Virus record (IMG/VR): IMGVR_UViG_3300007960_000033
Coordinates: 1 to 52,365 of that record
Source of the DNA: a virus
Reading direction: 5' to 3' (one strand)
Length of the DNA stretch: 52,365 nucleotides
How positions within the stretch are numbered: the stretch's first letter is position 1; every line of letters starts with the position of its first letter. Below the pieces are notes generated by a model that did no database searches, was not told where the DNA came from, and saw nothing but the letters and a program-made list of their open reading frames with translations. Shown here one piece after another: positions 1-52,365 of the stretch. Position numbers and translations under genes: made by a program.

Positions 1-87
1 AAATACCTTTAAATACCTTATTAAATACCTTATTAAATACCTTATTAAATACCTTATTAAATACCTTATTAAATACCTTATTAAATG
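1..87. repeat. 12-bp tandem repeat array at the window edge
   Basis: A 10-base partial unit is followed by six identical tandem copies of AAATACCTTATT (11-82) and the beginning of a seventh. The period is a multiple of three, so one frame reads Lys-Tyr-Leu-Ile repeatedly until a TAG at 92-94; this could be the tail of a gene entering from the left, but no start is visible. Each unit contains TTAAATA, one base from the core of the T4-type late promoter. The true array length may be greater because the window starts inside it. Confidence 0.9.
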
Positions 88-196
88 TGTCTAGGTCTTG
101 TGATCTTAGACCGCTCTCTATCATAAAACCTCGAAAAAGTCAAGCGCCCATACATCAGCATTCTCAGACATCTTATGAAAAATCATAGGGAATGCC

Positions 197-204
197 CATA
201 AATA
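197..204 (+). promoter_or_regulatory. Late-promoter-like CATAAATA
   Basis: The octamer matches the NATAAATA form found upstream of late genes in the rest of the window. It lies 13 bases before a host-type promoter, so the gene at 277 could be read both early and late. Octamers this AT-rich arise by chance, so the call rests on position only. Confidence 0.4.
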
Positions 205-216
205 CACTCACGACAG

Positions 217-245
217 TTGACATTTTCCCCATAAGATTCTATACT
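217..245 (+). promoter_or_regulatory. Strong sigma-70-type promoter
   Basis: A perfect -35 TTGACA (217-222) is followed by a 17-base spacer and TATACT (240-245), one mismatch from the -10 consensus. The predicted start of transcription is near 252, about 25 bases before the first small gene at 277. This is the form expected for phage early genes read by unmodified host RNA polymerase. Confidence 0.8.
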
Positions 246-276
246 TTAAAAGTTATCCAATCACCCAAAGATTCTC

Positions 277-441
277 ATGATTACTTACCTTTCAGCACAG
301 AAGCGTCGTGTTAGGATCACACTGGATATGGAGGTCTTAAATGATTTTGATCCTCGACAGATTGACTTTGAAAAGTTATTCAAACTAGAACCAACTGAGA
401 AGGTAGATGTTTATGTCGAAGACATGGACATTGACTGGTAA
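277..441 (+). CDS. Small acidic protein, 54 aa, unknown function
   Basis: An ATG at 277 opens a 54-codon frame ending in TAA at 439-441. The product starts MITYLSAQKRRVRITLD, a short basic stretch likely to form a beta strand, and ends in an acidic tail (VYVEDMDIDW). I do not recognise a family. Support comes from the strong promoter immediately upstream, the balanced codon use and the overlap with the next gene, a common arrangement in phage early clusters. No clear Shine-Dalgarno sequence is seen; CAAAG just before the start is weak. It could be a short regulator or host-takeover protein, but that is inference from position only. Confidence 0.6.
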   Translation: MITYLSAQKRRVRITLDMEVLNDFDPRQIDFEKLFKLEPTEKVDVYVEDMDIDW

Positions 442-772
442 AGTATCAATTAGCAAAACGGTAGCGGTTGATACAGAACGAATCTGCGGGATGTGGGATT
501 CTATAAGGGTCGAAGGGAACACACCCATGAGCACTCTCTGCACTCAACAGTTCGCAACACCCGAGCACTTCGATCGTTGGGAAGCACATGCAAAGGTTTG
601 TGATGTGTACACCCTAAAGTATATCATCAAGGATTGCTATTCTGCTGCTGAAGCGATGAAAGGTTTCAACCCGATTCGTGAGGGTTTCTATCTCGATCAG
701 GCGGCAACTTACGGGATGGAATTGACACGCAGGAATCGAGAATTGCCTGCTGGTTTGCGTCATCGAATCTGA
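413..772 (+). CDS. Hypothetical protein, 119 aa
   Basis: The frame is open from ATG 407. The internal ATG at 413 is preferred because GAGAAGG at 397-403 then sits about nine bases upstream, and the product starts MSKTWTLTGKV. It overlaps the end of the 54-aa gene by 29 bases in another frame. The protein has two cysteines in the first half (RICGMW and TLCTQQF), an aromatic and charged middle, and a basic C-terminus (RRNRELPAGLRHRI). No signal peptide or membrane segment is evident and I cannot name a family. GC is higher than in the structural genes, matching the genes on either side. It is probably transcribed from the promoter at 217-245. Confidence 0.6.
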   Translation: MSKTWTLTGKVSISKTVAVDTERICGMWDSIRVEGNTPMSTLCTQQFATPEHFDRWEAHAKVCDVYTLKYIIKDCYSAAEAMKGFNPIREGFYLDQAATYGMELTRRNRELPAGLRHRI

Positions 773-887
773 GGTGTGCCAATCAGAAAACCGTCCACAA
801 CCCCTTGATCTCCACCCCGATCTCCTGTAATTTAGGTTCATCGGGGGGAGGGAAACGACCCCCACCACACACACCGCAACAATCACA

Positions 888-1202
888 ATGCGTAAGATCG
901 AGCGCCTGATGAACACCGCCATCGCTAACTATCAGGACTGGAAACTCGACAACACCGAGGTTGTTACCTATGACAATTTCACCTCTGTTTATCTGCACGA
1001 CAACCTTATTGCTCGCCTCGGTGAGAACTTCGTGCAAATCTTCGACGGTGGTGTAAAGTCTAAAACCACCAAGTCTCGCCTGAATGCTATTCTCCAAGAG
1101 AACGGATGTGATGGCGACAGTGTATTTCAGAAGGCACATCAGTGGTTCCTGCGTGTTGATGGCAACGTGATTCCTTTCGAAAACGGTTACATTTTCTCCT
1201 GA
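888..1202 (+). CDS. Hypothetical protein, 104 aa
   Basis: The frame starts at ATG 888 (MRKIERLMNTAIANYQDW) and ends at TGA 1200-1202. The product is a compact soluble protein of mixed alpha/beta type with a Trp-containing helix at the N-terminus and a short hydrophobic C-terminal strand (GNVIPFENGYIFS). No catalytic motif is apparent. Codon use is rich in C-ending codons, unlike the AT-rich tail genes, and resembles the flanking small genes. The 115 bases before it hold a G-run and C-run able to pair (GGGGG...CCCCC, about 844-867) but no T-tract, and no good ribosome binding site precedes the ATG. A long antisense frame across this gene is judged to be a shadow. Confidence 0.7.
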   Translation: MRKIERLMNTAIANYQDWKLDNTEVVTYDNFTSVYLHDNLIARLGENFVQIFDGGVKSKTTKSRLNAILQENGCDGDSVFQKAHQWFLRVDGNVIPFENGYIFS

Positions 1203-1266
1203 TACTTTTGACCTGGTGATGTCATAAAACCCACCAACATTCACACCTTATTTGTTACTTTTGATC

Positions 1267-1488
1267 ATGAACTTCGCAATCTCTAACAGCACTGCAATCG
1301 AGAACATTGCCCTCGATGATAATACCGCCACCGTCACCTTTACTGGTGGACGTGCCTACGATTACACCCTGAACGATGTTACGTCCTTCGTAACTTCTCT
1401 CAGTAAGGTGATCGAAGCGGGCGAATCTGTTGGTCGTTTCGTTAACAACGAGATCAAGGCAGATCGTCTGATGCGTATCGCTGCTTGA
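1267..1488 (+). CDS. KTSC-domain-like small protein, 73 aa
   Basis: The ATG at 1267 (MNFAISNSTAIENIAL) is preferred to the in-frame ATG at 1252, which would add only a hydrophobic MLLLI. The core resembles the KTSC domain, a small fold seen in phages and bacteria and named for a lysyl-tRNA synthetase C-terminal extension: a strand with TATVTFTGGRAYDY, a helix ending in AGESVGRFVNN and a closing I-K. It may bind nucleic acid, but the role in phage is unknown. It ends the first GC-richer gene cluster and is followed directly by a strong stem-loop. Confidence 0.7.
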   Translation: MNFAISNSTAIENIALDDNTATVTFTGGRAYDYTLNDVTSFVTSLSKVIEAGESVGRFVNNEIKADRLMRIAA

Positions 1489-1495
1489 TGAGATT

Positions 1496-1535
1496 GTGGG
1501 GGCATTCGTTATACACAGTGCCCCCACTTATTTCG
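1496..1535 (+). terminator. Stem-loop terminator after the first small-gene cluster
   Basis: A perfect 9-bp stem (GTGGGGGCA at 1496-1504 with TGCCCCCAC at 1519-1527) closes a 14-base loop and is followed by a moderately T-rich stretch. It lies eight bases after the KTSC-like gene and would separate that transcript from the promoter region downstream. Confidence 0.75.
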
Positions 1536-1607
1536 TTATTCTTTATAGCAGTATATGCGACTTATTCGTTATTCGTATTGACAGTAAATGCGATTACGGG
1601 TTATTAT
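1526..1607 (+). promoter_or_regulatory. Imperfect 34-bp direct repeat with a sigma-70-like promoter in copy two
   Basis: Bases 1526-1559 and 1560-1592 are adjacent near-copies, about 27 matches over 34 with one gap, both starting ACTTATT and ending in ATGCG. The second copy contains TTGACA (1578-1583) followed after 18 bases by TATTAT (1602-1607), giving a plausible host-type promoter. The first copy lacks the -35. The whole stretch 1489-1886 carries no certain gene: it holds the terminator, this repeat, a possible 23-codon frame and a TATAAT at 1820-1825 without a good -35. Confidence 0.5.
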
Positions 1608-1716
1608 GATAAGCGGGGCGTAGCGTAATTAAAAACCCAAACATCCCTAACCTACAGAGGTGACAAAACGCGAGAGTGATATAAAAACTCAAAAAAATTT
1701 TCCGAGGGGTATAAAG

Positions 1717-1788
1717 ATGTTTCAGAGGTTTATCAGAAAAGGAAAAACTAAAGATGGATTAAAGTATATGAGAGAGTTTATCCGATAA
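1717..1788 (+). CDS. Possible basic micropeptide, 23 aa
   Basis: ATG 1717 opens a 23-codon frame (MFQRFIRKGKTKDGLKYM...) with GAGGGG at 1704-1709, about eight bases before the start. The peptide is strongly basic and amphipathic. It is the only translated-looking element between the promoter near 1600 and the gene at 1887. Length alone makes it uncertain, and it could equally be a leader or chance. Confidence 0.25.
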   Translation: MFQRFIRKGKTKDGLKYMREFIR

Positions 1789-1886
1789 TCTTTCTGAGAC
1801 TCTTATAAGATTCTCTGAATATAATACATAATAAGGCGAGATTAATAAAAGAGCGCCAGAAAAAAAAATCGGAATAAATTTTTTTC

Positions 1887-2078
1887 ATGAATAAGATCTA
1901 TCATATCTACGCAAAAGAAAAATGTATTATGCATAATGTTTCCGAGGATGATTTCAAATCAGTCTGGGAGACATTATATAATATGATTGACTTGCTGGAC
2001 ACACAGTACACTACAGAAGATTTAAACTATGAGGAGTTAGAAGTCAATAGGGATATTACGATAGAGTCATCCCATTGA
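1887..2078 (+). CDS. Conserved small hypothetical protein, 63 aa
   Basis: The frame begins MNKIYHIYAKEKCIMHNV and continues with a Trp-containing helix (FKSVWETLYNMIDLL), then an acidic segment and a final strand (NYEELEVNRDITIES). The pattern, short N-terminal beta strand with Cys-Ile then a helix and a C-terminal YEELEV strand, resembles small proteins I associate with T4-like cyanophages, but no function is known to me. It is preceded by an A/T tract and only a weak ribosome binding site (CGGAA). Its TGA stop lies inside the -35 hexamer of the next promoter, so the two genes are likely read separately. Confidence 0.75.
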   Translation: MNKIYHIYAKEKCIMHNVSEDDFKSVWETLYNMIDLLDTQYTTEDLNYEELEVNRDITIESSH

Positions 2079-2103
2079 CAGGTACTAAATAAAACAGTAT
2101 AAT
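2075..2103 (+). promoter_or_regulatory. Perfect-consensus sigma-70 promoter
   Basis: TTGACA (2075-2080), a 17-base spacer and TATAAT (2098-2103) match the bacterial housekeeping consensus at all twelve positions with the ideal spacing. It overlaps the stop codon of the 63-aa gene and places a transcription start near 2110, just ahead of the glycosyltransferase gene at 2127. Confidence 0.9.
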
Positions 2104-2126
2104 TGATTTGAGGTTTTTATTCTCTT

Positions 2127-2915
2127 ATGGCAAAAGGATTTACGGTAAAAGCAAAAACGCCCACAGCGAGTAGTGCATCAGCAGACACAGAACAGTGGGA
2201 TTATGAAGCAATCAAAGAGCGTATGCGAGGTAAGGCGATTGTATTTTGCCTACCAGGACGCGGATGTTCTTTTACATTTTTAAAGAGTTTTGTACAACTA
2301 TGTTTTGATCTTGTACAAAACGGTATGAGTATTCAGATTTCTCAAGATTACTCATCCATGGTTAACTTTGCACGTTGTAAGTGTCTTGGTGCAAATGTTC
2401 TCAGAGGACCAGATCAAGTACCTTGGGATGGTAAACTTCAATATGATTATCAACTATGGATTGATAGTGACATTGTATTCAACACTGAGAAGTTTTGGCA
2501 ACTATGTGATCTAGCACTACCTGAAGATGGTGATGAGAAGGAGATTGTTGCTGGTTGGTATTGTACTGAAGATGGTCGTACCACATCAGTTGCTCATTGG
2601 TTAGATGAAGATGATTTCCGTGGTAATGGTGGTGTTATGAACCATGAGATGGTTGATGGTATCAGCAAGCGTCGTAAGCCATTCACTGTAGACTATACAG
2701 GATTTGGATGGGTTATGATTAAGAACGGAGTATTTGAGCATCCTGAGATTAAGTATCCATGGTTTGCACCTAAGATGCAAGTCTTTGAATCAGGTGCAGT
2801 GCAAGATATGTGCGGAGAAGATGTCTCATTCTGTCTCGATGCTATCGAAGCAGGTTTTGAGATCTGGTGTGATCCACGCATTCGTGTGGGACATGAAAAA
2901 ACTCGTGTCATCTGA
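2127..2915 (+). CDS. GT-A-like glycosyltransferase, 262 aa
   Basis: The product has the layout of a GT-A fold sugar transferase: an N-terminal strand (KAIVFCLPGRG, about 36-46), a central WIDSDIVF with D113-S-D115 as the likely metal- and nucleotide-sugar-binding DxD, an acidic GED at 230-232 that could hold the catalytic base, and a C-terminal GHEK (255-258) like the metal-binding His of this fold. The first 25 residues are a low-complexity Ala/Thr/Ser/Lys tail. Cyanophages commonly carry related proteins. The target (phage DNA, host surface or virion) cannot be read from sequence. It is driven by the perfect sigma-70 promoter directly upstream, suggesting early expression. Confidence 0.75.
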   Translation: MAKGFTVKAKTPTASSASADTEQWDYEAIKERMRGKAIVFCLPGRGCSFTFLKSFVQLCFDLVQNGMSIQISQDYSSMVNFARCKCLGANVLRGPDQVPWDGKLQYDYQLWIDSDIVFNTEKFWQLCDLALPEDGDEKEIVAGWYCTEDGRTTSVAHWLDEDDFRGNGGVMNHEMVDGISKRRKPFTVDYTGFGWVMIKNGVFEHPEIKYPWFAPKMQVFESGAVQDMCGEDVSFCLDAIEAGFEIWCDPRIRVGHEKTRVI

Positions 2916-3081
2916 TCCATTAGTTAATATCCTCTATAACGGAGAGATTCTTTATAGAGGACTAAGTTATGAACAAACTGCTGAAAAGCTTGACGAAATA
3001 GCTTCTCAGATCTATGATAATGATGTTTACGACCCAACTTTAATAAAAATCGAGGTAATTAATCATGGCAAAGCGACCTAG
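2893..3081 (+). CDS. Small acidic conserved hypothetical protein, 62 aa
   Basis: ATG 2893 lies inside the end of the glycosyltransferase gene, a 23-base overlap in another frame. The product starts MKKLVSSDPLVNILYNGE, with a beta hairpin (ILYNGEILYRGLSY), a helix (EQTAEKLDEIASQIYD) and a final strand (PTLIKIEVIN). Longer in-frame starts would lie wholly inside the upstream gene and are rejected. The arrangement upstream gene, this gene, then a short basic gene overlapping its end is typical of translationally coupled phage genes. The fold pattern looks like a family present in cyanophages with no known role. Confidence 0.7.
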   Translation: MKKLVSSDPLVNILYNGEILYRGLSYEQTAEKLDEIASQIYDNDVYDPTLIKIEVINHGKAT

Positions 3082-3208
3082 TTTTACTGGTGCAGAAAAA
3101 ATCGAGTCCAAACCCAAATCTACTCGCCAAGGTCAAGGAAAGAACACGAAATATTCTGCAACTTCTCGTAATAATGCACGGAAACCTTATCGAGGTCAGG
3201 GAAAATAA
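3065..3208 (+). CDS. Small basic protein, 47 aa
   Basis: ATG 3065 opens a 47-codon frame overlapping the end of the preceding gene by 17 bases. The product starts MAKRPSFTGAEKIESKPK and is rich in Lys, Arg, Gly, Gln and Asn (RQGQGK, YRGQGK at the end), with little hydrophobic core. It is probably disordered and may bind nucleic acid or ribosomes. Very similar short basic proteins are familiar in T4-like cyanophages, but without an assigned function. It ends the early cluster, with a strong stem-loop about 30 bases downstream. Confidence 0.75.
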   Translation: MAKRPSFTGAEKIESKPKSTRQGQGKNTKYSATSRNNARKPYRGQGK

Positions 3209-3234
3209 TAAAAAATACTAAAAAATAACAAAAA

Positions 3235-3298
3235 AGTCGGAAATTTAGACCTATTTTTAGATCTTTTATGATCTTTATGTCTAAATTCGACTTTTTTT
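3235..3298 (+). terminator. Long stem-loop terminator
   Basis: AGTCG-G-AAATTTAGAC (3235-3250) pairs with GTCTAAATTCGACT (3279-3292) around a 28-base AT-rich loop, followed by a run of seven T at 3292-3298. The A-run on the left side means it could also work on the opposite strand. It closes the early cluster. The remaining 3299-3474 shows no gene. Confidence 0.75.
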
Positions 3299-3474
3299 AT
3301 GCTTATGTGGCGCTTTTCTCTACAGAAATATGAAAAAATAAGCTTCACCAGCGCGAAAACCGCTCTGTAAGAAGAAAAATATGGTAAATAGAAGTATATT
3401 GACATAAAAATAATAGACTAAAGCGGGATAGAAACCCCGTAAAAAGTTCTGTTAACCTAAATAGGAGCAAAAAG

Positions 3475-3717
3475 ATGGCAATCCATCAACAACCAGATAG
3501 GGATGTTAATTACATGAAAGAAGTTTGGGGTACAACACGTCTAGTTACTGACTATTGGTCAGGAAAATCAAAACCAAAAATGCTTCGTGAAATCAATGAA
3601 GATGATATGACACCTAAAAAGCATGATTTTAAGATTCAAAAAGAGATTCATGAAAGAATCCGTAATGACGATGACTATGATGATTGGAGTTATGGCACAG
3701 AACCAATATTTGGGTGA
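3475..3717 (+). CDS. Hypothetical protein, 80 aa, upstream of the baseplate module
   Basis: A clear ribosome binding site (TAGGAG at about 3462-3467) precedes ATG 3475. The product is hydrophilic, with a basic middle (GKSKPKMLREINEDD, TPKKHDFKIQKE) and an acidic aromatic C-terminus (DDDYDDWSYGTEPIFG). No domain is recognised. Its TGA stop overlaps the late-promoter-like octamer for gp25, so it probably belongs to a separate transcript from the 266-base leader upstream. A TTGACA at 3399 lacks a matching -10 and was not called as a promoter. Confidence 0.75.
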   Translation: MAIHQQPDRDVNYMKEVWGTTRLVTDYWSGKSKPKMLREINEDDMTPKKHDFKIQKEIHERIRNDDDYDDWSYGTEPIFG

Positions 3718-3723
3718 TAAATA
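3716..3723 (+). promoter_or_regulatory. Late promoter GATAAATA before gp25
   Basis: The octamer matches seven of eight bases of the T4 late consensus TATAAATA. It lies 22 bases upstream of the gp25 start and would head the long baseplate transcript. Confidence 0.65.
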
Positions 3724-3745
3724 TAAAGTAGATTAATAGTATTTC

Positions 3746-4147
3746 ATGCCTTTAGAACGGGTAATAAAGGACTTTAAGGACATTAGTGCTTCTTTTCAGA
3801 TTAATCCTCTGAATAGAGATATTATTGCGATAAAAAATGAGACCGCTATTGCTCGTTCTATTAGGAATATTATTCTTACTTCACCTGAAGAGAAACCATT
3901 TAACCCAGTATTTGGATCAAACGTTTCAAGACTTTTATTTGATAATCTTGATTTTATGACAGCATCTTTAATAAAAGATCAAATAACATTATCAATTGAA
4001 AACTATGAACCAAGGGTTGAACTTCAAGAGGTTGTAGTAAAACCAAACTATGATGATTATGAGTTTAATGTTACGGTAACATATACTATTGTTGGTATAG
4101 ATGCATTACCTCAACAACTATCATTCGCATTACAACCTACAAGATAA
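3746..4147 (+). CDS. 25: Baseplate wedge subunit gp25
   Basis: At 133 aa it is practically the length of T4 gp25 (132). It carries the GPW/gp25 domain shared with tail-associated proteins and type VI secretion TssE. Visible signature: NPLNRDIIAIKNETAIA then RNIILTSPEEKPFNPVFG followed by SRLLFDN, including the conserved E-x-P-F-x-P-x-F-G turn. Gp25 joins gp6 and gp53 at the outer baseplate core and contacts the first sheath ring, starting contraction. The gene begins after a late-type promoter and is followed without spacer by gp6 (TAA then ATG), consistent with coupled translation of two partners. Confidence 0.93.
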   Translation: MPLERVIKDFKDISASFQINPLNRDIIAIKNETAIARSIRNIILTSPEEKPFNPVFGSNVSRLLFDNLDFMTASLIKDQITLSIENYEPRVELQEVVVKPNYDDYEFNVTVTYTIVGIDALPQQLSFALQPTR

Positions 4148-6064
4148 ATGTCAATAGTAAATTTTACAAACTTAGACTTTGATCAGATAAAATCTGGCAT
4201 AATACAATATCTAAGATCAAATTCAAACTTTACAGATTATGATTTTGAAGGGTCTAATCTTTCAACAATCATAGATGTTTTAGCATATAATACTTACATA
4301 TCGGCATATAATGCCAATATGGTAACAAATGAGATATTTCTTGATAGTGCTACTTTAAGGGAAAACGTAGTATCTCTAGCAAAACACATTGGATATGTCC
4401 CTAGATCAAGAAATTGTGCTAAGACTACTATTTCCTTCATCGTAGATATTACAGATAAATCAAACTATGACCCAAAAGCATTAACATTAAGAAAGGGAGT
4501 AGTTGCTGCAGCAGCTTCTGGATTTATTGATGATAGAGCCATATATTCAACATTAGATGATATTCAAGTACCAGTAATTAATGGGGTAGCAGTATTCAAC
4601 AATGTTGAAATATATGAAGGGTCAATGGTAACAAATAGGTTTGTTATCGATAGTTTAATCCCAAATCAAAGGTTTATCTTAGATAATAAAAACATTGACA
4701 CTAGTACCATTAGAGTCAAAGTAAGAAGAAGTGCAGAAAGCACCATCGTAGAAACATATAATGTGTGTAAAGATATATGTAGTGTCGGAGAAGACACAAA
4801 AATATTTTTCATCCAGGAAATAGAAGATCAGAGATATGAACTGATTTTTGGTGATGGTGTTATTGGTAAAAAACTAGATGATGCAAATATTGTAGAAGTT
4901 AGTTATATTATAAGTGATTCTGGAGAAAATGGTAATAATGTTAGAGATTTTACTTATATTGGAAAGATTTATGATGATAATAATAGATTTTTAGCAGTTG
5001 GAGTATCTGCTATAACATCTGATTCACCAACTCAAGGAGGAAGAGAGATAGAATCCATTGATTCTATTAAAAAATATGCTCCTAGATTATATGCAGCGCA
5101 ATCAAGAGCAGTTACTGCATCTGACTATGAAGCAATAGTATCACAAATATTTCCAGAAGCAGAATCAGTCTCTGTTTTTGGGGGAGAAGAACTAGATCCA
5201 CCACAATTTGGTAAAGTATTCATTACTATAAAGCCTTATGAAGGAGAAATTCTTCCCCTTACAGTAAAAAATAATATAAAAGATTCACTAACAAAATATG
5301 GTGTTGCTGGTATTAAACCAGAAATCATCGATTTAAAATATCTTTATGTTGAGTTTAATAGTTCAGTCTATTATAACTCTAATATGGTTAATGATGTACT
5401 TACACTACAATCAAATATTTTAGATAATATAAAAGAATACGCAAATTCTACAGAGTTAAATAAGTATGGTGCCAGATTTAAATATAGTAAGTTTTTAAAG
5501 ACAATTGATGAGACAGATCCTTCTATCACTTCTAATGTCACCAATATATCAATGAGAAGAGATCTAAAAGCATCTATAAATGCATTAGCTGAATATGAAA
5601 TATGTTATGGAAATGAAATACATGTAGATAACTGTGATGGTTATAATATTAAAACTTCTGGATTTAGAGTATCAAATGTTTTAGATACTGTCTATTTTTC
5701 CGACATTCCCAAAGGTAATGGTATGGGAGAAATATTCTTATTTAAAATGAATAGCGGAGTTCCAGTCATAGTTAGAAGAAACTACGGAGTTGTAAACTAT
5801 AAAAAAGGAGAAATAACATTATATCCGACTATTATAACTTCTACACTCAAAAATAAGTTTAATACTCCAGTTATTGAACTTTCATCAACACCAATATCTA
5901 ATGACACTATTGGATTACAAGATTTATATTTACAATTAGACTTTGGTAATAGTAAGTTAAATATGATAAGAGATCCTATATCTTCTGGAGAAGATACTTC
6001 TGGTTCAACTTACATCACTTCATCAAGTTACAAATCATCTAGAGGACAGTTCATAAGACTATAA
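4148..6064 (+). CDS. 6: Baseplate wedge subunit gp6
   Basis: The 638-aa product is close to the length of T4 gp6 (660). Like the gp6/J family it opens with an N-terminal region that sets up the wedge ring (FDQIKSGIIQYLRSN, then LAYNTYISAYNANMVTNE about 50-67, FLDSATLRENVVSLAKHIGY about 69-88). The central part has the family's RAVTASDYEAIVSQIFPE segment near residue 320. Gp6 dimers tie the six baseplate wedges together and partner gp25, gp7 and gp53. ATG directly follows the gp25 stop. No truncation or frameshift is visible. Confidence 0.93.
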   Translation: MSIVNFTNLDFDQIKSGIIQYLRSNSNFTDYDFEGSNLSTIIDVLAYNTYISAYNANMVTNEIFLDSATLRENVVSLAKHIGYVPRSRNCAKTTISFIVDITDKSNYDPKALTLRKGVVAAAASGFIDDRAIYSTLDDIQVPVINGVAVFNNVEIYEGSMVTNRFVIDSLIPNQRFILDNKNIDTSTIRVKVRRSAESTIVETYNVCKDICSVGEDTKIFFIQEIEDQRYELIFGDGVIGKKLDDANIVEVSYIISDSGENGNNVRDFTYIGKIYDDNNRFLAVGVSAITSDSPTQGGREIESIDSIKKYAPRLYAAQSRAVTASDYEAIVSQIFPEAESVSVFGGEELDPPQFGKVFITIKPYEGEILPLTVKNNIKDSLTKYGVAGIKPEIIDLKYLYVEFNSSVYYNSNMVNDVLTLQSNILDNIKEYANSTELNKYGARFKYSKFLKTIDETDPSITSNVTNISMRRDLKASINALAEYEICYGNEIHVDNCDGYNIKTSGFRVSNVLDTVYFSDIPKGNGMGEIFLFKMNSGVPVIVRRNYGVVNYKKGEITLYPTIITSTLKNKFNTPVIELSSTPISNDTIGLQDLYLQLDFGNSKLNMIRDPISSGEDTSGSTYITSSSYKSSRGQFIRL

Positions 6065-6068
6065 AAAT

Positions 6069-9000
6069 ATGGAAAAAGTAACTCTCAACAGCCTTGTACA
6101 TAATATAGTTCCAGATTATGTTTTAGAACAATATCCTCTTCTTATTGAATTTTTAAGAGAATATTATAAATCACAAGAAACTTCTGGAAATTCTTTAGAT
6201 ATTATACAAAATCTAAGTGACTATGTAAATATTGATAATATTACTAACCTAATAGAAAGTACTTCTTTATATTCTAATGTAACTTATTATGATAAAGAAA
6301 TATATGTAGATAGTATTAGAGGATTTTCTTCAAATCAAGGATTAGTTAAGATTGGATCAGAAGTTATATACTATGAAAATGCCATTTCTCTTCCTGATGT
6401 AGATTTTTTAGCAAGAATTGAACCAGGATTAAAAGAATTAAATAGTCTAGAAGCGGAAGATTTAAATACTTTACTCGGATGGTATGTAAAAGTTTATAAT
6501 CTTAGTGGTAAACTTATTAGTGAAGGTAAAATAGTAAGCTTGGCGGAAGGTGGAAATAGTGTTAATGTAGATTTTACTCCTATAGTTTCTGATGAAATTG
6601 ATGGGTATGAAAGATCTGAGCTTTATAGATGTGTTGTAAAAAGATCCAAATTTTCTGATTGCAAAAGAGGATTTTCTGCAATAACTGGACTAAGAAACAA
6701 TAAAGATACGAATAGACTTATTTTTGAAGAGACTAATGCGTCTAAACATGTAGTTGGAGATAAAGTATTAAACTTAAATATTATTTTACTAAAAGAGTTT
6801 TTTAATAAAATAAAAGTTCAAATATCTCCTGGATTTGAAAACGAAACTTTTTATTCTACACTAAATGAATCGACTTTTGTTAAGAATATAAGACAGTTTT
6901 ATCTTGCAAAAGGATCAGAGTGTTCTTTTGACCTTCTTTTTAAAGCTATTTTTGGAAAACCAGTAGATATTGTCATTCCAAGCAATAATCTAATAGAACC
7001 TTCTAGCTCTAGATACACTATTACAAAAAACGTTGTAGTAGAGTTATTAGAAGGAGATATTGAATCTTTACAAAATAGAACATTATATCAAGATGAGCAG
7101 TTTAATATTCCTCAAACAAGAGGAATTATAACAAAAGTTGAAACACTACAAAGAGATGATAAGAACTTTTATACTCTTTACATAGACAGTTCGGTAGAAG
7201 AAAACTATGATTCTACTTATGGAAACTTTACTATACATCCCAAAACAAAAAATATTCAAAAAATATCAAAACTACAAAACTTTATTGATGTCGATTCAAC
7301 TATTGGATTTCCATTAAGTGGAACTTTGATTATAAAAGATGTTGATGGATTTGATCGTAAAATACAATATGGTTCAAAAACATCTACACAGTTTTTAAAC
7401 TGTACTAATGTCCTTTATGATTTTGAACTAGGATCAGATGTTTACTTAGATGTTTTTGCATATGTAAGAACATCTAAAAATCCAACTAAAGTAAGAATAA
7501 CAGGAGTTCTTGATAATGACATAAACCTTTCAAATCTTGGAATCAAATATCTGAAAAAAGGTGATGTTTTACCATATAAAACACTTGGAATAGATTTAGA
7601 AAATGATCCAAGAACAAATTGCTGGATTTATAACATCTCTAAAGATTATGATGTCAAATCTATAGTTTTAGTTGATGAAAAAGATTTTACATATACGGTT
7701 GTTTTATATGACAAGCATGATTTTTCTGTTGGACAAGGTATTAAACTTTTTCCAAACATTGGATTTGTAACCTTTAATGGTAATGTAATAGAATATATTA
7801 ATGAATATTCTGTTTCTGTCAGGGGAACAAGAGTTTTATTGGATCCAAATGTAAAATATACTTTACAAAAAAAGGTTAATAAATCAAACTTTAATGGGAT
7901 AACTAGTTATCCATCAGATGTTCAAAATACTTATTATGATAAAGAAACCAAAGATGTTTATGTAAACTCTCAATCGTTGCCTCTTTATAGACCATCATTC
8001 GAAGTTGAAGAACTAAACGTAAATAAGAGAACTAGATCTTTTTCAGGAAATTTTGATAATGATACTCTTATTGATATTGGTAAGCATGGTTTTTATACTG
8101 GAGATGCTGTAGTATATAAACCAAGGGTTATAGCATATGTACCAAAATATGTGATTGAGTCAAATGGTGTTACAAGCTATAAGTTTATAAATCCAGAAAA
8201 TGGTGAGTATGAAAATAATCCTACTTTAACTTTAATAAGAGGAAAAACATATACATTTTCTAATTTTACAGGAATACATCCTCTTAGGATTCAAGAAGAA
8301 AGAAATGGAGTTATTTCAGATCAATATAATAACGGTATTAAAAATAACGATGTTTCTAATGGAATATTATATTGGGAAGTTCAAGAAGATACACCAGATG
8401 TATTATATTATCAATGCCTAAAACATCTATCGATGGGTGGAGTTATTAATATTATTGATGAATCTCAGCAACAAAATTTAAATATTAATAAGGGAATATA
8501 TTATGTTAAAAGAATAACCGATAGAACAATACAACTTTATTCAAGTAGATCTAACATTTATACAAATAAGCCCGTTTTATTAACGGGAACAGTAAATGGA
8601 GATACTATTGAATCTTACGATTACACATATAAAAACTTTGATACTAGAAATATAGATCCTCAAGATATTATAAGAAAGATTCCATTATCACCAAAACATA
8701 ATCATACTAATAATAGTATGATGAGAAAAATGACAAAACCAGGTACAACTGGTATTTGGAGAAATGGAATTGAGGTCTTAAACTATAAATCTAAAGATTT
8801 TTTCAAGTATGGAAAAATAGAATCTGTTGATATACTTTCTAAAGGATCTGGATATGACGTTATTAATATTCCAGCAATAAAAATAACAGATTTAAAAGGA
8901 TCTGGATGTTCTGCTACAGCTTCTGTTAAAGGATATTTAAAGTCTATTGAGGTAATAGATTCTGGTTTTGATTATAAAGATGTTCCTGTCATAAAAATAT

Positions 9001-12000
9001 CTGGTGGAAATGGATTTGGCGCATCTGTTAAAGTTAATCTTGAAAAATATGAGCATTATTCAGTATTTGATTCTTCATCAATAGATGTTTCCTCCGATAT
9101 TATTGGATTTTCAACTTATCATAAGTTTAAAAATGGAGAACTAGTAAAATATGATCCTCAGGGACAAAAGGCTGTTGGTGGCATTACTACATCTGGATAT
9201 TATTATGTCTCTATAGTAGATCCTTGGAATATAAAGTTGCATAGATCTGAAAAATCAGCATCTTCTGGAATAGGAACAATAAATCTATCGCAATTTGGAA
9301 TAGGAAAACATAAACTTATATCAAGTACTAAAAAGAATAGAGTTAAGAACATAGAAGTTCTAAATCGTGGTAGTGGATACGAGACAAAGTTTAGATCTTG
9401 TTCTTCATCTGGAATCAGTACATTCAAAAATACAATAACTATAAACAATCATGGATATGAAAGTGGAGAAATAGTATCTTATAATCCAACAGTATCTCCA
9501 GTTTCTGGACTTTCTTCATCTACTGATTATTATGTACTAAAAGTTGATAATAATAGTTTTAGGTTATGTGAAATATCAGGAATTTCTACCCAAAAGGATA
9601 TTTTTTATAAACAAAAAAAATATATAAGATTTTCTGGATCTCCTACAGGAGAACATAATTTTAAATACCAAGATATTGAAGTAACAATAGAAGGAAGATC
9701 ATCATTAAACTTTACAGATTTAAATGCAGAGACTGGAGCTGTTATTAGACCCATTTTTAGTGGTGAAATTGATTCAATATTTGTAAAAGATGGTGGATCA
9801 AAATATGGTTCTGATATTATTAATTTTGATTCTCAACCAAATATAGAAATACTTCAGGGAAGAAATGCGAGATTAAAACCAGTTGTCAGTGAAGGAAAAA
9901 TTGTAACTGTTATAATAGAAAATCCTGGTAAAGATTATTATTCTATTCCTGAAATTAATGTTATTGGTTCTGGTGTTCAAGCTGTATTACTTCCAGTAAT
10001 AGAAAATGGATTTATTGTAGATGTTATAATACAAAATCCAGGGATTGGATATTCTAAAGATTCAACTAAACTAGTAGTTTCCAATAGAGGAAAAAATGCA
10101 TCATTAAGAGCGAATATTCAAAAATGGACTATAAATCTGGTTGAAAAGTATATAAACTCACAATTAGTATCACCAGAAGATGCTTTTCTATATGAAGGAA
10201 AAGATAAGAGAAGAGGTATTGAATTTGTTCATACTTATGCTCCAAGAAAACTTAGACAGATTTCTTTAGCACAAAGATTTTTAAATGGGCAAGTAACATA
10301 TAATCCAGATTTAGAGCTTATTAATGGAACTGAGTCAGAGTCTCTTTCACATTCTCCAATACTTGGATGGGCTTATGACGGAAATCCTATTTATGGTCCA
10401 TACGGATTTTCTTCTAGAACTGGCGGAAAAATAATCCAGATGAAGTCTGGATATTCCCTCAGAAGTGATTTAAATAAAGATAAAAATAGATTAGATTTAA
10501 ATTTATATCCAGCAGGATTTTTTATCGAAGATTATATTTTTAATGACTCTGGTGATTTGGATGTACATAATGGCAGATACACAATAACTCCAGAATATCC
10601 TAATGGAACATATGCATATTTTTGTACTTTAAATACTTTTTCTGATACTAATGGACCATTTAAGTCATATAAAAAACCGTCTTTTCCTTATGTTATTGGA
10701 AATTATTATGTTTCAGATCCAATAGATTTTAACTTTAGTCCTTTTTCAAACTTAAGTGATTACAATCTTGATAATAGTAATTTATTGAGAAATACAAATC
10801 CATATAACTTTGATTACAAAAATACCAGATATCCATATTTAAAATACGATAGATCTTATAGAAATCAAAATGCTATTGTAAAGTCTACAACTTTTGGAAA
10901 TATTAATAGTATTGGAATAGTAACTGGAGGTTTTGATTATAAAGTTGGAGATAGAGTAGTATTTGAAAGTCAGATAGATTCATTTAGAGCAAAAGCAGAA
11001 GTATCTAAAGTAAGAGGTGAAGAAGTATCTTCTATTGAAGTTATTTCTGATGATACAAAAACTTGTGATATTATAAAAGTAAATAATAGATTTGTTGGAT
11101 TTACTTCAGATCCTCATGGATTTACTAATAGAGAAGTATTAAGTTTATCATTTAACAATAATAAACTAACAACATCTCCTATAAAAGTTGATTATAATAT
11201 TGTTACTTTAAAAGAATCTTTACCAGAAGTTTCTTCGACTGGTATTGTTACATATATTTCTGTCATTACTAATTTTGAAAATATTTATGCGGATGATGTA
11301 TATGAATCAAATGGAGAAAAGTTTAAAGTATTAAAAATAGATTCTCCAAATTCTAGACTACTTGTGCAGAGAGAATATTTAAATTCTATTGGAACATCAC
11401 ACGTATTATCTTCTGGATTAGTGGAAGATTCTAGAAGGTTTGAGTTATCAATACAAAATAGTTTTGTAACTGAGTTTACAAATAAATATCAAAATTCAAT
11501 TTATATTGAACCTTCACTTGATGTTGGTATTGGAACAATAACCATCAATATAACAAATCATAACTTAAATACTGGAGATATTTTAGATTATTCTTTTGAG
11601 GGAGGTTCTTCTATTATTTCTAATGGATTCTCACTTTCAGATGCTCCAGAAATATTTGTTTCTAGAATAAATTCAAATACTATTGGATTGACCACCACTT
11701 TATCTGGAATATCAACAAATCCACAACTATTAGTATTTGATAGTGTTGGTATTGGTTCTGTTCATAAGTTCACTCCAATATATCAAAATAAACTAAGATG
11801 TAATATATTTGATGATAGAATAAAGGTAACAACAACTACTCCACATGGATTAAATGTTGGTGATTCTTTTGAAGTTAAAGTAGTTAGTGGAATAACAACA
11901 ACATTTAAAGTTGAATACAATAGAGAAAATAGAAGAGTTATTATTGGAAGAAGAGATTTTCCATCTTCTGACGTAAACGTTCTAGAAAACTATATTACTT

Positions 12001-15000
12001 TACCAAATCACAAGTTTTATTCTGGACAAGTTGTAATATACAAAACTAACTCTATATTACCAACTGGATTAATAAACAATCAAATATATTATGTTTCTGT
12101 AATAAACAAAGATAGAATAAAATTATGCCAAACCCAGTATGATGCGAACATCGGTTTAAATGCGGTAAACATTACAGATGCTGTTTCTGGATCTATTTTA
12201 CCAGTTAATCCTCCATTAGAAATATATCAGTATTCAGAAGTAGTTTTTGATTTATCAGACTCTTCCTTGTCAATAAATGAACTTAGATCTAGAGAATCTT
12301 TTGATTTTAGATTATATTGGGATCATCATTTAATGCATGAGTATTTTACTTCAGCAACTAGAAAGGAGTTTAATGTTTTATATCAAGGATCTATTGGAGT
12401 AAGTAGTGATGCTTCTGTAAGATTGAGAAATGTAAAAGATTTGCCATCTGAACTTTATTACAATTTATCTCCAAGAAATGTATTTGGAAATGATAAGGAA
12501 GTTGTTGAGTTATTTGTAGATACACAGGCAAATACTGGTGGTTATCACCATAATTCTATTAACATGCTTGAAAGCAAGTTTAATGGTAAATATGTAGTTA
12601 ATGATGTTACATTAACATCTTTTTCTGCACCTCTAGTAAAAAATCCAGAGTTTTCTAAATATCAAAAACAGACAGGAACATCTATTGAATATTATTTGGA
12701 TACTAAAAATGCTTCTGGTAAAATTGCTGATGTAAAAATTCAATCTTATGGAGAAGGATATAAGAAGATACCAAAAATAATCGATATATCTTCTGAAAAT
12801 GGTTATGGGGCAATATTAAAAGTAAACTCAGATAATATTGGACAACCAGTTAATATAGATTTTGACAACATTGGATTTGATTATTATTCTGATAATACTC
12901 TTAGACCAACATCACAAGTTCCTACAATATTAGAGCTTGACTATAAATCTTCGGTAGAAAGTATAGAAGTTATAAATCCAGGTAAAAGGTATTCATTACC
13001 ACCAGATATTATTGTAATAGATGGATTTACCAATAAAGTTTTAGATGATCTAGAGTTTTCTTATGATATTGTTAGAAGAAAGGTCGATATTATAAAAAAT
13101 ACTTATAATATATCCGAATATCCTTCAAGAATACTTACAATCAATAATACCAATGGTATTGGTATCAATACAATAACTTACAATAATGAAAATAAGCATG
13201 TTACTGTTGAAATAAACTCATCTTATAGTACATTAAATGAATTTCCATTTAATATTGGAGATAAATTTTTGATTGAAAATGTAAGTGTTGGTGTAGGAAC
13301 AACTGGTAAGGGATATAACTCAGAAAACTATAACTATACATTATTTGAAGTTATAGATAGTGATCCAAAACTTGGTGGTGTTGGAGCAACTGTAACATAT
13401 AGCTTAGAAGGACTTATTAATGTAGACGAGTATCCTGGAGATTATAATGTCTTCAACTCTTCTGGAAAAATAGTTCCAGAAAGTTATTTACCTCAGTTTA
13501 AATTAACTAAATTTAAAACCAAGTTTTTACCTCAAGAAGAAGTTATCTCTGAGTTAGGTTCCAGAGGAAAAATATTGAGTATTGATTATGAAAGAGACTT
13601 AATAAGAATTTCTACTTTTGATAAGTTTAATATTGGAGATGATTTGAAAGGATTGACATCTGGAAGAAGATCAAAAGTTATTAATGCTATTGATTCAGAA
13701 ATTGAATTTCCAGTTTCTGCTGGTTCTATTGTCAGAAATGGATGGTCAACTAAAAAAGGATTCTTAAATGATGACACACAAAGAATTCATGATAGTGATT
13801 ATTATCAGTATTTTTCATATTCTGTAAAATCTGAAGTTGATTACGAAAGATGGAATCCTTATGTAAAAAATCTTACTCATACTGTTGGATTTAAGAGATT
13901 TAGTGATTTATTAGTCCCATCAGAACCAGAAGAGTTTATTGGAATTAATACAGAACAAAATTCTGGAAATATTAGTGGAATAGCAGATATTTATCAAGTG
14001 GTTGATATTGATTGCTATAGTGATTTTGACACTTCTACAGAATCTTTAAGAGTAATAAATGAGTCTAGAAAATCAAAAGAAATACAACTCAAATCTAAAC
14101 TATTACAAGATTATGTTGAATCAATAGGAAATAGAGTTTTAAGTATTGATGATATTTCCCCACAATTTAATCAAGAGATACGAGCTACTAGATATTCTGA
14201 TATAGATTCTTATACAAGAACTGTAGGATTTAGAAAATATTTTGTAGTTGTTGAAAATATTGATAATCCAGTTGAAAGACAATCTGGAATTGTATTATTA
14301 CTTTCTGATGGTTTAAATGTTTTTAATGTTGATTACGGTAAAACAATTCCAAAGAATAATGATCTTGGTGATTTTGATGCAGAAATTTCTGGTACTGATG
14401 TTATTTTAAGATTTTTCCCAGATGAATATAAAATATCAAATTATTATGTGTTTGCAACATCATTAGAACTTGATACAAATATTATAGGAGTTGGATCATT
14501 ACCAATATTAGGTGATGCAGTTTCTATGTATTCTGAACAGAAACACAATATTGGAATCGGTAACACTGAAATATTAAGACTTCCTTTATCAAATACCTCC
14601 AATAAACTTATAATACATGTATCTGCAGATAATGGATATGTACAAACTGATGAGATTATAATAACAAGTGATGGAAATGATATTTATTTAAATGAATATG
14701 GATTCCTCAATAGTTCTGGAGGAAGTTCAAATAGTACTCCAGGAATCGCAACATTTAGTTATTCTATAGATGGATCCGAAATTGTAGTTTTAACTGATAT
14801 TGATACACCAAATGCAACATCTTTTAATGTAGATACTTCTGTAACTACATTTTCATCTAATGCTATTGGAGTTGGGACAGCATCAATAAATGGCGCTTTA
14901 CTTGAAACATCATACAAATCTATTTCATCATCTCCATCACCATCTGCTGTAGGAATATCTTCGTTTGGACCAAGATATGATGCTGCATATGTTTTAGCTT

Positions 15001-18000
15001 CTGTTCAAGATTTGACAAATGGAACTCATTTTTATACAGAATTTGTTGTTATGTCATCTTGGAATAAATCTATTGAATATGTTAATGGAATGGTGGCAAG
15101 TGGAACAGACATTGGGATTGGAACTTTTGGAGCTTCGTCTGATGGAAGCTTCTGTACAATAGAGTTTACTCCAGAACCAGATATAAATGTAGATGTAAGA
15201 ATGTTCCAGTTTAATATTGGATATTATGATGATTTGATTGAACCAGAAGAAATCATTGATTTAGGAAATATGAAGATTGATTCTGGATGGGGAGAATATG
15301 TTGGTACAGATTTGAGTATAAGAAAATCATTTGATTTATATCATAAAGAACAACCATTATTCCAAAAAATAGTTAATCCAACATTACAAGAAACTTTTAA
15401 CTTTGATGATAATATTTTAAATGTTCCTGGACATTATTTTGTTACTGGAGAAGAGTTGGATTATAAATATAGATTCTCAGATTTTTCCAGCGATAATGCT
15501 ATTTCTATTGCATCAACAACAGTTCCTGGAATAGGAGTTACTGACAAACTTCCAACAACAGTTTATGCCGTTAGAGTTGATAATCTTAGTATTAAATTGG
15601 CAGCTACAGCAGAAGACGCATTAGCATTTACACCAAAAGTTTTTGAGTTTACTTCTTTAGGAATAACAACAGATCATTATTTAACATGTAAAAAACAAAA
15701 TACAAGAGCTCTAATATCTTTAGACAATATTATTCAAGCACCTGTAGTTTCTTCATCAACAACATCAACCTTAGCAATAGAATCTACTCCATTTAATGCT
15801 ATTCTAGAGTTTAGCGATGTATCTGGATTCGCTGGTGGTGATTTAGTTCAAATTGATGATGAGATTATGAGAATATTTGTCATCGGATTTAACGACAATC
15901 CAAATAATGTCTATACAACTAGAGGTTTTATTGGTACTAAGAGAGCTTCACATTCTTCTGGATCTATTGTTACTAAAGTTACTGCTAACTATAATATTGT
16001 TGATAATACTGTTTATTTTCCAGAAGCTCCTTTTGGAAACGTTCAGTTTGAAAATCCATTAAACAAACCAGATGAAGTTGATTATTTTGGATTAGATGTA
16101 AGATCTAAGTTTAATGGAAGAGTTTTTATGAGGTCATCTCAAGAGGGAGGATCTCAAGATCCATACTATAATAACTTTATTTTAGATACTATAAGTGATA
16201 AATTTACAGGATTTGATACTGATTTTGTATTGAAAAGTTTTGGGGGAAATATTACTGGTATTGCATCTCAACATGCTGCAATACTCATCAATAATGTATT
16301 CCAAATTCCAACTGCAACATTTGTAGATGGAAACTATGATATGCTTGAAAATGGTGGAGAAACAACGATTAAATTTGTTGGTTATAATACAAGTAGATAT
16401 TATGATATAAACATGTCTGGATTACCCAGAGGGGGAATGATTCTTTCTATTGGATCATCTGAAGGTTTGGGTTATCAGCCATTAGTTTCTGCTGGTGGAA
16501 CAGCAATAATATCACCATCAGGATCTATTTCAAATATTTCAATTGGAAATTCTGGATCTGGATATAGATCTGGCATACAAACTTCTATTAAAATTGGAAT
16601 AAAAACAGAATCTTTATCTAAACATGTTGAATATATTGGATTTGCAACATCTTATAATGGTTCTATAGTTTCTATCGCAATAACTAATCCTGGAACTGGT
16701 TATACAGCATCAAATCCACCCATAGTTGTTTTTGATGATCCTTTCCCATATCACAATATACCTTTACAATATCAGCCTCCATATACTGGTGTTGGTACTG
16801 AAGCTTATATCGATCTTGTTGTTGGAAATGATTCTAGTGTTATTAGTTATGAAATAAAGAACTATGGTTATGGTTTTGCAATAAGAGATATTTTAACATT
16901 ACCAACTGGAGGAGAAACTGGAATACCAACAACATCTGAATATGGTTCTTTTGAAAACTTTAGTATTATTGTAGATTCTGTATATACTGATGATTTCTCT
17001 GGTTGGCATTTTGGAGAACTTCAACCTATCGATTCTATTAACAATCTTATTGATGGTGTTAGAAGATTTTTCCCAATATCTATTGATGGTCAGCAAACGA
17101 CTATTAGATCTAAACAAGGTTCTGAGATTGACGTACAATCCACATTATTAGTGTTTGTCAATGATATATTACAAGTTCCTGGAGAAGGATATGTATTTGA
17201 AAATGGAAGTATTATAGAGTTTCCAAATCCTTTAGAAGTTGGTAGTAAAGTTTCTATTCTATTTTATAGAGGAAGTGGAGATATTGATACAAAAGATGTT
17301 AATATTTTAGAACCAGTTGAAAAGGGAGATATGTTAATCATTGAAAGTGATGACCCATTATATGAACAAAATCAAAGGCAGATATCAGATATTGTAAATA
17401 CAAATACAGTAGAAACTAATGCTTACTCTGGTCCAGGATTAGATAAAAGTGAATCTATTATTAGACCAATAAAGCTCTGCTTACAAAAAAATGATATTTC
17501 TGTAAATGGAGAATATATTGGAAAATCTAGATCTATCTATGAACCATATATTTTACCAGTTGCAAGATTGATTCATCCAGTTGATGTAAACTCGACAGAT
17601 GTTTATGTTGATAATGTTAAGATTTGTTTTGATGATTTAAGAGAATATTCTGAGAATAAGAGTTTACAACAGTCTATTAGCATAGTTTCTCAAGATATCT
17701 TAGTATCAGCAGCTGCTACAGCAGTTGTATCTGCTGCTGGAACTATTTCATCCATTGTGTTTAGTAATACTGGACTTGGTTATACATCTGGACCAAGGGT
17801 AATAGTACCAAATCCTCCAGTATCATCTTTTATTGATCAAAATGATTTTTATACCAACCAAACTATTATAACAACAACAGTTTCTAATGGATCAATAGAT
17901 TCATTTAATATAATATCTTCTGGAACTGGGTATACTTCAACAAACCCACCATATGTCATTATTGATCCACCAGTTTCAGTTGCAGAAGATATTGTAAATG

Positions 18001-18533
18001 TAACATATAAAGGTGATTTTGGACATATTGTTAGAATCAATAAGTCTAATTCCACTACAATGGACTTTGATTTATTTGTTCCGCCAGATTCTTATCTTAG
18101 AAATATAGATGTTTCTGTAGGTATTGCAACTACTGGATTGTCTTCTATAGAGACTGGAGATTATTTTGTTGTTAGAGATACAAATATTGGTAATGGAGTA
18201 ATATCTAAAGATTCTTTGGGATCTGTAGTTTCCATTGGAAATTCTTTTATAGATAATGTTTATATTGTAGTAGCAAAAACAACATCACAACTAGATATTC
18301 CTGGAATAGGTATTACTGATGTGACTAGGGTTGAAGTTAAGATAGATAGTTCTAATACTGTTCCTCTTGGCATTACTACTGGATTCTGTGGAACTTATAG
18401 TTGGGGTAAGATTAGTAACCTTGGAAGAAGATTGCCCAAGTCATTTAATGTTCCTACTGGTAGATTATCGGGAATAAATACATCACCTGTTATTATGAGA
18501 AAAAATCGTCTAGATTTTAAATCATACTTATAA
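6069..18533 (+). CDS. Giant repeat-rich baseplate/tail protein, 4154 aa, with cupredoxin-like and YHYH domains
   Basis: This occupies the place of T4 gp7 but is about four times longer. The N-terminal ~330 residues look like a wedge-type domain (SLVHNIVPDYVLEQYPLL; FVKNIRQFYLAKGSECSF). Residues about 717-800 resemble a cupredoxin: H737 and C783-x2-H786-x2-M789 could form a type-1 copper site. A YHYH-like domain (GWAYDGNPIYGPYG, about 1432-1445; PEYPNGTYAYFCT) follows. Two repeat classes fill much of the rest: H-G/x-F-xx-G-D/E-x-V-x-Y units ending YYV...IKL (near 673, 1017, 1127, 1831, 1980, 3121) and GSGY/GTGY units (near 917, 1237, 1317, 2217, 3488, 3535, 3895, 3945). It is uninterrupted over 12.5 kb. 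It probably forms the outer baseplate or fibre scaffold. Assignment as the gp7 equivalent is by position. Confidence 0.85.
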   Translation: MEKVTLNSLVHNIVPDYVLEQYPLLIEFLREYYKSQETSGNSLDIIQNLSDYVNIDNITNLIESTSLYSNVTYYDKEIYVDSIRGFSSNQGLVKIGSEVIYYENAISLPDVDFLARIEPGLKELNSLEAEDLNTLLGWYVKVYNLSGKLISEGKIVSLAEGGNSVNVDFTPIVSDEIDGYERSELYRCVVKRSKFSDCKRGFSAITGLRNNKDTNRLIFEETNASKHVVGDKVLNLNIILLKEFFNKIKVQISPGFENETFYSTLNESTFVKNIRQFYLAKGSECSFDLLFKAIFGKPVDIVIPSNNLIEPSSSRYTITKNVVVELLEGDIESLQNRTLYQDEQFNIPQTRGIITKVETLQRDDKNFYTLYIDSSVEENYDSTYGNFTIHPKTKNIQKISKLQNFIDVDSTIGFPLSGTLIIKDVDGFDRKIQYGSKTSTQFLNCTNVLYDFELGSDVYLDVFAYVRTSKNPTKVRITGVLDNDINLSNLGIKYLKKGDVLPYKTLGIDLENDPRTNCWIYNISKDYDVKSIVLVDEKDFTYTVVLYDKHDFSVGQGIKLFPNIGFVTFNGNVIEYINEYSVSVRGTRVLLDPNVKYTLQKKVNKSNFNGITSYPSDVQNTYYDKETKDVYVNSQSLPLYRPSFEVEELNVNKRTRSFSGNFDNDTLIDIGKHGFYTGDAVVYKPRVIAYVPKYVIESNGVTSYKFINPENGEYENNPTLTLIRGKTYTFSNFTGIHPLRIQEERNGVISDQYNNGIKNNDVSNGILYWEVQEDTPDVLYYQCLKHLSMGGVINIIDESQQQNLNINKGIYYVKRITDRTIQLYSSRSNIYTNKPVLLTGTVNGDTIESYDYTYKNFDTRNIDPQDIIRKIPLSPKHNHTNNSMMRKMTKPGTTGIWRNGIEVLNYKSKDFFKYGKIESVDILSKGSGYDVINIPAIKITDLKGSGCSATASVKGYLKSIEVIDSGFDYKDVPVIKISGGNGFGASVKVNLEKYEHYSVFDSSSIDVSSDIIGFSTYHKFKNGELVKYDPQGQKAVGGITTSGYYYVSIVDPWNIKLHRSEKSASSGIGTINLSQFGIGKHKLISSTKKNRVKNIEVLNRGSGYETKFRSCSSSGISTFKNTITINNHGYESGEIVSYNPTVSPVSGLSSSTDYYVLKVDNNSFRLCEISGISTQKDIFYKQKKYIRFSGSPTGEHNFKYQDIEVTIEGRSSLNFTDLNAETGAVIRPIFSGEIDSIFVKDGGSKYGSDIINFDSQPNIEILQGRNARLKPVVSEGKIVTVIIENPGKDYYSIPEINVIGSGVQAVLLPVIENGFIVDVIIQNPGIGYSKDSTKLVVSNRGKNASLRANIQKWTINLVEKYINSQLVSPEDAFLYEGKDKRRGIEFVHTYAPRKLRQISLAQRFLNGQVTYNPDLELINGTESESLSHSPILGWAYDGNPIYGPYGFSSRTGGKIIQMKSGYSLRSDLNKDKNRLDLNLYPAGFFIEDYIFNDSGDLDVHNGRYTITPEYPNGTYAYFCTLNTFSDTNGPFKSYKKPSFPYVIGNYYVSDPIDFNFSPFSNLSDYNLDNSNLLRNTNPYNFDYKNTRYPYLKYDRSYRNQNAIVKSTTFGNINSIGIVTGGFDYKVGDRVVFESQIDSFRAKAEVSKVRGEEVSSIEVISDDTKTCDIIKVNNRFVGFTSDPHGFTNREVLSLSFNNNKLTTSPIKVDYNIVTLKESLPEVSSTGIVTYISVITNFENIYADDVYESNGEKFKVLKIDSPNSRLLVQREYLNSIGTSHVLSSGLVEDSRRFELSIQNSFVTEFTNKYQNSIYIEPSLDVGIGTITINITNHNLNTGDILDYSFEGGSSIISNGFSLSDAPEIFVSRINSNTIGLTTTLSGISTNPQLLVFDSVGIGSVHKFTPIYQNKLRCNIFDDRIKVTTTTPHGLNVGDSFEVKVVSGITTTFKVEYNRENRRVIIGRRDFPSSDVNVLENYITLPNHKFYSGQVVIYKTNSILPTGLINNQIYYVSVINKDRIKLCQTQYDANIGLNAVNITDAVSGSILPVNPPLEIYQYSEVVFDLSDSSLSINELRSRESFDFRLYWDHHLMHEYFTSATRKEFNVLYQGSIGVSSDASVRLRNVKDLPSELYYNLSPRNVFGNDKEVVELFVDTQANTGGYHHNSINMLESKFNGKYVVNDVTLTSFSAPLVKNPEFSKYQKQTGTSIEYYLDTKNASGKIADVKIQSYGEGYKKIPKIIDISSENGYGAILKVNSDNIGQPVNIDFDNIGFDYYSDNTLRPTSQVPTILELDYKSSVESIEVINPGKRYSLPPDIIVIDGFTNKVLDDLEFSYDIVRRKVDIIKNTYNISEYPSRILTINNTNGIGINTITYNNENKHVTVEINSSYSTLNEFPFNIGDKFLIENVSVGVGTTGKGYNSENYNYTLFEVIDSDPKLGGVGATVTYSLEGLINVDEYPGDYNVFNSSGKIVPESYLPQFKLTKFKTKFLPQEEVISELGSRGKILSIDYERDLIRISTFDKFNIGDDLKGLTSGRRSKVINAIDSEIEFPVSAGSIVRNGWSTKKGFLNDDTQRIHDSDYYQYFSYSVKSEVDYERWNPYVKNLTHTVGFKRFSDLLVPSEPEEFIGINTEQNSGNISGIADIYQVVDIDCYSDFDTSTESLRVINESRKSKEIQLKSKLLQDYVESIGNRVLSIDDISPQFNQEIRATRYSDIDSYTRTVGFRKYFVVVENIDNPVERQSGIVLLLSDGLNVFNVDYGKTIPKNNDLGDFDAEISGTDVILRFFPDEYKISNYYVFATSLELDTNIIGVGSLPILGDAVSMYSEQKHNIGIGNTEILRLPLSNTSNKLIIHVSADNGYVQTDEIIITSDGNDIYLNEYGFLNSSGGSSNSTPGIATFSYSIDGSEIVVLTDIDTPNATSFNVDTSVTTFSSNAIGVGTASINGALLETSYKSISSSPSPSAVGISSFGPRYDAAYVLASVQDLTNGTHFYTEFVVMSSWNKSIEYVNGMVASGTDIGIGTFGASSDGSFCTIEFTPEPDINVDVRMFQFNIGYYDDLIEPEEIIDLGNMKIDSGWGEYVGTDLSIRKSFDLYHKEQPLFQKIVNPTLQETFNFDDNILNVPGHYFVTGEELDYKYRFSDFSSDNAISIASTTVPGIGVTDKLPTTVYAVRVDNLSIKLAATAEDALAFTPKVFEFTSLGITTDHYLTCKKQNTRALISLDNIIQAPVVSSSTTSTLAIESTPFNAILEFSDVSGFAGGDLVQIDDEIMRIFVIGFNDNPNNVYTTRGFIGTKRASHSSGSIVTKVTANYNIVDNTVYFPEAPFGNVQFENPLNKPDEVDYFGLDVRSKFNGRVFMRSSQEGGSQDPYYNNFILDTISDKFTGFDTDFVLKSFGGNITGIASQHAAILINNVFQIPTATFVDGNYDMLENGGETTIKFVGYNTSRYYDINMSGLPRGGMILSIGSSEGLGYQPLVSAGGTAIISPSGSISNISIGNSGSGYRSGIQTSIKIGIKTESLSKHVEYIGFATSYNGSIVSIAITNPGTGYTASNPPIVVFDDPFPYHNIPLQYQPPYTGVGTEAYIDLVVGNDSSVISYEIKNYGYGFAIRDILTLPTGGETGIPTTSEYGSFENFSIIVDSVYTDDFSGWHFGELQPIDSINNLIDGVRRFFPISIDGQQTTIRSKQGSEIDVQSTLLVFVNDILQVPGEGYVFENGSIIEFPNPLEVGSKVSILFYRGSGDIDTKDVNILEPVEKGDMLIIESDDPLYEQNQRQISDIVNTNTVETNAYSGPGLDKSESIIRPIKLCLQKNDISVNGEYIGKSRSIYEPYILPVARLIHPVDVNSTDVYVDNVKICFDDLREYSENKSLQQSISIVSQDILVSAAATAVVSAAGTISSIVFSNTGLGYTSGPRVIVPNPPVSSFIDQNDFYTNQTIITTTVSNGSIDSFNIISSGTGYTSTNPPYVIIDPPVSVAEDIVNVTYKGDFGHIVRINKSNSTTMDFDLFVPPDSYLRNIDVSVGIATTGLSSIETGDYFVVRDTNIGNGVISKDSLGSVVSIGNSFIDNVYIVVAKTTSQLDIPGIGITDVTRVEVKIDSSNTVPLGITTGFCGTYSWGKISNLGRRLPKSFNVPTGRLSGINTSPVIMRKNRLDFKSYL

Positions 18534-18537
18534 ACCT

Positions 18538-18545
18538 CATAAATA
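18538..18545 (+). promoter_or_regulatory. Late promoter CATAAATA before gp8
   Basis: The octamer lies in the 27-base gap between the giant gene and gp8, 15 bases before the start. It gives gp8 and the following genes their own late start independent of a 12.5-kb upstream transcript. Confidence 0.6.
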
Positions 18546-18560
18546 AAGAAAACGATTAAA

Positions 18561-20135
18561 ATGTCAGCAATCATAACTGATCAATTAAGAATACTTAATG
18601 TTAATAACTTTATTAACAATATTGCTATATCTTCAAATACTTATTATGCATTCATCGGTCTTCCAAATGCAACCGATTATGATTCAGAATGGGATTTGAA
18701 TCCACCATCACCAAAAGATTGTTTTGATGATGAAAATGACTATTGGGATACTATAACAGCTTTAAAAAAAATAAATCCATCAGATGTAAAAAGAGTTATA
18801 AGAAAAGTAACTTGGGAATCTGGATTTACTTATGACATGTATAGACATGATATAAGCAGAACAAATTTATCTCAACCATCTCAAGCAACTAGTTTATATT
18901 ATTCCAACTATTATGTTGTAAATAAAGATTATAAAGTTTATATTTGTATTCATAATGGAACTGATGAAAATAATCTAGAAGGAAAACCATCTTTGGATGA
19001 ACCAGTTTTTACTGATTTAGAACCAAAACCAGCTGGAAATAGTAATGATGGTTATCTTTGGAAATACTTATACACAATATCTCCATCAGATATTATAAAG
19101 TTTGATGGTGTTGATTATATTCCTGTTCCAGATAATTGGGGAGAAGATGAAGCAACTGCAACTATTAAGCTTCATGCAGAAACTAGTGGGCAGTTAAAAA
19201 ATATTGTAATTAAAGATAGTGGATCTAATATAGGACCAGCTAATCAAGTTTACAACAGAGTTCCTATAAAGGGAGATGGTTATGGTGCTGAAGCAACAAT
19301 AATAATAGATGGAGAATCTAAGTTAGATTCTGTTATTATTACAAATGGTGGTTCTGGATATACATACGGAGTAGTAGACTTTGCATCTGGAGGTGTTCCT
19401 ACAACAGAGATTGGATATAGAGAACCTATTGTAGATGTCATTATTCCACCTAAAGGTGGACATGGTTATGATATTTATAGAGAGCTTGGTACAACTAGGG
19501 TATTGGTTTATTGTAGAATAGAAAATGATCTTCAAAATCCAGATTTTGTTTTAGGGAATCAGGTTGCAAGATTTGGAATAGTAGAAAATCCGCAAAAATA
19601 TGGAAGTAGTGATATTTTAAATGATGATAAAGTTAGTGCCGTACATGCATTAAAACTTATAGGAAATATTTCTGATGGAAGATATGAACCAGATAGTATT
19701 ATAATGCAAAATGTTTCTATTGGAGTTACTGCTGTAGGAAGAGTTGTTTCTTATGATGAAAACACAGGTATTCTAAAGTATTGGCAAGATAGAACCCTTT
19801 ATGGATTTAACTATGATAAAACTAGAGATTATAGTCCACAATATGGGTATGGAAAAGTAAACTTTACTTCTGAACCTGGAGCTGGAGGAAATACTTTAAT
19901 AACAGGAACAATATCAGCATTAGAGATTGATACTGATTTTGGAACACAATCAAATCCTGGTATTACAACTGTAATAAATAATAGAACATATAGTTTGGGA
20001 CAAGAGTTTCAAAGAGGAATCTCCAATCCAGAAGTTAAAAAATACTCTGGAAATATAATATACGTTGATAATAGACCTTCTATTACAAGATCTCAAAACC
20101 AAAAAGAAGATATTAAAGTAATTTTGCAATTTTAA
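18561..20135 (+). CDS. 8: Baseplate wedge subunit gp8, enlarged
   Basis: The ends match T4 gp8: the N-terminal half has the gp8 pattern of a Trp-Asp-rich loop, a VIRKVTWESG strand, an NYYVVNKDYKVYICI segment and GNSNDGYLWKYLYTISPSD (T4 has GDGYVWEYLFEIPP). The C-terminus YVDNRPSITRSQNQKEDIKV parallels T4 YMENRPPIIMAMDQTEEINI. At 524 aa it is about 190 longer than T4 gp8. Part of the excess is an insertion around 200-280 containing GDGYGAEATIIIDG and NGGSGYTYG units, the same repeat class as in the giant protein. Gp8 dimers connect the wedge arms to gp10 and gp7 in T4. Confidence 0.88.
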   Translation: MSAIITDQLRILNVNNFINNIAISSNTYYAFIGLPNATDYDSEWDLNPPSPKDCFDDENDYWDTITALKKINPSDVKRVIRKVTWESGFTYDMYRHDISRTNLSQPSQATSLYYSNYYVVNKDYKVYICIHNGTDENNLEGKPSLDEPVFTDLEPKPAGNSNDGYLWKYLYTISPSDIIKFDGVDYIPVPDNWGEDEATATIKLHAETSGQLKNIVIKDSGSNIGPANQVYNRVPIKGDGYGAEATIIIDGESKLDSVIITNGGSGYTYGVVDFASGGVPTTEIGYREPIVDVIIPPKGGHGYDIYRELGTTRVLVYCRIENDLQNPDFVLGNQVARFGIVENPQKYGSSDILNDDKVSAVHALKLIGNISDGRYEPDSIIMQNVSIGVTAVGRVVSYDENTGILKYWQDRTLYGFNYDKTRDYSPQYGYGKVNFTSEPGAGGNTLITGTISALEIDTDFGTQSNPGITTVINNRTYSLGQEFQRGISNPEVKKYSGNIIYVDNRPSITRSQNQKEDIKVILQF

Positions 20136-20141
20136 AGAATT

Positions 20142-23100
20142 ATGCCATCAAAAACAAATCTCAACGTTTTTCCATATTTTGATGACTTTGACGAAGATAA
20201 AAACTACTATAAAGTCTTATTTAAACCTGGATATCCTATCCAAGCTAGAGAGTTATCAAATGTTCAATCAATTTTACAAAATCAAATTGAACAGTTCGGA
20301 AATCATGTATTTAAAGAAGGTTCTGTAGTAATCCCAGGAAACATTAGTTTTACAAGAATAGTTGGTGTAGAGGTAGAAAATACATTTAATGCCATAAATG
20401 TAGACGAATATATTAATGATTCTAAACTATATGGTTTTGTTATTGTAGGAAAGGAGACTGGTTTAAGAGCAAAGGTTGTAAAAGTTTTAAGGAAAAAAGA
20501 TTATAATGATTTAAATAATACTATTGTATATTTCCAATATTTAAATACTGGATCTAATAATGAAACTGATTTTCTTCCTGGAGAAACATTAATTTCTGAA
20601 TCTGAAATACTACCAATATTAAAAAGGGGAACTACTTCAACTACTCGTATTAATGTATCGACACAGAGTAGTACAGATATTTATGGTGATACAACAACTC
20701 AGGAAACTTTTGTATCTGCAAATAGATCTAATAATATATCTGGTCAATATCAATATTCTAATATTAGTGTTATTGATGATATTACGATTAGATCTGGACA
20801 AGAGTTTTTATTAGTAAAAAATCCAGTAATTGGTGCTGCTGCTATAATCAGTGAAGGGGTATATTTTTTAAGAGGTAACTTTGTAAATGTAAATGAAGAG
20901 TTATTAGTAGTAGATAGATTTAACTTTTTAACAAGTTGTAGAATAGGATTACGTATTAAAGAAGAAATCATTTCTTCTGATAATGATCCAACATTATTTG
21001 ATAACTCTAGAGGGTTCTCAAACTATTCAGCTCCAGGTGCAGACAGATTAAAGATTAGTGCCAGTCTTGCATCATTACCTATTGATGATGATCAATCTGA
21101 TGATTTTGTAGAATTAACTAGAGTTGAAGAAGGAAATATTATATTTTTAAATAGAAATCCAGAATACAATGAGATTGGTAATGAGTTAGCAAGAAGAACT
21201 TATGATGAATCTGGAGATTATTATATTAAACCTTTTAGTGTAAGTGTTGAAGAATCTTTAAATGATCTTGAGGGAAGTAGAGGTCTTTATAAAGAAACAG
21301 AGTTAACGAGACAACAAAACACTCCTTCCGAAAGTATGGGAGTTTATAAAATATCCCCAGGAAAAGCTTATGTTAAGGGATATGAAATAGAAAGATTATC
21401 TAGTACATTATTAGATTTTGAAAAACCAAGAACGACAAAAATACTAAAAGATCAGTCTATTCAATACTCTACAGGATCTTCATATACATTAAATAGAGTA
21501 TATGGAACACCAGAAATTGGAATATCAACATACACAGTTTCTTTAAGAGATTCTAGATTGGGGGCATCAGACTTAGAATCTTCAGGAAAAGAAATTGGAA
21601 TATCAAGAGTTTATGATTTTGCTTTAGAATCTGGTTCATATAATATTATAAACTTAGATTTAAATGAATGGGATATAAACTTATATGATACAGATTTTTA
21701 TACAGAAATTACTTTAAATGAACCAATAACTGTATCTTCTCCATCAAAGATCGAAGGTAGATATACTGGATCATATGGATATCTAAGATTTAATGCTACA
21801 AATTCAGGAATAATCACTGCATATAGTAGTTTTGGAAAATATTCTATTGGAGAAAAAATATCTTTCTCTGACGGCCAAACTAGAATTGTAAAGAGTATTA
21901 GAAAGTATGGATCTGATGATGTAAAATCAATATTTGGTCAATCTGGAATATCAACATTTAATGCTGATGTAAAGCAAAATAGAAAAGTTTTTGTAGGCGG
22001 AGCAGTTATTCAAGCAGAATCTTCTGGGGTATCAACTGTAACTAGTACAAATATTGATTTTGGATCAATTTGTGAAGATGGAGATATTATATCTTATACT
22101 TTGGGAGAAAATGTAGTTCCAAACTTTGCTAAAATTTCTTTAGTAAATACTAATAGTATTGTTATACAACCAGTTACTTCTGTAGCGGATATTTGTATAG
22201 GAAACTTGCCTGGAATAACAACATCTGTACAAAACTTACAAATATTAACGACAGTATTAACATCTCCAGATTCAAATCTATATACAAAGATTCCTAAGCA
22301 AAGTATTGAATCTGTAGATTTAACAAATTCTAGAATATCTATAAGAAAAGAATATGACGTAACCATTTCAAGTAATGGATTTAATATTGCAGCATCAACT
22401 TTAAACTCAAATGAAGTTTTTCAGCCATATGATGAAGAGAGATATTCTTTAGTACTGACTAATGGATCTATTGTACCTTTGGAGAGAGGTAATTTTGCAT
22501 TTTCAAATGGAGGAAGAGAACTTACTCTAAGTAATCTTAATGTTATTAGCGGAAATGCTAGATTTATAACAAGTTTATATAAAACAAACGTAAAATCAAG
22601 AAAAAAAGTAAACAAACTAGAATCTGTAGTAATCAATAAATCAGCATTACAAGAATCTGGTATCAATAATGTAAGTATCGGAGCAACAACACTTAATGAT
22701 GGTTTAACATATGGAAATTATGCATATGGAACAAGAGTTCAAGATCAAGAAATATCATTAAACTATCCAGATGTTGTTAAAATTTATGGTATTTTTGAAT
22801 CTAGAAATAGTGAAGATCCTATTCTGCCAAAAATATCTTTAACTAATATTATAACAAGAGAGGAATCTCCATCAACTACAAATGCGGTTAGAGTTGGAGA
22901 AAAGCTTTATGGTGAAGAGTCTGAAGCAGTATTTATTTGTGTTTCTATTGTAAACTCTTCAACTATTGAAGTTATTCCAGTAAATAGTAAAGTACCTATT
23001 TCTGGAGAAACTTTAAGATTTAAATCTACAGGAGCAAAAGGCACAGTAGTCAACTATGTTGCAACTCAAAGTGAAAATATTACCAACAGATATAGATTAA

Positions 23101-26100
23101 ACTCTGGGGAAACAAATCAAGTTTATTCATATTCTTTTATTAAAAGAGTAGAGAATTCAGCTCCTCCTGTTAGAAAAATAAAAGTAGTTTATGAAAGACT
23201 TTACATACCTGAAGATGATTTGGGAGATATTATTTGTGTAAATTCATATTCTAATATTTCTAGAAATCAAATTGGTCAATTGACAAATAATATTGATAAA
23301 GCAGATATTATTGATATAAGACCTATTGTTGATAAATTTGATGTTATTCAAGGGACTAGATCTCCATTTGAGTTTTTAGGAAGAAGGTTTAGTTCAGATG
23401 GTAATTCTTCTTCAAACATATTTGTTTCTGATGAAGATATTTTATTAGATTATGCATTTTATCTAGGAAGAACTGATAGAATTTTCTTAGATATTAATGA
23501 GCAAATTATTATCAAGCAAGGAACTCCATCAGAATCTTTTGATCCACCAGAAGCTCCAGCAAATGCTATAGAAATAGCATCTATTAACTTAAAACCATAT
23601 TCAAAAAATCTTAAAGAAACAACAGATATAAGATTATTAAAATATAAGAGATATCGCATGTCAGATATCTCTAATTTAGAAAAAAGGATTAAAAACTTAG
23701 AATATTATACAACTTTAAATATTTTAGAGCAATCTACATCTTCATTATCAGTTAAAGATGAAAATGGACTAGAAAGATTTAAATCTGGATTTTTTGTAGA
23801 TGATTTTTCAAATAGAAATAATCAATATATTGTTCCTGGAAAGATTACTAACTCAATAGATCCAGTAAAAAGGGAACTTAGACCTTCAGCATATACCACT
23901 GAACTAGATTTGACCATAGCAACTACTAATAACTATGGAGTCACTAAATCTCCCACAATATCTCCAGTAAAAGGAATATCTAGATCAGAATATGATAACG
24001 TAAAATATGCAACTGCTGAATCTATTATTGGAAATAATGTTCAAATAACTGGTGGTGGAGGAGCAAGATTTGAAAATACTGGTAAAGGACTTTTAACTCT
24101 CGCTTATAATGAACAAATAAGAATAAGACAATCTTATTCTACAAGAGTTGTAAATGTTACTCCATATTTAGTAACTAACTATTATGGTCAGGTTGATTTA
24201 AATCCATCATCAGACATTTGGAGTGAAGAAACTATATTAGAACCCTTGATTATTACTGGTATTGAAGGTAGACTTATTGAAGAAGATGTTAGTTTTACTG
24301 CTGAAGAGTTTGCATCTCAAGATGGATTCGATCCAGTTGCTTGGGGTTCTTGGCAAAATAATTGGACTGGATCTTCTGAAGCTATTATTGGAACATCTTC
24401 ACGCAGTTCAAGTTGGAGTGGTCAATCTGGAAATACTGTATGGGGTGGTACTACTACAACTTTTGGAAACATAGTTCAAACAACCTTAACAGGTACTGCT
24501 AATCAAGAAGGAACTTCAACTAGAGTAACAAATCCAATTGAAGATAAAAATCTTGGAAATAGAGTTGTAAGTGCAGAATCTGCTGCTTACTTAAGATCTA
24601 GAAATATTGAGTTCATTGTTAAAAAAATGAAACCCAGTACATTATTATATGTTTTCTTTGATGATCAAGATGTAACTGCTTTATGTACTCCAAAGTTATT
24701 AGAAATTGAAATGATCGATGGAGTTTTTGAAGTAGGAGAAGATGTAATATTTTACAATGAAGATGGTAGAGAAATAGCTTTATTTAGATGTGCAGCACCA
24801 AATCATCAATTTGGTGATTTAAGTAATCCAAATGCTCAATCTTTTTATGACAGAAATCCATATGACCAAAGTGATCTTCCATTATCATATACCGAATCTT
24901 CTTCAATACTCAATTTAGATACAACATCTTCAGGAGATTATTCTTCAGGATATTATGGAAATCCTCCAATAGGATCTAGAATTGAAGGAGCTAGTAGTGG
25001 CGCTGTAGCTACAATATCAAATAAGAGAATATTTACAGATCAAGCAGGTGTTGTAATAGGATCATTATTTGTTCCAAGTCCAAATGATGAGACTAATCAA
25101 AGATTCCAAACTGGAGCAATATCATTTAAAATTTCTAATGATAGAACAATTGACGTTATTCTTGGTGTGGAAACAACAGAAGCTACTGGTCAGTTCTATT
25201 CATCAGGATTTATTACTCAAACACAAGAGACAACTATTCAAGTAAGAAATACTTTAATAGAATCTGCAACTATTAGTAGAGAAAGAGCTATTAGATCAAC
25301 TTCTAATAGATTTGTGCCGACTAATAGTGTAACTAGTACATGGTCGTTTACAGTATCTCCACCACGTCCACCAAACAGACACGATCCATTAGCACAATCA
25401 TTCTTTATTCCCAATGCGGCTGGAGTATTTGTGACTCATATGGATCTTTTCTTCCAAGCAAAATCAGAAGATCTTCCAGTTTATGTTGAACTAAGATCTA
25501 TGGAGTTGGGTCTACCTACTACTGAAGTTTATCCTTTAAGTAGAGTAGAACTATTACCAAGTCAAGTTCAAGTATCTGATGATGCTACAGTAGCAACTAG
25601 AGTAACGTTCCAAGGACCAGTTTACTTGGAAGGAAATAAAGAACATTGTATTGTACTTCTTTCTGATGTTACGGACTATTATGTTTGGATTTCTAGATTA
25701 GGTGAAACTACTTTTAATATTCAAGGAGAAGAGATAGCAATTACCACTCAAAATGAACTCGGATCACTATTTAAATCTCAAAATGGTTCTACTTGGACTC
25801 CAAGTCAATATGAAGATCTTAAGTTTACATTATATAACGCACGATTTGTTGATCAAGGAAGTGTTACTTTAGTAAATACTGATCTTTCAGAAACTAATAA
25901 TCTTTATCAAGATGCAATCAAAACATACTCTAATACATCTAGAGTATCTTTAGGAACCACTGTAACTGATACTATTCTTAAGATTGGTAATACAATCTAT
26001 CAAGAAGGAAATAATGCATCAGGAACATATTCTGGTAATGCTGGAATAGCAACAGGAAATCTATCATTTACTAATGCTGGTATTGGATATACACCATTTG

Positions 26101-27863
26101 AGATTGGAGTACCAGCATTTACTTTCGAAAATGTTCCATTGCTATCATTAACAGGAACTGGCAAAAATGCAACTGCAAATATTACTATTGATGGTGGAGT
26201 AGCTATAGCAGCAACAATCGTTAATGGTGGATCTGGGTATACTATTGGTGAAGAGTTATATGTAGATCAGTTAGGAATATCTTCTGTTGGTAGAAACCTT
26301 TTAATGTCGGTTTCTTCAATATATGCAGCAAATGAGTTATTGTTAACTAATATACAAGGAGAATTTGAGTCTTCTCCTTTAAAACCATTATATTTTACTT
26401 GTACAGATCCTGTTGTAGGATTTGGAACTACAACTCTTAATGCTATTGCAAATGGTGGAGATGGAAATCTAGTTAATATAACGTCAATTGAAAATGTACA
26501 TGATGGATTGCATATGGAGATTTCACATAAAAATCATGGAATGCATTCAAAATCTAATAGAGTTATGATATCTGGCGTTTCACCAGATAGTGCTCCAGCT
26601 ATTTTAGTTGAACCATTAACATCTACTTCAACACAAGATATAGAACTCAATACTGACGATATGTCTTTATTCGAGACTTTTGAAAATGTAGATGTATCTG
26701 CTACAAATCCTGGTTATGTTTCTGTAGGAAATGAAATTATTTCTTATACTGGTATTTCTGGAAACTTCCTAACTGGTATTGCTAGAGATGTTGATCAATC
26801 TAATATTGCTGTACCAAGAAGAACATCTGCAAATCAAAAGGTATTTAAATATGAGTATAATGGAATATCATTAAGGAGAATAAATAAAGAACATTTCTTA
26901 CAAGATTCTACTGTAAGTAATCCTATCACTCTTGATACATACACTATTAAAATTGATACTTCATCTAATGGAACTGATAGAAGTACAAGTGTTCCAGATC
27001 CAAAGCTTTACTTTAATAGCACTAAATCTGGAGGAGGTAAATCAATATATGCTTCTAAAAATATAAATTATGAAATGATTCACCCAATCATAAGTGCATT
27101 GGTATTACCAGATGCTACTTTAGAAGCAACAGTTAGAACAACAACAGGCACTAGTATTTCTGGAAATGAAGAATCATTTAGGGATGCAGGAACAGTTCCA
27201 ATCACATTAAATGAAGATAACTATTTTGATTCACCAAGGATCATTGCATCTAGAATCAATGAACTAGCTTTTTCTGATCAAATCCCAGGAAATAAATCTC
27301 TTGAGATAACACTAAATCTTTCAACAGACCAACCAGTTATTAGTCCTATTATTGATCTTGATCGTTTAGGTGCAATATTTGTATCTAATAGAGTTAATTC
27401 TCCTATAACTGATTATATTAATGATCCAAGAACTGGATCTGTATCTGATGACCCAACAGCATTTATATATCATACTAAACCTATTGAACTAGAGTTTCCT
27501 GCAACTTCATTAAGAGTTCTTGTAGAATCTTATGTAAATCAATACACAGATGTTAGAGCATTTTTTGCAATAATGAAAAATGCTTCCGAGAATCCAATCT
27601 ATTATCCTTTCCCAGGATATAGAAATAGATTAGCTTCTGGAGAAGTCATTGATATTTCTAGAAATGATGGAACTCCTGATAAACAATATAATAGGACTAG
27701 TGCTTTAAACTATTATCCTGGAGATAGTGATTTTATTGATTTGGAGTTTAATATTGACAACCTTGAACCATTTAACTTCTTCTCAATAAAACTTTTAGGA
27801 ACATCTACGAATCAGGCGTTCCCTCCAAGATTTAGAGATTTAAGAGTAATCGGGTTAGCATAA
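20142..27863 (+). CDS. DUF4815 virion structural protein, 2573 aa
   Basis: The N-terminus (NLNVFPYFDDFDEDKNYYKV, LFKPGYPIQARELSNVQSIL, then FGNHVFKEGSVVIPG) is the signature of the DUF4815 family of large cyanophage tail proteins. A second conserved block near 1160-1240 includes KRYRMSDISNLEKRIKNLEY and GLERFKSGFFVDDF. The C-terminus (NDGTPDKQYN; then RFRDLRVIGLA) is also typical. A stretch near 1960-2040 contains GIGYTPFEIG and NGGSGYTIGEELY, the GSGY repeat class shared with the giant protein, gp8 and gp14. It lies six bases after gp8, in the place of T4 gp9-gp12, and probably forms a peripheral baseplate or fibre-attachment structure. The exact role is unknown. Confidence 0.85.
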   Translation: MPSKTNLNVFPYFDDFDEDKNYYKVLFKPGYPIQARELSNVQSILQNQIEQFGNHVFKEGSVVIPGNISFTRIVGVEVENTFNAINVDEYINDSKLYGFVIVGKETGLRAKVVKVLRKKDYNDLNNTIVYFQYLNTGSNNETDFLPGETLISESEILPILKRGTTSTTRINVSTQSSTDIYGDTTTQETFVSANRSNNISGQYQYSNISVIDDITIRSGQEFLLVKNPVIGAAAIISEGVYFLRGNFVNVNEELLVVDRFNFLTSCRIGLRIKEEIISSDNDPTLFDNSRGFSNYSAPGADRLKISASLASLPIDDDQSDDFVELTRVEEGNIIFLNRNPEYNEIGNELARRTYDESGDYYIKPFSVSVEESLNDLEGSRGLYKETELTRQQNTPSESMGVYKISPGKAYVKGYEIERLSSTLLDFEKPRTTKILKDQSIQYSTGSSYTLNRVYGTPEIGISTYTVSLRDSRLGASDLESSGKEIGISRVYDFALESGSYNIINLDLNEWDINLYDTDFYTEITLNEPITVSSPSKIEGRYTGSYGYLRFNATNSGIITAYSSFGKYSIGEKISFSDGQTRIVKSIRKYGSDDVKSIFGQSGISTFNADVKQNRKVFVGGAVIQAESSGVSTVTSTNIDFGSICEDGDIISYTLGENVVPNFAKISLVNTNSIVIQPVTSVADICIGNLPGITTSVQNLQILTTVLTSPDSNLYTKIPKQSIESVDLTNSRISIRKEYDVTISSNGFNIAASTLNSNEVFQPYDEERYSLVLTNGSIVPLERGNFAFSNGGRELTLSNLNVISGNARFITSLYKTNVKSRKKVNKLESVVINKSALQESGINNVSIGATTLNDGLTYGNYAYGTRVQDQEISLNYPDVVKIYGIFESRNSEDPILPKISLTNIITREESPSTTNAVRVGEKLYGEESEAVFICVSIVNSSTIEVIPVNSKVPISGETLRFKSTGAKGTVVNYVATQSENITNRYRLNSGETNQVYSYSFIKRVENSAPPVRKIKVVYERLYIPEDDLGDIICVNSYSNISRNQIGQLTNNIDKADIIDIRPIVDKFDVIQGTRSPFEFLGRRFSSDGNSSSNIFVSDEDILLDYAFYLGRTDRIFLDINEQIIIKQGTPSESFDPPEAPANAIEIASINLKPYSKNLKETTDIRLLKYKRYRMSDISNLEKRIKNLEYYTTLNILEQSTSSLSVKDENGLERFKSGFFVDDFSNRNNQYIVPGKITNSIDPVKRELRPSAYTTELDLTIATTNNYGVTKSPTISPVKGISRSEYDNVKYATAESIIGNNVQITGGGGARFENTGKGLLTLAYNEQIRIRQSYSTRVVNVTPYLVTNYYGQVDLNPSSDIWSEETILEPLIITGIEGRLIEEDVSFTAEEFASQDGFDPVAWGSWQNNWTGSSEAIIGTSSRSSSWSGQSGNTVWGGTTTTFGNIVQTTLTGTANQEGTSTRVTNPIEDKNLGNRVVSAESAAYLRSRNIEFIVKKMKPSTLLYVFFDDQDVTALCTPKLLEIEMIDGVFEVGEDVIFYNEDGREIALFRCAAPNHQFGDLSNPNAQSFYDRNPYDQSDLPLSYTESSSILNLDTTSSGDYSSGYYGNPPIGSRIEGASSGAVATISNKRIFTDQAGVVIGSLFVPSPNDETNQRFQTGAISFKISNDRTIDVILGVETTEATGQFYSSGFITQTQETTIQVRNTLIESATISRERAIRSTSNRFVPTNSVTSTWSFTVSPPRPPNRHDPLAQSFFIPNAAGVFVTHMDLFFQAKSEDLPVYVELRSMELGLPTTEVYPLSRVELLPSQVQVSDDATVATRVTFQGPVYLEGNKEHCIVLLSDVTDYYVWISRLGETTFNIQGEEIAITTQNELGSLFKSQNGSTWTPSQYEDLKFTLYNARFVDQGSVTLVNTDLSETNNLYQDAIKTYSNTSRVSLGTTVTDTILKIGNTIYQEGNNASGTYSGNAGIATGNLSFTNAGIGYTPFEIGVPAFTFENVPLLSLTGTGKNATANITIDGGVAIAATIVNGGSGYTIGEELYVDQLGISSVGRNLLMSVSSIYAANELLLTNIQGEFESSPLKPLYFTCTDPVVGFGTTTLNAIANGGDGNLVNITSIENVHDGLHMEISHKNHGMHSKSNRVMISGVSPDSAPAILVEPLTSTSTQDIELNTDDMSLFETFENVDVSATNPGYVSVGNEIISYTGISGNFLTGIARDVDQSNIAVPRRTSANQKVFKYEYNGISLRRINKEHFLQDSTVSNPITLDTYTIKIDTSSNGTDRSTSVPDPKLYFNSTKSGGGKSIYASKNINYEMIHPIISALVLPDATLEATVRTTTGTSISGNEESFRDAGTVPITLNEDNYFDSPRIIASRINELAFSDQIPGNKSLEITLNLSTDQPVISPIIDLDRLGAIFVSNRVNSPITDYINDPRTGSVSDDPTAFIYHTKPIELEFPATSLRVLVESYVNQYTDVRAFFAIMKNASENPIYYPFPGYRNRLASGEVIDISRNDGTPDKQYNRTSALNYYPGDSDFIDLEFNIDNLEPFNFFSIKLLGTSTNQAFPPRFRDLRVIGLA

Positions 27864-28090
27864 TGAATAAAGTAAAAGTAAAAAATGAACCTCATCTTTA
27901 TAGAGATGAGGTTAGCAATGCAATAATAAACACTAATAAACAAGAATATGAATCATATTTAAATAATAAAAAAAGAAGAAAAGTTGAAAATGGTAGGATT
28001 GATAACATAGAAAAAGAGTTAGATGATATAAAATCAAATATAAATGAAATAAAAAATCTACTATTGGAGATTAGTAAAAATGGATCATAA
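27863..28090 (+). CDS. Small coiled-coil protein, 75 aa
   Basis: ATG 27863 overlaps the TAA of the DUF4815 gene by one base. The product is basic at its centre (LNNKKRRKVENGR) and ends in a heptad-patterned helix (IDNIEKELDDIKSNINEIKNLL) that should form a short coiled coil, perhaps a trimer. It overlaps the next gene by 11 bases. Position between baseplate and neck genes suggests a chaperone or minor tail component, but no function can be read. The antisense frame over this gene is a shadow. Confidence 0.75.
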   Translation: MNKVKVKNEPHLYRDEVSNAIINTNKQEYESYLNNKKRRKVENGRIDNIEKELDDIKSNINEIKNLLLEISKNGS

Positions 28091-28244
28091 AAAAATATCA
28101 CTAGAATCTCTAACAAAAAACTTCGAGTTTGAGAAAATGTGTAGAGATATAGATAATATAAGTGATATTAATTTTTTGAAAGATTTAACTAAATCATATA
28201 TTAAGTTATATTTAAAACAACAAGAAGTTCTTTCTAACCTATAA
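28080..28244 (+). CDS. Small hypothetical protein, 54 aa
   Basis: ATG 28080 opens a 54-codon frame beginning MDHKKISLESLTKNFEFEKM and ending YIKLYLKQQEVLSNL. It is helical and amphipathic. The start lies within the end of the coiled-coil gene and its TAA overlaps the ATG of gp13 (TAATG), so three genes are translationally coupled here. Tight packing and balanced composition argue that it is real despite its size. The C-terminal motif recalls small cyanophage proteins next to gp13, without known function. Confidence 0.75.
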   Translation: MDHKKISLESLTKNFEFEKMCRDIDNISDINFLKDLTKSYIKLYLKQQEVLSNL

Positions 28245-29086
28245 TGGCACAACCATCAACAAGACAAGAATTAATAGATTATTGCTTAAGAAAGCTTGGA
28301 GCACCAGTTTTAGAAATAAATGTTGCAGAAGAACAAATCGAAGATCTTGTTGATGATGCATTGCAGTTCTTTCAAGAGAGACATTTTGATGGAGTTTATC
28401 CAACATTTTTAAAATATAAAGTCACTCAAAATGATATTGATAGAGGAAAAGCAAAATCTTCATCTGGTTTAGGTGTAGATGTTAGTAATATAACTACTTC
28501 AGTAGCAGGAACAGCTACAACATTTACATACTATGAAAATGGTAACTATATTAAAGTTCCAGAGTATGTTACAGGTATTAATAGAATTTTTAGATTTGAA
28601 GGATCTAATTCTGTATCTAGTGGAATGTTTAGTGTAAAATATCAGTTATTTTTAAATGATATTTATTACTGGGGATCTACTGAGTTATTGACTTATGCGA
28701 TGACCAAAACATATCTTGAAGATATTGATTTCTTATTAACAACACAAAAGCAAATTAGATATAATAAAAGACAAGATAGGTTATATCTAGATATTGATTG
28801 GAATACAGTTACGCCTGGGCAATATTTTGTAATAGATTGTTACAGACTTTTAGATCCAAATGATTATTCGAAAGTATGGAATGATAGTTTTGTCAAAAAA
28901 TATTTAACTTCTTTAATAAAAAGGCAATGGGGTCAAAATTTAATAAAGTTTACTGGTGTTAAGTTGCCAGGTGGAGTAGAGTTTAATGGTAGGCAATTAT
29001 ATGATGATGCTCAGGTAGAAATAGATACTTTAATGCAACAAATGTCATATGATTATGAACTGCCACCATTAGATATGATAGGTTAA
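28244..29086 (+). CDS. 13: Neck protein gp13
   Basis: The 280-aa product starts MAQPSTRQELIDYCLRKLG and continues with an acidic helix (EEQIEDLVDDALQFFQERHF), both typical of T4-like gp13 (T4: 309 aa). Later blocks YYWGSTELLTYAMTKTYL and DWNTVTPGQYFVIDCYRLLD are also as expected. Gp13 sits on the portal after packaging, closing the DNA exit and, with gp14, forming the platform on which the completed tail docks. ATG overlaps the previous stop, and gp14 follows after four bases. Confidence 0.92.
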   Translation: MAQPSTRQELIDYCLRKLGAPVLEINVAEEQIEDLVDDALQFFQERHFDGVYPTFLKYKVTQNDIDRGKAKSSSGLGVDVSNITTSVAGTATTFTYYENGNYIKVPEYVTGINRIFRFEGSNSVSSGMFSVKYQLFLNDIYYWGSTELLTYAMTKTYLEDIDFLLTTQKQIRYNKRQDRLYLDIDWNTVTPGQYFVIDCYRLLDPNDYSKVWNDSFVKKYLTSLIKRQWGQNLIKFTGVKLPGGVEFNGRQLYDDAQVEIDTLMQQMSYDYELPPLDMIG

Positions 29087-29090
29087 TATT

Positions 29091-30536
29091 ATGTTAAATC
29101 CATTCTTTTTACAGGGATCAAAGGGAGAACAGAATCTTGTTCAAGATTTAATAAATGAACAACTAAAAATGTATGGTGTTGATGTTTATTATCTTCCAAG
29201 AGAGTATGTTTCTGAAAAAAGTATAATAAAAGAAGTAGTAAGTTCTAAGTTTAGTAATGCATTTCCTATAGAAGCATATTTAGATACTTATGATGGTTAT
29301 GGTGGACAAGGTACTTTATTATCAAAGTTTGGTATAGAGGAAGTAGATGATATAACTCTTATAATCTCTAGAGATAGATATGAAACATATATTCAACCTT
29401 TAGTTGATAATTTAGATGGAATAAAACTAGGATCTAGACCTAAAGAAGGTGATCTAATATATTTTCCTCTTGGAGATAGAATATTTGAAATAAAATATGT
29501 GGAGCATGAAAAACCTTTCTATCAGTTAAATAAAAACTATGTTTATGAACTAAGATGTGAGTTGTTTAGATATCAGGATGAGATTATTGATACTAGTATT
29601 GAGATGATAGATGATAATACTGAAGATATTGGGTATATTCATACACTTCAAATGTTTGTTGGTGGTGGAGTAACTGCTACAGCGTATGTTAGTACTCCAA
29701 GAGATGATGGTATTATTTCTATCAATTTAGTTGATGGTGGAAAAGGATATACAAGTCCTCCTACTATTAAAATTGCTCTTCCTAGAGTTGTAGGTGGATT
29801 AGGTGGAAATGCTTTTGGATCCCAAGCAATAGGTGTTGTAAGTATGAGGGGACCAAGTAATTTTCAATCAGTAGATTCTATCAATATTATTAACTCTGGT
29901 TTTGGATATACTACAAGTTCTCCACCAAAAATTATTTTCTTAGATGAAAATACTGGATCAGGTGTTGATGCTACAGCAACAGTTGGGTTTGGTGGATTAG
30001 AAAGTGTTAGATTAATACAGGGAGGATCTGGATACATAAATCCACCAACAGTTACGATTTCTCCTCCAGATGATTATGTAGGAGTACAAACTGCAGTAGC
30101 AAAAGCTATCGCAGTGATTAATGAGGTGGGAGTAGTAACTGCAGTGTACTTAACAAATGCTGGTCTAGGTTATACTACGGTTCCTAGTGTTACAATTTCT
30201 GATCCAGATCTACTTATTCCTGGAAGTGGTACATTCAAATATAATGAAACTGTAACTGGTTCATTAAGTGGATCTACAGGAATAGTCAAATCTTGGAATA
30301 TTGTTACTGGAGTATTAGAACTTTCTAATGTTCTTGGTAAGTTTTATAATAATGAACAAGTTGTTGGATCTGCATCTAGCGCAACATTTACTATAAAAAC
30401 TGCTTATGAAGATAATTTAGAAGATGCAAATGATTCTAGTAATAAATATGGTAAGTATGAAGACAACTATAATATTCAAGTACAGGCAGATAAAATAGTT
30501 GATTTCACAGAAAAAAATCCATTTGGAAGAGTATAG
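29091..30536 (+). CDS. 14: Neck protein gp14 with a GSGY-repeat insertion
   Basis: The first ~185 residues are a normal gp14 (MLNPFFLQGSKGEQNLVQDL; DVYYLPREYV; GDLIYFPLGDRIFEIKYVEH; FYQLNKNYVYELRCELF) and the last residues return to DFTEKNPFGRV. Between about 187 and 440 lies an insertion absent from T4 gp14 (256 aa): units such as DGGKGYTSPPTIKIALP, NSGFGYTTSSPPKIIFLD, QGGSGYINPPTVTISPP and NAGLGYTTVPSVTISDP, each about 40 residues. These would form beta-rich lobes projecting from the neck, perhaps anchoring whiskers or fibres. The repeats match those in three other tail proteins here. Confidence 0.9.
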   Translation: MLNPFFLQGSKGEQNLVQDLINEQLKMYGVDVYYLPREYVSEKSIIKEVVSSKFSNAFPIEAYLDTYDGYGGQGTLLSKFGIEEVDDITLIISRDRYETYIQPLVDNLDGIKLGSRPKEGDLIYFPLGDRIFEIKYVEHEKPFYQLNKNYVYELRCELFRYQDEIIDTSIEMIDDNTEDIGYIHTLQMFVGGGVTATAYVSTPRDDGIISINLVDGGKGYTSPPTIKIALPRVVGGLGGNAFGSQAIGVVSMRGPSNFQSVDSINIINSGFGYTTSSPPKIIFLDENTGSGVDATATVGFGGLESVRLIQGGSGYINPPTVTISPPDDYVGVQTAVAKAIAVINEVGVVTAVYLTNAGLGYTTVPSVTISDPDLLIPGSGTFKYNETVTGSLSGSTGIVKSWNIVTGVLELSNVLGKFYNNEQVVGSASSATFTIKTAYEDNLEDANDSSNKYGKYEDNYNIQVQADKIVDFTEKNPFGRV

Positions 30537-30547
30537 GAGATTTATAA

Positions 30548-31552
30548 ATGTTCGAATATTTTTATCACCAAATTTTAAGAAATACTATTATTGGATTTGG
30601 TACATTATTTAATAATATAAAAATAAAAACAACAAATGCAAATGGTGAAGTAATATCGGAAATTAAAGTTCCTCTAGCATATGGACCAAAGCAAAAGTTT
30701 TTAGCAAGACTTGAGCAATCTCCAGAAGATTTAAACAATCCTGTAAGAATAACTCTTCCAAGAATGTCATTTGAGTTTGTTGGATTAAGCTATGATGGTT
30801 CTAGAAAAGTAACTACTACTCAATCATTTTTAGTATCAGATAAAACTGATAAATCATCTATTAAAAAAATGTATATGCCAGTTCCATATAATATGGAATT
30901 TGAACTTAATATTATGACAAAACATAATGATGATATGCTTCAAATTGTAGAGCAAATATTACCATATTTTCAACCTTCTTATACATTAACTATAGATTTA
31001 GTTGATTCTATTGGAGAAAAAAGAGATGTTCCTTTTACTTTAAATAATATTACTATGGAGGATGATTATGAGGGTGATTTTACAACTAGAAGATCTTTAA
31101 TATATTCTTTAAAGTTTAGTGCAAAAACTTATTTGTTTGGACCAGTTCCATCAAAACCTGCTGGAGATATTATCAAAAAGGTCGAAATTGGGTATTTTGG
31201 AGGAGATCAAGCTGCTGCTACAAGGCAGATTACAACTATCACTACACCAGTCGCAACCAAAAGTTATACAAATACAATATCTACAGTATTGCTAAGTAAT
31301 ATGGAAATATCTACATCTACATTAAATGTAGATGATAGTTCTGGTTTATCAAAAAATAACTATATAACTATTGACGGTGAAACTATGAAAGTTGTTAAAA
31401 TATCTGGAAATAGTATTGAAGTTGAAAGAGGATCTTATGGCACTAAGATAACTCAGCATGTTTCTGGTACAGATATTAAACTTATTACAAATCAAGATAA
31501 TGACCTTGTTGAACTTGGTGATACATTTGGTTTTGATATGAGCTCATTTTAA
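30548..31552 (+). CDS. 15: Tail sheath stabiliser / terminator gp15
   Basis: At 334 aa it is somewhat longer than T4 gp15 (272). It begins MFEYFYHQILRNTI, contains TLPRMSFEFVGLSYDGSRK and the almost invariant DDMLQIVEQILPYFQP (T4: DDMFQIVEQILPYFQP), and then EDDYEGDFTTRRSLIYSLKF. Gp15 hexamers cap the tail tube and last sheath ring and dock onto gp13/gp14. The extra C-terminal ~100 residues hold a small beta-rich unit (STSTLNVDDSSGLSKNNYI; SIEVERGSYGTK) also common in the tail proteins of this phage group. GGAG precedes the start. Confidence 0.92.
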   Translation: MFEYFYHQILRNTIIGFGTLFNNIKIKTTNANGEVISEIKVPLAYGPKQKFLARLEQSPEDLNNPVRITLPRMSFEFVGLSYDGSRKVTTTQSFLVSDKTDKSSIKKMYMPVPYNMEFELNIMTKHNDDMLQIVEQILPYFQPSYTLTIDLVDSIGEKRDVPFTLNNITMEDDYEGDFTTRRSLIYSLKFSAKTYLFGPVPSKPAGDIIKKVEIGYFGGDQAAATRQITTITTPVATKSYTNTISTVLLSNMEISTSTLNVDDSSGLSKNNYITIDGETMKVVKISGNSIEVERGSYGTKITQHVSGTDIKLITNQDNDLVELGDTFGFDMSSF

Positions 31553-31560
31553 ATAAAGTT

Positions 31561-31995
31561 ATGAAGAAAGCATTCGATGGTTTAGACGATGCATTTAATA
31601 TTTCAGAGGATTCTGAAGATGAATGTACTATAAAAAAAGATGTTGAAGTGGTTAGTGATGATAAAATTTCTAAGGAAATAGATCATATTAAAAAAGATTA
31701 TGAATATTCTAGAGGAAATTTATATTCCATTATAGAAAAAGGTCAAGAAGCTATTGATAGTGTTCTTGAGTTAGCTCAAGAAACAGAATCTGCAAGAGCA
31801 TATGAAGTGCTTGGTCAACTCATAAAAAATGTATCAGATACTACAGATAAACTTATAGATCTTCAGAAAAAAATGAAAGATATTGATGAGGATAGAACAA
31901 AAAAATCTCCAACAAACGTTACAAATGCACTTTTTGTTGGATCAACAGCAGATTTAGCAAAACTATTGAAACAACAAAAAATAAAAGAAGAATAA
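31561..31995 (+). CDS. 16: Small terminase subunit gp16
   Basis: The 144-aa product (T4 gp16: 164) has an acidic N-terminus, a central long coiled coil (YSRGNLYSIIEKGQEAIDSV, then TESARAYEVLGQLIKNVSD, then KLIDLQKKMKD) and a C-terminal TNALFVGSTADLAKLLKQQK, the conserved tail that touches gp17 in T4-like phages. Gp16 forms rings that recognise DNA and stimulate the gp17 motor. It starts eight bases after gp15. It is separated from gp17 here by three other genes rather than being adjacent as in T4. Confidence 0.88.
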   Translation: MKKAFDGLDDAFNISEDSEDECTIKKDVEVVSDDKISKEIDHIKKDYEYSRGNLYSIIEKGQEAIDSVLELAQETESARAYEVLGQLIKNVSDTTDKLIDLQKKMKDIDEDRTKKSPTNVTNALFVGSTADLAKLLKQQKIKEE

Positions 31996-31998
31996 ATA
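31991..31998 (+). promoter_or_regulatory. Late promoter AATAAATA
   Basis: The octamer overlaps the gp16 stop codon and lies 24 bases before the ATG at 32023, a distance like that of other late promoters in the window. Confidence 0.55.
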
Positions 31999-32022
31999 TT
32001 AAAAGGAAGAATATTTAAAACC

Positions 32023-32739
32023 ATGAGTTTAAATCACCCAATCAATAAACCAGAGCATTCTTCTGCAAAAAGACAGAACAAAATTCGTAAGATGATAAAA
32101 TCACCTAATGAAAATGAATCCAATGTTGCTAAAGCGAAATTACGTCCTTCTGCAAGAGTAGATATTCCAAGTTTTATAAAAAATGAAGTCTCTTTAGTAG
32201 ATAAAATCGTAGAAGAAATCCTTCAAGAGAAAAAAAATGAAGGACTCTGGCCAAATGTTTGGGCTAAAAGAAAGCGTGGAAAAGCGCCAGCAAAGCGTGG
32301 GGATAAGAACTATCCCAAGACTTTAAATGTTGAAGAAAAAGAAAATAAAGTAACAATCGAAGATGCTAATGGAAATACTTTTTTAGAGGTTGTTGATTTA
32401 ATCACACCAGATCCATTAGTTTCCGAAGCGATTAGAATTCCAGCAAAAACTGGAAATATTGTATTGGTTAACTTAACTTGGAAAGGTTCTTATCATGGAA
32501 TAAAGATGTTTTTCCCACAAACAAAACTTCCAAGTAGAAAGGATATTCAAGTTGAAATAGAAAAAGTATATCCAGGAGCACGAGTATACAGTTTTCATGT
32601 ATCTGATTACGAGCCAGGAAAACCAATAGTCCAAGTCTCTGAAGAATCAGAAAAAAAATATTGCCCTAAATGTAAAAAAATGGAAGCAAGATCAGAATGT
32701 GCATATGGAACAAAATACTGGGACAATAACGCAAAATAA
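32023..32739 (+). CDS. Putative virion-associated protein with duplicated domain and Cys-rich tail, 238 aa
   Basis: Three parts are visible. The basic N-terminus ends in SLVDKIVEEILQEKK and then GLWPNVWAKRKRGKAPAKRG, a Lys/Arg-rich motif that recurs in unrelated marine myovirus proteins. A middle domain (about 147-205: LTWKGSYHGIKMFFP...YPGARVYSFHVSDYEPG) is similar to the core of the next gene product. The C-terminus has CPKC...C (three Cys), possibly an incomplete zinc ribbon. An I/L-x-E site (LQE) before the basic motif could be cut by gp21, but this is inference. It sits between the two terminase genes, so a head-internal or packaging role is possible. The family is not named. Confidence 0.75.
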   Translation: MSLNHPINKPEHSSAKRQNKIRKMIKSPNENESNVAKAKLRPSARVDIPSFIKNEVSLVDKIVEEILQEKKNEGLWPNVWAKRKRGKAPAKRGDKNYPKTLNVEEKENKVTIEDANGNTFLEVVDLITPDPLVSEAIRIPAKTGNIVLVNLTWKGSYHGIKMFFPQTKLPSRKDIQVEIEKVYPGARVYSFHVSDYEPGKPIVQVSEESEKKYCPKCKKMEARSECAYGTKYWDNNAK

Positions 32740-32753
32740 TAACACTAAGGAAG

Positions 32754-33071
32754 ATGAAATCATTTAAACAGTTTATTTCAGAATCTGTAAATATTTCTGG
32801 AGATTTTACTGGTAATATTTACATTAACTCAGATCAAAAAAACGAGGATATATCTGAGAAATATCTTGCAGATGTAATGTGGCAGGGAAGTTTGCATAGA
32901 TTTTCTATGTTGACAAAAACTGGGATTCCATCAAAACCTGAATTGTGTGAAATGTTGCAAAAAGATTATCCTGGAGCAGTTGTTCATAACATATATCCAG
33001 TTGAAGATAACAATCCAAATATAGAAAAAGTACAAAGATACCATCCAGCAAAACTTCAATGGATTGATTAG
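32754..33071 (+). CDS. Putative internal head protein with capsid-targeting sequence, 105 aa
   Basis: The first ten residues, MKSFKQFISE, closely match the capsid-targeting sequence of T4 internal proteins (MKTYQEFIAE), which directs proteins into the prohead core and is then cut after the Glu by gp21; the I-S-E here fits the gp21 (I/L)-x-E rule. The rest is a short domain (DVMWQGSLHRFSMLTKTG...YPGAVVHNIYPVED) that shares W-K/Q-G-S-x-H, M, P-S-R/K and YPGA-x-V with the preceding gene product. It is likely a small protein packaged with the DNA, perhaps injected into the host. Targeting is inferred; the function of the mature part is unknown. Confidence 0.75.
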   Translation: MKSFKQFISESVNISGDFTGNIYINSDQKNEDISEKYLADVMWQGSLHRFSMLTKTGIPSKPELCEMLQKDYPGAVVHNIYPVEDNNPNIEKVQRYHPAKLQWID

Positions 33072-33073
33072 TT

Positions 33074-33808
33074 ATGTCTTTTGATAGCTTTATTTGGGAT
33101 GAACAATTTGATTTAAATGTTGCTCGCGGAAAAGTTCGTGGAGCATCAACCATTCACAAGTTCGGAGCAACTCCATCACAATCAACAAATACTACCGCAA
33201 CAGTTTGGGATAAGGGAGATACTCTTTATCCTTGGAGTGCTTTTAATACTCCTGGGGTTCTTGTAGCAGAACAAGTTGGTGCAGATGATAATAGTAAAGT
33301 TGTAACTATTGTTGGTCTAGATTCAAATTGGGATATTATTGAAGAAGATTTCACATTATCAAGTACAGGAACTGTTACTGGAACTAAAATTTTTAAAAGA
33401 GTTTTTCGTGGATACGTAAAAACTGGATCCACAAATGTAGGAGAATTAAATTTTTCTAGAGAAGGAACACAAGTTCTTAGGATTAACGCAGGACTTGGAC
33501 AAACTCTAATGTCAATATATACGATACCAAACGGATATACTGGATACTTATATCAGGGTGTATGTAGTGCTCAGGCAGGTGCAGATGCTACTGGATTTAT
33601 GATGATTAGGTATAATACGATTGGACAAGCATTTAGGGTTGGACATACCTTTGAAGTTAGTGGATCTGGTGGAGAATATTTTTATAAGTTTGCATTTCCA
33701 CAAAAAATAACAGAACATTCTGATATAGATGTAAGATTAACGACAAGAAGTAATAATGGTAGATATACCGCTTCTTTTGATTTACTGTTGATTAAAAACG
33801 AATTATGA
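33074..33808 (+). CDS. Virion structural protein of unknown role, 244 aa
   Basis: The product starts MSFDSFIWDEQFDLNVARG and then TIHKFGATPSQSTNTTATVW and DTLYPWSAFNTPG. It is beta-rich, with many Gly/Thr/Ser turns, and ends TASFDLLLIKNEL. Similar proteins are frequent in marine T4-like phages and are usually listed as structural. The position just upstream of gp17 (ATGA overlap with its start) and the strand-rich pattern suggest a jelly-roll-like decoration or fibre-type subunit. No enzymatic motif is seen. Confidence 0.75.
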   Translation: MSFDSFIWDEQFDLNVARGKVRGASTIHKFGATPSQSTNTTATVWDKGDTLYPWSAFNTPGVLVAEQVGADDNSKVVTIVGLDSNWDIIEEDFTLSSTGTVTGTKIFKRVFRGYVKTGSTNVGELNFSREGTQVLRINAGLGQTLMSIYTIPNGYTGYLYQGVCSAQAGADATGFMMIRYNTIGQAFRVGHTFEVSGSGGEYFYKFAFPQKITEHSDIDVRLTTRSNNGRYTASFDLLLIKNEL

Positions 33809-35451
33809 GTGAAGTATACTTAGGTAATCCCAATCTAAAAAAAGCAAATACACAGATTGAGTTTACGCAAGATCAAATTGAAGAATTTATTAAATGTAAA
33901 GATGATCCTGTGTATTTTGCACATAACTATATTAAGATTGTTTCTCTTGATGAAGGTCTAACTCAGTTTCATCCATACGACTTTCAAGAAAATTTAATCA
34001 AAAATTTCCACAATAATAGATTTAATATCTGCAAAATGCCAAGGCAGACTGGTAAATCTACAACTGTAGTTTCATATTTGTTACATTATCTGATTTTTAA
34101 TGATAGCGTTAATATTGGTATTCTAGCAAACAAAGCGGCAACTGCAAGAGAACTTCTTGGTAGATTAGCAACTGCTTATGAAAATTTGCCTAAATGGATG
34201 CAACAAGGTATCATAGCATGGAATAGAGGTAACATTGAGTTAGAAAATGGATCAAAGATTTTGGCTGCTTCTACGTCTGCAAGTGCTGTCCGAGGTATGT
34301 CGTTTAACATCCTCTTTCTCGACGAGTTCGCTTTTGTCCCAAATCACATTGCTGACTCGTTTTTTGCCTCTGTTTATCCTACTATTACTTCTGGTAAAAA
34401 CACAAAAGTAATCATGGTTTCTACTCCTCACGGTATGAACCATTTTTATAGATTTTGGCATGATGCAGAAAGAAAGAAAAACGAATATATTCCAACAGAA
34501 GTACATTGGTCCGAAGTTCCTGGAAGAGATGCTGCATGGAAAGCTCAAACTATAGCAAACACTTCAGAGCAGCAGTTTAAAGTTGAGTTTGAATGTGAGT
34601 TTCTAGGTTCTGTTGATACTCTTATTGCACCTAGCAAACTCAAATCTATGATATATGATAATCCAATCAAACAAAATGTTGGATTAGATGTTTATAAGGA
34701 AGTAGAAAAAAATCACGATTATGTTATTACGGTAGACGTAGCTAGAGGAGTTAGTGAAGATTATTCTGCATTTATAGTTGTAGATATAACAGAATTTCCT
34801 CATAAAGTAGTTGCAAAGTATAGAAATAATGAGATAAAACCTATGCTATTTCCGAATATCATATATGACGTTGCAAAAAACTACAATGGAGCGTATATTC
34901 TTTGTGAAGTTAATGATATTGGAGATCAAGTAGCAAGTATTATCCAATACGATTTAGAATATCAAAATCTTCTTATGTGTTCTATGAGAGGTAGAGCAGG
35001 TCAAATTGTAGGTCAGGGTTTTAGTGGTAAAAAGACTCAACTTGGTGTAAAAATGTCTAAAACCGTAAAAAAAGTTGGTGCTCTCAATCTAAAAACTATG
35101 ATTGAAGAAGATAAACTAATATTTAATGACTATGAAATAATCTCAGAGTTAACTACATTTATACAAAAAAATAATTCATTTGAAGCTGAAGATGGATGTA
35201 ATGATGACCTAGCAATGTGTCTTGTGATTTATGCATGGTTAGTTGCTCAAGATTATTTTAAAGAACTAACAGATCAAGATATTAGAAAAAGATTATATGA
35301 AGAACAAAAAAACCAAATAGAACAGGATATGTCCCCATTTGGTTTTATTGTTGATGGTTTAGATGAAGGATCCTCTTTTGTAGATCCTGATGGCGATAGA
35401 TGGTTTACTGATGAATATGGTGACATGTCGTACATGTGGGATTATAGATAA
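33805..35451 (+). CDS. 17: Terminase large subunit gp17
   Basis: The 548-aa protein (T4: 610) has both motor and nuclease halves. ATPase: Walker A MPRQTGKST (78-86), Walker B ILFLDE (169-174) with catalytic Glu, and coupling motif STPHG (206-210). Nuclease: VITVDVARGVSEDYSAF with D311, ILCEVNDIGDQV near 365, and a final acidic CNDDLAM near 472, giving the RNase H-like metal cluster. It pumps DNA into the prohead through gp20 and cuts the concatemer. ATG overlaps the previous stop. Bases about 34262-34440, covering Walker B and motif III, use strikingly more C-ending codons than the rest of the gene. Confidence 0.95.
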   Translation: MSEVYLGNPNLKKANTQIEFTQDQIEEFIKCKDDPVYFAHNYIKIVSLDEGLTQFHPYDFQENLIKNFHNNRFNICKMPRQTGKSTTVVSYLLHYLIFNDSVNIGILANKAATARELLGRLATAYENLPKWMQQGIIAWNRGNIELENGSKILAASTSASAVRGMSFNILFLDEFAFVPNHIADSFFASVYPTITSGKNTKVIMVSTPHGMNHFYRFWHDAERKKNEYIPTEVHWSEVPGRDAAWKAQTIANTSEQQFKVEFECEFLGSVDTLIAPSKLKSMIYDNPIKQNVGLDVYKEVEKNHDYVITVDVARGVSEDYSAFIVVDITEFPHKVVAKYRNNEIKPMLFPNIIYDVAKNYNGAYILCEVNDIGDQVASIIQYDLEYQNLLMCSMRGRAGQIVGQGFSGKKTQLGVKMSKTVKKVGALNLKTMIEEDKLIFNDYEIISELTTFIQKNNSFEAEDGCNDDLAMCLVIYAWLVAQDYFKELTDQDIRKRLYEEQKNQIEQDMSPFGFIVDGLDEGSSFVDPDGDRWFTDEYGDMSYMWDYR

Positions 35452-35452
35452 T

Positions 35453-35680
35453 ATGGATTTATCAAACCATTTTAATGAAGAGCATTTATATTTAACAGAA
35501 AGAACTTGTAAAAAATGTGGTAAAAGAAAAGATCTTATTGATGGATTTTATAAAATAAGAAGGAATAAATACAATCTATCTTCTTATGCATATGAGTGTA
35601 AAGAATGTACAATAAAAAGGGTAATATCAAATAGAATGACACCTAAAGTCAATGATAAGTGGGAATATCCTGATTGGTAG
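35453..35680 (+). CDS. Small zinc-binding protein, 75 aa
   Basis: ATG 35453 begins one base after the gp17 stop. The upstream in-frame extension to 35390 lies inside gp17 and is rejected. The protein has two Cys pairs, CKKCGKRKDL near 20-29 and YECKECTIKRV near 48-58, spaced like the treble-clef zinc knuckle at the N-terminus of many phage HNH/endonuclease VII-type proteins, but the catalytic His/Asn part is missing. It could be a minimal nucleic-acid-binding zinc finger or a remnant of a homing endonuclease inserted between gp17 and gp18. No function is assigned. Confidence 0.75.
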   Translation: MDLSNHFNEEHLYLTERTCKKCGKRKDLIDGFYKIRRNKYNLSSYAYECKECTIKRVISNRMTPKVNDKWEYPDW

Positions 35681-35720
35681 TTGTTCATGCATTGTTTTAT
35701 CAACTGAAAGTATACGTATT

Positions 35721-35728
35721 ACTAAATA
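35721..35728 (+). promoter_or_regulatory. Weak late-promoter-like ACTAAATA before gp18
   Basis: This is the only late-type sequence in the 84-base gap before gp18, with six of eight consensus bases, and lies 36 bases before the start. A good ribosome binding site (CGGAG) is at about 35751-35755. Confidence 0.35.
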
Positions 35729-35764
35729 TTTTTAGATAAACTGAGTAATACGGAGAACTAAAAA

Positions 35765-37972
35765 ATGGCAACTCCTCAATTATCTCCTGGCGTATTAGTC
35801 AGGGAAGTTGATTTAACTGTAGGAAGAGCTGATAATGTACTTGATAATATTGGTGGTATTTGCGGACCTTTTGTTAAGGGACCTGTAAATGATGTTACCG
35901 ACATCACCACTGAGCAAGAACTGATTGATGTTTTTGGAAGACCTCAATCTACGGATGCACAATATGAGTATTGGATGTCAGCTTCAGCATTTCTTTCCTA
36001 TGGAGGAGTTCTGAAAGTTGTTAGAACTGGAGATGATCAGTTCAAAAATGCTTCTGCTATTAGAGGTCCTGGAGGTGTTTCTATTGCATCAACATCTGCT
36101 TTAAAGATTTTAAACTATGAAAACTATGAAGAGTTTTGGGCAGATGACATTGCAGACTATATTTTTGCAGCAAAAAATCCTGGTTCTTGGTCAAATGATT
36201 TAAAAATTTGCGTTATTGATGACAAAGCAGATCAAATTCTTAATGTTGGAGCAGCTGCAACTGCTAATATTGTTGTTGGTTATGCTGTTTCAACAGCACT
36301 AACAAGTATTCCTTCTGCTGGTATCGGAACAACTTCTCTATTCACTGGTAGTTTAAGAGGAATAGTAACAGGAGTTGGTAATAGCACTATTGATGTTAAA
36401 GTTACTGGACTAGTATCTACAAACGGAGTTGTTACTCCAATATCATATAAAGAAAGAAGTCAACTAAGATCTTTTAGACCAGGAAATACAATCGTTGTCT
36501 TAGGATCATCTGGAAATGTGATTTCAAATGCTTCTGCAACTTTAGGAAGTGCAGAATCTGATGCTACAGATTGGTATGATGAACAAATAATTGAGTTAGA
36601 AAATGCGAAAATTTTATGGAGATCCATCGCTCCAAAACCAACTACAAGTCAGTTTGTAGCAGAAAGAAATGGTAAAAATGATGCTATGCATATAGCAGTC
36701 ATTGATGATACTGGTAATGTTACTGGTATTCAGGGAAATCTTTTAGAAAAGCACCTATTTTTATCAAAAGCAACTGATGCAACTTCTTCTGAAAATGCAC
36801 CATTAAAAATATGGTGGAAAGAATATATTGCAAAATATTCCGATTATATTTTTGTCGGTGATAATCCTTCCGATAATCTTTACACATATGAAGAAGTTGT
36901 TGCTACTGGATTTTCAACAAACTTCTCTCCAGTAAGTGATTCTGATGGTAGCTGGAATGAACCAGCTCAGAGCAAAACTTTTAGTGCTCTTGGAAATGTC
37001 ACATATACTTTAAGTGGTGGACTTGATTATAATGCTAAAACATCTATTACAGAGACTCAATCATTAGAAGCAGATTTGGGTAGTATCTTCACTTCATATA
37101 ATCTATTTGAAGATAAAGATGAAGTTGAAGTTGATTATTTAATCATGGGTCCAGGCATGAATAATAAGTTTGCTTCACAAGCAAAGGCAAATCATTTAAT
37201 TGCCCTTGCAAATGGAAGAAAAGATTGTATTGCAGTTATTTCTCCTCATAGAGATGATCTTGTAAATGTTTCAAACAAAAATAGACAAACAGATAATATT
37301 ATTGAGTTTTTTGCTCCTCTAGAATCTTCATCTTATGCAATATTTGATAGTGGATATAAGTATACTTACGATAGATTCAATAATAAGTTCCGTTATGTTC
37401 CTTGCAACGCTGATATTGCTGGATTGTGTGTGAGAACTTCAATTTTTGCATATCCTTGGTTCTCTCCTGCAGGTCAGCAAAGAGGATTATTAAATAATGC
37501 TATTAAACTTGCATATAATCCAACAAAACCACAAAGAGATAAGTTATATCCTGCAAGAATTAACTCTGTTGTTAATAAACCAGGAATAGGAATTATGTTG
37601 TTTGGTGATAAAACTGCTCTTGGATATGCATCTGCATTCGATAGAATTAATGTTCGTCGTTTATTCTTAACTGTTGAACAAGCACTTCAAAGATCTGCTG
37701 AAGCTCAGTTATTCGAACTAAATGATGAGATTACAAGAGCGAACTTTGTGAACATTGTTGAACCATATCTAAGAGATATTAAAGCTAAAAGAGGTTTATA
37801 TGGTTTCTTAGTTGTATGTGATGAATCAAATAATACCCCAGATGTTATTGATAATAATGAGTTTAGAGCAGACATCTTCTTGAAGCCTGCTAAGTCTATT
37901 AACTATGTAACTCTAACATTCGTAGCAACTAGAACAGGTGTTGCGTTTGAAGAAGTTGTTGGAACTGTTTGA
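35765..37972 (+). CDS. 18: Tail sheath protein gp18
   Basis: The 735-aa product (T4: 659) opens MATPQLSPGVLVREVDLTVG and DNIGGICGPFVKGPVND, the usual sheath N-terminus. The conserved C-terminal core is present: IAVISPHRDD, then RFNNKFRYVPCNADIAGLC, FAYPWFSPAGQQRGLLNNA and RRLFLTVEQALQRSAE. This core forms the contractile ring contacts via extended strands. The extra length is in the central protruding domains (about 140-420), exposed on the sheath surface. It has its own spacer with a good ribosome binding site. Confidence 0.96.
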   Translation: MATPQLSPGVLVREVDLTVGRADNVLDNIGGICGPFVKGPVNDVTDITTEQELIDVFGRPQSTDAQYEYWMSASAFLSYGGVLKVVRTGDDQFKNASAIRGPGGVSIASTSALKILNYENYEEFWADDIADYIFAAKNPGSWSNDLKICVIDDKADQILNVGAAATANIVVGYAVSTALTSIPSAGIGTTSLFTGSLRGIVTGVGNSTIDVKVTGLVSTNGVVTPISYKERSQLRSFRPGNTIVVLGSSGNVISNASATLGSAESDATDWYDEQIIELENAKILWRSIAPKPTTSQFVAERNGKNDAMHIAVIDDTGNVTGIQGNLLEKHLFLSKATDATSSENAPLKIWWKEYIAKYSDYIFVGDNPSDNLYTYEEVVATGFSTNFSPVSDSDGSWNEPAQSKTFSALGNVTYTLSGGLDYNAKTSITETQSLEADLGSIFTSYNLFEDKDEVEVDYLIMGPGMNNKFASQAKANHLIALANGRKDCIAVISPHRDDLVNVSNKNRQTDNIIEFFAPLESSSYAIFDSGYKYTYDRFNNKFRYVPCNADIAGLCVRTSIFAYPWFSPAGQQRGLLNNAIKLAYNPTKPQRDKLYPARINSVVNKPGIGIMLFGDKTALGYASAFDRINVRRLFLTVEQALQRSAEAQLFELNDEITRANFVNIVEPYLRDIKAKRGLYGFLVVCDESNNTPDVIDNNEFRADIFLKPAKSINYVTLTFVATRTGVAFEEVVGTV

Positions 37973-38010
37973 TAAACACTTAACATAACTACTAAGGAGG
38001 CACTAAAAAA

Positions 38011-38631
38011 ATGGCAACCCTAAAAAGCTTATCCCAGTTCAAATCTAAGTTGATTGGTGGAGGAGCAAGACCAAATCTTTTTGAAGTTCAACTACCTTCT
38101 ATCCCTGGTGGTATCGACTTAGGAATTCAAGGAGATGGTACTGGAGTATATGATTCAGAAAACTTTACATTTTTATGTAAAGCAGCAGCTCTTCCTGCAT
38201 CTACCATAAATCCAATCGAAGTTCCATTCAGAGGTCGTACATTGAAAGTTGCTGGAGACAGAACTTTTGATGTTTGGACAATCACTGTTATTAATGATGA
38301 AGCTTTTGATCACAGAAGAGTATTTGAATCTTGGATGCAAAATGTAAATCAGTATTCTGATCATAGTGGAATAACAAATCCAAACGATTATATGACAGAT
38401 GCTACTGTTCTTCAACTTGGTAGAGCATCAATCGGTAGAGAAACTGGAACAGGAACTGGTGGAAATGCAAATGTTCTAGCACAATACAAGTTTAAGGATA
38501 TTTTCCCAACTAGTATTTCTGCTATTGATCTTTCATATGAAAATACGGACACCATTGAAGAGTTTACTGTCGAATTCCAAGTACAATTCTGGTATCCAGA
38601 AAGAGCTGGAACTAACGTTGCTCAAGGATAA
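38011..38631 (+). CDS. 19: Tail tube protein gp19
   Basis: At 206 aa (T4: 163) it retains the full tube fold: FTFLCKAAALPASTINPIEV, RTLKVAGDRTFDVWTITVIN and DEAFDHRRVFESWMQ align with T4 FTFQCKATALPAG, INVAGDRTFDDWTVTVMN and DEAHDARQKFVDW. The additional residues are near the N-terminus and a Gly/Thr loop (GRETGTGTGGNAN). Hexamers stack to form the DNA channel under the sheath. AAGGAGG at 37994-38000 is the best ribosome binding site in the late region, fitting a protein needed in high copy. Confidence 0.95.
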   Translation: MATLKSLSQFKSKLIGGGARPNLFEVQLPSIPGGIDLGIQGDGTGVYDSENFTFLCKAAALPASTINPIEVPFRGRTLKVAGDRTFDVWTITVINDEAFDHRRVFESWMQNVNQYSDHSGITNPNDYMTDATVLQLGRASIGRETGTGTGGNANVLAQYKFKDIFPTSISAIDLSYENTDTIEEFTVEFQVQFWYPERAGTNVAQG

Positions 38632-38637
38632 TAAATA
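38630..38637 (+). promoter_or_regulatory. Late promoter AATAAATA before gp20
   Basis: The octamer overlaps the gp19 stop and is 33 bases before the gp20 start, allowing the portal and downstream head genes to be transcribed separately from the abundant sheath and tube genes. Confidence 0.55.
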
Positions 38638-38670
38638 ATATATACAATAAGTAGTATATAGGACTTAATA

Positions 38671-40308
38671 ATGGCGAGATTGTTTGGATTCTCAATTGAT
38701 GATAACAAAGATAACTCTAAAGATCTGATATCCCCCATTCCTCAAAATAATGAGGATGGGGTTGATTATTATCTAACAAGTGGATTTTTTGGAACATCAG
38801 TTGATATTGAGGGAGTATATAAAACTGAGCATGATTTAATCAAAAGATATAGAGAAATGTCTCTACATCCAGAAGTTGATAGCGCCATTGAAGATATTGT
38901 AAATGAAGCTATAGTATCTGATACATATGATGTTCCTGTTCAGATTGAGTTATCAAATTTAAATGCTAGTGAGAGTTTAAAAACAAAAATCAGAGAAGAG
39001 TTTAAAAATATTTTAGATATTTTAGATTTTGACAAAAAATGTCATGAGATTTATAGAAACTGGTATATTGATGGTAGAATTTATTATCATAAAGTAATAG
39101 ATATTAAAAATCCACAGGAAGGAATACAAGAATTAAGGCATATTGATGCCTTAAAAATGAGATACGTTAGGGCAAAAAAGAAAAAAAATAACTTAGATAT
39201 TAACATTGTATCTAAAAAGGATGATCCAATGAACTTGGATTTTCCAATCATTGATGAGTATTTTGAATACACACCAAAAACTAGCGGATTAAATACTCAA
39301 AATAATCCATCAGGTGCTATAAAAATTGCAAAAGATGCTGTTTCATATTGCAGTTCTGGATTAGTAGATAGAAATAAAAATACTGTTCTTTCATATTTAC
39401 ATAAGTCCATCAAAGCTCTCAATCAACTAAGAATGATTGAAGACTCTCTGGTTATTTACAGATTATCCAGAGCACCAGAACGTCGTATATTTTATATTGA
39501 TGTTGGCAACTTACCAAAAGTAAAAGCAGAACAATATTTGCGTGACGTAATGATGCGTTATCGCAACAAGCTAGTTTATGATGCAAATACTGGAGAAATA
39601 AGAGATGACAAAAAGTACATGTCAATGCTTGAAGATTTTTGGTTGCCTCGCAGAGAGGGTGGAAGGGGAACAGAAATCTCAACTTTGCCAGGAGGCCAAA
39701 ATCTTGGAGAAATCACTGATATTGAATATTTTAAGAAAAAACTATACAGAGCACTTAATGTTCCACCCTCAAGAATGGATGGAGAAGGTGGGTTTAACTT
39801 GGGCAGATCTTCTGAAATCTTAAGAGATGAACTTAAGTTTACTAAGTTTGTTGGACGTTTAAGAAAAAGATTTTCAAATCTATTCAATGATATGTTGAGA
39901 ACTCAGTTACTTTTAAAAAATGTTGTGACTCCAGAAGATTGGGAAAAAATGTCTCAGCATATACAGTATGACTTCTTATATGATAATCACTTCTCAGAGT
40001 TAAAAGAATCTGAACTATTAACAGAAAGATTAAATCTAGCAGTTACTGCTGAGCCATATGTTGGTAGATATTTTTCTCAGGATTATTTGAGAAGAAAAAT
40101 TCTTCGCCAGACTGATGAAGAAATAATAGAGCAAGATAAACTTATTAAAAAAGAAATCAAAGATGGTGTTATTCCTGATCCAAGCATACCAGTAGATCCA
40201 GAAACTGGAATGCCAATGGATACTATGAACGGAGAAATGGGACAAGTTCCTTTAGAACCTCAGATTGATGAAAAACCTGTGCAAGCTCCTAAAGGAGGAG
40301 AGATATAA
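38671..40308 (+). CDS. 20: Portal protein gp20
   Basis: The 545-aa product (T4: 524) shows family blocks YREMSLHPEVDSAIEDIVNE, IYRNWYIDGRIYYHKVID, LNQLRMIEDSLVIYRLSRAP followed by ERRIFYIDVGNLPK, and FWLPRREGGRGTEISTLPGG and LGEITDIEYFKKKLYRALNV. Twelve copies form the DNA entry vertex, nucleate prohead assembly and anchor gp17 and later gp13. The C-terminus is Pro/Met/Glu-rich (PVDPETGMPMDTMNGEMG) and probably disordered. Antisense frames across this gene are shadows. Confidence 0.96.
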   Translation: MARLFGFSIDDNKDNSKDLISPIPQNNEDGVDYYLTSGFFGTSVDIEGVYKTEHDLIKRYREMSLHPEVDSAIEDIVNEAIVSDTYDVPVQIELSNLNASESLKTKIREEFKNILDILDFDKKCHEIYRNWYIDGRIYYHKVIDIKNPQEGIQELRHIDALKMRYVRAKKKKNNLDINIVSKKDDPMNLDFPIIDEYFEYTPKTSGLNTQNNPSGAIKIAKDAVSYCSSGLVDRNKNTVLSYLHKSIKALNQLRMIEDSLVIYRLSRAPERRIFYIDVGNLPKVKAEQYLRDVMMRYRNKLVYDANTGEIRDDKKYMSMLEDFWLPRREGGRGTEISTLPGGQNLGEITDIEYFKKKLYRALNVPPSRMDGEGGFNLGRSSEILRDELKFTKFVGRLRKRFSNLFNDMLRTQLLLKNVVTPEDWEKMSQHIQYDFLYDNHFSELKESELLTERLNLAVTAEPYVGRYFSQDYLRRKILRQTDEEIIEQDKLIKKEIKDGVIPDPSIPVDPETGMPMDTMNGEMGQVPLEPQIDEKPVQAPKGGEI

Positions 40309-40311
40309 ATA
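40304..40311 (+). promoter_or_regulatory. Exact T4-type late promoter TATAAATA
   Basis: All eight bases match the T4 late consensus. It overlaps the gp20 stop and lies 27 bases before the gp67-like core gene. Confidence 0.75.
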
Positions 40312-40338
40312 ATAATATTGTAATATCAAAACAAAATC

Positions 40339-40515
40339 ATGGATGAACTAATGGATATGATTATTGCTGATGATTCACCAGCAAATATCAGCGATAAAAT
40401 TAAAGATCTTTTATATTCAAAAGCATCAGAAAGAGTAACTTCTTTAAAACCTTCTGTTTCAAACTCTATTTTTGGTAGTGATGAATCAGAAGAATATTTT
40501 GACGGTGAAGAATAA
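40339..40515 (+). CDS. 67: Prohead core protein, gp67-like, 58 aa
   Basis: ATG 40339 opens a 58-codon frame: MDELMDMIIADDSPANISDK, an amphipathic helix, and an acidic end (GSDESEEYFDGEE). T4 gp67 starts MEGLIEAIKSND and also ends in a long acidic tail; in T4 it likewise lies between gp20 and gp21. Gp67 is an essential scaffold component cut to peptides by gp21. The assignment depends on synteny, N-terminal similarity and acidity. It is shorter than T4 gp67 (80 aa). It follows an exact late promoter. Confidence 0.75.
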   Translation: MDELMDMIIADDSPANISDKIKDLLYSKASERVTSLKPSVSNSIFGSDESEEYFDGEE

Positions 40516-40535
40516 AAACTTATTTTTTTAAAACC

Positions 40536-40814
40536 ATGTCACAAAGAACATTATTAATTGATGGAGAAAATGCTCTAACAGTAAATGCATCAGATGTAAA
40601 TACTGCATCAAATGCTACTTGTTTAAGAGTATGGAATGGTCATACAGGTGTTTCTACAGTAAGTATTGCTAAAAGCACTATTTCTGGATATGCAAGCACA
40701 TGCACTATGACAATGGCATCTGAATCTGTTGAATTTGTTGAGAAAGGACCACAAGATATTATTTGGTCATCTAACACTGCAGTAAAAGTAGCAAAAGTAG
40801 CATTTACAAGTTAA
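40536..40814 (+). CDS. Small beta-rich hypothetical protein, 92 aa
   Basis: The product starts MSQRTLLIDGENALTVNASD and is almost all short strands rich in Thr, Ser, Ala and Val (VSTVSIAKSTISGYAST; SVEFVEKGPQDIIWSS; VKVAKVAFTS), suggesting a single immunoglobulin-like or jelly-roll sandwich. It occupies the place of T4 gp68 but does not look like it. A head decoration or minor virion protein is possible. Similar short proteins occur in cyanophages, with no role known to me. It starts 20 bases after the gp67-like gene and ends five bases before gp21. Confidence 0.7.
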   Translation: MSQRTLLIDGENALTVNASDVNTASNATCLRVWNGHTGVSTVSIAKSTISGYASTCTMTMASESVEFVEKGPQDIIWSSNTAVKVAKVAFTS

Positions 40815-40819
40815 AAAAA

Positions 40820-41470
40820 ATGAAACTAATAAGAGAAGAGATTGAAAAAGTAGAGCTTATTACAGAAGGAACTGGAAAGGAAGCTAAACTTTATATCAAA
40901 GGACCATTTTTACAAGCAGAATGTGTTAATAGAAATGGTCGTATGTATCCTATGTCCATTATGGAAAAGGAAGTGAAGCGTTATAATGAACAATATGTTT
41001 TAAAGGGACGTGCTCTTGGAGAGCTTGGTCATCCAGATGGACCTACTGTAAATCTTGATAGAGTTTCACATAAGATTGTAGATCTTCAAAAAGAAGGAAA
41101 CAATTTTGTTGGAAAAGCACAAATTCTTTCAACTCCAATGGGTAAGATTGCAGAATCTTTACTTAAAGATGGAGTTACTCTTGGAGTTTCTTCTCGTGGT
41201 ATTGGTTCTTTAATCACTACAAAAGAAGGATATAAACAAGTAGGTGAAGATTTCATGCTTGCTACAGCAGCTGATATTGTTGCTGATCCTTCAGCACCTG
41301 ATGCATTTGTTCAGGGAATTATGGAAGGAAAAGAGTGGGTATGGGAGGGTGGAATTCTCCGCGAAAAATATGCTGAGCAAGTAAAAAGAAGAGTAAATCA
41401 TCTTGTTGATCAGAAAAAACTTGATGAACATAAGATTGATTTATTTAATAACTTCTTAAATTCACTATAA
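40820..41470 (+). CDS. 21: Prohead core protein and protease gp21
   Basis: The 216-aa product matches T4 gp21 (212) in length and motifs: NRNGRMYPMSIMEKEVKRY (38-56), catalytic His71 in LGELGHPDGPTVNLDRVSH, and the nucleophilic Ser in LGVSSRGIGSL (S124 or S125), followed by TAADIVADPSAPDAF with the likely third residue. It is a herpesvirus-assemblin-like serine protease assembled into the prohead core, where it matures gp23, the scaffold and internal proteins after (I/L)-x-E. Likely substrates in this window are gp23 (LTE, residues 56-58) and the 105-aa protein (ISE, residues 8-10). Confidence 0.95.
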   Translation: MKLIREEIEKVELITEGTGKEAKLYIKGPFLQAECVNRNGRMYPMSIMEKEVKRYNEQYVLKGRALGELGHPDGPTVNLDRVSHKIVDLQKEGNNFVGKAQILSTPMGKIAESLLKDGVTLGVSSRGIGSLITTKEGYKQVGEDFMLATAADIVADPSAPDAFVQGIMEGKEWVWEGGILREKYAEQVKRRVNHLVDQKKLDEHKIDLFNNFLNSL

Positions 41471-41494
41471 TTTATCTAGTGGAAATTAATAAAG

Positions 41495-41506
41495 TATAAA
41501 TAAATA
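41495..41506 (+). promoter_or_regulatory. Exact late promoter TATAAATA with a second overlapping octamer
   Basis: TATAAATA at 41495-41502 matches the T4 late consensus completely, and AATAAATA overlaps at 41499-41506. It lies 42 bases before gp22 and is the obvious promoter for the most abundant virion genes, gp22 and gp23. Confidence 0.8.
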
Positions 41507-41544
41507 TAGATTTCATAACGTAAAAGGTAATCGGAGAGTTTTAA

Positions 41545-42693
41545 ATGTCTAGTGGAAACAACTTACAAGAAATGGAAGTAGGCACTGCTCAATCCAAGAC
41601 CGCCGTTAATTCTGGCGCTAAAGCTGGAGATCCAATGCCAAAGCTTGCTGCTGGAGCAGTAGCAGGTCAAAGTGGATCCTGGGAGGATCTTGGTGGACCT
41701 ACACCAGAAAACTACAAGTCTGACGACGATTCAGCAAAATTTAAAGAGCCTTCACTAAAGACTGTGAAGGATGTAGTAAACAGAGGCGCTAAGCCTGCTG
41801 AACCAATGGAAAAACTTCCTGCTGGAGCAGTTAAAGAAGAAGAAGAGATTGATGATGAATTAATCTCTGAGGAAGAAGATGAAATTGATAATGAAGAAGT
41901 GATTGCTGAAGAAGAAGTCGATGAAGAAGTTGAAGAAGAGACAGAAGAAGTTGAAGATGAGTATGATATCGAAGAAGATGTTAATGCTATCTTAAATACT
42001 GAAGAAGTCGAACTCTCCGAAGAATTTAAAGAAAAGGCAAAGTTAGTATTTGAATCTGCACTAAAGTCTAAAGTTGCTGAAATCAAAGAGCAACTCGAAG
42101 AGCATTATGAAAATGCATTAGCAGAAGAAGTTGCTGAAATTAAAACAGCACTTCAAGAACGTGTCGATTCATATCTAGAGTATGTTGCAGATGAGTGGAT
42201 TTCTGAAAATCAACTCTCTGTTGAAAAAGGTCTAAAAGAAGAACTCTCTGAGTCCTTCATGAATGGTCTAAAAGACCTTTTTGAAGCACATTATGTATCA
42301 ATCCCTGAAGAGAAATATGATGTACTTAATAGTATGGTAGAAAAACTTGATGAAATGGAGACAAAACTCAACGAGCAAATTGAGAAGAACATTTCACTCA
42401 ACAAGCGTCTTGCAGAGTCGGTTGCTGATGGAATCTTTGATAACGTTTCAGAGGGTCTAGCACTCTCTCAAAAAGAAAAGCTCGCTTCACTTGCTGAAAG
42501 TGTTGAGTTTGGAAGTGAAAAAGAATATCGTGAAAAGTTGGTAGCTTTGAGGGAATCATATTTCCCATCAAAAACTTCTACCCCAAAAGCAAAGGCAGAA
42601 AATCTAACTGAAGAAGCAGATATCAATGCTGAGTATATCTCAGAGCAGATGAATGCATATCTACAGATGGCTTCTAAAATTGCTAAAAACTGA
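41545..42693 (+). CDS. 22: Prohead scaffold protein gp22
   Basis: The 382-aa protein is longer than T4 gp22 (269) but has its features: a highly acidic middle (about 97-160, mostly Glu and Asp) and a helical, coiled-coil C-terminal half (VEEKLDEM-type heptads around 230-330). It forms the core on which gp23 assembles and is degraded by gp21. The N-terminal part contains a duplicated motif, N-x-GAK-x3-PM-x-KL-x-AGAV, at 22-39 and again at 79-96. A Ser-rich antisense frame here is a shadow of the Glu codons. GGAG lies upstream of the start. Confidence 0.9.
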   Translation: MSSGNNLQEMEVGTAQSKTAVNSGAKAGDPMPKLAAGAVAGQSGSWEDLGGPTPENYKSDDDSAKFKEPSLKTVKDVVNRGAKPAEPMEKLPAGAVKEEEEIDDELISEEEDEIDNEEVIAEEEVDEEVEEETEEVEDEYDIEEDVNAILNTEEVELSEEFKEKAKLVFESALKSKVAEIKEQLEEHYENALAEEVAEIKTALQERVDSYLEYVADEWISENQLSVEKGLKEELSESFMNGLKDLFEAHYVSIPEEKYDVLNSMVEKLDEMETKLNEQIEKNISLNKRLAESVADGIFDNVSEGLALSQKEKLASLAESVEFGSEKEYREKLVALRESYFPSKTSTPKAKAENLTEEADINAEYISEQMNAYLQMASKIAKN

Positions 42694-42734
42694 ATTTAAT
42701 ATTAAATCAAACACACTTTAAGAGGTAAACCGCA

Positions 42735-44177
42735 ATGTTTCAATCAGAAAGATTGCAGGAAAAGTGGGCACCCCTTCTTAACCATGAGGGTCTTGATCCA
42801 ATCAAAGATTCACATAGAAAGGCTGTAACTGCTGTCCTGCTAGAAAACCAAGAAAAATTCCTAAGAGAGCAACAAGCTTTCAATCAGTCAGGTTCATTCC
42901 TTACTGAATCTCCAACAATGTCAGCTGGCACTGGTGGATTTACAGGTGCTTCCGCTGAAGGCGGTCCTGTAGCTGGTTTTGATCCCGTACTGATTTCTCT
43001 AATCAGACGTTCTATGCCTAACCTGGTCGCTTATGACCTCGCTGGCGTTCAACCAATGACTGGTCCTACTGGACTAATCTTTGCAATGCGTTCACGCTAT
43101 ACTGATCAGAATGGTCAGGAAGCACTATTTGATGAAGCAGATACTCGCTTCTCTGGTCAGAATACTGCTGGCGATCTTGCACAAACTGGATATACCAGCC
43201 CATCTGGTGATGTCGGTATTGGTACAACTGCAGCACAATCTGGCAACACCAACCCAGGTCTTCTAAACGCTTCTGGCGAGTATAACGTTTCTGGTGGTAT
43301 GAACACTGGAGATGCAGAAGGTCTAGGTTATGGTGACAATGCAGGTTTCAACGAAATGGCCTTCTCAATCGAGAAGATCACCGTTGCTGCAAAGTCAAGA
43401 GCACTCAAAGCTGAGTATTCACTAGAACTCGCTCAAGACCTCAAGGCAATCCACGGTCTAAATGCTGAGGCAGAACTTGCTAACATTCTTTCTAGCGAGA
43501 TTCTTGCTGAAATCAACCGTGAAGTTATCCGTAGCATCTACATCACTGCAGAAGCTGGTGCTCAGCAGAATGTTGCTGTTTCTGGTCAGTTTGACCTTGA
43601 TGTTGACTCCAACGGTCGTTGGTCAGTTGAGAAGTTCAAGGGTCTACTTTTCCAAATCGAGCGCGATGCTAACCAAATCGCAACCAGAACTCGTCGTGGA
43701 AAGGGCAACATCATCCTCTGCTCCGCAGATGTTGCTTCCGCTCTAACCATGGCAGGTGTACTTGATTATACCCCTGCACTAAATGCAAACCTCAACGTAG
43801 ATGATACTGGCAATACCTTTGCTGGTACTCTAATGGGCAAGTATCGCGTATATATTGACCCATATGCTGCTAACCTAACTAATCGTTCTGGTAGTGCTGG
43901 CAACGTTGGTGGTAACCAGTATTATGTTGTAGGTTATAAGGGTTCTTCCCCTTATGATGCAGGTCTATTCTACTGCCCATATGTACCCCTACAGATGGTA
44001 CGTGCAGTTGGAGAAAACTCCTTCCAGCCTAAGATTGGATTTAAGACTCGTTATGGTCTTGTTGCTAATCCATTCGCTGAAGGTGGACTTGCTTCTGGCG
44101 CATCAACCACACTTGGTCGCCTTGCAGCAGACACCAACCGTTATTACAGAAGAGTTCTTGTTAAGAACCTTATGTGA
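42735..44177 (+). CDS. 23: Major capsid protein gp23
   Basis: The 480-aa protein (T4: 521) opens with a scaffold-facing propeptide (LQEKWAPLLNHEGLDPIKDS) ending in SGSFLTE at 52-58, so gp21 should cut after Glu58 as it does after FLTE in T4. The HK97-fold core follows: IRRSMPNLVAYDLAGVQPM and GPTGLIFAMRSRY, later GKGNIILCSADVASAL and GLFYCPYVPLQMVRAVG. Codons are much richer in C-ending forms than in neighbouring genes, as expected for the most abundant protein. AGAGG lies about 12 bases before the start. A terminator follows. Confidence 0.97.
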   Translation: MFQSERLQEKWAPLLNHEGLDPIKDSHRKAVTAVLLENQEKFLREQQAFNQSGSFLTESPTMSAGTGGFTGASAEGGPVAGFDPVLISLIRRSMPNLVAYDLAGVQPMTGPTGLIFAMRSRYTDQNGQEALFDEADTRFSGQNTAGDLAQTGYTSPSGDVGIGTTAAQSGNTNPGLLNASGEYNVSGGMNTGDAEGLGYGDNAGFNEMAFSIEKITVAAKSRALKAEYSLELAQDLKAIHGLNAEAELANILSSEILAEINREVIRSIYITAEAGAQQNVAVSGQFDLDVDSNGRWSVEKFKGLLFQIERDANQIATRTRRGKGNIILCSADVASALTMAGVLDYTPALNANLNVDDTGNTFAGTLMGKYRVYIDPYAANLTNRSGSAGNVGGNQYYVVGYKGSSPYDAGLFYCPYVPLQMVRAVGENSFQPKIGFKTRYGLVANPFAEGGLASGASTTLGRLAADTNRYYRRVLVKNLM

Positions 44178-44205
44178 TCCAAACCTAATAGGTTTAAATA
44201 TACAC

Positions 44206-44231
44206 AGAGACCCGAAAGGGTCTCTTTTTTT
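44206..44231 (+). terminator. Intrinsic terminator after gp23
   Basis: A perfect 8-bp stem (AGAGACCC, 44206-44213, with GGGTCTCT, 44218-44225) is capped by a GAAA tetraloop (GNRA type) and runs into seven T (44225-44231). It would stop most transcripts leaving the capsid gene. A smaller AAACC/GGTTT hairpin lies just before it (44181-44195). Confidence 0.95.
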
Positions 44232-44264
44232 ATCTTTATCTAAATACTTAAAAACAATAAAAAA

Positions 44265-44855
44265 ATGACAGAAAGTTATAAAAAATTTGAGTATGAAAGT
44301 GTACAAAATAGAAACTTTTTATCAACAGTAAAATTTAGATTTATTTTGAACAGAGCACCGAAAGTTTCTTTCTTTGCAAACTCTGTCAATATTCCAGGAA
44401 TGACTCTTGGTGTGGCAGAACAACCAAACTATCTCAATCCAATACCAGTTCCTGGGGATAATATGGTTTTTGATGATTTTAATCTTAGATTTCTTGTTGA
44501 TGAAGATTTAAGAAACTATATGGAAATACAGCATTGGATGAGAGGTTTAGGATTTCCAGAAAATCTAGCAGAAATATATGATTTTCAAAATAACCTAGAA
44601 GCATATCAAAACGTACCAGATTATAAAACTGATATGAACTTATATTCTGATGGAACATTATTAGTAACTACTAGCAATGAAAATAATAACTATAATATTA
44701 TTTTTAAACGAATGTTTCCATATAGATTATCAGAATTAAATTTTGATGCCACAAGTACGGATGAAGAATATTTTACAGCTGATGTCAGTTTTAAATATAT
44801 GATGTATAATATTACAGACTCTCAAGGAGAATTTTTAAGAAACGTATATGATTGA
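44265..44855 (+). CDS. Tail-tube-like protein between gp23 and UvsY, 196 aa
   Basis: The protein has the look of the gp19/gp54 tube superfamily: an N-terminal strand pair (STVKFRFILNRAP), FFANSVNIPGMTLGVAEQ, then DDFNLRFLVDEDLRNYMEIQ and HWMRGLG, and a final strand FTADVSFKYMMYNI. The LVDE-LRNY-x2-IQ-x-W pattern is shared with T4 gp54 (MDSEACNYRAMQDW). Its position after gp23 is where relatives list gp3, the tail-tube terminator. Both the initiator and terminator roles fit a tube-fold protein, so I leave the symbol empty. The 3' end overlaps uvsY by eight bases. A weak late-like TCTAAATA is at 44239-44246. Confidence 0.75.
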   Translation: MTESYKKFEYESVQNRNFLSTVKFRFILNRAPKVSFFANSVNIPGMTLGVAEQPNYLNPIPVPGDNMVFDDFNLRFLVDEDLRNYMEIQHWMRGLGFPENLAEIYDFQNNLEAYQNVPDYKTDMNLYSDGTLLVTTSNENNNYNIIFKRMFPYRLSELNFDATSTDEEYFTADVSFKYMMYNITDSQGEFLRNVYD

Positions 44856-45282
44856 TCTTGAAAAAATACAATCTATGTGGGAAAATGATTCCAAAATAGA
44901 TATTGATAATCTTCACGAAGAAAGTTTAAAATGTCCATCATTACATGCAAAGTATTTTGATTTGTATAATAACATAGTTTTATTGAGAAAAAAAGCAGAT
45001 CAGCAGAAAAGAAAAATAAGGCACGAAAAGCATCAATATTATTCTGGTAAAGCAGATCCAGATGTTTATATTGAAAATCCTTTTCCCAAAAAAATAAGAG
45101 ATAAAACTGATATGGAAAGATATTTAGATGCTGATCAAAGTTTATCTCAAATAACTTTAAAAGTAGAATATTATGATGTTATGTTAAAATATATTGAAGA
45201 TATTTTAAAGCAGATTCATAATAGAACATATCAAATTAAAAACTCTATTGAGTTTATGAGATTTCAATCAGGGTTAGGATAA
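44848..45282 (+). CDS. uvsY: Recombination mediator UvsY
   Basis: At 144 aa it is the size of T4 UvsY (137). Matching segments are the N-terminal helix and LHAKYFDLYNNIVLLRKKAD, KHQYYSGKADPDVY (T4: ARLDYYSGRGDGDEF), YLDADQSLSQITLKVEYYDV (T4: VLSADKDVLKVDTSLQYWGI) and a C-terminal helix RTYQIKNSIEFMRFQSG (T4: FAIKHIQDMRAFEAG). UvsY loads the recombinase UvsX on gp32-coated single strands during recombination-dependent replication and repair. It overlaps the preceding gene, and uvsW follows after a late promoter. Confidence 0.92.
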   Translation: MIDLEKIQSMWENDSKIDIDNLHEESLKCPSLHAKYFDLYNNIVLLRKKADQQKRKIRHEKHQYYSGKADPDVYIENPFPKKIRDKTDMERYLDADQSLSQITLKVEYYDVMLKYIEDILKQIHNRTYQIKNSIEFMRFQSGLG

Positions 45283-45287
45283 GCACA

Positions 45288-45295
45288 CATAAATA
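45288..45295 (+). promoter_or_regulatory. Late promoter CATAAATA before uvsW
   Basis: It lies in the 37-base gap, 24 bases before the uvsW start. Late control of uvsW is known in T4, where late UvsW stops R-loop origin replication, so this site fits. Confidence 0.65.
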
Positions 45296-45319
45296 AGTAT
45301 AACAAAGATTTTTTGTTAT

Positions 45320-46783
45320 ATGTGTGACGTAAAAATACATAAAAAGAATGAGGTTTACATTAAGTTAGAATGTGAACCTCATATTTTATATGAAATGCAA
45401 GAATATTTTACATTTGAGGTTCCTGGTGCAAAGTTTATGCCTCAGATGAGAAGTAAGCATTGGGATGGAATGATACGCCTTCTTTCAGTTCATACTGGAG
45501 AAATATATGTTGGTTTATTGGATAAAGTTATTGAAAAGTTAAAACTACACAATTATACATACGAGTTTATAGAAAATAAGTTTTATGGTCTTCCATTTGA
45601 AGTAAATGAAGAAATTTCATTAGAAGGCGTAAAAGATTATATGCATTCTATATGTGCTTTCAAACCTCGTGATTATCAAATTGAGGCAGTATATGGTGCT
45701 CTAAGGTATAACAGAAAATTATTAATAAGCCCCACTGCATCTGGCAAATCGTTGATGATTTATTCTGTTGTAAGATATTATGTGGATAAAAATAAAAAAA
45801 TTCTTTTAGTTGTTCCAACGACATCTCTTGTAGAGCAGATGTACAAGGATTTCCAAGATTATGGTTGGGATGCTGATTCATATTGTCATAAGATTTATAG
45901 TGGTAGAGAAAAAACAAATAATTGCCAAGTAACAATAACAACTTGGCAATCTATCTACAAGTTGGAGAAAAGTTGGTATTCAGAATATGATGTAGTGATT
46001 GGAGATGAAGCTCATCTTTTCAAAAGCAAGTCTCTGATAAGCATAATGAATAAGTTACATTCATGCAAATATAGATTTGGGTTCACAGGAACTTTAGACG
46101 GCACACAGACGCATAAATGGGTCTTAGAAGGAGTTTTTGGACCATCATATAAAGTAACAAGAACTAAAGAGTTAATGGATAAAGGACATCTATCTAAACT
46201 TAATATAAGATGCTTAACTCTAAAACACAATCCCCAAAAGTTTAATACTTTTGAAGATGAAGTTCAATTCATTATTAATAATACAAAAAGGAATAAGTTC
46301 ATTAAAAACTTAGTGGTAAGTTTAACAGGAAATACTCTTGTTCTGTTTTCACGAATAGAAGGTCATGGTGTTCCACTTTTTGAACTAATAAATAATTCTA
46401 CCGAAGAGAACAGAAAAGTATTTTTTGTTCATGGAGGTGTTGATACAGTCGAGAGAGAAAAAGTTAGAGAAATAACGGAAAGAGAAAATAATGCAATCAT
46501 TATTGCTTCTTACGGAGTATTCTCTACTGGCATTAACATTAAAAACTTACATAACGTTGTTTTTGCATCCCCAAGTAAATCAAGAATAAGAAACCTACAA
46601 TCTATAGGTAGAGTTCTAAGAAAAGGGAATAATAAAACAAAAGCAGTTCTTTATGATATTGCTGATGATTGTACATATAACTCACAAAAAAATTATACTT
46701 TAAATCACTTTATTGAAAGAATAAAAATATATAACGAAGAAAACTTTAACTATGAAATAATCCCAGTTAACTTATCTCTATGA
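45320..46783 (+). CDS. uvsW: UvsW helicase
   Basis: This is a superfamily 2 helicase of 487 aa, about the size of T4 UvsW. Visible motifs: KPRDYQIEA (115-123, Q-like), Walker A SPTASGKS (137-144), DEAH (229-232), motif III FGFTGT (253-258), motif V YGVFSTGINIKNLHNVVF and motif VI QSIGRVLRKGN. The N-terminal ~100 residues (PGAKFMPQMRSKHWDGMIRL) form the small DNA-binding domain. UvsW unwinds R-loops and Holliday junctions, moving replication from origin to recombination mode. Its stop overlaps the next gene (ATGATGG). Confidence 0.95.
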   Translation: MCDVKIHKKNEVYIKLECEPHILYEMQEYFTFEVPGAKFMPQMRSKHWDGMIRLLSVHTGEIYVGLLDKVIEKLKLHNYTYEFIENKFYGLPFEVNEEISLEGVKDYMHSICAFKPRDYQIEAVYGALRYNRKLLISPTASGKSLMIYSVVRYYVDKNKKILLVVPTTSLVEQMYKDFQDYGWDADSYCHKIYSGREKTNNCQVTITTWQSIYKLEKSWYSEYDVVIGDEAHLFKSKSLISIMNKLHSCKYRFGFTGTLDGTQTHKWVLEGVFGPSYKVTRTKELMDKGHLSKLNIRCLTLKHNPQKFNTFEDEVQFIINNTKRNKFIKNLVVSLTGNTLVLFSRIEGHGVPLFELINNSTEENRKVFFVHGGVDTVEREKVREITERENNAIIIASYGVFSTGINIKNLHNVVFASPSKSRIRNLQSIGRVLRKGNNKTKAVLYDIADDCTYNSQKNYTLNHFIERIKIYNEENFNYEIIPVNLSL

Positions 46784-47184
46784 TGGAAGAAGATTTTTAT
46801 GCATCAATTAAATTTAAAAATGGTGAAGAAATATTTGCAATAGTTTCTCACTCTGAAGAAGAAGGAGAAGATTTACTAATAGTAACTAATCCTATTACAG
46901 TAAAAGAACTGAAAACAAGACATGGACATGGATATAAAGTTGAACCTTGGTTAAAGACAACTGATGAGGATATGTTTATTGTTAAGATGAATGATATTTT
47001 GACAATCAGTCAATCAAATAACATGGAAATGATAAAAATGCACACATCATTTACAAAAAAGTTTGGTATCTCCTCTAAAAGATCTCTAAATGATACTGAT
47101 TCTGAAATAACTAGAGATATGGGATATGTTTCTAGCGTCTCTAGATTTAAAGAGATTTTAGAAAAGATCTATAATAATAGCTAA
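46780..47184 (+). CDS. Conserved hypothetical protein, possibly Sm-like, 134 aa
   Basis: ATG at 46780 overlaps the uvsW stop. The N-terminal ~75 residues alternate strands like a small Sm-type beta barrel (FYASIKFKNGEEIFAIVSHS; LLIVTNPITVKEL; YKVEPWLKTTDEDMFIVKMN; DILTIS), followed by a helical tail (MEMIKMHTSFTKKFG). The pattern FKNGEEIFAIV with NPITV and a final DIL strand is what suggests the barrel. Cyanophages carry comparable genes near uvsW, but I know no function. RNA or protein binding would fit but is inference. Confidence 0.75.
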   Translation: MMEEDFYASIKFKNGEEIFAIVSHSEEEGEDLLIVTNPITVKELKTRHGHGYKVEPWLKTTDEDMFIVKMNDILTISQSNNMEMIKMHTSFTKKFGISSKRSLNDTDSEITRDMGYVSSVSRFKEILEKIYNNS

Positions 47185-47241
47185 ATTAATCATCAAAGAG
47201 CGACAAAGAGATTATACACGAATTCTTGGGGTCTTGTCAAG

Positions 47242-47269
47242 TTGATTAATCTTCTGAATATGTTATAAT
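47242..47269 (+). promoter_or_regulatory. Extended -10 sigma-70 promoter for gp55
   Basis: TTGATT (47242-47247), a 16-base spacer and TATAAT (47264-47269) preceded by TG at 47261-47262 give an extended -10 element TGnTATAAT. It lies in the 110-base gap upstream of gp55, about 26 bases before the first possible start codon. An 8-bp inverted repeat (ATTAATCA at 47185-47192, TGATTAAT at 47243-47250) overlaps the -35 and may be a regulator site, but this is weak. Confidence 0.75.
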
Positions 47270-47309
47270 ATCTATATATTATTCAGCAATAAAAATGATT
47301 TATACAACA

Positions 47310-47834
47310 ATGCCTAGAGGAAAAAGATCAGAACACTATGTCAACAATAAAGAGTTTCTTTCTGCTCTTATTGATTACCAAATTTCTGTAGAAAAATCTT
47401 ATTTTAATGAGTTTGGTAAAATTCCAACCAAAGAAGAAAGATCGAAGTTGTGGGATACAAAACCAGTAATACCAAAGTATATTGGACAATGTTTTTTAAA
47501 GATTGCAACTCATCTTTCATATAAAACAAACTTTATCAATTATTTGTTTATTGATGATATGATTTCAGATGGAATAGAAAACTGCGTCCAATATATTCAT
47601 AACTTTAACTCTGATAAATCAAAGAATCCTTTTGCGTATTTTACTCAGATTATTCATTATGCATTTTTGAGAAGAATACAAAAAGAAAAAAGGCAGTTAG
47701 AGATTAAGAATAAAATATTAGAAAAAACAGGATATGATGAGGTATTTTGGGATGATACAAATACCATTGACAACTCAAATTATTCTGACTATAATAGCAT
47801 TAAAGAAAGCGTTCACATGAAAATCAGGTATTAA
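47310..47834 (+). CDS. 55: Late-transcription sigma factor gp55
   Basis: The product is a minimal sigma factor like T4 gp55 (185 aa). It shares YVNNKEFLSALIDYQ (T4: YVNNKELLQAIIDWK), an ISDGIENCVQYIHNF-type segment (T4: IADGIEASIKGLHNF) and NPFAYFTQIIHYAFLRRIQK (T4: [20 protein letters not shown]). This is the region-2 core that recognises the TATAAATA late promoter. ATG 47310 (MPRGKRSEHYVNN) is preferred to the in-frame ATG 47295 because homologues begin with this type of sequence; neither has a Shine-Dalgarno. Alone it directs polymerase with the sliding clamp and gp33-type co-activator, not seen here. A host-type promoter drives it. Confidence 0.92.
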   Translation: MPRGKRSEHYVNNKEFLSALIDYQISVEKSYFNEFGKIPTKEERSKLWDTKPVIPKYIGQCFLKIATHLSYKTNFINYLFIDDMISDGIENCVQYIHNFNSDKSKNPFAYFTQIIHYAFLRRIQKEKRQLEIKNKILEKTGYDEVFWDDTNTIDNSNYSDYNSIKESVHMKIRY

Positions 47835-48886
47835 TGAAAGTAGCTATTATTACAGACACTCATTATGGAGCCCGCAAGGGATCTAAAGTATTTCATGACT
47901 ACTTTGAACTTTTTTATAAAAATATATTCTTTCCTACACTTGAAAAGTATAAAATAAATACCATAATTCATATGGGAGATGCTTTTGATAGTCGTAAATC
48001 AATAGAATATACTTCACTAGAATGGTCTAAGGAAGTAGTTTTTGATCCGCTTTCAAAATATGATGTCCATATGATAGTAGGAAATCATGATACATATTTT
48101 AAAAATACTAGTAAAGTAAATTCTCCAGATTTACTTCTTAAACAATATCCAAATATAAAAACATATTCTAATCCGCAAGAAGTAACTATTGGTGGACTTG
48201 ATATTTTATTTTTACCTTGGATAAATGAAAACAATCAAGATACTTCTCTTTCTCTTATTAAAAATACAAAATGTTCTTGTGCAATGGGACATCTTGAAAT
48301 AAATGGTTTTAGAGTTAATCCTCAGATTGTTATGGATCATGGAATAGAAAGCACCCCATTCAAAAAGTTTTCTAAAGTTTTTTCTGGACATTATCATACC
48401 AGATCTGATGATGGAAGAATTTTTTACTTGGGAAATCCTTACGAAATGTTTTGGAGTGATGTGGACGACACAAGAGGATTTACAATATTTGATACAGAAA
48501 CTTTAGAACATTTTCATATCAATAATCCATATAAACTTTTTCATGTTTTAGAATATGATGATAAAAATGAAAAAGATTCATTTAAATATTTGCATTTTGA
48601 TTCATCAGAATATGAAAATAAGTTTATTAAAGTTATTGTAAAAAATAAAACAAAACCAAAACAATATGAAAAGTTCTTAGACAAGATTTATCAATCAAAT
48701 GCTCATGAAGTAAAAATAACAGAACTTTTTACTTCTGAAGAAATGTTTGTTGAAGATGAAATTGATTTGGAAAATACAGTTTCTATTTTAGATAAACATA
48801 TCGAAGAGACTGATATTGATTTAAATAAAAATGAAATAAAGAGAATAGTTAGAAAAATATATAAAGAAGCGTTTGAGATTTCTTAA
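47834..48886 (+). CDS. 47: Recombination nuclease subunit gp47 (Mre11-like)
   Basis: The 350-aa protein (T4: 339) has the complete metallophosphatase set: D8-x-H10 (ITDTHYG), D49 (HMGDAFD), N84-H85-D86 (GNHDTY), H153 (MGHLEI) and H186-x-H188 (SGHYHTR). With gp46 it forms the Mre11/Rad50-like complex that resects DNA ends and degrades host DNA. The start overlaps the gp55 stop (TAATG). The C-terminal part (about 230-350) is the capping and gp46-binding region. The catalytic residues are intact even though the partner gp46 gene is interrupted. Confidence 0.95.
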   Translation: MKVAIITDTHYGARKGSKVFHDYFELFYKNIFFPTLEKYKINTIIHMGDAFDSRKSIEYTSLEWSKEVVFDPLSKYDVHMIVGNHDTYFKNTSKVNSPDLLLKQYPNIKTYSNPQEVTIGGLDILFLPWINENNQDTSLSLIKNTKCSCAMGHLEINGFRVNPQIVMDHGIESTPFKKFSKVFSGHYHTRSDDGRIFYLGNPYEMFWSDVDDTRGFTIFDTETLEHFHINNPYKLFHVLEYDDKNEKDSFKYLHFDSSEYENKFIKVIVKNKTKPKQYEKFLDKIYQSNAHEVKITELFTSEEMFVEDEIDLENTVSILDKHIEETDIDLNKNEIKRIVRKIYKEAFEIS

Positions 48887-49144
48887 ATGTATATAATAAC
48901 TATAGATGGAAGAGAAGACGATGGTGCTTACTCAGTACGAGATGAATATGGGGAAAAAATCTTGTATATTTTTGAAGAAGAAGATGATGCTGTAAGATTT
49001 GCTATGATGCTTGAAGAAAATGGCTCACCTAAAATGAACTGTATAGAAGTTCAAGAAGAACTTTTAGTTCAAGCTTGTGAAATGCACGGGCATAAGTATA
49101 AAATATTTACCATCGATGATTTTGTAATACCACCAGATTTATGA
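48887..49144 (+). CDS. DUF3110-like small protein, 85 aa
   Basis: The product starts MYIITIDGREDDGAYSV and contains LYIFEEEDDAVRFAMMLEEN followed by a Pro and a CIEVQEE strand, the layout of DUF3110, a small ferredoxin-like domain known mainly from cyanobacteria and their phages. It sits exactly between gp47 and gp46, directly abutting gp47 and overlapping gp46 (ATGA), so all three are one translational unit. This position suggests a partner of the nuclease complex, but the function is unknown. Presence of the domain supports a cyanobacterial host. Confidence 0.85.
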   Translation: MYIITIDGREDDGAYSVRDEYGEKILYIFEEEDDAVRFAMMLEENGSPKMNCIEVQEELLVQACEMHGHKYKIFTIDDFVIPPDL

Positions 49145-50853
49145 TTACTTTCAAAAAGATCAGATACAAAAATTTCCTTTCTTCTGGAAATAGTTTCACA
49201 GAAATAGATTTAAATAAGAGTAATACTACCTTGATTATTGGTCAGAATGGATCTGGAAAAAGTACTTTTTTGGATGCATTAACTTTTTCTCTTTTTAGTA
49301 AGTCTTTTAGAGGAATCAATAAACCACAACTAATAAATTCTACAAATGATAAAGATTGTTTGGTTGAGATTGAGTTCACTATAGGAACTGTAGATTGAAA
49401 AGTTTGTAGAGGAATAAAACCAAATATTTTTAAAATCTACAAAAATGATGAAATGCTAGATCAAGATTCATCTTCAGCAGAACAACAAAAATGGTTTGAG
49501 CAAAATGTTTTGAGAATGAACTACAGCTCATTTACTCAGATTGTTATTCTTGGTAGTAGTAACTTTGTTCCTTTTATGCAACTTCCTGCGGGAAGTCGTA
49601 GGGAAGTTATTGAAGATCTTCTTGATATTAAAATATTTTCTTTGATGAATCATGTCATAAAAGATAAACTTAAGAATCTCAAAAATGAAACTATTAAACT
49701 AGACTTAAAAAAAGAATCTCTAGAAGAAAAATGCCAAATGCAAAAAAGTTTTATTTTAGATATTGAAAATAGAGGGAAAGAATATATTAAAAGTAAAACA
49801 AAGGAGATTAATAATCTAATCTCAGAAGAAAATGAAATAGAAAAAGAAGTTATTGAATGTGAAGATAAGATAAATGATTTAAAAATACAGTTAGAAAAAT
49901 ATTCCAAAGCATCAGATAAGTTACGTAAGTTAGGAAATATTAAAGGAAAACTATCGCAAAAAGTTTCTACTATAGTAGAAGAATATAAGTTTTTTGAAGA
50001 AAATACGGTTTGCCCAACCTGTACTCAAAGTATAGAGAATACATTTAGGTTAAATAAGATTAGTGATGCTAAAATAAAAGCAAAAGATTTACAGAATGCT
50101 TATGATGAGCTTGAAAAAGCTATTAGTGATGAGGAAATAAGAGAACAAAAGTTCATCGAAATTTCTTCTGTAGTAACTAACTTAACGCATGACATTTCTA
50201 AAAAAAGCTCTAGGATTTCTTCCATACATGGACAAATCCAATCATTACAATATGAAGTTCAAAAAACTCTCACCGACAATGAAAACAGAACTATTGAAAA
50301 TGATAAACTAGAAAAGTTTCAACAAGATTTAGATGATTGTACTAAAGAATCTAAAATAGTTGAAGAAGAAATAGAAAATCATAAGTTTATATCAGAGTTA
50401 TTGAAAGATTCTGGAGTAAAGTCTAAAATCATAAAAAAATATCTTCCAATAATAAATAAACAGATTAATAGATATCTTGAGTTGATGGATTTTTACATCA
50501 ACTTTAAACTTGATGAAGAATTTAAGGAAACTGTAGAATCTCCTATTCATGAAGATTTTTCTTATCAATCTTTTAGTGAAGGAGAAAAACAAAGAATAGA
50601 TCTCGCTTTGCTTTTTGCATGGAGAGAAATTTCAAAGATTAAAAACTCCACTAATACAAACCTTTTGATCATGGATGAAATTTTTGATAGTTCTCTTGAT
50701 GGATATGGTACTGATGATTTTCTAAAAATTGTTAGATTTATAATCAAAGATTCTAATATCTTTGTCATCTCTCATAAAAATGGGTTAGAGGACAAATTTG
50801 AAAGTGTCATAAAGTTTGAGAAAGTTAAAGGTTTTTCCCGTATGGTTCCCTAA
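49141..50853 (+). pseudogene. 46: Recombination nuclease subunit gp46 (Rad50-like), interrupted by an in-frame TGA
   Basis: The reading frame would encode about 570 residues (T4 gp46: 560) but codon 86 (49396-49398) is TGA. Codons 1-85 hold the Walker A GQNGSGKS (34-41) and QLINSTND. After the stop the same frame continues at once with KVCRGIKPNIFKIY, matching T4 YIKRGIKPNVFEI. Further on are coiled coils, the zinc-hook CPTC (codons 291-294), signature SFSEGEKQRIDLAL and Walker B LLIMDEIFD. No other lesion is visible. A Trp codon (TGG) would fit the position. The cause may be a sequencing error, a real nonsense mutation or readthrough. Re-initiation at ATG 49453 would give a 466-aa protein lacking Walker A. 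Confidence 0.9.
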
Positions 50854-50867
50854 ACTGCTAAAGAACA

Positions 50868-51089
50868 ATGAACACCCCAAACTGGCAGCACCACTCCAAG
50901 AAAGAACAGAAACGAAAACTAAAACCGCAAGCACTGAGGCAAGCGAAAGCACGTCTTGCCCACTTTAAAAAGTGTCACATGACCTCGCCCAAAAAGCGAG
51001 GTTCTTTTGTATCGTATATTCATACGCAACAAACCAATGTCTGTTTCACACGAAATCAAGTCTCAACTTGCCAAACTTCTTGCTACTGA
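50868..51089 (+). CDS. Possible small basic protein, 73 aa or less
   Basis: ATG 50868 follows the gp46 stop by 14 bases. The first ~37 residues (MNTPNWQHHSKKEQKRKL..., then LRQAKARLAHFKKCHM) are strongly basic, with Lys/Arg codons unlike the surrounding AT-rich genes, and read like a real short phage protein. The remaining half runs across a terminator stem and into the next gene, where it is low-quality. The true gene may be shorter in strains whose frame stops before the stem. Function unknown; could be a nucleic-acid-binding peptide. Confidence 0.4.
   Translation: MNTPNWQHHSKKEQKRKLKPQALRQAKARLAHFKKCHMTSPKKRGSFVSYIHTQQTNVCFTRNQVSTCQTSCY
50982..51008 (+). terminator. Intrinsic terminator after the gp47-gp46 operon
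   Basis: A perfect 7-bp stem (ACCTCGC, 50982-50988, with GCGAGGT, 50996-51002) with a CCAAAAA loop is followed by TTCTTTT. It separates the recombination module from the metallopeptidase/VWA gene. It lies inside the tail of the doubtful 73-aa frame. Confidence 0.8.
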
Positions 51090-52365
51090 GGATTTGGTGG
51101 TAGAGCATAAAAAAGTCTCCACTGCCTGCTTCAATGTCCATACTCGTGTTCTGACACTTCCTTTGTGGAATAAAGCAAGTGGTATCGTTTACGATCTTCT
51201 TGTTGGTCATGAAGTTGGACACGCACTGTTTACTCCTGATGAGGATTGGACGGATAAAGTAAAAATTCCTCCCCAATTCGTAAACATCGTTGAAGATGCT
51301 CGCATCGAGAAACTGATGAAGCGCAAGTATGCTGGACTTGCTAAAACTTTTTTCAATGGATACAAAGAACTTAACGAAGAAGATTTCTTCCAGATTGCTG
51401 ATGATGATATTTCTACCTTTAATCTTGCCGATCGTGTAAATCTTTATTTCAAGATTGGCAATTTTGTAACTCTTGATTTTAATCAAAAGGAGCAAGAAAT
51501 CCTTGATTTGATTTCTTATTCTGAAACTTTTGCTGATGTTTTGATTGCTGCAGAGGAACTTTACAAGTATTGTAAAAAAGAAAAAGAACAAGAACAAAAG
51601 ATTGCTGACCTTGATTCTCATGAAATGAAGGGAGATTCTCAGTCTCCTGCAAATGAGGTAATAGAGACTAATGATTCCTCTTCTGAGCAAGATAACGATA
51701 ACAATAACTCACAACCACAGGAAGATGATGGTTCTTATGGAGGCACAGCTCAAGGAGATCAAACTCCAACAAGTTTTGCTGAAGAAGAAAGTGAACCCGA
51801 AGTTCATACTGCAGATTCTTTAGAAGAAAAAATTCGTAATCTTGTTGGATATGATCAGTCTGAGAATACTTATGTAGAAGTTCCTGAATTAAATCTTAAT
51901 ACTATCATTGCCAAAAATTCTGATGTACATAAAGAGATTGATAATTCTTTTCAGTATCAGCAAAATCAACATAATGCATGGGCAAAAGATAAAGAAATCG
52001 TTCCCTCAAATCTTTACAAAGAATCTGATGTAGAGTTTAAAAAGTTCAAGTCTTCTGCACAGAAAGAAGTCAACTATCTTGTGAAAGAGTTTGAGTGCCG
52101 TAAAGCAGCAGACCAGTATGCTCGTGCGTCAACTGCTCGCACTGGTGTTCTTGATACTGCTCGTCTTCATACCTATAAGTATAATGAGGATTTGTTCAAG
52201 AAGGTTTCTGTGATTCCTGATGGTAAGAATCATGGTCTGGTATTTGTGTTGGACTGGAGTGGTTCTATGTCTCATGTAATGCTTGACACTTGCAAGCAAC
52301 TCTTCAACCTTGTGTGGTTCTGCAAAAAAGTTAATATTCCTTTTGAGGTTTATGCTTTCACCAAC
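51037..52365 (+). CDS. Zinc metallopeptidase-like protein with VWA domain (CobT-like), 5' part
   Basis: The frame is open from ATG 51037 to the window end (443 codons), so the gene is partial. The N-terminal domain has HEVGH at 58-62 in LLVGHEVGHALFTP, an HExxH zinc site, then PPQFVNIVEDARIEKLM, whose ED-x-RIE is usual in this family. A long acidic, low-complexity linker follows (about 190-270). At 406-410, VFVLDWSGSMS carries the DxSGS metal-ion-dependent adhesion site of a von Willebrand A domain. Such proteins pair with MoxR/CobS-type AAA+ ATPases; many cyanophages carry a cobS-like gene, which would be expected outside the window. The 214-aa antisense frame here is a shadow. Confidence 0.85.
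   Translation, partial: MSVSHEIKSQLAKLLATEDLVVEHKKVSTACFNVHTRVLTLPLWNKASGIVYDLLVGHEVGHALFTPDEDWTDKVKIPPQFVNIVEDARIEKLMKRKYAGLAKTFFNGYKELNEEDFFQIADDDISTFNLADRVNLYFKIGNFVTLDFNQKEQEILDLISYSETFADVLIAAEELYKYCKKEKEQEQKIADLDSHEMKGDSQSPANEVIETNDSSSEQDNDNNNSQPQEDDGSYGGTAQGDQTPTSFAEEESEPEVHTADSLEEKIRNLVGYDQSENTYVEVPELNLNTIIAKNSDVHKEIDNSFQYQQNQHNAWAKDKEIVPSNLYKESDVEFKKFKSSAQKEVNYLVKEFECRKAADQYARASTARTGVLDTARLHTYKYNEDLFKKVSVIPDGKNHGLVFVLDWSGSMSHVMLDTCKQLFNLVWFCKKVNIPFEVYAFTN

Follow-up and report, generated by a model that had tools for sequence, protein, structure and literature searches.

Type-1 (blue) copper proteins such as amicyanin and plastocyanin (Pfam PF00127, Copper-bind) share the cupredoxin fold and a His...Cys/His/Met ligand set, and related domains are found in multicopper oxidases (CueO, McoA) and copper nitrite reductases. 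Cyanophages are known to encode one such protein, the PetE plastocyanin, as an auxiliary metabolic gene (PMC3037559). Metal sites have also been described in phage tail proteins: iron is bound by HxH motifs in tail fibres, as in T4 gp37 and Alteromonas phage R22Y, and a Trojan-horse hypothesis has been put forward for it (PMC11705849). In the open-access papers searched, whose restricted scope makes this only weak evidence of novelty, we found no mention of a cupredoxin domain in a phage virion protein.

Here we report that a giant baseplate protein of a marine T4-like phage carries an inserted domain with the predicted fold and the four candidate metal-binding residues of blue copper proteins. 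The same module recurs in baseplate and tail-fibre proteins of hundreds of cyanophages, so their virions may carry copper, although no metal has been measured. The sequence analysed, referred to below as the window, is a whole virus record of 52,365 bp (IMGVR_UViG_3300007960_000033).

Results

The carrier protein is a gp7 orthologue

The window contains an ORF of 4154 aa whose strand, length and residue numbering agree with the initial annotation, which had proposed a putative type-1 copper site in a phage tail protein. The features relevant to this work are as follows.

6069..18533 (+), giant ORF (4154 aa), gp7 orthologue, T4-type baseplate wedge initiator
8130..8480 (+), inserted segment (about residues 688-804) relative to gp7 orthologues without the domain
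8145..8459 (+), predicted cupredoxin domain, residues 693-797
8277..8279 (+), H737, first His ligand candidate (HP motif)
8415..8417 (+), C783, Cys ligand candidate
8424..8426 (+), H786, second His ligand candidate
8433..8435 (+), M789, Met ligand candidate

The giant ORF was identified as gp7 by its match to phrog_2885 ("baseplate wedge subunit") at 2871 bits, by tblastn to annotated gp7 of S-SM2, Bellamy, P-TIM68 and others, and by its position: PHROG matches gave the order gp25, gp6, the giant ORF, gp8, a 2573-aa ORF, then neck and sheath genes. No gp9 gene was seen between gp8 and the neck genes (18561-28243), where only the 2573-aa ORF (phrog_358, DUF4815) and a 75-aa ORF are present; as the record is probably a fragment, gp9 may lie elsewhere. 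The capsid protein is about 74-76% identical to those of marine T4-like phages, mostly cyanophages, so a cyanobacterial host is likely but not shown.

Residues 693-797 are predicted to form a complete cupredoxin domain

C-x2-H-x2-M occurs once in the 4154 aa, whereas composition alone predicts about 0.001 occurrences. The initial annotation, which had placed the site at 8217-8460, cut off the first strands of the domain: the domain profile matches 8145-8459 (1.4e-43). Single-sequence searches were not conclusive. A phmmer search of the domain against the PDB gave no hit, NCBIfam gave nothing, and Pfam matches for the window's own copy were below the curated cut-offs. In contrast, a profile built from 45 relatives hit copper nitrite reductase (3.9e-5), amicyanin (1.2e-4) and plastocyanin (1.5e-4) first, with C-x2-H-x2-M in register with amicyanin; the hits to these proteins, at 4e-5 to 4e-4, are modest but all of one kind. 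The first His is one or two columns off in this alignment because HP replaces PHN.

AlphaFold2 modelled the domain with pLDDT 93.6 and pTM 0.86, and the listed best PDB matches in a Foldseek search were essentially all cupredoxins or proteins built from them. In the strand order of the model H737 (model position 51) stands just before a strand, C783 (97) ends the next-to-last strand, and H786 (100) and M789 (103) lie in the loop before the last strand. This is the type-1 copper topology, although the agreement is one of strand order and not of measured ligand distances. The result is not a habit of the method, since a second domain of the same ORF modelled in the same way matched nothing. That region is a YHYH domain (PF14240, 3.6e-22) at 10338-10634 (gp7 residues 1424-1522), aligned in 70 gp7 orthologue loci; the segment modelled, 10221-10778, gave pLDDT 89 and pTM 0.83, yet no PDB fold (best E 0.66) or sequence matched, which possibly indicates an undescribed fold.

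The four candidate ligands are conserved and lost together

All four residues are kept in 105 of 111 distinct viral copies and in 33 of 33 distinct copies on bacterial contigs. Among 84 clusters at 80% identity, with a mean pairwise identity of 42%, 78 keep all four, six keep two, one or none, and none keeps exactly three. Taken singly, H737 is conserved in 55 of 60 viral clusters, C783 and H786 each in 54 of 60 and M789 in 57 of 60, while each is conserved in 24 of 24 bacterial clusters, although some of the bacterial contigs look phage-derived. Shuffling the losses between sequences never reproduced this joint pattern in 200,000 trials. That test treats clusters as independent, but a tree, many forks of which are weak, needs six separate losses. 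Four of the six degenerate copies share their ORF with an intact copy. As the first viral sample had been picked by a pattern that includes the Cys, a second was picked by YNDGITNN, a motif that holds none of the ligands, and 35 of about 38 complete copies in it keep all four. The residues therefore behave as one functional unit, as a metal site would. Homologues with the fold but without the ligands exist but are rare, and the possibility raised in the initial annotation of a relic retaining only the fold is disfavoured for this copy.

The domain is an insertion, and gp7 acquired cupredoxins at least twice

Six gp7 orthologues from annotated phages were compared. Five clearly lack the domain, with about 24 residues in place of 117 in S-SM2, and in the sixth (marine virus AG-345-E02) the domain profile finds nothing in the record. 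Four close relatives (loci L010-L013), about 63-65% identical over the compared gp7, and a fifth (L014, 56%) keep it. In 80 further gp7 orthologues from IMG/VR the profile finds no domain at this site, and where the flanks could be read the loop is mostly 17-62 aa. Five of those 80 (loci L205, L218, L227, L242 and L250) carry a cupredoxin of another subfamily (YRFD-SDSSN-GHP...KYNCSNHNGMG) at a different gp7 position, near window residues 400-406, again with all four ligands kept as HP...C-x2-H-x2-M. So gp7 took up cupredoxins at least twice, independently. The gp7 copies of the window type form one clade among phage copies. Between close relatives dN/dS in the domain is about 0.06; the figures for the gp7 flanks were spoilt, probably by an indel, and were not used. 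Base composition of the insert does not differ from that of its flanks, so there is no sign of recent transfer.

Related copies occur in other phage structural proteins and in bacteria

A tblastn search found related stretches in 321 phage records, all named Synechococcus, Prochlorococcus, cyanophage or marine virus. Related copies lie in cyanophage gp9, a long tail fibre proximal subunit, a tail spike, other fibre or baseplate proteins, and a protein of the podovirus P-GSP1. In S-SSM5 gp9 (locus L008, 2080-3306) and other cyanophage gp9, the tail-fibre connector, this same module forms the C-terminus, and phrog_677 includes it. P-SSM2 has four copies, whereas S-SM2 and SynMITS9220M01 have none detectable. 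Fold matches among predicted viral proteins are again mostly cyanophage tail, fibre and baseplate proteins, but small beta-sandwich proteins of giant viruses (BFVD A0A481Z6J5, A0A481Z7Q7 and A0A481YXP1, from Pithovirus and Marseillevirus relatives) also match the cupredoxin model (E about 1e-6 to 1e-5). In bacteria the domain sits at the end of probable lipoproteins of marine Flavobacteriaceae (contigs L104, L097, L100 and others), with Lipoprotein_15 repeats or CHRD domains and with no Pfam family called over it at cut-off, and in small proteins of other groups.

Discussion

We consider it most likely, with a probability of roughly 0.6, that residues 693-797 of this gp7 are a complete cupredoxin domain that binds one metal ion, probably copper, through H737, C783, H786 and M789, and that the domain was inserted into a loop of the baseplate wedge protein as an exposed decoration or adhesion module. 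The predicted fold, the four-residue set, its joint conservation and the insertion are supported by computation. In the absence of any metal measurement, copper occupancy remains an inference, as do the proposals that the metal, probably taken up after lysis because the virion is assembled in the copper-poor cytoplasm, rigidifies a small beta-sandwich on the virion surface and that the module helps the particle touch or hold the cell surface. A location on the outside of the baseplate is inferred from the gp7 assignment, and the adhesion role rests on location and modularity only. Against this view, six clusters have lost the site while the domain remains, so the fold does not depend on metal, and some cyanophages have no detectable copy, so the module is dispensable.

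Other explanations appear less likely. The domain could be a fold-only spacer or adhesin whose four residues no longer bind metal in the virion and persist by descent or for structure. The persistence of degenerate copies in phage proteins is consistent with this, but the retention of the complete set at 42% mean identity, in independent insertions and in bacterial relatives, makes it improbable. A working redox centre exchanging electrons with a host surface or periplasmic partner, for example as a trigger for adsorption, is likewise less favoured but remains open. The complete ligand set, the amicyanin-length loop and the usual role of type-1 sites in electron transfer would suit it, yet no redox partner gene or docking surface was identified, and the spread of copies over many unrelated carriers and attachment points suits a self-contained module better than a fixed redox relay; the evidence does not require electron transfer.

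Still less likely, though also open, is a metal lure or scavenger, in which copper on the particle engages a host copper-uptake protein or the module protects the particle from copper. The iron Trojan-horse idea (PMC11705849) and the frequency of the module in marine phages lend it some support, but no link to copper uptake or resistance genes was found and the iron sites are chemically different. An unrelated beta-sandwich with a chance His/Cys/His/Met arrangement, which only the failure of the single-sequence searches would favour, is contradicted by the fold search, the profile search, the ligand conservation and the joint loss. A disulphide role for C783 was rejected because it is the only Cys in the domain, and a CuA site because it would normally require two. 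It remains a speculative and improbable possibility that virions of a large share of marine T4-like cyanophages are copper proteins in which a mobile type-1 module in baseplate and fibre proteins uses bound copper actively, as a redox trigger or to engage host surface proteins during adsorption. If copper is bound, hundreds of sequenced cyanophages, and probably many uncultured ones, carry type-1 copper sites on their particles. The data also show a ligand-complete predicted cupredoxin shuffled as a module among phage structural proteins and shared with probable bacterial surface lipoproteins.

Comparison with known metal-binding proteins

The fold and the type of site are known; their presence, ligand-complete, in T4-like baseplate and fibre proteins was not found in the open-access literature searched. 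With amicyanin and plastocyanin the domain shares the predicted cupredoxin fold, the His...Cys/His/Met set and, with amicyanin, the length of the C-x2-H-x2-M loop. It differs in being part of a virion protein rather than a free periplasmic or lumenal electron carrier, in the HP motif that holds its first His, and in scoring below the Pfam cut-off: neither PF00127 nor PF13473 (Cupredoxin_1) is listed for the window's copy, and only 9 and 3 of 45 relatives, respectively, match at E<=0.01. The closest Pfam model by number of members is PF25489 (At5g54830-like domain), matched by 22 of 45 over the Cys/His/Met end, but it too is below the curated cut-off for the window's copy and comes from a plant protein context. 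Multicopper oxidases and copper nitrite reductases are matched in fold, and the HPF-I stretch appears to resemble an HPFH-I motif of the type-1 domain of multicopper oxidases, but here there is one domain only, with no trinuclear or type-2 copper ligands and no oxidase architecture. The PetE plastocyanin is likewise a cupredoxin encoded by cyanophages, but it is a separate photosynthesis protein and not part of the virion. The nearest precedent is the HxH iron of tail fibres (PMC11705849), a metal site built into a phage tail protein of marine relevance, in which the sites are His-only and octahedral rather than a Cys/His/Met site within one cupredoxin domain.
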